From Athripsodes cinereus (Eukaryota > Arthropoda > Insecta > Trichoptera > Leptoceridae): a DNA stretch of 64,000 nt. The notes under the pieces are model-generated. The model had not been told where the DNA came from and made no database searches. It saw nothing but the letters and a program-made list of their open reading frames with translations. This document shows, one piece after another, positions 1-64,000 of the stretch. The DNA is taken from the NCBI GenBank assembly GCA_947579605.1, contig OX388309.1, forward strand, positions 17,802,713 through 17,866,712. The letters are read 5' to 3'. A program made the position numbers and the translations under genes. The first letter of the stretch is position 1. Each line of letters begins with the position of its first letter.

Positions 1-116
1 TATAATTTTTATAATGTTTAACATTTGAAGAAAACCTTATATGGCAGTTAGTACATACTTACTGATTATTTTTTTATCAAGTTTATAATATTGTGATTAT
101 ATATTACTCATTTCAG

Positions 117-259
117 AGGGACCTCGTCCAGCTCACAAAGACATTTTGACTATTCGTGCCTACATTCTTCTCTTCCTCAAGCAACTGATAATGATTGGTA
201 ATGGTGTTAAAGACGATGAACTCCAGAGTATTCTCAACTATCTGACGACAATGCATGAG
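117..259 (+). CDS. Nbea: Nbea visible exon 1 (alpha-solenoid)
   Basis: It follows a 'tttcag' acceptor and ends at GAG|gtaact. It starts with two bases of a split codon and encodes a segment containing '[17 protein letters not shown]', a strongly conserved stretch of the neurobeachin N-terminal solenoid (DUF4704-like). The preceding exons, including the concanavalin-A-like part, lie outside the window. Confidence 0.92.
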
Positions 260-3200
260 GTAACTTAATCTATTATGAATATTTATATTGTGTTGAATAT
301 TGTGAAGAAAGCCCGAAAGTATACAATTTAAGAATATGCATACTTAGGTACTCTTTGTAATATTTGTTTGGACTGTCGGTCACTAGCATAAAGTTAGTAT
401 TGATTGAATTGTTTTGTAAGTACAAAAGTACAATACAGTACAATACAATGAGTTCGTCGGTAGCCTGGAGGTAGAGTCTCGGCCTTATGAACGTGAGGTC
501 CGGGGTTCAATCCCAGGTGCCGGCAAACTCCCCTTTCACGACACAAGCTTTTAGCTTACTGTGAAAGGTGTATAAGGTTGTATTTGGGTTTATAACAATC
601 TTAATTTAAAAAAAAAAAAAAAAAATACAGCTGAAGTAAGTAGTTACCTTTGAATTTCAAGATACAATACTTGTGGGCTTGTATATTACCTCCCAGAAGC
701 AATGTTGATTTATACGAGTGCACTCTGGAATATCTAACACTTGTATTTTTATTTCATTTCCATTGATACTCAACTGATATTTAACAATAAGCTATCTAGG
801 TATATTAACATACATATTCTATTTGCTAATTATATTCATCTACTACTTATTCCAGTTAGGCAAAGAAGCTCTGTCCCTTAGCACAGTGTTCCGCAAAGCG
901 TGTGCCGCGGCACACTGGTGTACCGTGGACATCAGTTGGTGTACCGCGGAAAAAAGTCAAGGTTTTGTGAACATAATATACCTAAAAATAGCTGAGAGCT
1001 ATAAGAGCGAGACGCTTTGTTAAATAAACATTGCTTTTTTCTTTGGTGTACCTCTAAAATTTCTTGACTTAATAGGTGTACCTTGAGTACAAAAAGTTTG
1101 CGGAACACTGCCTTAGCACACATTTGTTTTGTTTAGTCTTAAATGTGTAGCCTGATGGTAGAATTTTAGACTTTCAATTTATGATTGGAATCCTGGTGCC
1201 AACCTACTTCCCCGTCTGGTCGTGCGTTAGTCTTACTCAACAGTAACATATAATAAATATTTATTTTATTTTATTTCATAATTTAAAATGAAGTGTTACA
1301 AAGTTAATGCCTATACAATTAATGAAAAAAAATAATCTTATCTCTATTGTGAATATTTTGTTTTCAGGATGAGAATTTGCACGATGTCCTGCAGATGCTA
1401 ATATCTCTGATGTCTGAACACCCCAGTTCCATGGTTCCCGCTTTTGATGTAAAGGTACTTTTTGTTTTGAATATTTGAGTGCTGTCTTACTGACATGACT
1501 GCTTACAATTCATAAAATTGCTTTCAAATCATATTCATGCTGTTACTTTATATATTGCTCTTCATTCATATTCATAGTAATTCTTGAAACAATAAGCTTT
1601 ATAGTGAATTGAATTAACATTATTGTTCATTTGCAATTTGATATGCTACATTGAGGTTTCATAATTATGAAATGTAATAATCTTTGAATACTCTCAATAC
1701 ATTTCTTGTTGAAAGTTCCTTCTTGAAAAATAATAATCAACTTATCATTAATTGTCAAATAATGATAGCGTTATTTTTTTGTTTATCAAATATATAATAG
1801 TGGTTATGTTATTAAGATGTAAACATTCAAATATTTTATATGTCATGTTGTCCATGGCAAAGTAGTTTATAAAAATCATTTTTTTGTTAAGTGTAATTAG
1901 AAACTCACATACTAGTGTTTAAATGTCAATATTTGTTTTCTCTCTCATCATTATTTTGATAGTTATATACAATATGAGTTTTCATTTGAAACTCTATATT
2001 TATTTGAAATTTAAATTGTAATTCTAAATGTGTTTCATTTTTCAAGTCATCATTAAAATAAATTATATACACAGAATTATTTCGAGATTTTTCCATGGTG
2101 TAAGTATATTTTATTTCTTTACTTTTAGGATTTTTTTGTAATATTCTTTTTTTTTCTATTTGTTGTTTATGTTATGTTCCAGTGTGGTGTGAGAACTATT
2201 TTCAAGCTTCTATCAGCAGATAGTCAGCTTATCAGATTACAGGCTCTCAAGTTGTTGGGATTCTTCTTAAGCAGGAGCACTCACAAGTAGGTTTTAATTG
2301 ATTTTTTTTAAAGATGTTTGGAAATATGTCCACAGTTAAGAGGAATTAATATGTAAGCCAATCATGGATAGAGGTGTTTTCATTATGTGACATACATACA
2401 CGCAACTCACACATTTGGAATAGGTACATCAGAATTATTTTTAATGTTATGAATAAGAGCATAATAATCTTAATCTGTGTGAATGTTACTAATCTAATGT
2501 TTCATTGAATACATTTTAAGGGATATTTAATACTTAATAACAGAATATTGAATACTCTTGAATACGAGTATTCAATAAATAAATGAAGTAGTCTTTGTGG
2601 AGGTGTTCAAGGCAAATTTAAAGACCCTATTGTTCAGGAGGTGTTATGATTGTTATTCATGGGCCCTTGCGGTGGTTTAAATGAATACATCATTGACAAA
2701 CCGTACAAATAAATACTTGTTGTAGGTGGGTTAACATCTAAGATTACTAACTCGTTACCGGGCACTATTACTCCAGCATACCACACCAACAACAAATTGT
2801 CTAATTTCTTAAATAATAAAGATCCTCCTGAACCTTTGCAAATAAATGGAGTGTACACACTTAAGTGTGATGACTGCGACACGACGTATACAGGTACAAC
2901 CAAAAGAAATTTTAAAACTTATTGGAGAGCATGAACTTTGCCTTAAAAATAGTAATTTCTCTGAATTTGCTAACCATATTATTGAAACAGACCACAATTT
3001 TATAAGAAAATATAAACACATAAGTAGTTCTTTCAAACACACAAATGTAAATAATTATTTCAAACTATCAGCTTTAATAAAGCTTTAAATTCAAAAACAA
3101 ACCTTGTGAACAACATAATGAATAATTATAAATCACCCCAGCTTACAATGTTTACAATACCTAATTTATATTTATCTGCTACTTCTCATTATCCAGTTGA

Positions 3201-6200
3201 TTTCTTTTGAGTCACACATTATTTCCATTTTATTTTTTTTGTAAATGAATGACAAAGTGTGGTCCAGAGTAAGTGTCGGATAACCTACTTACATGTGCAG
3301 AAGGTTGTCTCAAAAATGTCCACTTCTGAGTTGAATTACTTCTTTTTCACTTAATTTTCTTCCAGACGCAAATACGATGTGATGTCACCACACAATTTGT
3401 ACACATTGTTAGCTGTAAGGCTAGGGGCTGCACCAGAAGGATTGACCATGCCATGCTATAATGCACTCTATGAGTTACTTACTGAACATGTAGGACAACA
3501 AATTCTCTACACCAATCATCCAGAGCCACAAAATCATTACAGGCTTGAAAATCCAAGTATGTTAAACCAAATTGAATAATTAAAATATTTATTTGAAGTA
3601 TGAATTATATTTCAACATTTACTATAGTTATATTACTAACTATGATAAATTTTGTGCATTGCAGTGATTCTTAAAGTAGTTGCTACGTTAATCAGACAAT
3701 CAAAGCAGAGTGAACAATTGCTGGAGGTGAAGAAACTGTTTCTGTCAGACATGACTCTTTTGTGTAATAATAACAGAGAGAACAGAAGGACCGTGTTGCA
3801 GATGTCAGTATGGCAAGAGTGGCTCATAGCTATGGCTTATATTCATCCTAAGAATGCAGAGGAACAGAAGATATCTGACATGGTGTACTCACTCTTCAGA
3901 ATGTTACTGCACCATGCCATAAAACATGAATATGGAGGATGGAGGGTGTGGGTAGACACATTAGCTATTGTCCATTCTAAGGTATTCATTATTTTCATTT
4001 TATTGCCATTAAAAATTAATCCTATCCTTTTTTGATAACTGATAATTATTATTTTTCATTGTAGGTATCATATGAAGAATTCAAACTCCAGTTTGCTCAG
4101 ATGTATGAACATTATGAACAGAGAAGATCAGACAATATTACTGATCCTGCTGAAAGACAACAAAGACCAATCAGCACAATTTCTGGTTGGGACCAACCAT
4201 CAACAACTTCAGGTGTTAGTTCAGCTGATCCTCGATATGCACAGCTTTCAGATGGTCAGGAAACATCTGAAGATTCTCCTACTGAATTCCAAAATCCAAC
4301 TCCAAGATGGATTAACCATGGCTCACAGACTGAAATAGGAAAAGGTCTCTCGCTTAGAGACATTCAAGGTGAAAAGGCTGGACAAGAGTGCAATTGTTCT
4401 AGAATTGCTGGTCAAAACAGTGGTAATACAAATAGTGATATTGTACAAGTGGACATTGACACACGGACTAACTCAGAGGAAGTTGAATATAGTGTAGTAT
4501 GTAAGGTACATTCCCCTGATAAACATTCCAAACAAATTGATAATGATAGTGGTTGTGATAGTGATAAACATTCTGTTGTTAATTGTGACAATATGTCTCC
4601 TATAGATCTAAGTCAATTTAACGCTAGTGTTGAAGATTCTCCCGAGAAGCTGAGTGATGAAAAGGCTGCAGAAATAAGAAAAAACCTCGAAGTGCAACTA
4701 CTTGATGAACATAAAGAAGCAGCTGAAGAAATTATTAAGGAAATCTTAATTAAATCTGAAAAACTTCTCAATGAATGCGTAGGAGATGTTACAGCTAATC
4801 TTAATTCCTCCCCTGTTGTTCAAGATGAAGAATTAGTTTTGGCTTCTCACCAGGTAGTCAATAATCCAACAGATAGCTACAGTGCTTCCAGGGTGCCTGG
4901 TGAAATAAGTAGAGATGCTAGTCTTGACTATATTCCAGTTAGGGATATTGATCACATTCTACAAAACATCAAAGATGATGATAAAAATGATAATTTTGAC
5001 AATGCAGCTTGTTCAAGTCTCTCAGCGAGCGAAACAGCAAGTCCAAAGAGAGATATGGATCTCATAGAAATCACAACTATAAACCATGAAAAAGAAAATG
5101 AGCTCTCGGATCCTTCTGAAGCGTACCAAACACCTACTGAACCAAAGAGTCCAAACAAACCTGAAGATGATGTAGTCATTTCTGTCAAAAACGAAGAGGT
5201 TTCTGAAGATCCTGGAACGATTGCCAAAAATGTTGTAGATAACATAATAGATGATGCAATAAAAATTGTTATTACAAAATCTGAGAATACAACACCACTT
5301 GAAGAAGTTATTTCTTCAGAAGATAAAAGTAATGAGACTGAAGAACCTAGTTATACTTCAGAGGTTGCCGAAGAAATTGTTGAAAGTAAAGAATCCAATA
5401 ATCTCATTGAAGTTCTACCTCCTGTTACAGAAGTTCAATCTTTCAAAGAGAGTGTGACAGAAGTAGCAAATGTAGTCACTTCAGATAAACCAGAGTCTCT
5501 GGTGAATGCTCCTGAAACACCTGCAGTAGAGGAACAGATTATAGTGGAGAAGGAAGTTTCCGAGGAAAAAGCTTTAAATATTGAAATAGTTAGTGATGTG
5601 TCGCTAATCCAAGGGGATGAGGGTGATGTTATTCCATTAGATGGTGATTTAATAGCTGAAAGTAAAATCATCATGAGAGAGGAGAAACAAACAATGAGTA
5701 GTAATAATAATGATATTGAAAAAACTAAAGATCAAAATGATGTTTTACAAACAGAGAATGCCAAAAATGAAAAGAATCAACCAGAATCTGTAATAGCAGA
5801 TGAAATACATTCTACTCAAGTACCTACTGAACCTTCTTCTCCTGAAATTCCTCCAATTTCTACAATCAGTGAGAATATATCACTAACCAATCAAGATTCA
5901 CAAGTAATTCACAATGAGGATGAGGAATTCAGGTCTGAAAGAAGAAGAGAATCTGGAGAAAGAGACATGAATAGAAGAGTTAGTCTTCCAGAAGATGCTG
6001 CATCTTCAACACAAGATCATTCGGCTGACAGTAGCTCCAAACAAAGTAATAATGATGACAACACTCTGCCCAAGAGACCTAGGAGTGCATCTACTAGCAC
6101 CCAAGTGGATTCCAATCATTTTGGTAATTAAATTAAACATTGAAAAGGTTTCTACTATTATTATATTTATTTTGAAAGTTGTGAATTTTTATATGAAACA

Positions 6201-9200
6201 CCGTTTTTCAGACAACAAAAGGCCAAAATGTCAAAGACCAATGTTTTCTCCAGGTCCTACTAGACCACCATTTAGAATACCTGAATTCAGATGGTCTTAC
6301 ATTCATCAAAGACTTCTTTCTGATGTTTTATTTTCTTTGGAAACAGACATTCAGGTAAAAATAAAAACTTTTTGTTTTTGGAGATAACACTGTTTTTTTA
6401 ATTCCATTGTTTTAATACCAATCTGTTACTAAATATTTTTTGTTTCAGGTGTGGAGGAGTCATTCTACAAAATCAGTTCTTGATTTTGTGAATAGCAGTG
6501 AGAATGCAATATTTGTTGTAAATACTGTCCACTTGATATCCCAACTGGCAGATAATCTTATCATCGCCTGTGGAGGACTGCTTCCATTGCTAGCATCAGC
6601 AACTTCTCCAAATGTAAATATTTTATTAATCTCAAACTCTATGATATAATATAAACTGTGTATTGTGATAAAGTTACCAACATAACATCTCCCATAAGTG
6701 GTTTAGTTTCCTAGTTTAAAATATAGTTTTACAAAATAAATGTCAACCCAATCAATAATACAAATATTCTCTTGTATTTGAATTTAAAATTAAATATTGT
6801 TTTTTTTATATTTCAGAATGAGTTAGACGTGATAGAATCCACACAAGGCATGCCAATTGAAGTTGCAGTGTCTTTCCTTCAGCGCCTTGTTAGCATGGCT
6901 GATGTACTCATATTTGCAAGTTCCCTGAATTTCGGAGAATTGGAAGCAGAGAAGAATATGTCAAGTGGAGGGATATTGAGACAATGTCTTAGACTGGTGT
7001 GTTTGTATATTAAATTAATATAATTTTTTGCATGCTTTTGTAATATTTTTTTCTAATACACTTTATTATGTGGCATTAACCAAACAGACTTGTCACATAT
7101 ATTTACTCTGGAAGCAAAATCCAATATCTAAAATTTAGAACACATCATTTTTATTTTATCATTCATTTATTATATTTGTAACCTATTACAGTTATATAAA
7201 AATATAGGATACCTGGGCCCATAGTCAAAACAAATTTTATTGTTACAATTTCGTTTAATTTTGTTGGAATATAGACGACGTTACGAGAATGTGTCAATTT
7301 GCATAGCTAAAATACAATACTTTCTCGCAACGTCGTCTATATTCGAATGAAAACGTAACTCTAAAATGTGTTTTAACTAGGGGCCCCGAAGAAATTTACA
7401 TATTGTGTTGGCTCTTTATAATTAAGCTGTTTTTTTTTTTAACTATTTTTAAGTAGAATAGAAAATAAAAAGTTTTACTGAATCAGCTTTTTAGATTTGG
7501 TGAATTCTTCTTAGTATACCGAAGGTATTGTCAGTTATAGATAGTCTAATGAATGCCGTACATTTTTTGTTATTGTTTGTGCTATAAAAATTGAATTGAC
7601 TTACATAGGTGTAGTATTTCGAACATTTGATCAGTAGTGTTCCTAAACCAAGCGGCAAGCCGACACCTACCATTGACCATGTATTACAATTGTAGCTTAA
7701 TATATGCCCGGCTTAGCTTAGACATTTGAATTTTTCACCATCAATATGCCTGGTAGATAGAAATAGTGTTGCTAGTAAAGGAAGCATAATATATATGTCG
7801 AAAATAAAACTGATCAAGTAATAATCAATATTGTATTGATGAATTATTATAATAATTAAATATAACATTATCCTTGAAGATAATTGAAAAAAAACAGATG
7901 TAGTAACTTCAAATCACAAATGTATATTTATTTTTATTACTGACTTCATACTATTTATATTAATTTTTCGAATGTTTTTATTTTAAATTAATAATATTTA
8001 TATTAGTTGTGGTTTTAAGAAATATGTTTTATATAAAAAAAAAATAGAAAATCTTGAAACATGAAAGATGGTATTAAAATAAACTGTAACATCTGTTTCA
8101 CGTGAAGTATTTTTTGTATTACAAAATCTACAAAAAGTATAGTGAAATAAAATTGGTGAAATAGATGTCTATGCAAAAACTTCCCAATAAGCAAGAAAAT
8201 TTTATGAAATGGCACATGAGACAAATTACGGGCATATTGAGGGTATATTAAGCTGCAGTTTGACTGCCCGTAATATTTTTGAGGTAGATAGCTCTTAAAT
8301 AGTTAAATTTTATAAACATTGAAAGACAGGATTATTGAAATTATTTCGGATCGCATTTCAAAGTCGTTAAGTCCAATTTGAAATATTGGTTCTCATTAGA
8401 TAAGCACTTGTATTTAAATATAAACTTACTTTTAAAAGATAATTTTGTTAGGTTGTTTAAAATTCCATTGATGAATTGTTTTAATTCATTGTGAACATAT
8501 TGTAAACACTTTCTCTCATTTTATATTTTATTTTGTTACACAGGTAGATTTGAGTGATTTGGACACTTATTGAGTTTCATTCATAGTCAATGATTTATAC
8601 TAGGTATAAATGCTCTCTAGTCATTGTTATATTGATTAGGTGTATTTGTGTTGCACAATCACATATTATTTGGTGACGTCATTTGTTCATTTATTATTTA
8701 TGTGTTTTTGTTACTGTGTGTATATTTAATTATTTGTCTTAGGTGTGCACATGTGCTGTGAGAAATTGTCTTGAATGCAAAGAACGACTGCGGTTGGCCA
8801 TGATGCATAATGGCTCACACAGAAATGGGTCACCAAAGGTAAGTTTGTTAAGCACCCTTTAGATTAGACTCACTTTGACCCAGGATAAACTGAAGTGCAC
8901 AATGCAAATATAATTATTTGAATTATCCACCTGGATTAGCACAATACTATTTTCTTCTTATTTTAGAGAATAAAATAGATTACGATGAGGCACACATTAA
9001 CTTTGATATGTTGATTCTAGCTATTCTATAAACATTATCCTGTATACAACAAATTTTCCTTTAAAGTTCTTCTACTTTGTAAACTCTGGACAGTGTGGAG
9101 GTATTCAAAGCAAGGTTAAAGATTCTGTTTTACAGAAGGTGTTATATTTCTTAAATGAACCCTTAAAGTGGTTTTTTTGCAAAACAGTACATATTTTAAA

Positions 9201-12200
9201 TACTTTTTTTAAATTAATATTATTATTACTCTAGAGTTGCATAGTAGCTTACATCTTTAAAATAGTTAATCATCTTTATTATAATTTTTTACATTTTTAC
9301 TTAATCAATTGACTACAGAGTGGAATTTCTAGGCAATAGACTGTAGCATATTTTTATTAGTGTACTGAGCACATTTTGCCCAACAGTTCTAACTTTACAT
9401 AGGTATATGAAATCTTTTTATCAAAAAAGTAGACAATTTCAATGAAAGAGGACACAAAGTTATTTATGTTTATTTTCCAACTAAAATAAATTGTATTACA
9501 TTTAATAGTTTTAAGTGTTGTCTTATATTATGTGATAAGTTTTTTAAATTTAAAATATTAAAATGAATCTTAAAATGTTTGTGACATAAAAGTAATAAAA
9601 ATAAATTATAATGTCAAATATAATAGTGTAAATGCACTTTTGAGGTGATTTCATTGCATAAACAGAGCCCAATGGAGCCGGTAAGTCTAACTTCTATGTG
9701 AGGACTTTTGGTGTTGTTGGGCTGGTTACGTAGAATCGCCTACCAGTGCCATTCGGAGACAATCAGACTGTCACCAGTTTCAGAAGCAAATTGAAAACTG
9801 TACCCTTCACGGGTGCCCTTGAGACGGTCTAGGGACTGTTAAATGGCGTCTAAACAAAATCATCCAAAATAATCATCAAAAACAGGACAATATAGATGAT
9901 TCATTAATAATAATTATCAAGCAAATATATTTGTCTGAGAGAAATGGTGCTCGGAGACGTGGCCATCCTAGGATCAAATGTAAAGATCACGTAAACCAGA
10001 TCCTACAGGATGGTCATGTGTCAAGCACATTGAATAGGAGAGTATGCATGAGGAATCGTGTGACAGTGACGGAATCAAAAGTTCTATGCAAGGTTAAGAA
10101 AATGTTCTGCTCGATCATTTCTGACCATTTCACGAGGAAGCAACATGATTGTATTTATGTATGTACGGACTTTCTTAATAAGTAAAAAAATACTAACGCT
10201 GCTCAGAACTCGCCATTACACCGATGTCTTACCAAATACAATAATTTGAAGAAAGTGAGGTCCATGGACGTATTCTGTATGTCTTGGAGCCTTTTCAGGA
10301 GCCACATTAGACAAGAATGATAAATTTGATTTGTTTTTATTTTTTTTCTCTTTCTGTGTTTTGTACCCTACTGGCAGTTATAATAAAAAGAACCATGAAA
10401 TTAAAGATGGGCTGATTAAAATACATATGTTATTAGGGCTAACTTATTGTGTTGTGTTTCCAGAGTGTTGTAGATAGCCTGAGTACATCCAGTCCAGTGA
10501 AGGACCCTGAGAGGTTACTACAAGATATGGATGTCAATAGGCTAAGAGCTGTTATCTACAGAGATGTGGTAAATTATTCATTCTGTTTAATTTACTATTG
10601 GTGTAATACAAATAACAAATTAATTCTGTGGTATGCTAATCAATCAGCAGAAATTATTCTGGGAAACAGTTCCTTGTTAACTTTTGTTGGATCAATTGTC
10701 TTATTCTATAAAATTTGTATTATATTCCTAGAGTTCACAAAATTTTTAAGATGAATCAAGGATTGTAATAAATTTAAACGTCCACACATTCAAATTTGAG
10801 TGCATTCCGAAAATTAAAAACATAAAATCCTCACAATACACCATATTTATGTTGTTAAAGTGGAGTCAACAGTTAGATGGAAACCTTTATCTCTATTAAA
10901 CAAACATCTTGCACCAATGCGGCTGTTTACTACATTTATTCCAAAGACTTGTTTAAGTGTTTGAGTGCTAATCATCAATATACAGACAATTATTTATTGT
11001 TATTATTGTCATTAGCACTCTTGCGGTTAACATAAACTCATAATATTTATATGATAAAAATTTCATAATATTTTTCAGGAGGAAACTAAGCAAGCTCAGT
11101 TCTTATCATTGGCCATAGTTTACTTCATATCTGTGCTTATGGTATCTAAGTACAGAGATATTCTAGAGCCTCCACCTCCCACCGCACCCTTATCTCCAGT
11201 GGTTCAAAGGCGTGAACACCAGCCACACCACGGGAAACACGAACCTCAAGGTACTATTATTGAGCTTTCTGTACATTAGTTTTGTTTTTTTACACTTGTA
11301 TCAATAATACTCCAATTACACAATTTCCAGAAAACAGAACCTTTTACGTTGATTGTTTTTTATAACTTAAACAAATTTTTCAAATTACATTATTTTCAAA
11401 CTACTGACATCATAAAGTGATTCCGTTTTCTGTATTTTGTAGAAAAGATCTCCATATTTTTTCCAATAGTAATAAGTCACACATAGTAAAGATTTGTAGT
11501 TTTTGTTTTTATGAGACATTATAATGGCATGATTGTTTTTGTGCTAATGAGTGTTTTTATGACATAATATTTCATTTGAGTGTTGCACATAGATGCACTT
11601 GTTTCAGTTTTGGACACCAGTTTGTTAAAATTATATTCACTTTTAGTATGTGTGATTTATTTCTTTTATTGTTTTTTTCACGTATTAGTGAGAACTTTCA
11701 TTATATAATCAATATGTACTAGTTTTCAATATAAGCGACTGGTGTTGCAAGCTTTCCACAGCAATTTCATTTCTCACACAGTCACGCAATAATCAATACT
11801 TTTGGGGAAAGCTGCACATCTCTAGGGATTTGTATATATTGTTCCATACGTCTGCAGAGTCCAAACTTTAATTAATGAAATTGTTTCTTTTTTTACACGC
11901 GGCTTGGTGATTTTTTCATCTGGTAATATTTGATGATTCATATTGGGATACTGTAACCGAATAATTCTAATATGAAACATGTAAATTTCTTGACTTAATT
12001 GTGTTGCTTTACCTGTTATCTTTTATAACAGTAGTTTCCACATCCAGACCACTGTTCCCCCAATGGTCACACCATGTCTACCCCCAGTTCCTACCAGGGA
12101 CACATCCTAATGCAACTCAGAACTCTCAGTACTTATCCAATCATAACTCACCCAATATGGTTGATCAGTCTAATACAAAGCATTTGCACCATCACCACAG

Positions 12201-15200
12201 AGGGAATTACAGTAGTAGTGCTGCAGCACAATACCACCATTACAAGATGGCTAACCATCACAACAATCACACTAACAGTTACAATACTAACATCAACAAT
12301 AACTCACAATATGCCAGGCTTGGAAACTATCACCGTGCCCACCCAGGTAATGGTTCCATTGTGCAATCGTACACCTATTTACTTACTTTATTGTCTATCT
12401 TTATGTTTGCTCCTCCTTCCTCTATTATGTACCATATTATACTACTCTCTCTTTTTCTCTGCACGCTTCTCTAGAATTTGTTCCACCGCGTCCTGTGAAA
12501 TAATTCATATCACAGTGACGACACCATTCTTCACCGCTTCACTACAGATCTCTTTTTATTTTCTCATATTCTCATAACAATAATTTGATTAGCATGTCAT
12601 TGTACCTAATACTATTCAATACTGTTTGCACTGTAAATAAATTTCAATTACTAAATGATAAATTTTTAATTTGATTCGTTTTTTTTTTTCAAAAATATGT
12701 TTATGTATTTAGCAAATTTATACCACTAGCGTGAAAAATAAACAAAGTTCACAAATCTATTTCTTCATCATTTAAGATAATTTTTATCAAATTGTCTTCT
12801 TGCCATTGCAATGAGTTATAGGTTTATATTGTTATGTGTTATATAAATTGTTTAGGCTGAATTCTAAAGCACTATGTTTATCTTTATAATTCTATTTTGA
12901 AAATACTGTTTATAAATACATGAATTTTATTATTGCAGGTCCGCCGCATGATGATGAATATGCAGTTATAGTTGTGGACGAGAACAATTCCTCCGTACTG
13001 CGTGATCAAGATTCTCCTTCTATAAAGGTTTGTTGTTGTACAACTGCATTATCTTTGTTTTCATACTTACATATCCACCACCTTTAACTGATGGTGAATG
13101 TAGTAAATTACCTTACATTTAAATTGTACTTTTCTCAATTAATCAATTTCTTGTGATAGAAGTGCAGAGTGCTAAACAACAATTTTTTTATACCTATCCA
13201 TTTGTACATACCTATTTGATCCTCTTCAGATTTATGTACTCTATAAGGATGTTATTGTTGGAGCTTTAGTATGTTAACACTATCCCTGGAAATCCCCTCA
13301 AATGTATGTGTTTTGTATTTTCATATCCCATCCATTTTGTATTGTTGCAGATTGACAGATAAACAATTCTTAACTGCTTCAAAATAGTCAAAAGAAATAT
13401 TTTTAATTCTCTATTGAAATAACTACTACTACTACTATACCATCACGGCATATTCCACAAGTGGGGTAGTCAGCATACCAATTCCATGCAACAAACATGC
13501 ATGCTGTCCTTTCTGTTCCAATAAAAAAATTAAAATTTTAGGATGGGTTGCAAACCTCACCCTGAATTTAAGATGCAAAATGTCTTAAACATGATATTTC
13601 ACGAATACCTGCCTATTACAGGACATTCGTAACTCAAGAAAAATAATGAGGGACCAATTCTCTGCTGAGTGCTTCATGGAATGTAAACATATTAAATTGA
13701 CATATTGAAGCATTCAAAAATGGTTTATTTAATATTTTGACTAATTTCAATCCATAATACATATTTTATTCCACCATTTTATTATCCATCTGTTTTTTAT
13801 TATTTTACGTAAGTACCTACCTACATTTTTATTGATACTCATTATTATCTTTGTTAGATTTCATTCATTCTCCCATCAAAGATATTTTGGAAGGATTTTA
13901 GCTTTGAGTCCTTTAGTTAGAGAATGTATACTAGTTGATTCCTTTGGTGTCTATCTGTAATGTTTTGTTATATTGGCTTTACTTTGGGTCTGCATGCTTC
14001 AGTGAAGCTATTTCTTTTATAAGTTTTTCATTATTTGTGCATCTTTTTTCTAATACATCTGTTGTCTCGTGGTCTTCCAAGCCTTGATTTCAATTATTTT
14101 TACATAATTACGTTCTATTTCAAATCAATTTATTTCTTATTAGGTATTGTTGTCAATTAATGTTATATTTATGGTTCCTATGCCTAATTTTATTCTTTCT
14201 GTTTTTTTTTTGTTTTTTTTTTTTTGTTATGGGATGATCTTTGCATATTGTTTCCATGTTTCATTTGGTGTAGCCATGTGGTGATGACGGGTATAATGCC
14301 TATTTGGGGTATTGATTTCACATGAGGTGCACTCTTTGTGTGCTCAACCAAAAAGCAGCATGTTGATGATTCTGATGTGGTGGTTTATTTTTAAATTCTC
14401 TTTCACAGTGATCTATTTCACATGAATAATATTATTCTTGTATTACATCTTTGCTATTTTTATTTCAGATCAAAGTGGATAACTTTAATCATGTGTATAA
14501 TAACAATCAAATAATGTTTTACTATCACATTTCTATTGATTTTAGTACATCTGGGGATATGTAGTTTTTTTTCATTTTAGATTATTTATTTTATTTTAAT
14601 TTATTCAGTTACATTTTTATTTTTGTTATTTTATGTTATTTCACCAGAAAGTTACGTCTGATGAGAAGAGTTCCCCACAAGCAGCAGCCAACGATATTAA
14701 AGAAGGACCACTTTATCAGTCAGCTCTCAACACTAAATCCAACAACAATCAAACTAAGGTTAGTATCCCTCAACATGGCTGCTATTCATTCTGTCACAAT
14801 ATTGGGAGATACACACATACACACACATATACAGTAATGGTTTAGCGATGATATGATTCTAGTGTCAAAAGAGAATCCACCAGGAAGTAAAACACAAATA
14901 GAGTAGTAACAGAGTTCACAAATAGGTAATGTCTTAGTAAATCTTCCAGTGGAAGACAAATTATAAAATAATTTTGGCATTTTTCATAGAGTTTAATGGT
15001 TAATGGTTTGATTAGAAAATGTTTTGTAAATTAAAATAAGAATAACTAAATGGTAAGTGTCACATTATGTTTTCTAAAAAGTTTATATAAATTTGGTGAT
15101 ACAATTTCTCAACGGCTGATTATTGGTTGAAATAAACAGAGTTGATGCTACTTCTACTGTTGCCATAATATAAAAGCATGTGTGTATATATATATATATG

Positions 15201-18200
15201 TGTATTGGCAAGGCTCAAAAATTTCGCTTGAAAACCATAGACACCATAGACGTTACAAATGAGATTGACAAAGTGCGGTCCACACGTTCAGTATTATTTA
15301 TTGATAAAATCACCCGCAGACAATACCACAGAAATGGCGTTTTTCATAAAATAAAATGTCTACGTACACATGGTTTCATCTCACATGCTCTGAACACAAG
15401 AATATTGAAAAACATGTGAAATTTTTATGAAAAAACATATATTTAGTATTAGAAAAAAATATGCTTTGCTAAAATACTATACTACTATACCCTCACGCCG
15501 TATCCCAAGTGGGGTAGGCAGAGAGAACGGAACGCCACACAGATCTATCTTTACACACTTCCTTCGCTTCCTCCACATTCATACAGTTTCTCATACATGC
15601 ACGTCGATTCCTCTTACTCAATACGCGGCCGTCCTTGAGAATTTGATCCACGTGATCAAACCACGTGGTTCTCGGACGTCCGCGCTTCAAAATATATTGA
15701 ATTTTAATAACATTTTTATCTTAACTTACATAAAAAAAAATCAAACGTTATAACAAAATTAAACATTTTCGTCACTTTCGACATGTATTTCAGCAAAACA
15801 GTCCTGACATAATTATGTACATACAATATTTGTTGCGCAATAACTTTGCGCATCTATTGCACCCTTTTTGTCCTTCTATTTTCCTTGGACGGACATACTG
15901 CGCATGCACTTTCTCTACCTAAAGGTATATTTTTATTTTCCGATGGCACAAATCGGGTGATTTGGTTTCTCAGCTGTTTCTGCAAAGTGATTACGTCAGA
16001 TCTTCTACTTATATGGGGTTTAGTCACAGCCAGAACAATTTGTCTACCTATAAAAATATAAAATAAACTCATCAAAAACAATAAAAAAAAAACCCAATCA
16101 ATGAATCAAAACGAACTAAATATCTATATTATTAGGATATTTAAATCAATTAACATTACATGCATTGAAAACTAATAATATTTCAACTACGGTAAAAAAA
16201 TAGACACTTGAATTTTACTTACTTGAGTAGTCACGCAGTGAGCAATTTTCCGCCAAACACGACATGCTGACTACAACGGATGGCGGCTACAGTCACCCGT
16301 GCACTGAATTTCTTTAAATTACTAAAACAAGGAGGTGAGGTATGGGGGGCAGTTACTAGGATTCTTGACCTTGACAAATACATTGTATAATAAATATCAC
16401 GATTTTTTTATGTGGGTGGCAAAATGCTCATAGCGCGAGCACTCTAGGATTAAATGAACATTGTAACTTAGTCAATAGTGGTTTATGAAGGTTATTTTAA
16501 AAATTATAATTTAATAGTTTAATGATAGGTTTGCAGGTTTAAGTGATAGGGGGGATTTTTGTCAGAATCAGCAATGATTTTGAGCCTTGTTGATAGATGA
16601 TAGCGGCTCAGTTTATTATTCACAATATCCTAACAATTTCACGCTTGTATGAATTTTTCTCTAGCCAACAGCAAATGAGCAAAATAAGAGATCATCAGTA
16701 ACATTTTTGACACTGGTTTGTATTATGATATGTTGTTATGGTTTGGATCACCTCAGTTTGGTTGGCAGTAGGTAATATTGTGTTATTGTGTGCGCATATA
16801 ACTCAGTTGGTACATGTATCTCATGTCATGTGTGATATTATGGCGCTTACACATTGCTATTGTATGGAGTGCTTTGTGTAGAACTTGATAAGTCCTGTAT
16901 TATATATCTGTAGGATAAGTAACACTTTATAATTTATTATATTGTATCAAGTTATATAGTATACTAAGTATGTAACACTTATATTGCATGACCAACATTA
17001 CAATCACAGCTTATATTTTACAATAACTCACATTGACATATATTGCTTTAGATCTCATCCACCCACCCACCCACTTATTTACACACATACATAGATTACA
17101 CTCAAATATTTATATCCTTTTTATTTTATTTTCATGTCCAATTAGATATAGAATCTGCACTTTTCACATAATTATGAAATATCTACATCCGTCTTTTATT
17201 TTAATTTGACACCTTCACCAATCAAAGTAAAATGAAATAAACATTTGTCACTTGGCATTGTCAAATATTCTGTGGAGTTTATGGCAAAGAAAAGAAGGTC
17301 TCTCACCCTTTTTTGTCTTAAGTTTTCTAGTGTCCCGTTTAAGGCAATATAAGACAATTAATGTCTACAATGAAATTAAGTATTATTGTGGGAAAATATG
17401 GATGATTAAAAAAGATGAATCAAATTATTCACATAATTTCAAGTCGAAAGCATTTTGACAGAGCTACCAGTTTATAAAACTTATTTTTATTTTAAAAAGA
17501 TGAATTTGAATTTGAAATAAACCCAAACACATCTCAAACACCATCGCATAAGCAATATGCTTGTATTGTGAAGGTGGAGTAAGTCGGCAGAGTGTGAAAT
17601 CGAATCCAGGTCTCCAAATTGAAAATTCGAGACTACCATCAGACTAGCAACCACCTCAGCTTTTTAATAAGATCATAGATTTGTAGTATGACCATACATA
17701 TTACAAGGAGGATGTAGATATTTTAGAAATGTACTCATAGGACAGAGTGTTTCACTATTTTATGCAAAATGTTTACCTGTCTACAATAACAGTATGGAGG
17801 TATATAGTTATAAAATAATATTGTGAGGTGTAGGTATGTACAGTTTTATTCTCTACAACTTGTGTACCTTTTTATTAGCAGCTTGCCTATGTACTTTCTA
17901 TATTTAAATCAGCGATGCACAAACCGCGGGCCGCTTGGTCCTTGGTCCATATATCAGTGAAGTATGAAATATTTCAAATTCCTATACCATTTTGGAAGTT
18001 CGGCGACGGGGAGTAGAAATTCAAACACGTAACATTTTTAGTATCCGGTATCAACACAAAAAATCAGTACAAATACCCGGTACATCGTAGAAAAGGGGGG
18101 GGGGTAGAAATTTAAATGTGAGCATATCTAGAAATTAAAACATTATTTTCTTATAGCGAACCTGTCCTGGCTCATAATCTTCCTGTTCCCTATAAGTCTG

Positions 18201-21200
18201 TGCATCCCTGATTTAAATTCATTATTCTTTTTTCTTCAATTATCCACAGGCATTTATGATGATGATTGATAATAAGCTAATATTTATATATATAATAAAA
18301 ATGATAATATTTATTATTGTTTAGTATTATTATTGAGTATAACTAGGCTTCGCAGACTCCAATTTTACATCATCTAGTGGTGCTCTATACTAATGGCACT
18401 GCGTACTCAAAAGTTACACTAAATAATAATACATTTTGTTGATTTTATTATACAATTAAAATGAAGTGACGAGTTAATGCCGATGCAATCAATAATGATG
18501 TAAATATGACCAATCTGAATGGATTTCGTTGAGTACAGCTGATGTGAAAAAGAGGCAATATGTATTTTGATTTGTTGAACGGTACATTAATCATTATTTT
18601 AAGAATTTTTATATTTTTTTTAAATGAAATATTAAATATTGTTTCCATTAGAGCGTGGATTCAATTGAAGATGTTGCATCAGTCAATCTCAATTCAACCG
18701 AAACAACCAACAATGATATGGAAACATCCAGTGAGGTAATGTTGGATGATAATAAGCAAGTGGCAAGTAATGATGAGTCATGGACTGATGTCAATCTGAA
18801 TGAAGACAATGACATGGGAGAGCAGATGAGGATAGCACACGCTGCCAGAGATCAGGAAGGAAATATTCATGATGGTAAGATATACAGTTTAAAACATTGT
18901 TAAATTTATTCATACTGTCATCGTATAGGTATTTTGATAGTCTTATCATTTGCCTCAGAGACTATTAAAACACCTTAATATTCTATATTATAGCAAATAG
19001 CACAAAACATTAATGTTATGTTATGTGTGTTGGTTACTTTTACTTTATGATTTATTGTTGGTTTCAATAATCTGCCTATCCATTGCTATCAGTTTAAATC
19101 TAATCTATAAAATGAATGGATAAACAGATTATTAAAACCGGCCATTATACAAGGGGTATTGTTGAAATGCAGCTAATAACAACATCAAAATTTGAAATCA
19201 AATATTGTAATATCTTTTTTTTTGTAACAATTTGGACTGACTTGTTATTTCATCTTTAGATCAACTGGACAAACAACATCATCATCGATCAATACCACCA
19301 GATAGAACAATGGAACCACCACTCCCACATGCCCCTATTGCTCGTCCATCCAGATCTCATCCCCACCATCCGTCACACTTAGGGCATCACCCACACCATC
19401 CAGCTCCTAATCTTCCTAATTTGATTCCTCCTCAAGAATCATCTCACAATAGGGAGTCCAGCCTGACACAAAAACTAGAAACTGCTCTAGGACCAGTGTG
19501 TCCACTTTTAAGAGAAATAATGGTGGATTTTGCTCCATTCTTGTCAAAGACACTAGTTGGAAGTCATGGACAGGAATTGTTGATGGAAGGCAAAGGTATT
19601 CACTCTTTTCAATTAATACATTATTGTTGAATAGATAACCTTTCCTTATCAAGGGATGTTTATGAATATGACTGTTCTCTATTTATTGATTTTCAGGTCT
19701 CACGACTTTCAAAAACAGTACATCGGTAGTGGAATTAGTTATGCTTCTATGTTCTCAAGAATGGCAGAACTCATTGCAAAAACATGCCGGATTAGCATTT
19801 ATTGAATTAATAAATGAAGGAAGATTGTTATCTCATGCTATGAAAGACCATATTGTCAGAGTTGCTAATGAAGCAGAGTTTATTCTAAACAGAATGAGAG
19901 CTGACGATGTTCTAAAACATGCTGATTTTGAGGTTTGTTATAGCGTATTATATCTTATTTTTCCATTTTTACTGATCCCCTCAGCCCTGTTGTAAGCCCA
20001 ACAAACGCTCAGGTGCACGCAGTGTTCACCCCCTCCTCTCTTGCATAAATATTTTTAAGAGACCTTTTATCAACACAGATATTTATAACTAAAAACTTAC
20101 TACTACAACATATAACACCATCACGGTATATCTCACAAGTGGGATAGTCAGCAGACCAGCTGCATGTAATAAACATCCAAGCTATCCTCTGTGTGCCAAC
20201 AAATATCTTAATAAACTTTAAATAAAATTTCAAAAATCATAACAAGGTCATAGCTATTATTTTTTTTAAAAATTATAATTTTGCACTTTATTAATTTTTA
20301 TAAAATGACATTTTATATCCTTATTAATATTAATATATTGAGTCATACTCTAAATCAGGGGCGGGTAAACTTTTTGGATGAATGGCCAAATTCAGGAATT
20401 CATAATTATTGGCAAGTAAAATATAATTTTTATATGTACTTTTTTTATTATCATGAAAATGCATACAGTGTCATGCAGTGTGCTTTGTTTTAGTTATGCC
20501 GTTATGAGCAAGATCCGAGATGATGGATTTACAAGACATTTTTATATTTAGTTATGTTATGATGTTATACATAGTAATAAACTACTGGTGACATGCAACA
20601 GATAACTTTTATTATTTTTTTTTATTGAAATAATAATGATCACAATTACATGCAATAAATAAACAAAAGACATTGTTTGTGCATAAGGATATGACTACCA
20701 CACTAACCATAAGGCTGTGTTGTGGCAGAAAACTATAAAAAAAACTTTGCAGTTAATGTTTAATTGATCTGTCCCTTCCATTTGGATTAACTATAGATCA
20801 TAGGAATCTAAGTAAATTCACAAAATCTAAATGGAATCTGTGTTAACATAGTGTTGGCAAATGAATGTAGCAAAAGTTACAAAACTGATACTGAAATGGT
20901 TGTAAGGACTGCTTTTGCAATTGAATTATGAGATGACTGTCTTTTTTTATCTCTAAATTGTAAATTTATTTTGTTTGTTTTTATTTGATACAGTCACAAT
21001 GTGCTTCAACGATCCTTGAAAGAGCAGAGGAGGAAAGAATGTGTGACCATTTAATAACAGCAGCTAGGAGAAGAGATGGTGTTATTGCATGCAGATTACT
21101 AGAAAAAGTCAGACATATTATGTCAAACAAACATGGTGCATGGGGATCTCATCAACTTGCTGAACAAAAGTAAGTGATAATAAATTTAAGGAGTATGATT

Positions 21201-24200
21201 TTTTTCTGAATTATATACACAAAATATAGAAGCAAATCCTTAGGAACATTAAGAACTATTAAAACTTGTGCAAATTTATTATTTGGTTTTTAATGAAACT
21301 TAAATTATCCACACATTAAGATCTTTTTCAAACAAATCAATCATCAAAGGTTCCTAGTTGCAAATAGATATTTAATTTGGAATGATAATAATGACAAATA
21401 TCTTTATTTCACAAAAGAAGTATACAATAAAAACATGCCAACATTATTACTGAATTAATAATTTTCTGCAATGGGTGAGTTTATTGCAGAAACGCAATAT
21501 CTTCCAACTAACCCATGATCAAATTTATGAAGGAAAATTCAGTAAAATTTGATGATATTGATAATGATAGCTTTGTTTAACTTGAGTTTTTAAATCTTTT
21601 ACTTAAACATTGAAGACATTCTCCCATATCTGGATATGTCAGAAGTCGGGGACTTTTATTCGCTCTTCTAAGTAAAACTTTTGTCCACACGGGCAGGCAC
21701 TGATGCATAACCTGAGGGGCTGGCCGGCCAATATCGACTCTTTTTTTATCTTTCTCTTTTGAATCTTTTTCTACTGAAATTATGCAACCTGCAAAATAAA
21801 CCCACATATTTATTCAAACTAAGGCAACAGAAACTTGCCAAATAAAAAGTAATACCAGCCTTTAGAACTGGTCGAGAATGATTTCAAAGAATTGAAAACA
21901 ATAAAAATCTAATTTTCTGGAAGTTGACCCTTTCACTACTTTTGTTTGACATAATTCAATCCACTTTCAGATATTATTTTATTTGGCTTCAAAAATTGTT
22001 TTTTCCCCTATGTGCAAAGTTTGACTTGTTATAGAAAATTAGGACTATCTCAAATTCTTGTACATTGCTTCTGATGATAGTAGCATAAAATATATCTGTA
22101 AATAAAAAAATACCAATTGTGATATTATATTTCGTCTTCGTTTTGAAATAATGATGTGAAAATGAGAAATTTGCTATTTTAGAATTGTAAATTTGAAGCA
22201 AAATTTAGTAAATTTTTGGATAGATATCAATGATCAAATATATTTTTCAAACTAGTTTTTTTTTTAATTATCATAATATGTTAATAAACGAAAAACAAAC
22301 AATATTTTTTGCAACAATATATCTTCATTAAAAATCACTCAGGATAGGAAAATGATCGCAAAAAAACATCCGAGTGAAATCTCGAGAGTCTCAACACATA
22401 CTGTAATTAACAGGCAAAACATGAAAAATTTAAGACATTCAGCAACTTAGTTTGGTTGTCTTGAAATTGATTACATCTTGATGAAGTTGAGGAATATGGA
22501 TAATACAAATTTGATGTGCTCTTTATATTAGGTTACCATATTGGAAATTAGATTTATGGGAGGATGATGCCAGAAGAAGACGGCGACTGGTGCATAACCC
22601 CAGAGGATCCTCCCATCCAGAAGCCACACTGCATCAGCTTAGTGAGCAGAGTACTCCTCAGGATGCCATTTTACAGGTATTTTATAAAAACATCCATTGC
22701 AGTATGTTTGGTTTTGGATTGAATTTCATAATTTTTATATTGAGAAATTTCTACATTGAAATGCTCTTTTTTACAAAAATATATTATTTTAATAGAGACT
22801 ACTTTATTAGGTAATTCAGTTTATATTAATTTTGTAGTTTTCTTGTGGTAACAAGTTTGTTTCTGAATATTTTGGAGATATGGCTCATGCTATGAAACTG
22901 TCCTTGATAGCTATTCTCGAGTGTGTTCAGTTGTGCTTCAGTTAATTTTACATAGATGGCAGTGCATATCAGTTTTTAATTGTTACGTACATTTTTATTT
23001 TTAATGTAGGCTCGAGAGGAGTTCCATTCCCAGTTGGTTAACTCTCGTACTGGACAGCATGGCGCCAGCTCCGAGCTGATGGACGATTCTGAATTACTCA
23101 TTGACGATAGGGAACTTGATGTAGACCTAACAGGTATGTATTATCCTTTGTGACTTCCCTGTTAGTTTAGTATAAATCTATTTATTGACTAAAGAAAAAA
23201 ATTACCTCAGTTTTTAGGACTGGCTATAGACTTATAATATTATCCCATACAACCAAATATGGCTGTGGTGACTAAATAAATGTAAAATAATCTGTACTCA
23301 TATTCCGGTCGCGGTATTGTTTCTCTTATTACAGTTTGTGTCTGTGTGAGGTTTATGACACACACTGTGCACAATGTGTTAATAGTCTGTGTTTAGATTA
23401 TGTCTTAGAAGCTTAGAACATTATTTAAAAAAAATATATATCTGGGTTTTTGTTATAAACCCAAATACAATCTTATACACCTTTTACAATAAGTTACTAA
23501 AAGCTTGTGTCGTGAAAGGGGAGTTTGCCGGCACCTGGTATCGAACCACGGACCCCATGTTCACAAGGCCGAGACTCTACCTCCAGGCTACTGACAAACT
23601 CGTAAACTAATTAAGTGTACATGTAATGTTAAAACACTGTGTACACCGAGCAGTGAACTGATATGGGAAACTCATTTCAAGATCATTCTCAAAACTAGTG
23701 TTCCATAAGTGGCCATATTAGAACAACAATGATTAATGTAAAAATAGTGTCTGAATGTAATTAACATGTTCTGTTATAAGAAAATTGATATATCAAATTT
23801 TAGTTTTAATAATTTAACCCATCAGTGATATCTATTGTTTACAATCATTTACTAGACTAGTAACGCGTTATCTTAATTATAGTGTTTTACTATATTCTAT
23901 ACTATATTATACCTAACGCCGTATCCCAGGTGGGGTAGGCAGAGAGAAGGGAACACCATATAGATTTATCCTTGCATACTTCTTTCACTCTCTCTACATT
24001 CATCCAGTTTCTCATACATCCATGCCTATTTCTCTTGCTCAACACACGCCCTTCTTTAAGAATTTGATCCGTGTGTTCCAATATTAATAAAAATAATAAT
24101 AGTTTGTATAATTGATGGAGCCACAGTTATTGACACTATGTTTGATGTATCGGTCTACAATAATCACTCTCTCTTTATTTTCACTTCTGACATTCCATAA

Positions 24201-27200
24201 TATTTACATATCATTATTATATTTCTTTAAAGTAAAGCATCGTGATCTATTCAAAAACTACTGGCAATATTCAACGCCTAACAACGGAATTAAAGGTTTT
24301 TGTTCTATTGCTTCCAATTGGATCGTTCATGGAACATAACGATTTTAACAGAATCTAAATATAATCTGTGACCTAAGTTTCCCATTTTCATTTGCCTTTG
24401 ATTAGTAAGTGTTCACACTGTGGCTGATCTTTTTTAACTGTTGGAAAATTAGTGTAGTTTAAGTTACCAAACTAATACCAATGTGGTTATATGGCATGGT
24501 CATATTCCACTATACTTCATGATTAGTGTAGTTTAAGTTACCAAACTAATACCAATGTTGTTATATGGCATGGTCATATTCCACTATACTTCATGATTAG
24601 TGTAGTTTAAGTTACCAAACTAATACCAATGTTGTTATATGGCATGGTCATTAGGGTGGAACACTTTTGTATGAAAAATTTTTTTTTTTCGAATATCGAA
24701 TTGGAATACCTGGCAAAAGTTGCCTTATATAATTGTAAATAACACCCAGTAATTTGGAAGTTCTAGCTCAACAGCAAGAGGTCCCGCCATAGACTTGAAA
24801 TTTCAATTTTTAAGTTTTTACAGACGCTTTGTTAAGTACACCCTATTAACAAAATATTAACTAAATATAATATGTTATGCATTTATATGATAAGATAAAA
24901 GTATATTTTACTTAATAGAATCATTTATTTTAAAAATATACACAGTTTCAGAAAGTTGTGTCGGTATGAATAACGTCATTTTTCATAACAAAAATCCTTT
25001 TTCGTCTCAAATTTTGGCATGAGCTTTCGAGACGCTAAATTAGATTTTACAAAACCCTATCTTCTTGTCTTATCGCATACACGTAGAGCTGCTTCTATCA
25101 CACATTTTACTGATCTTTCCACAGCTTGTGTGTGGTAAGGCAGTCTCATTAACTCCAAAAACGATTCTCCTCCATTTTCAATAAGATGTTGTAACTGCTT
25201 ATCGAAAATATTCATCAGTATTGAGGTTTCGTATTTATTTTGTTGCCAGTTTATCAAGTCTATGTAAGAACTTGCATTTAAGTCCACTTTTGGCACCTCA
25301 AACATGCGTGAAACAGAATTTTTATTCACTTGACGAGCTTTTAAAATGCGTCTGGCAGCTAGTTCTCTAATGTGCTTACGCGTATCTGTTATCGTACTCA
25401 ACAACAAGTTTTCTGGTTGAGCAAAGTAACTGTTCCGAAATAAAACAGGGTCCACAATCGCTAACAATTCGTTCGACAAATAACTAGTGCTGTTAATGAG
25501 CTTCCATAAATGTTTTGAACCATCTTTAATGCTATACCAATTTGACCTGCAAATGATTTAGATCCTGCTATAGGGCTATCCAAATAGGAAAACAAAGCGT
25601 CAATAGCAACTCATTGGCGTATAAGAGACAAATTATCCAATGCAATGGTTGAGATAGTCTATTTTCCAAAAAACCAATCACGCCTCCCACATTCCCTGTA
25701 TTTTTGGTTGTTCCATTACATCCAACAGTCATTATACTCTCTGGTGATATATTTTCAGTCGTCAAAAAGCCGTGGATAGCTCTTTCAATATTTCTCGCAC
25801 TGCCCGATGTTGGAAACACATACCCAACATAAACAGAACCTGGTTCTTTAATAATCGAAACATGTTCCTCTTGTACAATCACTTTAAATCTCTTCGATCT
25901 TTTTCAAACAGTTTTAGCCGTCTGGTTTTTCCTTCCATCAAAATATAAGTCAGAAATTTCTGTTACTCTTTTTTCTGTTAAAATTTGCTCGCAAACTTTC
26001 TGTCTTATTCTTCTGAGTTTCATCCTGCCCACGACGTTAGTCGACTGCGCCTCAGAGTCAGCATCAGAAGCAGAATAAAGAACATTTATGATACGATAAC
26101 CGCCGCAGCTCGGTCTGATACTCCGTATCTACCGCATACAATCGTCAAACTATGAAGACTGGCATCCGTGAGCTTTATAGGCTTTTGATCCACTTTGTTC
26201 GCGGTGTCAAGACCATCTGCGGCCGACGAACAAGAAGGAAGGTCAACATTAGAACTAACTTCAGATCTATTTAGCCTATATAAAGAAAAGGAAATTTCTT
26301 TAATTCTTGTATTTGAATTATGCCTGATTTCTTGTTTAAGAGCACGTAATCTTCTTTTCTGCAATTTTTTACTCTAGATAAGATCCGTTCTTCCTAAAAC
26401 CATTTGTCTGTTAGTGCGTTGGTCTTCTAAAAATATTTGTTCCTCTTTTGGCACTTTATTTTCTCTCAAACAAGTACAGTTTACAAATTCTTTACATTTA
26501 CATGCAGCTATGTCAAAAAGCTTTGCACTTTGTACTCTGAATTCTTCTACCTTTCTTTCCTTTAGTTTCTCAAAGACTTTTTCAAATTTCAAACAAAATC
26601 AAACAAATTAAATCAAAACATTTTGAGTGATATTTTTTAAGTAACTGTAAAACTCGTTTGTGTGTAACAATTGAAATAGAAGATTTTATTCATACCTAAT
26701 TCTTCAATTTTTGTTTCAACTGTTTCGGCACTTTTCCAAAAATGTAGGTTATTTTGTGGTGCTGTTCTTTATTTTTAAGTCTTGTCGAACCCATTCAAAG
26801 AATTTCATAACATTCTCATACGTAAGTAGTATATTCTCCTTGAACTCTGCACTTTCACCAAATATCGGACATTTTAACTTTTGCCTTGTAGAAGTCATAT
26901 TTATACACTTAAAAAACGTAGGTACATCAACTAATACCTACTGGTGAAAATAATTGACGGGCTACCTTCCACCTTGAGACAATATTATCGACACTAGTTG
27001 AAACGAAACACTGCAAATTCGTAGATCGAAGCGTGCTGCCCCCGCTTTGTCCCGCACTTTGCTCAACTGTCCCAGTACCAAAGTATATTAAAATGATGAA
27101 ATATTTGATTGCAACTGCTAGTTAACTATATTTGAATATGTTTTTGAATAAAATAAACTTATTTTAATAAGTTCTGTATCGTTTTGTAGGCCGCGCAAAT

Positions 27201-28058
27201 AGCCCCTAAATTGTCCTTTTTGTAAATATTCGATGTCTTGTCGGGGGCTCTTACCGTTGTCTGATAATTTTTATATTTTTAATGCAGGCAATTGATGGCA
27301 AAAGGCAACTAAATACAACTATTCCAAATCAAAATTCGAGAAAAAAAAATTTCGTTCCACCCTAATGGTCATATTCCACTATACTTCATGATTAGTGTAG
27401 TTTAAGTTACCAAACTAATACCAATGTGGTTATATGGCATGGTCATATTCCACTATACTTCATGATTAGTGTAGTTTAAGTTACCAAACTAATACCAATG
27501 TGGTTATATGGCATGGTCATATTCCACTATACTTCATGATTAGTGTAGTTTAAGTTACCAAACTAATACCAATGTTGTTATATGGCATGGTCATATTCCA
27601 CTATACTTCGTGATTAAATACTTTAATATTTTGCTAAAATGAATAAATTGTAAAACAAAATGTTGTATACATTTTGTTTCAGCAGCATTTTGTGATTGAA
27701 AGTCCCAGACCATTATGTAATTTATTTATTTATTTTGCATATGATCTATAAAGGAACTTGAAACAACAATAAACATTTAAAAAATATCACACAAGGTAAT
27801 ACCTAAGAGGGGGGACAACAACTGTCAATTTAGATGCTGTTTTGAAAATTTTAGGTGCTTTTAACCACCCTCCATCCTGGGTAGATCCTTTTGATGAGTA
27901 ACTTTTTTTTTTAATTGATAGGTCCTGTAAATATTAGCAGCAAAGCAAGACTTATCGCCCCCGGCCTGGTGGCCCCTGGAACAGTGTCCATCACCTCTAC
28001 AGAGCTTTACTTTGAAGTAGATGAAGAGGATCCAGAGTTCAGGAAAGTTGATCAAGAG
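117..28058 (+). CDS. Nbea: neurobeachin (rugose/DAKAP550) homologue, central part, 22 exons
   Basis: Neurobeachin is a large cytosolic BEACH-family scaffold that anchors PKA and acts in membrane-protein trafficking at synapses. Twenty-two exons join in frame (5,654 nt, about 1,884 codons), all with AG acceptors and GT donors. Order: alpha-solenoid/DUF4704-like region, long acidic disordered exon, conserved 'RIPEFRW...HQRLL' block, '[13 protein letters not shown]' block, '[24 protein letters not shown]' type block (given here only as family landmark '[18 protein letters not shown]'), His/Asn-rich inserts, '[20 protein letters not shown]' block, DUF1088, and the start of the PH-BEACH domain. 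The gene is cut on the left by the window edge, and the PH remainder, BEACH and WD40 exons are not seen to the right. The family call comes from remembered protein similarity; exon borders come from the sequence. Confidence 0.93.
450..625 (+). repeat. tRNA-derived SINE, copy 1 (family S1)
   Basis: A tRNA-like head carries an A-box-like 'TAGCCTGGAGG' at 461-471 and a canonical B box GGTTCAATCC at 504-513. A unique body ('cacgacacaagcttttagct') follows, then a poly-A run at about 608-625. Three more copies of the same body occur on the minus strand near 23.4, 35.2 and 55.2 kb. It sits in an Nbea intron, in the sense orientation. Confidence 0.85.
884..1110. mobile_element. hAT-type MITE, 227 bp, perfect 8-bp TSD
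   Basis: The left end CAGTGTTCCGCAAA is inverted at the right end as TTTGCGGAACACTG. The element is flanked by a perfect 8-bp direct repeat 'ccttagca' (876-883 and 1111-1118). An 8-bp duplication and CA.TG ends are the hAT signature. It has no coding capacity, and internal repeats of 'ggtgtacc' are visible. It must be mobilised in trans, and its identical duplications suggest a fairly young insertion. Confidence 0.9.
1146..1270 (+). repeat. degenerate tRNA-derived SINE fragment (family S2)
   Basis: The stretch 'tagcctgatggtagaatttt' followed by 'gattggaatcctggtgcc' resembles a decayed A box and B box. A related minus-strand stretch is at 17519-17660. An AT-rich tail ('aataaatatttattttattt') follows. 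The B box is poor, so the class is tentative. Confidence 0.5.
1368..1454 (+). CDS. Nbea: Nbea visible exon 2 (alpha-solenoid)
   Basis: This exon has 29 codons in phase 0 at both ends, between 'tttcag' and AAG|gtactt. It encodes '[18 protein letters not shown]', matching the family pattern 'LLVALMSEHP.SMIPAFD'. It continues the helical repeats of visible exon 1. Confidence 0.92.
1455..2182. other. Nbea intron, no further feature
   Basis: AT-rich intronic DNA with T-rich runs before the next acceptor. I see no repeat, RNA gene or open frame that I can support. Confidence 0.7.
2183..2286 (+). CDS. Nbea: Nbea visible exon 3 (alpha-solenoid)
   Basis: It follows 'ttccag' and ends CAA|gtaggt, splitting a Lys codon with the next exon. 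It encodes '[19 protein letters not shown]' and '[11 protein letters not shown]', the solenoid segment that in vertebrates reads 'G.RVIYKLLASKSE.IRVQALK'. Confidence 0.92.
2598..2690 (+). repeat. LINE-like 3' coding fragment
   Basis: The stretch 'gaggtgttcaaggcaaattt' and what follows reads as '[16 protein letters not shown]', like the 'F+SKLKT.LF' C-terminus of many non-LTR reverse transcriptases. A second, more decayed copy is at 9095-9190. It immediately precedes the Penelope fragment. Confidence 0.5.
2700..3120 (+). mobile_element. Penelope-like element fragment with GIY-YIG endonuclease end
   Basis: Reads '[20 protein letters not shown]' and then, after a frameshift near 2915, '[18 protein letters not shown]'. 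The spacing of GVY, CxxC, YxG, the Arg/Lys-Phe pair, EH and FAxH is that of the C-terminal GIY-YIG endonuclease domain of Penelope retroelements. Upstream '[11 protein letters not shown]' fits the linker of the same proteins. No reverse transcriptase remains, so this is a truncated dead copy. Confidence 0.8.
3366..3556 (+). CDS. Nbea: Nbea visible exon 4 (alpha-solenoid)
   Basis: It lies between 'ttccag' and CCAA|gtatgt. It completes the split Lys codon and encodes '[20 protein letters not shown]' and '[20 protein letters not shown]', matching the neurobeachin segment '.LFSLLAERL...TYNVLFEILIEQIGTQ'. It ends after the first base of an ATG codon. Confidence 0.93.
3665..3981 (+). CDS. Nbea: Nbea visible exon 5 (alpha-solenoid, '[10 protein letters not shown]')
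   Basis: It lies between 'ttgcag' and AAG|gtattc. The reading includes '[20 protein letters not shown]' and '[17 protein letters not shown]', nearly identical to vertebrate neurobeachin. This is one of the clearest identifiers of the family in the window. Confidence 0.96.
4065..6123 (+). CDS. Nbea: Nbea visible exon 6, giant acidic disordered exon
   Basis: This 2,059-nt exon follows 'attgtag' and ends TTTG|gtaatt. After '[20 protein letters not shown]', which closes the solenoid, it encodes about 660 residues rich in Glu, Asp, Ser, Asn and Thr. They are of low complexity and predicted disordered. It corresponds to the poorly conserved linker of neurobeachin/DAKAP550. Two segments match the amphipathic PKA-RII anchoring pattern and are listed separately. 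It ends with a Ser-rich stretch before the conserved RIPEF block. Confidence 0.93.
4722..4757 (+). other. predicted PKA RII-anchoring helix 1
   Basis: [12 protein letters not shown] fits the A-kinase anchoring helix pattern of small/aliphatic residues at positions 1, 4, 5, 8, 9 and 12. DAKAP550, the Drosophila orthologue, is known to bind RII. Binding by this helix is inferred. Confidence 0.6.
5235..5270 (+). other. predicted PKA RII-anchoring helix 2
   Basis: [12 protein letters not shown] fits the same 12-position anchoring pattern, 171 codons after helix 1. The overlapping register [12 protein letters not shown] also fits. Two tethering sites have been described for DAKAP550; that these two are the equivalents is inference. 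Confidence 0.6.
6212..6354 (+). CDS. Nbea: Nbea visible exon 7 (RIPEF block)
   Basis: It lies between 'ttttcag' and CAG|gtaaaa. It encodes '[20 protein letters not shown]' and 'FSLETDIQ', matching 'FRIPEFNWSQMHQRLLTDLL' of vertebrate neurobeachin. It marks the return from the disordered linker to ordered sequence. Confidence 0.95.
6449..6613 (+). CDS. Nbea: Nbea visible exon 8
   Basis: This exon has 55 codons, phase 0 at both ends. It encodes '[20 protein letters not shown]' and '[20 protein letters not shown]', almost co-linear with vertebrate neurobeachin ('MWRSHSTKTVMDFVNSSDN'). It ends AAT|gtaaat. Confidence 0.95.
6817..6996 (+). CDS. Nbea: Nbea visible exon 9
   Basis: This exon has 60 codons, phase 0, between 'tttcag' and CTG|gtgtgt. 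It encodes '[20 protein letters not shown]' and '[17 protein letters not shown]', one of the most conserved blocks of the family. Confidence 0.96.
7215..7386. repeat. fold-back MITE-like palindrome, 172 bp
   Basis: Long imperfect inverted arms. The left arm starts gggcccatagtcaaaacaa, and the right arm, read in reverse, starts gggcccctagttaaaacac. The inner arms are 'aatatagacgacgttacgag' against its complement in 'ctcgcaacgtcgtctatatt'. The spacer is about 30 bp. No target duplication is evident. It could form a long hairpin in the Nbea pre-mRNA. Confidence 0.75.
7387..8742. other. Nbea intron, no further feature
   Basis: AT-rich sequence with T-rich and A-rich runs. No coding similarity, RNA gene or bounded repeat is recognised. 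Confidence 0.6.
8743..8838 (+). CDS. Nbea: Nbea visible exon 10
   Basis: This exon has 32 codons, phase 0. It encodes '[20 protein letters not shown]' and '[12 protein letters not shown]', matching vertebrate '[14 protein letters not shown]'. The length is a multiple of three. Confidence 0.92.
9095..9190 (+). repeat. decayed LINE-like 3' coding fragment, copy 2
   Basis: 'ggaggtattcaaagcaaggt' and its downstream sequence align by eye with 2598-2690 ('ggaggtgttcaaggcaaatt'). It shares the pattern 'cagaaggtgttat...tgaaccctt.aa.tggttt'. Only a short relic is left. Confidence 0.45.
9655..9860 (+). repeat. non-LTR reverse transcriptase C-terminal relic
   Basis: Conceptual reading includes '[20 protein letters not shown]' followed by 'KTVPF', resembling the 'W..LP..IR......F+.KLK..L' ending of jockey/CR1-type proteins. 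It contains stops, so it is non-functional. Confidence 0.5.
9922..10105 (+). repeat. RTE-type retrotransposon 3' fragment, copy 1
   Basis: Reads '[20 protein letters not shown]' and '[20 protein letters not shown]', the same ending as the better copy at 41050-41645. It is degenerate and cut after '[11 protein letters not shown]'. Confidence 0.75.
10464..10568 (+). CDS. Nbea: Nbea visible exon 11
   Basis: This exon has 35 codons, phase 0, between 'ttccag' and GTG|gtaaat. It encodes '[20 protein letters not shown]' and 'AVIYRDV', matching vertebrate 'ISPVRDLDRLLQDMDINRLR'. Confidence 0.95.
10569..11078. other. Nbea intron, no further feature
   Basis: Ordinary AT-rich intron. The open frame running on from exon 11 into it is a read-through without family similarity. 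Confidence 0.7.
11079..11250 (+). CDS. Nbea: Nbea visible exon 12
   Basis: It encodes '[20 protein letters not shown]' and '[13 protein letters not shown]', near-identical to vertebrate neurobeachin, then a Pro/His-rich tail '[13 protein letters not shown]'. It ends after the first base of a Gly/Val codon at CAAG|gtacta. Confidence 0.95.
11251..12031. other. Nbea intron, no further feature
   Basis: AT-rich intron with no repeat or RNA gene that I can support. Confidence 0.65.
12032..12346 (+). CDS. Nbea: Nbea visible exon 13, His/Asn-rich insert
   Basis: This 315-nt exon lies between 'ataacag' and CCAG|gtaatg, in phase with its neighbours. It encodes a low-complexity segment with runs such as '[20 protein letters not shown]' and '[20 protein letters not shown]'. 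I know no vertebrate counterpart. Because the length is a multiple of three and both ends share a phase, it could be skipped without frameshift, so it may be an alternative cassette. Confidence 0.78.
12939..13027 (+). CDS. Nbea: Nbea visible exon 14
   Basis: It lies between 'ttgcag' and AAG|gtttgt and completes the split Gly codon. It encodes '[20 protein letters not shown]' then 'RDQDSPSIK'. An acidic short segment of the variable region. Support comes from phase, splice sites and open frame rather than clear conservation. Confidence 0.75.
13422..13680 (+). repeat. dispersed repeat family B, copy 1
   Basis: Begins with (act)n then 'ataccatcacggcatattcc' and 'acaagtggggtagtcagc', and ends near 'gagtgcttcatgga'. 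The same ordered landmarks recur at 20.1, 42.8 and 55.3 kb (plus) and 43.4 and 54.4 kb (minus). The class is unknown; the end resembles the 3' end of the RTE-type copies here, so it may be a related LINE or its parasite. Confidence 0.75.
14648..14758 (+). CDS. Nbea: Nbea visible exon 15, possible cassette
   Basis: This exon has 37 codons, phase 0 at both ends, between 'tcaccag' and AAG|gttagt. It encodes '[20 protein letters not shown]' and '[17 protein letters not shown]'. It lies in the variable region and could be skipped without frameshift. Confidence 0.75.
14759..15474. other. Nbea intron, microsatellites only
   Basis: Contains short CA-type and TA-type simple repeats (about 14811-14832 and 15182-15200). 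An open stretch at 15205-15419 has no recognised similarity. Confidence 0.6.
15475..15690 (-). repeat. RTE-type retrotransposon 3' fragment, copy 2
   Basis: On the minus strand it reads '[20 protein letters not shown]' and ends 'SAYPTWDTA' with a stop. The tail appears on the plus strand as the 'actatactactata' lead-in. It is an intronic, antisense 5'-truncated copy. Confidence 0.85.
15854..16265 (-). CDS. candidate two-exon antisense mini-gene, piggyBac-end-like
   Basis: Exon A is 16265-16223 (ATG, 14 codons plus one base) with donor CAA|gtaagt. Exon B is 16047-15854 after 'ttatag'. They join in frame into 78 residues ending in TAG. The N-terminus is '[16 protein letters not shown]' and the C-terminus has '[15 protein letters not shown]', like the first CxxC of the Cys-rich tail of piggyBac-type transposases, but the later cysteines are missing. 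A local GC rise lies upstream of the ATG. It could be a transposon relic whose splice frame is chance. Confidence 0.4.
16330..17518. other. Nbea intron, no clear feature
   Basis: AT-rich. A short CCCA run sits near 17060. No gene or bounded repeat is recognised. Confidence 0.6.
17519..17660 (-). repeat. degenerate tRNA-derived SINE (family S2)
   Basis: On the minus strand, 'ggttgctagtctgatggtag' (A-box region) is followed by 'gacctggattcgatttcac' (B-box-like), then a body ending 'cttatgcgatggtgtttgag'. The plus-strand 'aaacccaaacac' end recalls the tail of family S1. Confidence 0.55.
17910..18210. mobile_element. hAT-type MITE, 301 bp, perfect 8-bp TSD
   Basis: The left end CAGCGATGCACAAAC pairs with the right end GTCTGTGCATCCCTG. 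The flanks are a perfect 8-bp direct repeat 'atttaaat' (17902-17909 and 18211-18218). The subterminal 'ccgcgggccgc' is typical of hAT MITEs. No coding capacity. A run of eight or more G lies near 18097. Confidence 0.9.
18652..18874 (+). CDS. Nbea: Nbea visible exon 16
   Basis: It lies between 'ccattag' and GATG|gtaaga. It encodes an acidic stretch with '[20 protein letters not shown]' and '[13 protein letters not shown]'. The 'SWTDVNLNE' motif is also found in other neurobeachins. It ends in phase 1. Confidence 0.88.
18875..19259. other. Nbea intron, no further feature
   Basis: AT-rich intron. Nothing beyond the splice sites is seen. Confidence 0.7.
19260..19595 (+). CDS. Nbea: Nbea visible exon 17, His/Pro insert then conserved block
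   Basis: The first two thirds are His/Pro-rich ('[20 protein letters not shown]'). The last third is highly conserved: '[20 protein letters not shown]' and '[20 protein letters not shown]'. It follows 'tctttag' and ends AAAG|gtattc. The insert is absent from vertebrate proteins as I remember them. Confidence 0.95.
19697..19932 (+). CDS. Nbea: Nbea visible exon 18
   Basis: It lies between 'ttttcag' and GAG|gtttgt. It encodes '[20 protein letters not shown]', '[20 protein letters not shown]' and '[20 protein letters not shown]', nearly identical to vertebrate neurobeachin. Confidence 0.97.
20099..20205 (+). repeat. dispersed repeat family B, copy 2 (short)
   Basis: 'caccatcacggtatatctca' then 'caagtgggatagtcagcaga', and a tail 'ctgtgtgccaacaaatatct'. 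Truncated relative to copy 1, same orientation. Confidence 0.75.
20206..20993. other. Nbea intron with a lone hAT-like left end
   Basis: 'CAGGGGCGGGTAAAC' at 20356 looks like a hAT terminus, but no matching right end was found. Otherwise unremarkable AT-rich DNA. Confidence 0.5.
20994..21169 (+). CDS. Nbea: Nbea visible exon 19 (DUF1088 start)
   Basis: It encodes '[20 protein letters not shown]' and '[20 protein letters not shown]', the beginning of DUF1088 ('EEKMCDHLISAAKHRD', 'LTNKHGAWG' in vertebrates). It ends CAAAA|gtaagt, splitting a Lys codon. Confidence 0.95.
21170..21595. other. Nbea intron, no further feature
   Basis: AT-rich. Nothing recognised before the family C repeat. Confidence 0.65.
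21596..21770 (+). repeat. dispersed repeat family C, copy 1
   Basis: Contains 'ctcccatatctggatatgtc', 'attcgctcttctaagtaaaa' and 'gaggggctggccggccaata'. The same landmarks appear in reverse order and complement at 52678-52840, inside the Harbinger-like element. Class unknown. Confidence 0.7.
21790..22531. other. Nbea intron, no further feature
   Basis: AT-rich intron with A/T runs. No bounded element seen. Confidence 0.6.
22532..22676 (+). CDS. Nbea: Nbea visible exon 20 (DUF1088 end)
   Basis: It lies between 'tattag' and CAG|gtattt. It encodes '[20 protein letters not shown]' and '[12 protein letters not shown]', matching 'DFWRLDYWEDDLRRRRRFVR' of vertebrates. Confidence 0.96.
23010..23133 (+). 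CDS. Nbea: Nbea visible exon 21
   Basis: It lies between 'atgtag' and ACAG|gtatgt. It encodes '[20 protein letters not shown]' and '[17 protein letters not shown]', the acidic linker between DUF1088 and the PH-BEACH domain. Confidence 0.9.
23441..23602 (-). repeat. tRNA-derived SINE, copy 2 (family S1)
   Basis: Minus-strand copy of the 450-625 SINE. It has 'gtagcctggaggtagagtct' (A-box region), a degenerate B box 'ggttcgatacc' and the 'cacgacacaagcttttagta' body. Confidence 0.85.
23900..24076 (-). repeat. RTE-type retrotransposon 3' fragment, copy 3
   Basis: On the plus strand, 'aacgccgtatcccaggtggg' then 'gtaggcagagagaagggaac' is the complement of the '...SAYPTWDTA' ending of the other copies. 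It is cut after about 180 bp. Confidence 0.8.
24447..24651. repeat. 74-bp tandem array, left half (units 1-3)
   Basis: Near-identical 74-bp units starting 'gattagtgtagtttaagtta' begin at 24447, 24521 and 24595. Unit 3 is broken at 24651 by the transposon insertion and resumes at 27365. Units differ by single bases, such as 'atgtggtt' against 'atgttgtt'. Confidence 0.95.
24652..27364 (-). mobile_element. DNA transposon, 2,713 bp, internally deleted, 8-bp TSD
   Basis: Terminal inverted repeats start TAGGGTGGAAC and continue imperfectly (T/A run, then 'tcgaat', 'ggaata', 'gttgcc'). The 8-bp target duplication 'atggtcat' (24644-24651, 27365-27372) is confirmed by the empty-site sequence in the uninterrupted 74-bp units. 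The TSD length and TAGGG ends suggest a hAT-like class, but the coding relic belongs to a widespread unnamed arthropod TE-protein family and I cannot fix the superfamily. Confidence 0.92.
25057..26898 (-). pseudogene. decayed transposase-like gene inside the transposon
   Basis: From ATG at 26898 the minus strand reads '[20 protein letters not shown]', then with stops and frameshifts '[19 protein letters not shown]', '[17 protein letters not shown]', '[19 protein letters not shown]', '[20 protein letters not shown]', '[16 protein letters not shown]' and finally '[20 protein letters not shown]'. These landmarks and their order fit a multicopy arthropod protein family I recognise only as TE-derived. 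'GCNGT' replaces the usual 'GCDGT', and about 150-200 residues between 'ANEL' and 'AIVDPV' appear deleted. Not functional. Confidence 0.8.
27365..27611. repeat. 74-bp tandem array, right half (units 3-6)
   Basis: The remainder of unit 3 (27365-27389) is followed by full units at 27390, 27464 and 27538. The array ends at 27611 with a partial 'gatta'. Removing the transposon and one TSD copy restores six head-to-tail units. Confidence 0.95.
27922..28058 (+). CDS. Nbea: Nbea visible exon 22 (PH-BEACH start)
   Basis: It follows 'attgatag' and ends GAG|gtaaga. It encodes '[20 protein letters not shown]' and '[19 protein letters not shown]', matching vertebrate 'AQLIAPVVVAKGTLSITTTE' and 'IYFEVDEDD'. 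This is the first beta-hairpin of the PH domain that packs on BEACH. The next exon should encode 'YTEGLHGKW...' type sequence but was not found. Confidence 0.96.
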
Positions 28059-29332
28059 GTAAGAGTTTTTATCTTAATATTTTTAAATTTGTTGATGATA
28101 TCTATTTGTATTAAATATTATTTTTATATTTGTAATGGATTTTATTTTACTTATTGTTTTTATGATATAGAGTTTTATGTGCTCCATAAATATCCTTGTT
28201 TCTTTTTGGATTAATTTTGTAAGTGGCTAATTGCCATATAATGTTACATAAATAAATAAACATTTAGGCAGTTCTTTGTTTACTTTCTGTTGACAACTGT
28301 CACAACTACAAATCATCGTAGTACAAACTGGCTCATGAACGACTTTTGAATTTGATTATTTTCCGGCCGTCAGGACATTGGCCTTAGGAATGTAATCCAT
28401 AACTACTACTAAAAATTTCTCCCCCCTCCCTCGGTATAGGAATTATACTGACTATTGATTATGTCAATACCAATTATTGTTGCATATTGCATACAGAGTA
28501 TCGGTACATTTTTGTTAATGTGAATGAATTTCTACCATTCAATCTTGCCCCCTGTCACCGGAATTCTCAAGACGGGGGCATAGGAATTTTAAATATTTCA
28601 CGAACTCCTCGGTTTTGTTATAGAATATTTACCCACAACCATAAATTATCGGGTATTTTTTATCGATAACCGACCAACAAATATATACCCATTATTCCAA
28701 ACATTTATTAAGCAGCTTATCTATCTCAAAGGATTTATTAAGTTTGTGGGCATGCCCTGCCCACCGTGCCCACAACGGATTTGCCTTTGTAGTAGATGCT
28801 CTTGTTGAAAAGTCTAACTATTTTTACAAAGAAGACGACACCTCCATTCACCCACATTGAGACACCCAATACCCTATTATCATTGTGTTTCTCTAGCAAC
28901 ATGGAACGCCAGATCTATTATTAATAAAGGGATGGAGGAACTTGATGTAAACACATTTTTTCTGGGAGTACCTGAAGATAGACGTGCACAATATGGCGCT
29001 CTTCAGGCCATGTTATGAGAAAACAGCTATAGAAAGATAAAAGAAAGCATTGCATAGCTATAGCGGGGTAGAATCAATAAAATTTGATGATTTATTTATT
29101 GAATTGGCCTTTATTTAGTAAAACTCCATGTTTATGTATGGAAGAATACTCAATTGGTTTTAGTTTTACTTAATATTGAATTGAAAAGTACCTGGTTTTG
29201 ACTTGTAAAGTCATCGTCAAACTAATCTTTGTTAATCTTAGCAATGTATTGTAATACTTGTGACCATTTACAAAAACACATTATGTTTTTACTCACTGAA
29301 GAGATTGTGAGTATTATGAGTAATTTATTATA
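28059..29332. other. start of long intron, no clear feature
   Basis: AT-rich. A short C-rich patch sits near 28420. I see no further neurobeachin exon, RNA gene or bounded element. Confidence 0.55.
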
Positions 29333-29853
29333 CAGTTGTACCTCAACATAGGAGTTTAATTTGTTCTGCAACCTTGCTCGTATTTCAAATTACTCATATC
29401 TCAAAGCAAATTTCCCCATTGAAATTAATTGAACTGCCATTGATCGTTCCAGCTCCCAAGATGTGTTGCCCCAATTATTTTGTTACTTATGTGTTTTTGA
29501 ATAAGAAAAATGTATTTATAAATCACAAATATTGTACAAAAACATAATAAAAGGGAATGTTAAGATATAAACTAGATTTATGAAATATTACTTTCACTTA
29601 ATTTTCATCACTGCTTTTCTTTTCTCTGGTATTTGCCTTTTTTCACCACACTTTTCTCACTTTCACCTGTAGGCCGTTTAAAAAAACATGTCCAAGAAGG
29701 TTTGTTTCTTCCCCCCTTTCAGAATGTTCCGGAAATGAGTTAGGCAAGTGTCATCCAATAGCTCGTATCTCAAATTTTGCTCGTATTTCAAAGCAAAAAA
29801 TCGCTCGCTCCACGGCTCGTTTCTTATAAAACTCGTATGTCAAGGTACCACTG
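29333..29853. mobile_element. mariner/Tc1-type non-autonomous element, 521 bp
   Basis: The left end 'cagttgtacctcaacatagg' mirrors the right end 'catgtcaaggtaccactg' type sequence (actual right end 'tatgtcaaggtaccactg'). Both sides have TA (29331-29332, 29854-29855), the target of Tc1/mariner. Subterminal repeats 'gctcgtat(c/t)tcaaa' occur on both sides. No transposase open frame. Confidence 0.82.
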
Positions 29854-29967
29854 TAGTGTTTTTATTCCACACAAGCGGTCCGCACCGGCTTCACACGGGT
29901 AGATAGGTATTTTAAAAAAAAAAAAACAGTTTTAGTAATGATCCCTATTTTTTTTGAAAATATAATA

Positions 29968-30096
29968 TAGCCTATGTCACCAGGGGATAGTGTAGCTTCC
30001 CAACAGTAAAAGAATTTTTCAAATCGGTTCAGTAGTTTCGGAGCCTATTCAATGCAAACAATCAAATCTTTCCTCTTTATAATATTAGTATAGATA
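29968..30096 (+). repeat. dispersed retroelement 3' fragment (family E), copy 1
   Basis: 'aatcggttcagtagtttcgg' and 'ctttataatattagtataga' form a sequence commonly dispersed in lepidopteran genomes, as I recall. A complementary copy is at 50472-50595. Confidence 0.65.
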
Positions 30097-31784
30097 ATTC
30101 ATGTTTAGCATGTTACTAAGTAGGTATATGAGGCATAAAGCATATAATTATCTACTTTTTTAATTATCATGATTATATTATTATGTTTGTCAATAAAATA
30201 TATTTATTTCTGTTTACAAAGTTCGATGAAGACCTGTTTGTTAAATTTATTAAAAAAATCCTTTGTCAAATCAAGTGGAATTCGAATCTCAATCGGTGGG
30301 CCATGTAGGAGCCGCGGGAGGTCATTGTTCTCTTGTCACGAGGGTTCTTTATTTTACCAGAAGGGACATTTGTTAACTTTTATATATTTTCATAAATATC
30401 TACCTATGTTTAAAAATAGATTAATTTGTTTACGTTTTTTTTTCGCAGTAGAACCAGGTAGCTCATAAGTTGGTAAATTTTATTATTATTTTATTTACCT
30501 TTATTCATTCATACTTTCTATGATAAGTATTAATTTGAAAAATCTCCAGTCAATCTCATTTATTATACATAAAAAGTATATGGAGGAAACAGTATTGTAA
30601 TCGCGCATTTCCTTATATAGCTAATTACCTACATACTAAGTATGTACTAAATTCGTCGATTAACAACTCACATCACTTGAAATCGCAATACTTGAAAAGT
30701 ATTCGTAATATTAATTTGTAAAAGGTAGGTAATTTATGTTATTTTCGACTTATTAATATTATCCCAAATTCACACTATATAATATTGATTTTTGAGTTAT
30801 CATCGGATATTCAATTTTTGCATATTAATAGTTAACTGCTAAAATAATTTATAATGATTATAACTATATATTTTAGGGAATTTTCCTTTCCTTACCTATC
30901 TCAGTTTAACAACGCGTTGTTCTGAAATTGAAAATGAATCAAAATTTCCCACAGAATAATAGTTCGCATGCGCTACGGCGCCACCGTCGCCGCGGGGTAC
31001 CTGCCCCATCGAGACTATCAACAGTTATTGTTGTGTTTTGTGTTATTATAACATTTATATCTCTTTAACATTATAATGTTGTATTATAATAATACGCGCG
31101 ATCAGTAGAAGGTAGTGTAGGGAAGATATCAAAATAATAATATGAATGACATCACACGGACAGTTTACTCTCGCTTCACATGTTCCCTTACCTGTCCCTG
31201 TCCATCCATCATGATAAGACACACGATAATGTTGCCATACGTAGTCGACTCCATACTACGTATATACATAATACATACATAGGTAAGTATTATTTATCTA
31301 TATATCCTCCGCGGGTCCCGAACCTACTACCCACATCTAACTATTTACGAATCTACATTTTTTAAGGAGTTTTTTTTTCATGTTTGAATTCGTATCTACT
31401 GTGGTTTGACAGTAGAATGACTTATTTAATTTAGTAGCTGGTTACCTGAACCGTCACACTATTCTGTTGTAGGCAGAGAGGATCGAACAGTAGACGAATA
31501 TATCACATTCTTCGTTTACACAATTTGCCATATTTGCTTCATAACATTAGCACCTAGATACACAAGACGCCTCTGTGTGGTTTTCGAATATTATTTTTGT
31601 CATATTAGGTGCCTACATACACCTATGTGTAAAACTATTTTGACTATTTAAATGATGCTTCATATTATTTATTGCTTCCTGAAGTATTAATATACCTTTG
31701 TTTCCTTTTATTGCGTTGTCGTAGTTTTCATAAATTATTTAATATTAATGTAATATAATTATAATTTAATCTGAAAAATTGCAA
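30097..31784. other. long intron with one small GC-rich island
   Basis: Mostly AT-rich with microsatellite-like TA and TAC motifs. A 60-bp GC-rich island is at 30961-31020, with a 27-codon ATG frame starting near 30969. No other supported feature. Confidence 0.5.
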
Positions 31785-31950
31785 GTGAGAAAGCATGGAC
31801 ATCCAAGAACTACGTGGCTTTGTCCCGTTGATCAAATTTTCGGGGACGGCTGCTTATGTATGTAGAGAAAACGATAGAAGTATGTATGGATAGATTAACA
31901 CGGCGTTCCGTTCTCTCTGCGTACTCCACCTGGAATACGATATATATTAT
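31785..31950 (+). repeat. RTE-type retrotransposon 3' fragment, copy 4
   Basis: 'ccaagaactacgtggctttg', 'ggcgttccgttctctctgcg' and 'tactccacctggaatacg' align with the ends of copies 5 and 8, but with internal decay. Confidence 0.7.
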
Positions 31951-32262
31951 ATTAATTGTTATAATTACTTTTCCACTTTCATATTTGAACTTCCAAAATA
32001 TTAATTATGTTAAAAAGTATTGGAGGTCGTAATTTTCTTTTTATTTATTAATATTTCCAAAATAATATTCTTTAGTGTATTCAAAAACCAGCCAGATGGT
32101 TGTTGGAGATATTTTATTGAACCTATTTCTTTTGTTTTAATTTGATATTTGTTTTTAAAGTTTTTGTTTTATTATTCTTACACCTTCTTCAAAGAATATT
32201 ATTTTTATAAAATATTTTTAAATGCAAAAGATCTTTTGGAATTCACACTCGAGTTTTTGTTA

Positions 32263-32400
32263 CCGCGCAGTCAAAACAGCGGGCAGTGTCATTAATTGAT
32301 CTTGGGTTCATATCCCAGATGGGATGTGTCGATATCTTTACCCAAATATGGAGATTTATTTGACTTACCACCATTAGTACTGTCACATAACGACTTTTGT
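32263..32400 (+). repeat. tRNA-derived SINE-like fragment (family S3)
   Basis: 'gatcttgggttcatatccca' contains a B-box-like GGTTCATATCC preceded by 'ccgcgcagtcaaaacagcgg'. No complete cloverleaf forms, so it is not called a tRNA gene. Single copy in this window. Confidence 0.45.
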
Positions 32401-32690
32401 CTTCAGTTTTATGTGTAATTAAAATTCATGTTTTATACAAAACTTTATCCTTTACGAAGAGTTTTTAAACTGTTAGACCACAAATCAGTGTTTTCCAACA
32501 GTAGTATTTACGTATATGTTTATTTTTTTCGGTATGCACCTACATTTAACTTTTTAAACACGGTTACGTAATAGGTATGTAGGTACACTTTGCAGTACTT
32601 TATTTTTCTACTGTTTAAATGTGACTTGACAAATGTGTTGCCCGTAAAAGCTTAATTAATTCGTAATGTTAACTGAATATATGGTACTTC

Positions 32691-33062
32691 TACTACTATA
32701 CTATACCCTCACGCCATGTCCCAGGAGGGGTAGGCAGAGAGAACGGAACGCCATATAGATCTATCCTTGCATACTTCTTTCGCTTCCTCTACATTCATCC
32801 AGTTTCTCATACATGCACGCCGATTTCTCTTACTCAGCACGCGTCCGTCCTTAAGAATTTGGTCCACGTGATCAAGCCACGTGGTTCTTGGACGTCCGCG
32901 CTTCCTCACACCCCTTCTTTCAGATAAATACATCCTCTTCGTCATCCTTTCATCTTGCATTCGCTCAACATGTCCAAACCATCTCAACTTGTTTACACGC
33001 ATTCTGTCCACAACACTCCTCTCACATCCGCTCATGAATATATTCCCAACCATAGTTCTTTA
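32691..33062 (-). repeat. RTE-type retrotransposon 3' fragment, copy 5
   Basis: An open minus-strand frame (32709-33053) reads 'RVNKLRWFGHVERMQDERMT', '[20 protein letters not shown]' and '[14 protein letters not shown]' with a stop. It is the C-terminal part of an RTE-type reverse transcriptase polyprotein, 5'-truncated but uninterrupted, so relatively young. Confidence 0.88.
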
Positions 33063-35230
33063 CTGAGATAATTGATCATACAATTGCAAATCACGGTTTT
33101 AATATATTTTTATATTTTCACATCACATATTGACCGCTCATTAACCATTCATACCATAACGAAACTTCACACAAGTGAGGTCGAACACTCATTAACATTT
33201 TCATAATTCAGTTCAGGTGATGAAAAACTGTTTCAGCATGTAACACCCAGACCCAGGACAATATGAAAAAAGTCATGCATTTTTGTCGTGGCCGGGAATC
33301 AAGCCCGGAATGTAGTGACTCAAAGGATAAAACGTTTTCTCTGCGCCACACCGATCGGTTAAATATAGTTGGTTGGCACATCTCTTTAATTTTGATTACA
33401 ATATTTCGATAAATGTAGAAACATTGTTTGCATAAAAGTTGATTCAGGTTTAGTGTTATTTCTTTTTTTTTGTTGTGAAACGTATTCGCATTATTACTGT
33501 TGAATATTTTTAAAATTATCCCTGTTAGGTTGACATGATACAAAATTTAGTAACGCAAAAAACGCAATAAATAAAATATAGGTAAGTGATACGATCAAAA
33601 ATAGTATCGAATTCCGGCTGCCTGAATCAATTATACCTGACATGTAACCTGACGTAGATGTAAACCTGTTTACGAACATATAATTATCTAACAAAGTATG
33701 TATATTATATTATATTATATGTATATTATTTATTTAATATATAATTTCATGTATTTAGACAGGTACCTACCTACATAAGATAATGCACTTCACTATTTAG
33801 TAAATGTGTCATATTCACAGAATCATTGTACAAGTTAGTAGGTATGTAAATACATTAATAGTCTTGTGCATTGTCCTTCATGATATCATTTTGTGTCTAT
33901 AGTGGTGTGTGAGGGAAGTTCATCCATAATGAAATATTCACCAAAATGATATATAAAATGACACTTTCATAGAACGAACTTAAATTTATTAAAACATTCT
34001 TAATGAGGTACCTACCACAAATATTATTATATGTACTTAACTTATACACAAGTAATATAATCGGAAGGTATTTTGTAATAAATGTACCTTACATACCTAT
34101 CTACATTACGACAATGATGTGGTTCAATTGGCGCAGAATCACTCTGAAGAGAAAGACTTTAACTTTCATTCCGTACTCCCAATAAGTATAAATGTTAAAG
34201 ATGAAAAATGAAGATAACTTTAACACATTCATTTATTCCGTTATTTTTTTACCAGATAAAAAAAAATCTAGGTTTCTTCTTAACTTTTTTTATATAATTT
34301 ATTTATTAATTTAATCGGGAGTATATTGTGTTGCCAAGATACCTACGCAGGTATACATCTTATTAAATATATAATGTAGGTATTAATAAGATGTTGTCTA
34401 TCATGTTTACATCACACAATATGCTTAGCATCTTACAGTACCTATGGCACATTTATCAATCAATGGATTCGTTACGAATGCTGGTGTGAATGCAAAATAC
34501 ATGTACCTAACCATCAGATAGATGATAATATGTTATGTGCTTACGTAAGAAGGTACCTAGCATATTCCTAAGTACCTATGTATGTACGATAATTTTAATA
34601 TTTTTTTTGGACATCATCGTTTAATAACATAAATAACAAAACAATATAAAACACAACATATAAAGGTAACATGTGGTGACGATATTATCACGATGTGCTG
34701 CATACCTATATAGACGATATTTTCATTGGCGATTAATGCCCCTCAACTACTGGCTAAAATCGGTTTTCGCGTGCCTTCAGAAAGAAGAACTAATGGTCTC
34801 CTTACTTAAGCTATGATAATGCTAGCTTACGAAACTTTCTCTACGGGATATTGAAGTTAAAAATGTCTTCTTGGCAGATTTTGAATGATGTATAAAATTG
34901 ACTAATTTTTTGCTCGTGTTGTGTGGATTACATAGTAACTACCATTCCTGAAACATCCACGGGTAAGGGAGGGTACAACCCTTATTGCTCGTGTTCTTCA
35001 CATCCCAAAGATTTTCCCATTCTATTCTGTTCGTTCCCATTCTAATCACCATACAGAGTACATACTATACATGTACCTGATTAACATAGAGATTCTCTTT
35101 TACTGCTACTAACTTTAAGACTACCTACCTACCATTATTATATAATTCTCTTCTTATTTTATATGTGTATAAATATATATTTGTATCCATCACTATATAC
35201 ATGATATTTTTTTTTAAAAAGATATACTTA
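33063..35230. other. long intron, one tRNA-like relic, otherwise no feature
   Basis: At 33282-33358 the minus strand has 'ccgggcttgattcccgg', a T-arm-like stem-loop, and 'gtgtggcgcagag', A-box-like. The acceptor arms do not pair, so it is a SINE or tRNA relic. The rest is AT-rich with 'taggtacctac'-like motifs. Confidence 0.5.
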
Positions 35231-35370
35231 TCTGGGTTTTGTTATAAACCCAAATACAAACCTTATACACCTTTCACACTAAGCTAAAAGCTTGTGTCGT
35301 GAAAGGGGAGTTTGCCGGTACCTGGGATCGAACCACGGACCCCCTGTTCACGAGACCGAGGCTCTACCTA
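35231..35370 (-). repeat. tRNA-derived SINE, copy 3 (family S1)
   Basis: Minus-strand copy with the 'cacgacacaagcttttagct' body and B box 'ggttcgatccc'. It is truncated just inside the A box at 'gtagagcctcgg'. Confidence 0.85.
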
Positions 35371-37599
35371 TTTAAATGACATAGTATACCCATGTATGTA
35401 CCTAGTAAATGCACGAGTAATATTTAGTTCATCTCATTAGTGGGAGATAACACGGTGATATACTTAGTAGGTTAGGTTAGATAGATAGAGGTTGGCAGTT
35501 AGGTAACTTTACTGTAAATAGGTAGGTACTTTCAGTGTTTAAATTTATATTTGCAATGTAAAATAATATTCCAAAAACTTTCTGAATCGCGCGATATTTG
35601 TGTCACAACACATATCATAAATATTTTTTTAAATAAAAAAATCTTTCTTGTTACAGCCCGGTGTTAATTATTTTAAATTATAAATTTCAAACATATTAAT
35701 AGCGGTAAAATGAATTCATTAACTATACCTTCCAAATACCTACAGTTTTTCTTTAATTTAAGGATACCTATTAATATTACATTTATAAATTTGTTGCATA
35801 TAATTTGATGCAAATCAACCTTCCAATAAAATCTAATATCTAAAATAAGCACAAAATAAAAATCAAACAAAAGCCTTACATTGTTTATCCTCACAATAAA
35901 ACTGTCACATAACTCGAATACGATCCCCCTATGGTGTACGGTGTGACGCGACACTGGAAAACCGAATTAATTTTTTTAAGGACATCGAAACAGAAGTGTG
36001 ACGAATCATCTAGAATGGTAGGGAAAATGAAATGACTACTTTGCATCTTTATGTAGTAACTTGGCCAATTATTCTCTTAACTTATTGCCTATTAACTTTT
36101 ATGTGCATTCGGTTTGTCCGTCATTTTAAAGGCCCCTGTGGGTCATGTTTATTTTTTTACAAATTTTATATTTTACGACGTGCATGCAGGTCACATAACA
36201 CTTTGTGTTGCACAGTTGACTCGATACTTTGAATTTATCATTTTTTAATGAATGTGTTTTATTCAAAAAATGATATAGCGTACATACGTTGATAATGTAT
36301 ATAGGTATAAACAGCTAGTGTTAACTTTTATAAATTTCCATTTCTGTGCATGGCTATTAATATGAATATTTGTAGTTTAGTTATTGTTCCAACTACGTTC
36401 CGTTTAAATTTTAGAGTAGGTATAATATTTTTGCCAGCGCTAACGCGATAATGATTTGTTACATTTGAAGGATAAGACACATGTTTAATAATGAATATAG
36501 AGCCCTTGAGCTATCTTAAGTCGCCCATCGTGAGTTGTGCTCCATCCTGATCCTTGCGTTCCCTCACCCATCTGTCACGCACTATGTTATTATGTACAGT
36601 CTGTCAAAAATGTCAGATTTCCATAACGTTACGAACAAGCGCACCCACAGTGCCTTTTATATATATACAGAACAAAACACCTGTAGTTTCAAATTTACTT
36701 ATTATTTATTTTACTTTCATTTATTTAAATCTTGAATTATAAATTATATGTGGTTTGCAATTATGAATATTATGCCGTTGAATAAAATAATATGTTTGTA
36801 TTTTGTACTCGAAAGTGTAAAATTTGGGATAAACGTATTTTAAGATGCTTCGTACGCGACCTCGTATCATGACGAAGATCTTGTAGATTTACAATATCTA
36901 TTTCCTAAACAAAGTTTTAACAGCCATCATAGAAATGTCAATTCTACATTTTCTTTCTTTAATTATTGTATTCACTTATTTTTTATTGATAGCTACTGTA
37001 TTATGAAAATACATTTGTTGTTGCAGTTAGCTGCAATCTGGTGGAATTAATTCGATGTTTTTCAATGCCTACGTAGATTGTACCTACTTCCTTAAAAAAT
37101 ATATATACTGCATTTGTTGTGCTGTATCATGGTGAAGGGTTTGATATATGAACTGTTTGTTATGGAAATGCAAAAAAAACTGTTGTTTTAATAATTAATA
37201 TTATTATTATTAGTTGGAGTCCTCCGCTGCATACGGGTGGTCCGCACATATTTCTATCGCCACAGGATGGATGACGGTAAAAAAATTGCGGAACTGTAAC
37301 AGTCAACCAGCAATATTATTAAATTATTCATGAATCAGAATATTCATCAATGGTTAGATACCTACAACTACATACCAGCGGCGTGTCTAGAATAATCGTA
37401 CACTGTGTAAGCCCAAAAGTACGTTCAAGTAAAAAGTATATGAAAAAACTTCCAAATCAAGTATGATGAAAAAATATGACGCTAATTAAAAAAAAATACT
37501 TATTTAATTATAAAAATAATATAAAACAATGAATGAAATCTGCAAAAAGAATCTTCAATACTACTTCAGTTTCAGTTGGCATAACAATATCACAGGAGT
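35371..37599. other. long intron, no clear feature
   Basis: AT-rich. I see no coding similarity, RNA gene or bounded repeat. Short open frames here look like chance. Confidence 0.55.
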
Positions 37600-38697
37600 T
37601 TTTTGGCGATTAGCGGAGTCCCGCATGACTTCCATCTGGGACCGATACTTATATTTTTTTCCTAAGTGATATAGTTGATTAGACTACGTGGAGTCGAGGC
37701 TTTAATGTACTATGCTGACGACTTAAAATTATTTAGAGTAGTTCATGATATAGAAGATTGTGCTATATTACAACACAATATTGATGTTCTATCGGGCTGG
37801 TGTGATGTCTAATTACTATTCGGTCTATTACTAAATGAAAAAATGTAATGTTACGCGCTTCACTAAATCAAGGGAGATACTGTTTTTTGATTACAAACTA
37901 GGAACAATTTTTCTAAATGCTCTCTTAGAAATAAGGGTCCTCTGTATCATTTTCGATAATAGATTGAATTTCATAAGCCACATACAGAACATAAGGGATA
38001 ATGCTAATAGACCACCGGGTTTCATATTTAGAATGTCTAAAAATTTCAAAAGAATTGAAACATTAAAAATAGTTAATTGCGAATTTATAAGGAACCAACT
38101 GGAGTACCTATGCGACCACTGTATGGTCCCCAAATTACGCTGCGCACAATAATATTGAATATATTCAACATAGATTCTTACGACATGTGAACTACCGCCT
38201 GGGAATTCCCATTGATAGCTTGAAGTATGATTTATTTGTTGATGGAGATGAGCTCGTTAGTCTGCATTATCGCAGAGTGTAGTTCGATCTCCTTACACTG
38301 AAGGGAATAGTGCTCTCCAAATTTCCCCGAGTTGCTAACCCGAGTCGTAGCGCCAAAAGTTAGGCATTGTTCTAGGTATGCTGCGGAATCATCGTCCAAC
38401 TGTTAAAGAATTTTAGAATTAAAGAAGACACCGTGAGAAAATGTGCTGTGAGCGGGTTTCTTCGAAGGTTCATGCTTTCCGTTGAGAATTCTCTGTAGCT
38501 TCTATTGTATTGATTGTCTCTCATATGTTGATTGTGTTTGTGTTTCAAGTATATTTTTTTAATGCTCTGAATGGAGGAGGCTGGTTTCTGCCCTGTGCTC
38601 CCTAGAGGAGCGTTGAGGGCGATAAATAAGTGAAATATTTTTTTAAGTTATTAGTAAAGGCTGTTCAGCCGTATACTGTGTTAATAAATAAATAATA
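37600..38697 (+). mobile_element. jockey/CR1-like non-LTR retrotransposon relic
   Basis: 'SGVPHDFHLGPI' (from a typical SGVPQGS.LGP motif), then 'YYADDLKLFRVVHDIEDCAI' (RT catalytic box), and 'FDNRLNFISHIQNIRDNANR' with 'FIFRMSKNFKRIETLKIVNC' follow in order with frameshifts. It ends with 'aaggctgttcagccgtatac' and an (aata)n tail at about 38680-38697. The 5' half is missing and it is dead. Confidence 0.82.
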
Positions 38698-41049
38698 TAC
38701 CTAATGTTATCTATCCATATACAAACCGTTCTCTACATATATTGCTTAACTTCTTTGATAGGGCGAAAACCGATGCATTCAGCTACATACGATCATAGCC
38801 TTGATTATTTCTTTCTATACGATTCGCGATGTAAAAAAATTTATACTCACAAGTCACAATAGATCATTTATGTATAACGTGTCTTAGGTATGATCATTGC
38901 ATATATATTACTATTATGAGCGAGACAGAAATATAACAGATAAATTGCCCGTTGCACTAATGCGCTAACCAATAATGTTACACATATTATTGTTAATGTT
39001 ACACATAACATACAATGACTTTATCGCCAGGATAGAGATTCTCCTCTGATTGTCACTTTTTGATGATATCTTTTATTTTCTTGACTTGGCATTTCTTTGT
39101 TTTTTGTTTTTTTGTTTTTTCATTTTTCCTGCTGAGACCGCCTTGGCCAAAAGTTATTATTGTCTCAGTGCAGGGTGATGTTTTATAATAATAATAATTT
39201 ATTACTGATAAAGAGACGATTCTTACAGGGATCATTACAGCGGAATATATGTAACATAATGCTTAGCGCATTAGTGCATCGGACGAACCGGGGAAACGGA
39301 AGCGCGCAATAATACTTTTGCTTAAAAAAACTGAGGTAAAGCCCGATTTTTGGGCTCGTATGTAAGACACGTCACTGTATCATACTTATATACACACAGA
39401 TAGGTAGGTAGTATATGTGTACTAGAACGACTTACTAATACACCACACTTCTACTAGCTGGTGATTTTAGTTGATTATTTATGTTCCTATATGTAACTTT
39501 AAATAGATCTTTCAGCAATAATTGGCATGTTTAAAAATAGTGTAAAGATGATTTGCAAATCTCCTAATATAACGATGCTGCTGCAAATCATGTAATGACT
39601 TACTCGTCATTTTATGATGTTGTTTTCTCTTTATGCAGACATTTTATTGCGTTCAAATGGAATAACAACCTCTATAGCCATAGTACATGTTACGAGAACT
39701 CATGGATATACGTGGTTTATGTAATTTGTATTCATATCGGGTTTAAGTATTATTCCTAAAGTGATTTACGACATGATAGTTTCGGTGGACTATTCCACAT
39801 AAGTATAATAATATGTAGGTAACTATGAGTGACATTTATATCAAGCACTGATGTCATCTGATGGTATTAGGAAAGCATAAGGACTAAGGATCTCACGAAT
39901 GTACGTGTTGTGTGTCTCCATAGGTGTGTTAACAGAAAGACATGTTAAATGAAACATTCTGCGGACAGGCTGATGTTGGGGCCCCACGCCGTGCGGCGCG
40001 CCCACCGCTCCTGGGGTGATGCCGTACATTTATCATTACATACATCTCCTCGATAAACATACCATCCTGATATTATATTTAATATTCAATAAAAACAATA
40101 CATTATGTCTCATGTAAACCATTTGTGGAATGTATCATATTATAATAATAGTGATTAACGGTATGTAGATAGATAGGATATTTTATTCTTATTATTTACT
40201 GCTCCCATCCTACCATCTCATCTATATTTATAACTCGACTATAATACGAGGTAGGTACATCTACATACCTACCTACAGAATTCCAAATCAATTTCATATC
40301 TACATAGTAATACATATCTGCAAGAGTTACGTCACCATCATGCATATCCGATTATAAATATTTTTTATTAGATGAAAACTGGTAGTCAGGTATTTTGTTT
40401 CAGACTTTTCTTTGGAAAACAACAAATGACCGACACAAACTTTAAGTTTATTAAATAACAAAGTATAATATGGCGTTCTATCTTCTCTGCCTACCCTATT
40501 AGGAACACACCACGAGGGCATGGATAGACAAAAAAATATCTTCCATATGTTATAACTGTGTTTATTTTGTTTATATTTTCGGCAACAACTATATAATAAT
40601 TTATAGAAATATTGATATTGTTTTAGAGTAGGTACCTACCTAACTAACTACATAAATATTATATTACTAGACTGGTATGTAGAAATAGTTAAAGAGTGTT
40701 GTATTTTGGAAGTTTGTTAAGTACAATGAATGTGCGTGTGTGTGTGTGGCCACGTGACTAGCTGGTGGTATTTTAGCGCCGCAGCCTGCGGCCTCCGCCC
40801 AGTTCGGCCCCTCGTTACCGCACTAATATATCACGCTACCTTCATTATTGGAAACACAAATTACGTAAACAATTTGATATTTTCACAGTTTTGTCAAATC
40901 TTATTATGTCGTTAGCAGCATCACAATATTTATGAGAATATCTTAGTATATATTATATATTATCAAGTCACATAAATTTGGAATTTCGTTAAGATTTTTT
41001 CTCAGTGCAATTAATTCATTCCTCTTTTTGAAGTATTTAACCCACTGTA
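38698..41049. other. long intron with a GC-rich island
   Basis: A GC-rich patch at 39973-40028 and another at 40774-40818 stand out from AT-rich surroundings. A (tg)n run sits near 40730. No gene is supported. Confidence 0.5.
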
Positions 41050-41645
41050 AGGAGAAAAGTTGCTGGCAATAAGGTAAATGGTGCAATCCGACCAATAATT
41101 GCAAATAGAAACATATCCACCACAGCTAAAAGGTTGGTGCACTCTGCTATCTTAGTGCCAACACTTATGTATGCAAGTGAGACGTGGACATGGTTAAAGA
41201 AGGATGTAAGTGGCATAAATGCAGTTGAAATGAGATCACTGAGAAGGATGTGTGGTAAAAGTCTGAGAGATCGTGTGCGTAACAGTGAGATACGAAAGGA
41301 ATGTGGAATGAAAGTTAGTGTAATAACAAGGATGAATGTAAATAAGTTAAGATTGTTTGGGCACGTGGAAAGAATGAATGAGGACAGAATGACTAAGAAG
41401 ATATATTTGTCTGAGAGGAATGGTGCTCGGAGACGTGGACGTCCGAGGATTAAATGGCAAGATCATTTAAATCAAATCCTACAGGACGGTCACGTGTTGA
41501 GTACGTTGAACAGGAGAGCATGCATGAGGAATTGTATGACAGTGACGGAAGCGAAAGATGTGTGCAAGGATAGAAGGAAGTGGCGCTCGATCCTTTCTGC
41601 CTACCCCGCGAGGGAAGCGGCGTGATGTTATGTATGTATGTATAA
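41050..41645 (+). mobile_element. RTE-type retrotransposon 3' part, copy 6 (best preserved)
   Basis: Open for about 190 codons: 'VAGNKVNGAIRPIIANRNIS', 'HSAILVPTLMYASETWTWLK', 'VNKLRLFGHVERMNEDRMTK', 'NGARRRGRPRIKWQDHLNQI' and the end 'SAYPAREAA' with stop. This is the C-terminus of an RTE-type reverse transcriptase. The tail is (tatg)n at about 41625-41642, typical of RTE insertion by short tandem 3' repeats. Confidence 0.88.
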
Positions 41646-42425
41646 CCCACTGTATAGGGCTACGCTATGGGATTGGAAGTGAAATCCACTATTCTCACTG
41701 TAGGTATATACCTACCTACAATTTAATGGACAGTTTCATACAAGTAATTATATTGGCTGTTTCATAAGTAGCTTTATAAACGATGTACATAATATCTAGG
41801 TATCTTAAAGTTGAAATCTCACATAGTTGAAATTATTTCTAATACTTCATGTCCGACTCAATAAAGAATAATTCTACCGAGTCATCACGATCATATGTAT
41901 CATTATTCCATTTGATATTTTTCGGCGCCCAAGGGTTGTCGTTGTTGTCTATTTGTTTTTATGTTATCCTGATTATTGTTTATGATCTTTTAAATCGTTT
42001 TGTATTCCATTTTAATTATGATACACCATTTTAAACAAATACCGCATAAATAGATTTCTTGTTATTATCACTGAATGACGTAAAAGCGTATTGACAACGA
42101 TTCTTGAACAAGGGACGATTTAATCAGCTGATCAAAATTATTGTACAAAAAATAAATTTCGTTTATTATGTATAATAAAGTTACTTTATCGATATAAAAA
42201 GAAAAAATTTTGAAATTTTTTTGTCAATTAAGAGCAAGAAAATTAAGTGCTCTGCAAACTTCTTTCATAATGGAACTTTTTCGTATTTTTACTCAATTTA
42301 TTTCAATACCGTCTCATTCACTTACAATAGATACTCGTATAATATATTACAAGACTCTTCATGAGTGCATATGTACATATATACCATAACGCCACTTCCT
42401 TCACAATAAAAGAATCGAGCGCAAC
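41646..42425. other. long intron, no clear feature
   Basis: AT-rich DNA without a recognised feature. Confidence 0.6.
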
Positions 42426-42620
42426 TTCCACCTATCATTAGACACGCTTATCACTTCCATCACATCCATGCGATTCCTTCTGTTCATTGTACTCAACACG
42501 TATACATCTGTTAAGATCTGGCCTACTCGGCCGGCTGCGTCTCCGAGTTCCTTTTCTCTCAGCCATGTATGTATTTTTTGTCAATCTGTCCTCGTTCGTT
42601 CTTTTCACGTACTGAAACCA
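42426..42620 (-). repeat. RTE-type retrotransposon 3' fragment, copy 7 (decayed)
   Basis: The minus strand reads 'NEDRLTKNTYMAERKGTRRR' and then 'SRPSRPDLNRCIRVEYNEQK', a degraded match to copy 6. The ending is lost. Confidence 0.65.
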
Positions 42621-42831
42621 ACGTTCTTTATGAGTAAATGAAATATATTTTATATGTGCAAATTGTATAAATATATCAAAACTATTAATCAATGCATCAA
42701 ACTTATCAGGCACAATTTTGTGTGCTTGCGTTGTTAAAACTGAACTAAAAATAACAATAAAATTGTAATAATAATCAGGTTTCTAAAACAAAAGTACCTA
42801 CACAGTATTGTTATGGATCTGGTAAAAAATA

Positions 42832-43087
42832 TCTACTACTACTATACCATCACGGCATATCCCACAAGTAGGGTAGCCAGCAGACTGGCTGCATGTAAAA
42901 ATAAACATGCAAGGTGTCCTCTCTGTACCAACAAAAAATTAAGCCATGCAAGATGAGTGGTTAACTTCATCGCTGAATTTAAGATATAAATTTTATATAT
43001 TTTTCAAACACCTTCGTTTTTCCAGGACAATTGAAAACTTTCGGGAAAAAGTGAAAGACCAATTCTTCACAGAGTGATCCATGGAAC
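42832..43087 (+). repeat. dispersed repeat family B, copy 3
   Basis: 'ctatactaccatcacggcat'-type start (actual '(act)n ataccatcacggcatatccc'), then 'ctgtaccaacaaaaaattaa' and the end 'gagtgatccatggaac'. Full length relative to copy 1. Confidence 0.78.
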
Positions 43088-43383
43088 ATTTAAAAGTATC
43101 AGTACCTTTTTGGGTGTAATTCCGCCCTTATGTTCCGTCAGCATAACATAGCAGCGATGATGTTCTTTGTTCACAATTTATTGATCATATTGGGGATGAC
43201 ACTGATGACTTGTAGTTTAGTTATGAGTTCATTATGATTTGAGTCTTTCATTATAATATTAATCTCATCATTGATACCGATCTCAACAAGTATGTTGGTA
43301 GTTTCAGAATTATTTAAAAAACATAAGTCCGTGAAAACGTGGGTAAAGTATAGATATCTCTTTCCTTTTTGTTGGTTTCGTGT

Positions 43384-43512
43384 GTTCTGTAAAAGGCAGG
43401 TATACGTAAAACATTACGTTTAAGGCATTTAACATCTTCGGTTCAGCGATGAGGTATACCTCCCATGCTAAATGCCAAGCTACACCACTTGTAGGATATA
43501 CTGTAATGGCAT
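43384..43512 (-). repeat. dispersed repeat family B, copy 5 (minus)
   Basis: 'tctgtaaaaggcaggtatac', 'ttcagcgatgaggtatacct' and 'cacttgtaggatatactgta' are the complement of the family B landmarks in reverse order. Internal deletions are present. Confidence 0.6.
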
Positions 43513-43987
43513 GTACGTGTATATGTACAAGTATGCAACTAGCAACAATTTTATATTTGAATTCTTCAGTAATAATATATTTTGTTCTCTTTTTTGATTG
43601 AGGTGATTGAGTATTATTAAATTATATAGTTAGAGAATTTAAATGGGCACTGATTTCCAAATCGAGCCTCTGAGAGGACATTCGAAAAGACAAAGAAAAA
43701 GTGTATCACTGTAATTTTACATACCTAACAATATCCAAGCCAGTGTAAATATTTTTTCATTGTTGAGAAAATTGTAAAATGTAACTTTTACACAGGAAAT
43801 TCCTTTTATAGATTATTCATAGAATCGTCCACAAGGAAATTTAAAATACTACCGACCTCAGAACTCGTATGATGCCACGTCTATTGTTTATGGCGTGAAA
43901 CGTGAAATCGAGGTTGTGTAAACAATATTGTGTATTATAAAAAGTATGAGAAATGATACGCATCTTATGAAATATTACAATCTTGAT

Positions 43988-46900
43988 ATTGTATATTATA
44001 TATTGTATATTGTATATCATCAGCCGTAGGCCCAGTCCGGGCACTTGGATTCGTCAAAAGCATTACAATTTTTGATTAAAAAATATAAAAAGATATAAAA
44101 AAGAATATAAAAATGATATAAAAAAGAAACAGACATTCAGTAAATTTATAGGTCATTGCAAATCGGAGTGTAAATGGCTCAGATTTGCAAATCGTCAGAC
44201 ATAGGCAGACAACAAGAGACAACAAAGAATTACAGATTTACAAAATATTTAAATACTAATAGAGTCATTTGCTCGATTCAGCATTTCGTCAATAGTGTAA
44301 AAGGATTGCTCAACGAGATACTCCTTCACCCTCCCACGAAACGCCTCCAAGCCCAAGGCCCTCACATCTTCAGGCAGCTTGTTAAACAACCGCACACTGA
44401 GGCACACAAAGCTTTTGCTGACCTTTGCCAACCTATGCTCGATTGCACGAACATCATTTTTATGTCTAGTGTCATAGGCGTGCTGATCCGAATTTAGGGG
44501 AGTGTTTGGCAAGTTTTTCCGGGCAAAAGTCATGCACTCTATGATATATGCACCGGCCAAGGTCAATACACCCAGCTCTCGAAAGGAGTTTCGACAACTG
44601 TCTCCCGGCTTCAGCCCCATTAATACTCGTATGGCCCTTTTTTGTAAGAGAAATATTCTTCTTGCTTCACCTACCCCGCCCCAGAACAGCACCCCATATG
44701 ACATGATGCTGTGAAAGTAGGCATGGTATATGGACTTTGCCGCCTCAAAACCGCAGGTCTCTTTAATTTTTTTAATTGCGAAAATTGCGGAATTTAATTT
44801 CCCGGCCAGCTCCTCAATGTGCGCCGTCCACCGCAATCTCCTGTCAATCTTAACTCCTAAGAATTTACAATTGTCAACTATAGCTAGTTGGCGCTCAGAT
44901 AGAGCCGCCGTGACTGGGTCGGGCGCAGAGGACTGTCTCAGTGAGAAGTGAATAGTATTCGTTTTCGTCACATTCAGGACAAGATCATTTTCCCTGAACC
45001 ACTCGCCCACTCTGTCCAGGACACTTAAGGTGTTGCGAATCGTTTTCTCTTTTTCAATACCATCCTGGATCAATATCGAGGTATCGTCTGCGAACATAAC
45101 TATTTTTTGACCTTCCTCGATACAGCCTGGTAGGTCGTTCACATAAATTAAAAAGAGCAAGGGCCCCAGTATCGAACCTTGGGGAACGCCGCAGACTATC
45201 GCTCTCTCAGTCGACCTGACACCGTTTACCTCTGTGATCTGTCTACGGTCATCCAAATACGATCTGAGAAATTGATTCTCAGTGCCCCTCACTCCGTATA
45301 GAGTGAGCTTTTCTAGTAGAATTTTATGGTTCACACAATCAAATGCCTTTGACAGATCACAGAAGACTCCATATGTATCGCGCTTCTGATCCAGAGATTC
45401 AAGAACTGTCTGGAGTAGGGACGAAATCCCGTCGACCGTACTTTTTCCCTTTTGGAAACCAAATTGGAGTGAATTTAGGGTATTATTGTGAACAAAAAAG
45501 TGGGCGAGCTGTGCAGTGACCATTCTCTCAAGAAGCTTACTAATCACCGGCAGGATCGAGATGGGTCTGTAGTTTCCGGGGTCAGTTGGGTCACCCTTTT
45601 TATGTATAGGGACAACCCTAGCCATTTTTAAGAGATCCGGAAAAATCCCCTGCTCAAGGCTCAAATTGAACAATTTTGCTAGACATGGTGCAAGGCAATG
45701 AATAATGGATTTAAGTAATTTAGTTGATATATTCCAGAGGTCTGTGGATCCTTTTGATTTTAAATTTTTACAGGTATTTAATACGTCCTGTGTGGATATT
45801 GGCCTAAACTTGAAAGTAGTCTCTACAGAATCTATACACTTATATTTATTGGTTACAACCGAGGAAGGGCCTGATGCCTGAATCAGGGATGATGCTGCAC
45901 TTACAAAATATTCGTTAAAGTAATTTGATATGGCCAGTTTATCGGAACCATCTATGCCGCCTACAGTGATGAGATCCGCCTCATGAGAGTGCTCAATGGA
46001 TCTACCCGTTTCCTCTTTAATAACATTCCATGTTGCTCTAATTGGATTTTTTGATAGCATTATTTTGCGGCTAAGAAATCTTTTTTTTGCCTCTTTACAC
46101 ACTGCTTTGAATATGGCACTGTATCTACGTACTAAATTTGTAATTTCTTCAGAATTTTTCAATCTTTTTTGCTCGTACAATTGGAACAAATTTCTCCTTG
46201 ATATCCGTATACCAGGAGTAGCCCAACATTCAAAAGATTTCTTAGTCATACACTTTGTTTTCTTTACAGGAAAATTATGATTCAATTCCAAAAGGATTAA
46301 TTTGAACAATTCACTAAAAACCAAATTTACATTTTTGTTGTCGACTGCCAAAGAGCAAACAGTATGGGCAACAGATTGTTGGAAATTATTTATGCTTTCC
46401 TCGGTACAAATTCTCCTGGAAATACATTTTTTTACAACTGGTTTACATTTAATATTCTCAATTTTAAATTCAATCATTTGCCCATAATGGTCTGATCTGA
46501 TTATATCAACAAGGTGAGAATTAATCAAGTTTACATCTGTAAAAACATTGTCAATGCAAGTGGCTGTACTATTTGTTACTCTAGTAGGTGCAAGAATGCT
46601 ACGCGTCAAACAGAAACTACTCATAATATCCACAAAATTGTTCTTGTTGTTTGTGTCAGTGTCTAGATCTATATTGAAATCACCACATACAATTAGGCGC
46701 TTATTATTATTTAAACTTAAAATATTCAGGGCATTTTCCAGTGTACTGAGGAATGAGTCAACGTTTCCAGATGGTGCTCTGTACACTGAGACAACTACAA
46801 TATTATTCATTTCAACACAACTGATCTCACAGTGCTTTTCTAATGACAGTTTCACAATGTCTACCCTGTTTTTTGCTCGCCATTTATTATTTACAAATAT

Positions 46901-47113
46901 AAGAGATCCCCCTCTTGTTGTTTTTTCTCTACTAAAGTTACTAATGATACTAAAGTTAGATATATTGTGACACACGACCTCAGACTCGCACAACCATGAC
47001 TCAGTGATGCACAACACATCCAACCCATCCAATACCGGCGAAGTGTTCAACTCGTGGAGTTTGCCACGCAGGCCCTGGACGTTCTGATGTGCGACTGTGA
47101 AGGTACTGCCATG
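43988..47113 (-). mobile_element. non-LTR retrotransposon with near-intact ORF2 (jockey/CR1 group)
   Basis: Minus-strand element. The 3' end carries a 'tatacaa'-type short repeat tail (about 43988-44020), a 230-bp 3' UTR and one long open frame. Only ORF2 is present, with no ORF1 upstream, so it is 5'-truncated or an internal part is lost. The CR1/L2 or jockey clade is not resolved by eye. Confidence 0.88.
44249..47113 (-). CDS. ORF2: APE endonuclease plus reverse transcriptase
   Basis: 955 codons free of stops, bounded upstream by TAA at 47114-47116 and with no N-terminal ATG. The frame opens with 'AHQNVQGLRGKL' (APE endonuclease motif), then 'ITESWL', 'CGDFNID' and 'RSDHYG' (catalytic Glu, Asp and His). 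The RT domain has 'YRPISILPVISKLLER', 'FCDLSKAFDCVNHK', 'GVPQGSILGPLLF' and the catalytic 'FADD'. A codon at 47050 that can look like a start is TTG (Leu). All key residues are intact. Confidence 0.9.
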   Translation of the reverse strand, partial: HGSTFTVAHQNVQGLRGKLHELNTSPVLDGLDVLCITESWLCESEVVCHNISNFSIISNFSREKTTRGGSLIFVNNKWRAKNRVDIVKLSLEKHCEISCVEMNNIVVVSVYRAPSGNVDSFLSTLENALNILSLNNNKRLIVCGDFNIDLDTDTNNKNNFVDIMSSFCLTRSILAPTRVTNSTATCIDNVFTDVNLINSHLVDIIRSDHYGQMIEFKIENIKCKPVVKKCISRRICTEESINNFQQSVAHTVCSLAVDNKNVNLVFSELFKLILLELNHNFPVKKTKCMTKKSFECWATPGIRISRRNLFQLYEQKRLKNSEEITNLVRRYSAIFKAVCKEAKKRFLSRKIMLSKNPIRATWNVIKEETGRSIEHSHEADLITVGGIDGSDKLAISNYFNEYFVSAASSLIQASGPSSVVTNKYKCIDSVETTFKFRPISTQDVLNTCKNLKSKGSTDLWNISTKLLKSIIHCLAPCLAKLFNLSLEQGIFPDLLKMARVVPIHKKGDPTDPGNYRPISILPVISKLLERMVTAQLAHFFVHNNTLNSLQFGFQKGKSTVDGISSLLQTVLESLDQKRDTYGVFCDLSKAFDCVNHKILLEKLTLYGVRGTENQFLRSYLDDRRQITEVNGVRSTERAIVCGVPQGSILGPLLFLIYVNDLPGCIEEGQKIVMFADDTSILIQDGIEKEKTIRNTLSVLDRVGEWFRENDLVLNVTKTNTIHFSLRQSSAPDPVTAALSERQLAIVDNCKFLGVKIDRRLRWTAHIEELAGKLNSAIFAIKKIKETCGFEAAKSIYHAYFHSIMSYGVLFWGGVGEARRIFLLQKRAIRVLMGLKPGDSCRNSFRELGVLTLAGAYIIECMTFARKNLPNTPLNSDQHAYDTRHKNDVRAIEHRLAKVSKSFVCLSVRLFNKLPEDVRALGLEAFRGRVKEYLVEQSFYTIDEMLNRANDSISI

Positions 47114-47116
47114 TTA

Positions 47117-50100
47117 ATAGTCGCTTTACGGCTGTAAATCAAACCAATCAAATAGCTATTAAACATAGTGAGGAGTGAAGAAACATATGGAGGACGAGAT
47201 AGTATAAAAGTAATATTGTTTATGTAAACATAAAGGATAACCGGCAATTAGCTCCAAACCATCCCGTGCCCTGGGGGTCGGCCAGGTCTAGTCAGGAATT
47301 ATTTCAATAAATACGAATACGTATCTACCAATGATTGATATTATATTTTATCAAATTGGTTTATTAGGTTCTGAATCATTTTAAATATTGTGTATTTAAA
47401 TTTGAAATATTTTATTAATTAGGTATAAATTTATTTTGTTTTTGTCATGGGATTTTAAGAGCAATTATTTTATAACAGATTTCAGTTTGTTATAACTTGA
47501 ATTTGTCAACTTTGTGTTGTGAAATAATCTGAAAATGTTAAAGGGATATTTCATTTTATAACTTGTGTGTAACGATCATTTTGAAGTTAAAAAAGAATAT
47601 AATGTCGTATTAAAGGTATTACTTTTAATTGAATTTTATACGGTCCTGGTGTAAATCCATGGTAATTGTTTCTTGACCCGCCAGCCCCTCGGGCTATTTG
47701 TTCCTCTCATATTCAATTACACTCACGATCTACACAGATCCGCTTCGCCCCAACGAAATGGAGAGAATATATCAGTTCACATTTTATTTTCTGTCAAAAA
47801 CCACTTGGGTGATACACAATATCAGAAAATGGAGAACGTTTATCGGAGTTGTGTTGTTTTTTATTCATTTATGTTCACTACTAGACCTGAGTAATGTATT
47901 TTCAGAAATAAATTTCATGTAACTGCTTGTAGGTGTGAAATACCTACTGTATTTAAATGTCGAATAAATGAATAAAAATAGGTAAATTTAAATGTCATGT
48001 CATATCTGTTAGTTACATGAACTTACTTCATCAACACAACTGTATTTTTTCATGTAGCTTAACAAGGTTTTTTTTTCAATCATTATGTGAGAAGTTCCTT
48101 GCTTTTTCAATGTCCGTTCAGCAAAATATCCCTTATCTATTCCGTAACTGCATTGTTAGTAGTTGGATGGACATGTAAGTAAGTATATATAGGTATGTAC
48201 GTTATATCGGGCATGAGATGTGAATATTACTTATATAAAGGAAGATTTAATGTTTGATGCCATCCAAGCAACTTGTGCATAAATCAGTGAGAGGTAATGG
48301 TTATGAGTGACACTCAACTTGCGAGTTGATTTATGTTAATGTAACTACGTATTAATATGATGGGCTGCCTTACCTTACCGTTATACATACCTAGGTACAT
48401 AAATATTTGTAATTGCATAATAATATGTTGAATGCTGATACACATTCAAATAGCCCTCCTAGATCAATGGAAACTATTGGCCGTGTAAAACTTTAAAAAT
48501 GTACCTACATACATACTTTTGTATTAAGATATTTTTGATTCGGAAATCTGCAATGAAATTAATTAAAATTCAGTGAAAATCTAAATTAGTCTGCAAGGTG
48601 ACATCAAAAGAGCATTCATGAGAAAACGCATGAACTATATGGAAGAAAAAACCTAAGAACAGAAGTGAAGTGTCGCTCGATTGTCTAGTACCGTATAAGA
48701 AGAGTATATTATATTATTATTTGTTTTTCAACTGTTCAGTAAGCGCGAAACCTGAAGTTCGATTAACTAGTATTATTACTTAAATACTTCTCAAATATTT
48801 TTACATTAATATGGACACTGGTTGATGTTAATTTTTTAAGAATATAATTACGTACTGATATTAATCCTGCGATACCCACAATATCTATAATGAAGTAGAT
48901 AGTAGTGTGGTACGTGCCTATCGCATTCCTATAGGTAGTGTGGTATGGTATGATTACAAGAAGAAGGGTCCAGCCGTCATCGTAATTTGGTTTAAGTATC
49001 TTCTTGAACCCGTTATAAAATACTTTGGTAAATTGATATTACGTGTGATGATAAATCGTTGTTTGTTTATCAATTTCTTTTTTTACTCAACTCGTTGTAA
49101 ACTATAGGTACTCGTATTAAATATTCACAGGGGTAGTCAAGGGAGTGATTGTTATTTTATTGAAGCAGTAAAAATCACTACAAAAAAATTCACCTCAGAT
49201 TAATGGAAAAGAATCAATATGAAAATAAATAAGTGAATAAAACAATTTATAAAAAAATTGTCCAACTTCATTCCTAACGATAGAATTTTTAAATAAAAAT
49301 GTTCTAAATTTCCTAGTTTGTTTCAATATTAAAAGCGTTTTGTGATAACATTGGCACCTATAGAATTTATAAAAATTATGATAGTCTGTTGTGATTGTAT
49401 ATTTCCTACTAGTTTTTCGCATGAAAATATGATTTTGTGTTCCTCGTTATGATACCCCTGTACGTTCATGAGGTGTATAGTGTATAGAGGTGGCGCTTCA
49501 CTGGCATCAACTTCGCTGACAGCATAATGACGGGTGCAGGCCGCGGGCCTAACTGAAATATGGCCGAGGAAATTGAATTTTATGCAGACGGACCTTTCCT
49601 CTCGTTTCATGTACATATACTTAGCAGAGACGTATCATATGTAATATACATACGTCTATAACAACCATCTCATGCACACAGAAAAGCAGGTCGACTTTAT
49701 TCTCTGGATCCAAGAATATTCATTATCTAAGACAATCCAAGAGGATATTGTCTTGAGTAAAGAACATTTCCTTGAATTAAGAGCATCAGTTTTCTTTAAT
49801 ATTATTGAAAATTTTCATTTCTTTAATGAAGATTGTTTTGATAATTTGAATTATTTTATGACGATATGTCTTCTTACATTGTGAAATATTTTCTTTTAAT
49901 CTATATTTATTTATTTATTCAACCAAAATTACGGCTTACGCCATTTACAAATATCAAAAAAATAAACCAAAAAATATAAACACCTCGTACTCGACTACTC
50001 GTACAAATATACATGCATAATAATACTACTAAAATATAACTATACATAGGTACATTTTTATACTTAGATCTATCATGTTGGTTGCTAAAACAAATTTGGA

Positions 50101-50213
50101 ATTATACAAGAAATTTATATCCATACCTACCCATCAGGTAACAACAATACGGAGAACATTATTTTTGCTAGTACAGTTGACAAATGTAATACAGATATTC
50201 GCTTTTTTTATAT
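47117..50213. other. long intron, no clear gene
   Basis: Sequence at 47670-47700 shares 'cgccagcccctcgggct' with family C. At 49905-49960 the minus strand has a LINE-like tail, 'gcgtaagccgtaattttggt' then (aata)n. A GC-richer patch lies at 49480-49600. No gene can be supported. Confidence 0.5.
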
Positions 50214-50400
50214 ATGTATAAAAGAAACTCGTGTTGGTTACACCATTTATAACTCAAGAATGGCTGTACCGATTTGAATGATCTCTGATTTGTTGGATTC
50301 TCCTCCGCCCGGAATAGCCGATTGGCTATTAAAATATCTTACGAATTCACGGGATGAAAAATTACGAAGAAAATTATTTACGCCATACATTTTTAATTTC
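50214..50400 (+). repeat. dispersed lepidopteran-type repeat fragment
   Basis: 'ttggttacaccatttataac' and 'tggctgtaccgatttgaatg' followed by 'gggatgaaaaattacgaaga' are motifs I associate with abundant unclassified repeats of moths and butterflies. Only one copy here; class unknown. Confidence 0.5.
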
Positions 50401-50471
50401 AATAAAAAATGCAATATGGAGAATTATACAAAATCAACGATGATGTTTTTTTATAGATTGGCATATCTATA

Positions 50472-50595
50472 TCTATACCTACCTACTAATATACAAAGAG
50501 TAAATATTTGATTGTTTGTTTGCATTGAATAGGCTTCGAAACTACTGAACCGATTTGAAAAATTCTTTCACTGTTGGGAAGCTACTCTATCCCTT
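50472..50595 (-). repeat. dispersed retroelement 3' fragment (family E), copy 2
   Basis: 'taggcttcgaaactactgaa' and 'ccgatttgaaaaattctttc' are the complement of 29968-30096. Confidence 0.65.
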
Positions 50596-52276
50596 TTATA
50601 AACATTATCTATTGCGTGTTACATTGAATTAATCCTAACGAGTACTGTTTAGCAATGTGTATGTTTGAATTGAAATTGATGTAGGTAGGTATACGTTTTA
50701 TGTGAATCTTATTATTGGTTATGATGTATGGCAATAAATGGTTGATTTATCCCTGGATGTGTTGGTTGTTCTCACTTATTACTTCTATATGATTTAATAT
50801 TAATGTTTGCTAAGTATTCAGTATGTTTAAGTGTTTGTATATAATGTAACTGTGCACGATATTACGTAGATGTGTAAATAGTAACTCTTCACGTTTTGCA
50901 AACCGCTTCAATAAATTCACTATAATTACTATTGGGTACATTCTTTGGCTGGTATCGTGTATCTGAAATGGTAATTATTTTCGTATTAATATTTAATCAA
51001 ATAGTGGATGTCATGTAACATCCATTTTTTATGTTGTTTATTATTTACACTATGATTGCGTTGAACATTTTATAATAGTCGGTGGCTGTACGTGTCTGAA
51101 GATAGGTATAATAACGTATGTATGTAAGAAGTTATAATGTGGTCGTTTATTAAAGATGTTACATTTTATCTTCGTGTTTTTATTATATTCATGGTCGTGT
51201 TTGTTTGACTGATGTCTGCGATGTTTCACGTTAACTCTTCTTCAACACTGTTATTAAATGTTAGTAATTCTTGTGTGGTTTTGACACCTTTAACATATAT
51301 CATACCATCGCTACCAGCAGAATAGAAAACTAGTTAGTACCCACCTCTATTTAATCCCAAAATAAATTTATTTTATTTTCTAACATTTTAAATTATATTT
51401 ACCATCTACAACAGCTATAGCTTATCTGTGATATATGATTAATTATTTTGTAAGTGATAGTTCCTTCATGAGATTTGTGATTTTCAGCATTAAATTATTG
51501 AGAAGTACGCAAATATATCAATGAAATGTTATACGCAGTTTTCGCATTTTACCGAGTTTTACACATTTCCTTGAGTGCAGACATTAATTTTTAATAGGTA
51601 TTGGATTTTAAAAAAGTAGTGTTAGTTGATGAGTTATGTATGGAAATGAGAAGTATCAAGTTTGTTCCATAAATAATGAATTTTCAATGGATTATGGAAC
51701 ATACTGTGGATAACGTGCACTTTAACCAGCCTAAGCTGATTTGGAATTATCAGAAAACTTTTCCTGCATTGTGCTGGAGAGAGAGTTAGATTACTCAATA
51801 TTTTGGTTGTGTAGATGAGGTGTCTGTTGAGTAATACTCTAAGTTGATATTAACAGGATTGCGTACAGACGATTTTTATACTATTTTTTAATGTAAACTT
51901 TAACGGTATTGTTAATCAAGTAAAGGTAATTATTGATACCTCCATATTCTCACGAAACTCTCGGTAATGACGAGAGCGAATGAAAGTTTCATATTTATAT
52001 TTTACCTACCTACCATGTAATAATATAAGTGAGGCATTGAATCTAAGTGCCTTGTAAATTGTTGATGGTTGGCACGTATTTACTAAATAAACAATCATGT
52101 TTGAACAGGGCGCAGGGGTACCAACCAATTTGTAATACCAGTCTATCGACAGGCGTATAATTAAGGTGAGGATACATTGATTTAACACAACACTTATTAC
52201 TGAGGCGTGGTTGGTACCGATGATAGTGTATGCTGATAACCTACCTTACCTTACCTTACTCCTACTAACTGCACTC
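50596..52276. other. long intron, no clear feature
   Basis: AT-rich DNA without recognised genes, RNAs or bounded repeats. Confidence 0.55.
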
Positions 52277-52279
52277 TTA

Positions 52280-53132
52280 CACTGTTATTTAGAATCGTGG
52301 CATAAAGTTATACCATGGTTTATACCACGGAATAGGGAAAAATCTTATTTAGAAACGTGGTATAACCGTAATCTGTGGTATAAACCATGGAATAACGTTA
52401 TACCACACTCGGGGGTAGTTTAACTATAGCGCAATTTGACATTTCTAATTTTTGCATTGTGAGTGTGGAGCTGAACGTTATTATATGTGTAGAGATGGAG
52501 ATTTTGATTAAATATATGTAAATATATTGTTATATACATTGATAATTATTATGCTTACTTGTTATTTTTTTGGGTCTTTGTTAGTTCATTGTTGTTAAGC
52601 TTTGTTTATTTATTGTGTTTGATTCGTTTATGATTGCATTTTATCCTCCTAAGAGGGGCATCGAAGACGTAAATGTAGCATAAAAGATTCCCACGACGCG
52701 GTATTGGCCGGCCAGCCCTTCAGGCTGCTCAATAGGGCCCGCCCATGAGGACAAAAGTTTTGCTTAGAAGAGCGGATAAATAGAAGTCCCACGACTTCTG
52801 AGATATCCGGGTATGGGAGGGAGTCTTCAATATGTATTTATATATAAATTTTATCACCGATCTTATCAATACAAACAAATCCAACTACGAAACTAACGCG
52901 CCAAAACGTCATCTAAACGTCACATGTCCATAGTAAACACGGCGTTGTACCAACATAGCGCCGCTAAAAATAGTGTTACCATATGAAAACCGTGGTACAA
53001 CCATGGTATAATAAAACTGCAGTTTATTTTTTTTCTAAATAACAATATGTTATACCAGGCATAACAAATTATACCTGGCATAACTATACCATAGTTTATA
53101 CCTAGAATAGCGTGTTTTTCTAAATAACAGTG
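52280..53132. mobile_element. Harbinger-like non-autonomous element, 853 bp
   Basis: Terminal inverted repeat CACTGTTATTTAGAA at the left, matched by TTCTAAATAACAGTG at the right. The flanks are TTA (52277-52279, 53133-53135), the 3-bp target of PIF/Harbinger elements. Internal arms are rich in 'ggtataa/ttatacc' motifs that pair across the element. A family C repeat lies inside. No transposase frame. Confidence 0.8.
52678..52840 (-). repeat. dispersed repeat family C, copy 2, nested
   Basis: 'tattggccggccagcccttc', 'gaggacaaaagttttgctta' and 'cttctgagatatccgggtat' are the complement of 21596-21770, in reverse order. It is nested in the Harbinger-like element. Confidence 0.72.
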
Positions 53133-53135
53133 TTA

Positions 53136-54361
53136 TAGAATATTATTATTTTCTTCTGATTTATAACAAGGTAATGTTGTTACGACTGGGATACTATCCC
53201 TTAAACCTTTTTTCTTTCACACCACCAATAGTTTTTCTCGAGAACTTATTTTTGGATTTGATAAAATGTAAATTATCTTATGACAAGTAAAACTTAATTT
53301 TCGGCTCACTCCATTCCTAGAACATAACGAGTATTTTTCTTTTTATTCGCTCCAAAGTTATTGGATATTGAATTTGGATATTTTATTTGTTCGTTCATCT
53401 TGTTATTAATTTAAAATAATATATTTATCACTTTAAACTCTTTTTACTACACGGACGATATTTAAAACTTTTTAGTTTCCCAATATACCTATAATTTTCC
53501 ATATAGGTACCACAGGCACTAACTTTTTGTATGGAGTTAGGTGTGATCAAATATAGGGTCCGTAGCAGCAGACAGTGTGAGCAGGTGGGCCGCAGACCAC
53601 CGGGCTGTAATAGCAGTGATTATCATGAAGGGGCGTGGTAGTGCGATTCATAAGATTGATCACCCCTGCCTGAGGCTCGTGGAATCTTTCTCTGCTTCTT
53701 TATGTTATTCATTCCCCTTTCTGTGTTCTAAAATCATGACAACTTTTTATTCGAGTAAACGCTTTTTAACTTAATAAATTTAAACTTCAATATTTTCAAT
53801 AATTCCAGAATAGAAGACGAATGATGAACACTAATAATATTAAAAAATACATTATTAGATTTTTAAATTGTGAATGAAGTCGATTTAGTCGTTTTTATAT
53901 TAACGCTTTGAATTCGATTTTATTCGGGAGCGTTTTAATTGTAGCTTGACGGTCACAGCGAGTGATTGGCGTCACGAATATATTTTTTCAACTCTTAAGT
54001 CCCATTATTTAAAGATGGAGGTCCTGTATCCTGCGAAGCTTTGCGACGTTTCTTTTTTTATTATACGTTTTCGATGTTCCATGAAAAATTGGATATGTTA
54101 CGAACACCCGTCGCGTAAGGATAACATTTAGTGTTGTTTTCATGGCCTAAATTAATTCATCTGTAATTGCGTTGGTGGCTTTATAAATAAAATTGCATAC
54201 ATTGTACGCCATATATAGTTTGCAGCAATCAGTGTAAACTAAACACCGATATTTTATTATCGTTTTCTAAATATAATTGCAATGGGTCTCAATCAAAATC
54301 CCGTGGAGTCTCTGATAAAGAATATATATTCCACTTTCATCTATTAGTTTTAGAATATCCT
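53136..54361. other. long intron with one GC-richer patch
   Basis: A moderately GC-rich patch at 53560-53700 ('cgcagaccaccgggctgtaa') has no recognised similarity. The rest is AT-rich. Confidence 0.5.
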
Positions 54362-54475
54362 GTAAAAAGTAGGTATTCGTAAAACATTTAACACATGCAA
54401 TTCAGCGATGAGGTGTGCCACTCATCCTCAATGTCTTAATTTTTATCAACACGTCGAGGATAACTTGTAGTAATC
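54362..54475 (-). repeat. dispersed repeat family B, copy 6 (minus, decayed)
   Basis: 'tgtaaaaagtaggtattcgt', 'attcagcgatgaggtgtgcc' and 'gataacttgtagtaatc' match copy 5 and the complement of copies 1, 3 and 4. Confidence 0.55.
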
Positions 54476-55163
54476 AACAAAACATGAATTTGAAATTTTC
54501 AAATTGGAAATTCTAAATGCTTTCATCAGAAGGTTGGCTATCTAAAATGTGTGTATAATGTACCTACTTACAAAAGTCTTGAACGCTGCTGTGATAGTAA
54601 TTTAATTTAAAGTTTTTTTGTCAATCATTTGAGACAAGAAGTTAGTCGTAGTATAATGAATATATAGGTAACTACCATTATTACATTTTTCAATGTGACT
54701 ATTTTCTAACATGTCATTTTCTCTCCCACACACCTAGACTCTCAGCGCAGAGTTTTGTGATGAATTATTACCTCCCTTTGTTTCTCATGGTTGTTTGTGA
54801 TTGTAATCAACAAAATTCGGGTGGTCCATGTCGTAGTGGTTTCATGGAATAGAGCCATTTGATACTCACTCTTTAATTATGTAACCAAATCTTTCTTTTC
54901 TGTGTGAAAAGTATCGTATGGATCTTATCATTCGCCGTCGTGGGTTGATGTTGTTCATTTTTAATTTAAAGTATTTTGATTAATGTTTAAAAATTACATT
55001 AGGTGCAGTCGTGCATCCACATCATAACTGATTAGTTGGATTCTTGTTAAAAGCGCTTAATTAATTAACGTGCTCGGTTTGTATTTCACATGAATCGATT
55101 GTTTCCTTACAGTATAAGATTGCGTGTATACAAGTATTCGAGATTAAAAAAAAAACAGGTAAA

Positions 55164-55313
55164 TCTGGGCTATGTTTTAAACCCAAATACAACCTTATAC
55201 ACCTTTCACAGTAAGCTAAAAGCTTGTGTCGTGACAGGGGAGTCTGCCGACACCTAGGATCGAATCGCGAACCCCTACTCGCCCGCGAGACTCTACCTCC
55301 AGGCTACCGACAG
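55164..55313 (-). repeat. tRNA-derived SINE, copy 4 (family S1)
   Basis: Minus-strand copy with 'gtagcctggaggtagagtct', a B box 'gattcgatcc' and the 'cacgacacaagcttttagct' body. The tail corresponds to an A/T run at 55147-55160. Confidence 0.83.
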
Positions 55314-55327
55314 TTACTTTTCATAAT

Positions 55328-55560
55328 ATTCTACCACTACTATACCTACCATCACGGCATATCCCACAAGTAGGATAGTCTCTAATACCAGCTACATATA
55401 ATATATATGCAAGCTGTCCTCTTCGTGCCAACAAAAAATAAGGCATCCAAGATGGGTGGTTAACCTCATCACTGAATTTAAGATGTAATATGTCTTTATC
55501 TTTCGAACACCTGCCTTATACAGGACACTTAAAATATACCGACGATCCAGTTCCATACCT
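55328..55560 (+). repeat. dispersed repeat family B, copy 4
   Basis: 'taccatcacggcatatccca' then 'caagtaggatagtctctaat', and 'acctgccttatacaggacac'. It directly abuts SINE copy 4. Confidence 0.75.
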
Positions 55561-58420
55561 AAGGCATAACTAGAAAATTTATAAAATCTTGTTCTTTGGC
55601 TTATTACATGTAAAAAGTTATATTCTTTCAATTCCTCAAATAAAACATTGTAAAATTTGAATAATCATTCCGTTCCTCAGTTCTGAGGGAACATAAGAGA
55701 ACAAAATTTGAAAATACCTTCCCAGTACCGCAGTAGCTATATATTTTTATATTTGATATTCCATTTTCTTTCTGGAAACTTAAAAATTAACAATAGATGT
55801 CGACCAGTGTAATTTGATGACCGAATATTGTCCATTCTTGTTCTCTGTGTGATTGCATTTATCATATTACCTACATTATATTTGACTATTGTCTCATAAC
55901 ATTACTTCAATGCATTGAATTCCGGTATTTAATAAAAAATCTCTCATACCTACTTAACAGTATTTCTTTCGAAATGTTAAGTGTGTCCAGGAAATCAGTG
56001 CCCTCGCACCGGGGACTTACATAATTTTGTACGGCAATTACGATTTAGTATTAGTGTTTACCATCATCCCGACGGAATGCCAGTATAATGTGTAGTTTAT
56101 TCGTCTGCGTTTTATTTTATTAGTAATTTCATGTAATAAGTATCATATTACTTGGTGATTATCGGAGGATCTAAATGTTGTTGTTTTATTTTAACAATGT
56201 ACCTACATAGTAAGTAAGTAGCTCGGTGGTCCTATAAGATCAGTAGTATGTTGTTAGTTACTTCTTATGAGACATTATCTTCATGTCGCTTCACTGTCTT
56301 ACTCTCGATAGCTATTCACGTAGTGTAGTACAGCAAATTAACTGATGTAAGTAGCTATATGGAAAACTATTGCTTCTTTATACAAATGTCGTCCCTTCAT
56401 AGTAGGTATATTCTTTTATATGTATGTAATAAAATCTCTCTTAACTCAGTCGTTTCGTAGCCATTCTTTAAATATTGGACATTCCTTTTTTTGATCAAGT
56501 AAATTAGTTATTAAAGTTTTCGTGTCCTATAGGTATAATAAAATTGCTACAAATATAAAAGTCGGTTTGTAAGATTCGTATATTAAGATTAGACTATCAA
56601 TCATCCCTGTCTTGAAAATATATTAAACGAATTTATTAAATGAATGTTGTTATAGAAATGTACTGCAAACCCACGGTCCAACAGTTTATAAAAAATAATT
56701 GAACAAGAGTGCGATATTAAATGTAGTCGATAAAAGAATTACAATGCTAGCTGAACCACCCACTCACTAAGAAATATTGGAAGTGAATAATAATTTGGAT
56801 ATTTGAAAGCGTAAAACACAAAAAAATAATCATTTTCTGTATAGGGCAGAAGACCATTCAAACCTAACAAGGTCTCCCCGACATTGACAATCTCCCTAGT
56901 GAAAACTTCGCAAACCTGTGTCTTTCGAAACAACTCCTCCGCTTCTATTATCTCGGCTCAGTGTTCTATGTTGCACATTTACGACATTTTGTTTCCTGCC
57001 GACCCCACTGTTATCCGCCACGTACCTTACCGTTTCGTTTATTAATAAATTCAATATTAAATATCTTACGATAGTTTAAGGCTTCCTACATCTATAGAGA
57101 ATGTGAAATCGTAATGAGTTGTAATAAATTATTGTTAGTAGTGTAATAGGTACGTACGTACGTACGTATCACTCCCGAGGGAAAGGGATCCGTAGCTCAA
57201 TCCATCAAATCCCATTAATTGTGTGCAAATGAGCTGCAGCGAGCGTTTTGACTTGTCTTAATTTATATCGTTAGCAGCTGTCCGTCATTCAATTAATTAA
57301 TATTACAAACTCTGTATTATTTTAATAAAACATCGTTGTTGATTGGTGAGGTGGGTGATACAAGGAAGGAACATTGATACATATATTATCATAATATCGT
57401 ATTGTTATAAACAAGTCTATGTCTAACTAACTAGCAACTGTCGCCAACTTACTACTACTTCTACCTACCAGGTGGGATACAGGAAATACTCCTTTTCAAA
57501 TTTAAATGTACTGACATGCCTTTTGTTTATATTATTTAGTATCCACGTGAGGGTTTGTGTGTTTAATGTATGTATCTTTTATTTTTTTTTATTTAGGCCT
57601 AATATATTTAAAAAAAAATTATATTAATCATTCATCGTCTTTTGTTTCATATGATCTCTATTTAAAACTTTGAAATGGTAGTGGAATATTCTGACACATC
57701 AGTAATTGAATTATTCACCGATTTTTTTTATGATATTGTGTATTTTAACGATGAACTCTTATTATCGCAATTCACTGTATTCAATAAAATTATTTAGAAG
57801 TTAATAAATATAACATAAAGAATTGCAATAATTTAACACTTTATTGAGAAAAAAAAATTGTACAGATATACATTTTGCCTTGGGACAATGTCTTCCGGCA
57901 AATCTAATATTATGTTTGATATAAGTACATGTTTCAACATCATGTGAAGTTAGATAGGACATATATAAAATAGAAATGAAAATAAAACAGGAGTAGGTAT
58001 GTTAAATTACAATTAATAGAATAATGTAACCATTTACAACTATTAACGTATATGTGTACCTTATATATAGATATACATATTTACATTATCTAAATGGTTA
58101 CTGGTTACTATATAAAGATGTTCTCGGTTTTTTATTAGGGGTTAGGAAGTTGGTGGAGTGATTAAATATTATTTCATTTGGGAAGTTTTTGGCATCTACG
58201 GTAGGAGATGATGATTAAAACGATGTATTTTGAGATGGAAATACTAGGAGACAATTATACGTTGGCATATAAACCTAAATAAAATGTGAATATATTATTG
58301 CGAAACCAAAAACATATACTACGCCTCATCTATTTTTAACAGCACTGTTTTGATTTTGTGTTCCAGAAATAAAATTTAAATTAATAATTTTTAAAATGAA
58401 ACACAATATATAGTTATTCC
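55561..58420. other. long intron, no clear feature
   Basis: AT-rich; an (acgt)n run sits near 57150-57166. No gene or bounded repeat is recognised. Confidence 0.55.
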
Positions 58421-58433
58421 ACTATTGACTTTA

Positions 58434-58491
58434 TTTATTTTTACGAGCCGGCTTTCAAGAGCTTCCGCTCACATCGTCAGGCAAAACTTTA
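58434..58491 (-). ncRNA. type I hammerhead ribozyme, minus strand
   Basis: On the minus strand CTGACGA lies at 58480-58474, stem II GAGC-GGAA-GCTC, GAAA at 58456-58453, stem III GCCGGC and the cleavage triplet CTC. Stem I pairs 'ttttgc' with 'gtaaaa', including one G-U wobble. It is slightly less regular than the plus-strand copy (a T-T mismatch in stem II). Confidence 0.78.
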
Positions 58492-58545
58492 CTTTTGCCT
58501 GACGATGAGAGCGGAAGCTCTTGAAAGCCGGCTCGCAAAAATAAA
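58488..58545 (+). ncRNA. type I hammerhead ribozyme, plus strand
   Basis: The core CTGACGA is at 58499-58505. Stem II is AGAGC-GGAA-GCTCT (58508-58521) with a flanking G-T pair and one unpaired T. GAAA is at 58523-58526. Stem III is a minimal GC/GC pair set around a CG loop (58527-58532). The cleavage triplet is CTC, with the cut after 58534. Stem I joins 'tttacttttgc' (58488-58498) to 'gcaaaaataaa' (58535-58545) with ten pairs and one mismatch. All invariant core bases are present. The very short stem III is the known style of Penelope-associated hammerheads. Confidence 0.88.
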
Positions 58546-58558
58546 TAAAGTCAATAGT

Positions 58559-60589
58559 AAAATTTAAATGTTCGTTGGTCTTATTAATAAAAGGGATGTA
58601 TTCTTAGCCTGAGTATAAATAGTATTTTACATAGATATTTACCTATGTAATAGGTATTTGATATTATATGAATTATTGTTTTATATTGATCGTTATGTTA
58701 ATAATCCCTCGAATAGTTGAGAGTCATAGATAGGTAGAGACATGGCATGGCATGGCACACAGCATACACGAGGTAAGGTGAGGTGAACCCACCTACAAAC
58801 ATATTACATAAATAAGTATCCTCACTTGTTTTAATATGTATTTTAAAAATGGTTTAAAAAGATGTATCCTTTTTGTATAAATATTTACACAAGAGTAGAT
58901 TATTCGTCTTGATTTGTAATAAATAATAATTTATCAAAGTCAAAAGCCATAGGAATATTGAATAAATCTTTTATCAATTACATCGCGTCTAGGGGGACGT
59001 GTATAATAGTCTGAAATTATCATATATCTATTTTAATCTAATAAATCAATCACAATTCTCAACTCGGGGCTATTCATTTTTTTTATATTATTTTATACGT
59101 TGGTGTGGTGTACCGTATGCGTTTATACGTTTTACTCACCAAGACTTACTATAAAATAATAGTCTTCTTTAAACTGCTTCTATAGATAAGATAATATCCA
59201 ATAGAATCTTGGTACATTGTAGTAATATCCAGTGTAATCTTGGTATATTGTAGGCATTTTACATTTAATTGATGCTTAAATAAATTCTTATTAAACGTTT
59301 AAATAAATAAATTGTTGATTAATATATTTTCTAAACGCGCAGCTATCTATCTATTAAATCATATAATGTGAGTTTTACTTTTATCTACTTTGTATTTTGT
59401 TCTCGTTGGAGACAAGATTTTTTTATTGTTTGCATCCTTGTTTTGTTTACGATTCTAATTAAAATATTAATAATTTGTTCCTCTATTTTGTTTATATTTT
59501 AATTCAATAACAATTTGCTGTAGGCGTATGCATATAAATAATTATAATATTTCTCACATTTGATTGTTCATGCTTATTGTCTAGTTTTGAAGCGATTAGT
59601 AAGAGGGGCATCGTTACAATACCAAATAAATAATTAATTGGTGAAAATTAATATTTAAATATCATTATGTTTTCTTGTCGGCCATAAAAAACTGCTTATT
59701 ATTGTTTCACTAATGTGATTGTATTAACAAATCCAGTTGTACACCAACAATGGTGTTATGAACTTGTTAAGAAGTCATGAAAGAAGTATTGGCTAAGCTA
59801 TACCAACTCCACAACCGCAATATCGTTTTAATAAAAGAAATGTACTTATGTTAGTAACCAATTTTACCATTTGTAATAAAACTACCTTACCTACAATAAA
59901 AATACCTGCATTAGCTTATACCTACGGTCAGTTAGTTCAAATGCAAAAAATAATACAATAATGTCATACAACTCGTTATTATTGACAACCTGTTGGCAGA
60001 AATAAAAAATGTTTAGAAATTATTATTGAATGTAATTCTCATTATCACATTTTGCATTTTATTTCAAAACATTTCATTTTAGGACATTTTAAAGCATGTT
60101 ATGGAACTCATGGATGTAAGTGGCTTACGACCGGAAAGGTAGAAGCATGTACAAGTATATCACCTCCTTAGTGACAAAAGTTCTTACAAGTTTATTTGTT
60201 GCAAACATGCATTTTGCCGTATAAAAGCATTTCAAGACTAAAGCAATGCTTATTACTGTATTGTAATTATTAATAGTTGACTACTCATGACAGTGCATTA
60301 TCGTCCATCCCACTAATAATGTACGGATTATTGACATAGATGCCATACAAAAGATCCTGTTGACTTCTTGCGACATGTTGAAAGGTTTTAAATAATTGAT
60401 AGCGAGACATTATAAATTAACATTTATCACAGCGGGTTGTCTTAGTTTCAACATAAAATCATGAGTATTTTAGAAACTTTGTAATTATTCATTACCATAT
60501 TATCAAATTTGCTATCTTGTCTCAACTCTTTATGTAGATCCGACGAATTCTTTAGAAAAAGATTGAGCATTGAGATTACCATGTTTATG
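58559..60589. other. long intron, no clear feature
   Basis: AT-rich. A short (atggc)n run sits near 58742. I see no retroelement coding sequence next to the ribozyme palindrome. Confidence 0.55.
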
Positions 60590-60708
60590 GATGTAGATAA
60601 AGATGAAGAAGACATGCGAATATAGGTACGACCTCGGGACGAGAAGAGCCGACCCCAGCAATCTTCAGAGGCAATAAATTGGGATATGGCCAGGAAGAAG
60701 AAGAAAAT
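60590..60708 (+). repeat. possible LINE 3' end with (gaa)n tail
   Basis: 'gagaagagccgaccccagca' then 'gatatggccaggaagaagaa' resembles the 3' end of RTE/BovB-like LINEs in insects ('gacccca...aatgggat..ggccaggaagaagaa'). Single copy, no coding support. Confidence 0.4.
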
Positions 60709-63433
60709 GGATATAGATTTTTTCTCTAATGTCAAACATAGCTCATGTTGCCTTTTTTCAATAATTGAATGAAATTTTTCAAACTCAATTTTGATGCTGA
60801 GGGTAACATAATTATAACCTTTACAGAAGATGTGATGGAGAATGCTCAGTGGATAACTTGTAATTAGCCAGGATAAATCGAAACAGCGTCGAGTTTTTGA
60901 CATTAATTAAATTTTATATCAACTTACTATTTTCTTCAAAAAAATATGGGTAATACACCGACAGTCTGTAAAATCTGTTTTACTTATTGAAGAAATCAAT
61001 CCAGTTAAGTACCAACTGATATATACCTTGTAGTAGGTATACTTGGAATCAACGTTGGTATCCATATAAGTTTATATTTGTATGATATGAAGTGTTGACT
61101 GTGTTGGCTGGCTGCACTGTATAATAATATGATGTACCCAATGTGATTATAATATTGCTTATAGTGTAGTGACACACCATGGATTTCGTATTGATCAAAT
61201 AGGTATGTATAGCGTAGATACCCGCGATTATCTCGATAGTATATATAATTAACATGAACTATGTAGAACACTAATACATAAATGTCAACTGAAATGTTTA
61301 ACTTTATATTTTTATCTTGAATATAAAAAGAGATAATCATCTTGTCATACTTGAGAAAAAGAATAATTTAAATATTTGTTTTTAAATACCTACTTGCAAT
61401 ATAAATTTTATCTTATTGGTGTGGTGGAGAGCAGAACACGAGCGAGAGCGATTATTAATTTCTTAATGTTTTATTTACATATTTTAAACATTCATACATT
61501 TGATTATTATTATTTTTTCGCTGTGTTGTTCAACATCATCCTAATTATATAAAATTTATATATTTATTAATTTTGCCCTATTCGTTTGTTTACTAATAAT
61601 GCGTACTTTTATGCTTCGGCTTACTCTTGTCCATTTTCCGTGTATGCAGAGTGCTTTATTATGTAAAATAACGTATAATTTACAAGCAGTTTTATTCACC
61701 GTAGTGTCGGCGTGTGACATGAACATAAACGTTGCTTGGGGCTACTAATTCTCTCTATTTTTTTGCAAAATTATTTAAGTGTTAGAAAAAACATAGGTTT
61801 ATTAAATATTTATGTATTTTTAAGCAATCCAGTTCATTCATTATTTTTTAAATTATAGTCTTGAATAAAATTTATTGTAAACTAGCCTATAAACCCGGTT
61901 TACTCAGGGGTTCAAATAAACAGAGAAAAGAACAATTCTTCAAATGTTTTTGCTAGTAAGAAAGTTAAATAAGTAAAAACTTTATCTCAATTTATTGTAA
62001 AAACATGAAGCGTAAAACTTGAAGACATTATTTTTCTCATAGGTCGATTTCTTTACTCATGTTATTCATTATCATTTCATGTTATTCGGTATTTCGCTAC
62101 CAATCTTTTTCAGTTTTATTCTTAATTTGATACAATATACCAAGAAAAGTCTTTCCTTTACAAAATATGGCATACAATTACATTATTGTCTATAGGAGTT
62201 TCCCCATTATTATTATAATTGTACGATAATGAGATGATGATTTGTTGCCACGGCCTTGATAAGTGATGCTATTTCAGATGTTCTAGTTTGTCTATCCGCT
62301 ATCGGAATATCTTCCTTACATTCGGGTTATTGGGTATTTTAGTCCAATTTTAAAACCTGAGTAATGGTTGCTTGTGTTAGAGCTGCAAGAGAGGTCGTAG
62401 GTTTTTAGAAGGGAATGAGAATATATTATAGTATTAATATTTTGGTGTTTTTAATCATTTGCTGACCGACACGAAAATAAGAAGATGTTGGTTATATCGT
62501 AATTGAATTTCAGTGTATGTTTTTGTTAAATATCGATATAATTTTCCCTCACTCGCATACCTAGTCGTTAAGGTTCTATTACACTTAATTGATTTTATTA
62601 TCACCTAGGTATGTATATATTTGTGATATTCGAGTATGGTTGGTAATATTCTGAGAACAAAATGTAAAAATTGAACTGGAAAACTATTTGACGTATGTGG
62701 TATTACGTTTTTGTTTCAAGAAACTTTAGAAAGCGTATGTGACGATTTGGTTGAATTATTTACATACTCTGTAATTAATTTATTAATTAAATAATGTAGA
62801 GGCTCGACTATGTATCTAATATGCCATATTAATGTTATACCGGTTTAAGTCACTTACATTTATTGTCCGTCGATTTTAGTAGGTAACTAAAACAAATATT
62901 ACAAGTTGTAATAATCCCCAGTCAACATAAATTTATTCTGTATCCTATCGAAAATTCTGTCAAATTATTATTCGATTATTTTCTAGTTTTTGTTTAAAAT
63001 GTATAAATTTATAACTTACGCTTTTGATATTTTGAAGAGTTTGTTTTCTTCTGCTTTTGGTCTTTATATTCTTTGTTCACTTAAAAATATTTTATTGAAT
63101 ATTGATTAGGAAGTAGGTTATTCGTATTACTAAACAAAATGGAAATAATTCAAAAATATTGTTTCTGTATATCTGATCACTCTTAAAGATGTTTTTTAAA
63201 GATTATAATAGAGTTTAATTGTGAGTGTATTTTTCGTACCTACCTATGGTATTTCACGGACTATAAGACGGTGCAACGCTGCAAATTTAGGTGCGTCTTA
63301 TATTCTAAATTAATATAAAAATGTCTGATGTTTGACAAAAATATTATTAAACTTAAGGTGGGTCTTATGGTCCGTAAAATACGGTGCATCAAAACAGCCG
63401 AAAATAATAATATGTATGATGAACGTACATTAC
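60709..63433. other. long intron, no clear feature
   Basis: AT-rich DNA. Nothing recognised on either strand. Confidence 0.55.
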
Positions 63434-63765
63434 GTGCAGGTTTGTAATTAAGTCGATTAACTAAGTACCTATGGTGGTTTGGACATGTTGAGCGAATGCA
63501 AGATGAAAGAATGACGAAGAGGATGTATTTGTCTGAAAGAGGAGGTGTGAGGAAGCGCGGACGGCCAAGAACCACGTGGCTTGAGCACGTGGATCAAATC
63601 CTTAAGGACGGCCGCGTGTTGAGTAAGAGAAATCGGCGATCATGTATGAGAAACTGGATGAATGTGGAGGAAGCGAAAGAAGTTTGTAAGGATAGATCTA
63701 TATGGCGTTCCATTCTCTCTGCCTACCCCTCCTGGGACACGGCGTGAGGGTATAGATAGATAGGA
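63434..63765 (+). repeat. RTE-type retrotransposon 3' fragment, copy 8
   Basis: Open frame reading 'ERMQDERMTKRMYLSERGGV', '[20 protein letters not shown]' and the end 'SAYPSWDTA' with stop, then a 'ggtatagatagatag' tail. Very similar to copy 5 in opposite orientation, so the two are probably the same young subfamily. Confidence 0.87.
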
Positions 63766-64000
63766 CTTAGTACCTATGGCGTGTTATCGAACTTTTTACG
63801 TTTTTCGAAAGCATAGGTATTCTGTATTCAATCACAGTGTATTTTGTCATTTCACTCACTTCCGCGTAACATCAAAAGTTGTTCTTAACACTTAGTTCTT
63901 TTGACGCAGAAATGTCCAACATAATATTATGTGAAACAGTAAATACCTACCATGAGAGAATCCACTGGCAATTGGAATATTATTATGTGCTCACTATTGT
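63766..64000. other. right end of window, no feature
   Basis: AT-rich DNA. No exon or repeat recognised before the window edge. Confidence 0.6.

Follow-up and report, generated by a model that had tools for sequence, protein, structure and literature searches.

A head-to-head palindrome carrying a hammerhead-like motif and start codon, a possible relic of a Penelope-like element 5' end

Available sequences of Penelope-like elements (PLEs) show hammerhead motifs (PMC6155905, in part; sources available to us in part are so marked throughout), and these motifs usually have no letters for helix III (PMC7761336 and PMC6155905, both in part). The mode of PLE insertion is poorly known (PMC11167929). 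In the Anolis PLE (PAc) the ORF starts where stem II of the hammerhead starts, C3 and G8 precede the start codon, and the cut lies 26 bp downstream of that codon (PMC11167929). Both target strands are cut and extended, with AT-rich targets preferred, and reverse transcription begins inside the ORF start, commonly 111–118 bp in; the minimal template requires the first 172 nt (PMC11167929). The PAc ribozyme cleaves only with the PLE protein present and is dispensable for insertion in vitro (PMC11167929).

The PLEs of Adineta vaga often carry inverted pLTRs with palindromes at their junctions, mostly head to head, which have been read as products of self-priming; such priming has been argued to need, probably, an antisense template (PMC3846280, in part). 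Target-site duplications (TSDs) of 8–10 bp are found in some copies and not in others, and the outer end of the element comprises 12 codons, or 22 including a 31-bp 'tail' (PMC3846280, in part). A further type I motif, HHR_Amex1 of the axolotl, has a one-pair stem III with a palindromic tetraloop and is weak as a monomer and better as a dimer (PMC7229834, in part). PLE and other type I motifs with such a stem III are also reported to work better as a dimer (PMC7761336, in part).

We examined an inverted repeat of 138 bp at 58421–58558 of a 64-kb stretch of DNA, the whole of which is called the window here. As the original prediction had it, the palindrome is nearly perfect: two 66-nt arms (58421–58486 and 58493–58558) with mismatches in two of 66 columns surround a six-nucleotide centre, CTTTAC. 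The features of the locus are as follows.

58370–58381, plus strand: left copy of the 12-bp direct repeat TAAAATTTAAAT, a candidate TSD
58382–58420, no strand: AT-rich 39 nt from the left repeat to the palindrome, for which the direct repeat does not account
58421–58486, minus strand: left arm, which repeats the right arm in inverted and slightly decayed form and bears a degraded minus-strand hammerhead
58487–58492, no strand: centre CTTTAC, in which 58488–58491 are able to lengthen the plus-strand stem I (with 58542–58545) beyond one C.A mismatch
58493–58558, plus strand: right arm, whose hammerhead is the better one and whose frame is open
58493–58498, plus strand: 5' strand of stem I, UUUUGC, pairing with 58535–58540 (descriptor and fold)
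58499–58505, plus strand: hammerhead core CUGACGA, C3 to A9 (letter pattern and descriptor)
58505–58567, plus strand: short open frame MRAEALESRLAKINKVNSKI and its stop codon, with the AUG at 58505–58507, residues 1–18 in the palindrome and the stop in flanking DNA
58506, plus strand: the extra base, a U left unpaired after A9 and before stem II, which doubles as the middle letter of the AUG (descriptor)
58507–58522, plus strand: stem II of 6 bp, 58507–58512 with 58517–58522, loop GGAA (descriptor and fold)
58523–58526, plus strand: hammerhead GAAA (letter pattern and descriptor)
58527–58532, plus strand: GCCGGC, a one-pair stem III with a palindromic CCGG loop (sequence and descriptor)
58533–58534, plus strand: U16.1 and C17, with cleavage predicted between 58534 and 58535 from the hammerhead consensus
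58535–58545, plus strand: 3' strand of stem I, six pairs, one C.A mismatch and four more pairs (descriptor, fold and sequence)
58558–58569, plus strand: right copy of the 12-bp direct repeat, beginning at the last base of the palindrome

The right arm contains all the hammerhead parts that had been named for it, including the extra U at 58506. Stem I adjoins the core, and stem II reaches the core only with this one extra U. In the plus-strand hammerhead of Chrysanthemum chlorotic mottle viroid an extra nucleotide sits next to A9. That natural hammerhead, like the right arm, has one extra core nucleotide; however, it is an A in a viroid, whereas here it is a U in genomic DNA (PMC3705267, in part). 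Matches with mispairs at positions 10.1–11.1 were set aside in another study (PMC3088659, in part).

The letters CUGANGA...GAAA are present in both arms, and the complete order including UH is found by descriptor in the plus copy. The bare pattern CTGANGA...GAAA is uninformative, with 5 matches against 3.07 expected. The descriptor consisted of CTGANGA, 0–1 extra base, a stem II of at least 4 pairs, GAAA, a short stem III, UH and a stem I of at least 4 pairs. On the two strands of the window it finds the right arm as the only site when one extra base is allowed, and no site without it. Chance matches on both strands numbered 4 in 356 Mb of window-like Markov sequence and 11 in 3,552 Mb of uniform sequence, figures that somewhat favour the site, as the descriptor was composed after the site was known. 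Among these chance matches (3.9 Gb simulated in all) none has both stems of 6 pairs; those lacking the extra base (1 of 4 in window-like and 8 of 11 in uniform sequence) have a cleaner core and one stem shorter. The right-arm motif is well beyond chance.

When the right arm is folded by itself, its minimum-energy structure contains both stem I and stem II. In this fold C3-U4-G5 pair with stem III letters, and opening the core costs 3.8 kcal/mol (-10.4 versus -14.2). Of the four distal stem I pairs, three are predicted when a piece that begins at 58489 is folded. The GCCGGC at 58527–58532 is self-complementary, which makes a 6-bp stem III possible in a dimer.

Hammerheads had been proposed for both strands. 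The core letters do stand intact in both arms, but the complete motif does not: stem II of the minus copy has an internal U.U and a basal G.U, this copy fails the descriptor, and its stem I is missing from the minimum-energy fold of the left arm alone. The AUG of the left arm is followed directly by UGA, so the frame is lost there. Occurrence of the motif on both strands is an automatic result of the palindrome and not a second independent event. The sequence suggests that the right arm with the centre is the parental piece, because CTTTAC prolongs stem I for the plus copy only.

At the gathering threshold no Rfam model matches anywhere in the window. At E<=10, a 401-nt piece gives 12 matches, none of them a hammerhead, and each arm alone gives none; Rfam may be blind to a PLE hammerhead that has an extra base. 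Covariance scores below threshold had been named beforehand as grounds against the prediction, and such scores are what Rfam returned for both window and arms. The locus is best called hammerhead-like and not a filed Rfam member, because no curated hammerhead covariance model matches it.

As RNA, the plus strand from 58410 to 58570 forms one hairpin of -110.7 kcal/mol, against a mean of -29.1 for shuffled sequences (z -24). Such stability is what a selected hairpin would show, for example a small-RNA precursor or an editing target with fossil hammerhead letters, and miRNA-type Rfam models do align here, far below their cut-offs. We consider this reading very improbable: the Rfam scores mirror those of generic hairpins, and two mismatches in 66 columns suit a young insertion as well.

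The start codon is formed by A9, the extra U and G10.1, and the predicted cut after 58534 lies 27 nt past the AUG, compared with 26 nt in PAc. This arrangement suggests that the start codon explains the U beside A9. With PAc the right arm has in common a type I core, an AUG at stem II, C3 and G8 ahead of the AUG and an AT-rich insertion site, and, as in that element, the hammerhead stands at the pLTR/ORF start (PMC11167929). PAc as described has stems I and II only, whereas the palindrome adds the one-pair stem III with its CCGG loop, that is, six letters where PLE hammerheads usually have none for helix III (PMC7761336 and PMC6155905, both in part). Reverse transcription of PAc starts mostly at 111–118 and its minimal template takes in 172 nt, whereas the palindrome reaches 54 nt into the frame and no ORF body follows.

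The head-to-head arrangement, too, has a PLE counterpart. In Adineta vaga, Penelope copies likewise have inverted head-to-head ends with a junction palindrome, with the ORF start outermost (PMC3846280, in part); here both outer ends lie at codon 18. Some Adineta copies have a short TSD, for which the 12-bp direct repeat is a candidate here (PMC3846280, in part). The dimensions differ. The Adineta copies described retain pLTRs of roughly 180–218 bp and mostly ORF sequence as well, with solo pLTRs also mentioned, whereas each arm here has 66 nt; the palindromes given there are of 18 and 38 bp, and the present one is of 138 bp (PMC3846280, in part). The AUG at A9/extra U/G10.1, the cut 27 nt on and the head-to-head palindrome together support the tie to the PLE type I hammerheads, whose stem III is minimal, and do so in more specific terms than the original prediction, which first made it.

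The axolotl motif offers a different comparison: the palindrome could derive from the unit of a metazoan retrozyme or of a hammerhead satellite, after a template switch during replication or reverse transcription had inverted it. HHR_Amex1 resembles the right arm in its one-pair stem III and palindromic tetraloop, and retrozyme-like repeats are reported in insects (PMC7229834, in part). However, retrozyme units are tandem repeats of 150–450 bp; those of amphibians (HHR_Amex1) are tandem units of about 330–350 nt in very many copies, and the text examined contains no overlap with an AUG (PMC7229834, in part). Here the unit is 66 nt, no tandem copies of it are present in the window, and the AUG at stem II has been described for a PLE (PMC11167929). 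We regard a retrozyme origin as rather unlikely, and the idea of a 'minimal inverted non-autonomous retrozyme' finds neither a tandem unit nor any further copy in the window. Among the earlier readings, a 'solo terminal structure' fits best.

The frame MRAEALESRLAKINKVNS is open to the edge of the palindrome, which it reaches at 54 nt, codon 18. These 18 residues begin with MR, like most long proteins of the best-matching PLE group: MR opens 18 of the 21 proteins of at least 850 aa in the group found with the first bait, 4 of 37 proteins of 700–849 aa, and 3 of 37 in the second group. In the proteins of at least 850 aa that start with MR the following residues vary; the shared MR may, among other causes, stem from a constraint on the RNA at the start codon. 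Beyond MR, the 18 residues show no significant match to PLE N-termini: in nine rows selected for motif spacing, P is 0.11 with random peptides and 0.03 with shuffled ones as the null. The FF of the best-matching PLE group is not among the 18 residues, and when 240 proteins were compared over their first ~150 residues, 24 of the 25 best ungapped windows were internal. A bait composed of the 18 residues and a PLE consensus recovered one PLE among 694 candidates, with 81% of the bait covered and an N-terminus unlike that of the bait. For comparison at the DNA level, no PLE was confirmed in viral contigs, and genome contigs yielded one locus, a MAG record with a PLE fragment (L001), which does not match the hammerhead patterns used.

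The palindrome does not qualify as a PLE: a protein body is lacking, and no ORF with a telomerase-like reverse transcriptase and a GIY-YIG endonuclease is present there. A search of the window with 241 PLE proteins (tblastn, E<=0.01) gave no match within 56–61 kb. The same search placed 80 of the 241 at 2653–2928, with a best E of 6e-8, and gave one weak match (E 0.006) at 41053–41205. The first of these regions is one further feature.

2653–3001, plus strand: broken PLE piece from the GIY-YIG endonuclease region, in which one match runs on in another frame

This piece is about 55 kb upstream of the palindrome. Its best matches are insect-type PLE proteins, and the named members of the best-matching group, among 120 listed, are from ants, wasps and a sawfly. 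Judging from the endonuclease sequence at 2653–2928, PLEs have therefore once been in the host genome, which lends a PLE source modest support of an independent kind.

Both the broken PLE piece and the palindrome share the window with a host gene. Pfam identifies neurobeachin on the plus strand from DUF4704 (3649–4032) and DUF1088 (19690–19992), with PH_BEACH at 27915–28211 below the Pfam cut-off. Downstream, a first set of patterns for BEACH exon motifs gave no match and a second set only scattered, chance-like ones. The palindrome is likely in a neurobeachin intron.

Other repeats occur in the window. A nearly identical 74-bp tandem unit stands at 24448–24651 and 27365–27616, at both ends of a segment of about 3 kb that holds minus-strand ORFs (25057–26373), one of which has a sub-threshold Pfam match only; our impression is of a DNA transposon with subterminal repeats. 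On the minus strand, 44252–47113 encodes 954 aa in one open frame with the domains of an endonuclease and a reverse transcriptase; this non-LTR retrotransposon ORF is long and apparently intact. A tail motif (..CKDR..WRSxLSAYP..) is common to 15493–15720 (minus), 32709–33059 (minus), 41041–41625 (plus) and 63448–63747 (plus), and these four pieces resemble the 3' terminus of a non-LTR element that is repeated.

The inner arms of the palindrome (58444–58535) have a GC content of 54%, against 26–27% in the flanking kilobase on each side, whereas the outer parts are AT-rich and the ends read ACTA...TAGT. A near-perfect palindrome, of the size of a MITE and with AT-rich outer parts and ends that would permit a TA duplication, could be a fold-back MITE of a cut-and-paste transposon, its hammerhead being either incidental or borrowed as a fragment. 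This is unlikely in our view, given a hammerhead well beyond chance, the lack of a second copy of the palindrome in 64 kb, and a longest flanking direct repeat that does not abut both edges of the palindrome.

That repeat is the 12-bp TAAAATTTAAAT, whose right copy touches the palindrome edge; a direct repeat doing so has a P of about 0.0007–0.005 under four nulls, two of which were anchored at the edge post hoc. The weak point in reading it as a TSD is the left copy, which is 39 nt outside the palindrome.

Searches elsewhere gave little. The 26-nt core of the arm has no exact match in viral contigs or in genome contigs (0 and 0). Distant blastn gave partial, weak matches only in 69 phage records, of which 20 were listed, and in 13 plasmid records, with E of 0.1 to 7 among the matches listed for the two sets together, and a scan for sigma-70 promoters and terminators gave numbers close to those of shuffled sequence (3 versus 2.2 and 0 versus 0.2, respectively). 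Six strings from the arm (five of 17–19 letters and one of 16) do not match literature text. No head-to-head palindromic hammerhead insertion of this kind was found in the literature searched, the scope of which lay outside the primary PLE-hammerhead papers.

We lean, with little more than even confidence, towards a relic insertion from the 5' end of a PLE, comprising hammerhead and start codon, in two copies head to head. The PLE origin, the priming scheme and the TSD are all inferred. Weighing against this reading are the absence of an Rfam hammerhead match, the pairing of core letters in the fold of the lone arm, the lack of significant PLE similarity beyond MR in the 18 residues, an edge well short of the PAc start region, the antisense template argued for self-priming, the six helix III letters, the 39 nt beside the left repeat, and the finding of no PLE protein match within 56–61 kb and no second copy in the window. 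A PLE enzyme would have nicked AT-rich DNA, and reverse transcription would have started within the opening codons of the element's RNA, near codon 18, which is now the palindrome edge. Copying would then have run back through the start codon and the hammerhead, and about 66 nt in its direction would have reversed, because the cDNA primed itself or because the two target strands were both extended from one start site. With a turn-round after a shared start, both arms would end at the same codon. The behaviour proposed is a variant of a known PLE habit, and the locus is probably a relic.

Inversion may also have come about without any retroelement step, if the host duplicated an earlier solo PLE or hammerhead fragment by a DNA template switch at a replication fork. 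Snap-back template-switch events are known and, with arms that differ in only two of 66 letters, count in favour of such an origin. We think it improbable: the arms end at one common point, the right end coincides with a candidate 12-bp duplication, and head-to-head junctions are a reported habit of PLEs (PMC3846280, in part).

Alternatively, the palindrome may belong to a family that is itself mobile, its 138-bp 'double-headed' element consisting of nothing but two PLE hammerhead/ORF-start modules. PLE protein would mobilise it in trans, because the module carries the start site of reverse transcription. This we hold to be quite unlikely.

Self-cleaved ends from either strand were also part of the original prediction. 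These are unlikely, as the hairpin is favoured by about 67 kcal/mol and the minus copy is damaged: in the full transcript, enforcing stems I and II raises the energy from -110.7 to -44.1 kcal/mol. Among 11 growing 5' fragments, of which 7 have the length for stem II and 4 that for the whole of stem I, none shows a stem I or stem II pair in its minimum-energy fold. On this folding result, which is thermodynamic and not kinetic, we reject cleavage from either strand. The locus transcript contains only one sense copy, and for this reason an intramolecular dimer is impossible. As modelled, the hairpin probably outcompetes the ribozyme in cis, and little or no cis-cleavage is expected because the hairpin is far more stable and no intramolecular dimer can form. 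At most, the locus could plausibly supply double-stranded RNA; as a ribozyme locus it is probably inert.

Hammerheads of the PLE type may escape models that forbid an extra base next to A9. If a double-headed mobile family were real, it would be a very small parasite of PLEs with ribozymes readable from either strand. If the palindrome is instead the head-to-head product of a PLE insertion with 66 nt in each arm, it would capture reverse transcription that began inside the ORF start and reversed almost at once, and would bear on the priming step of these elements.
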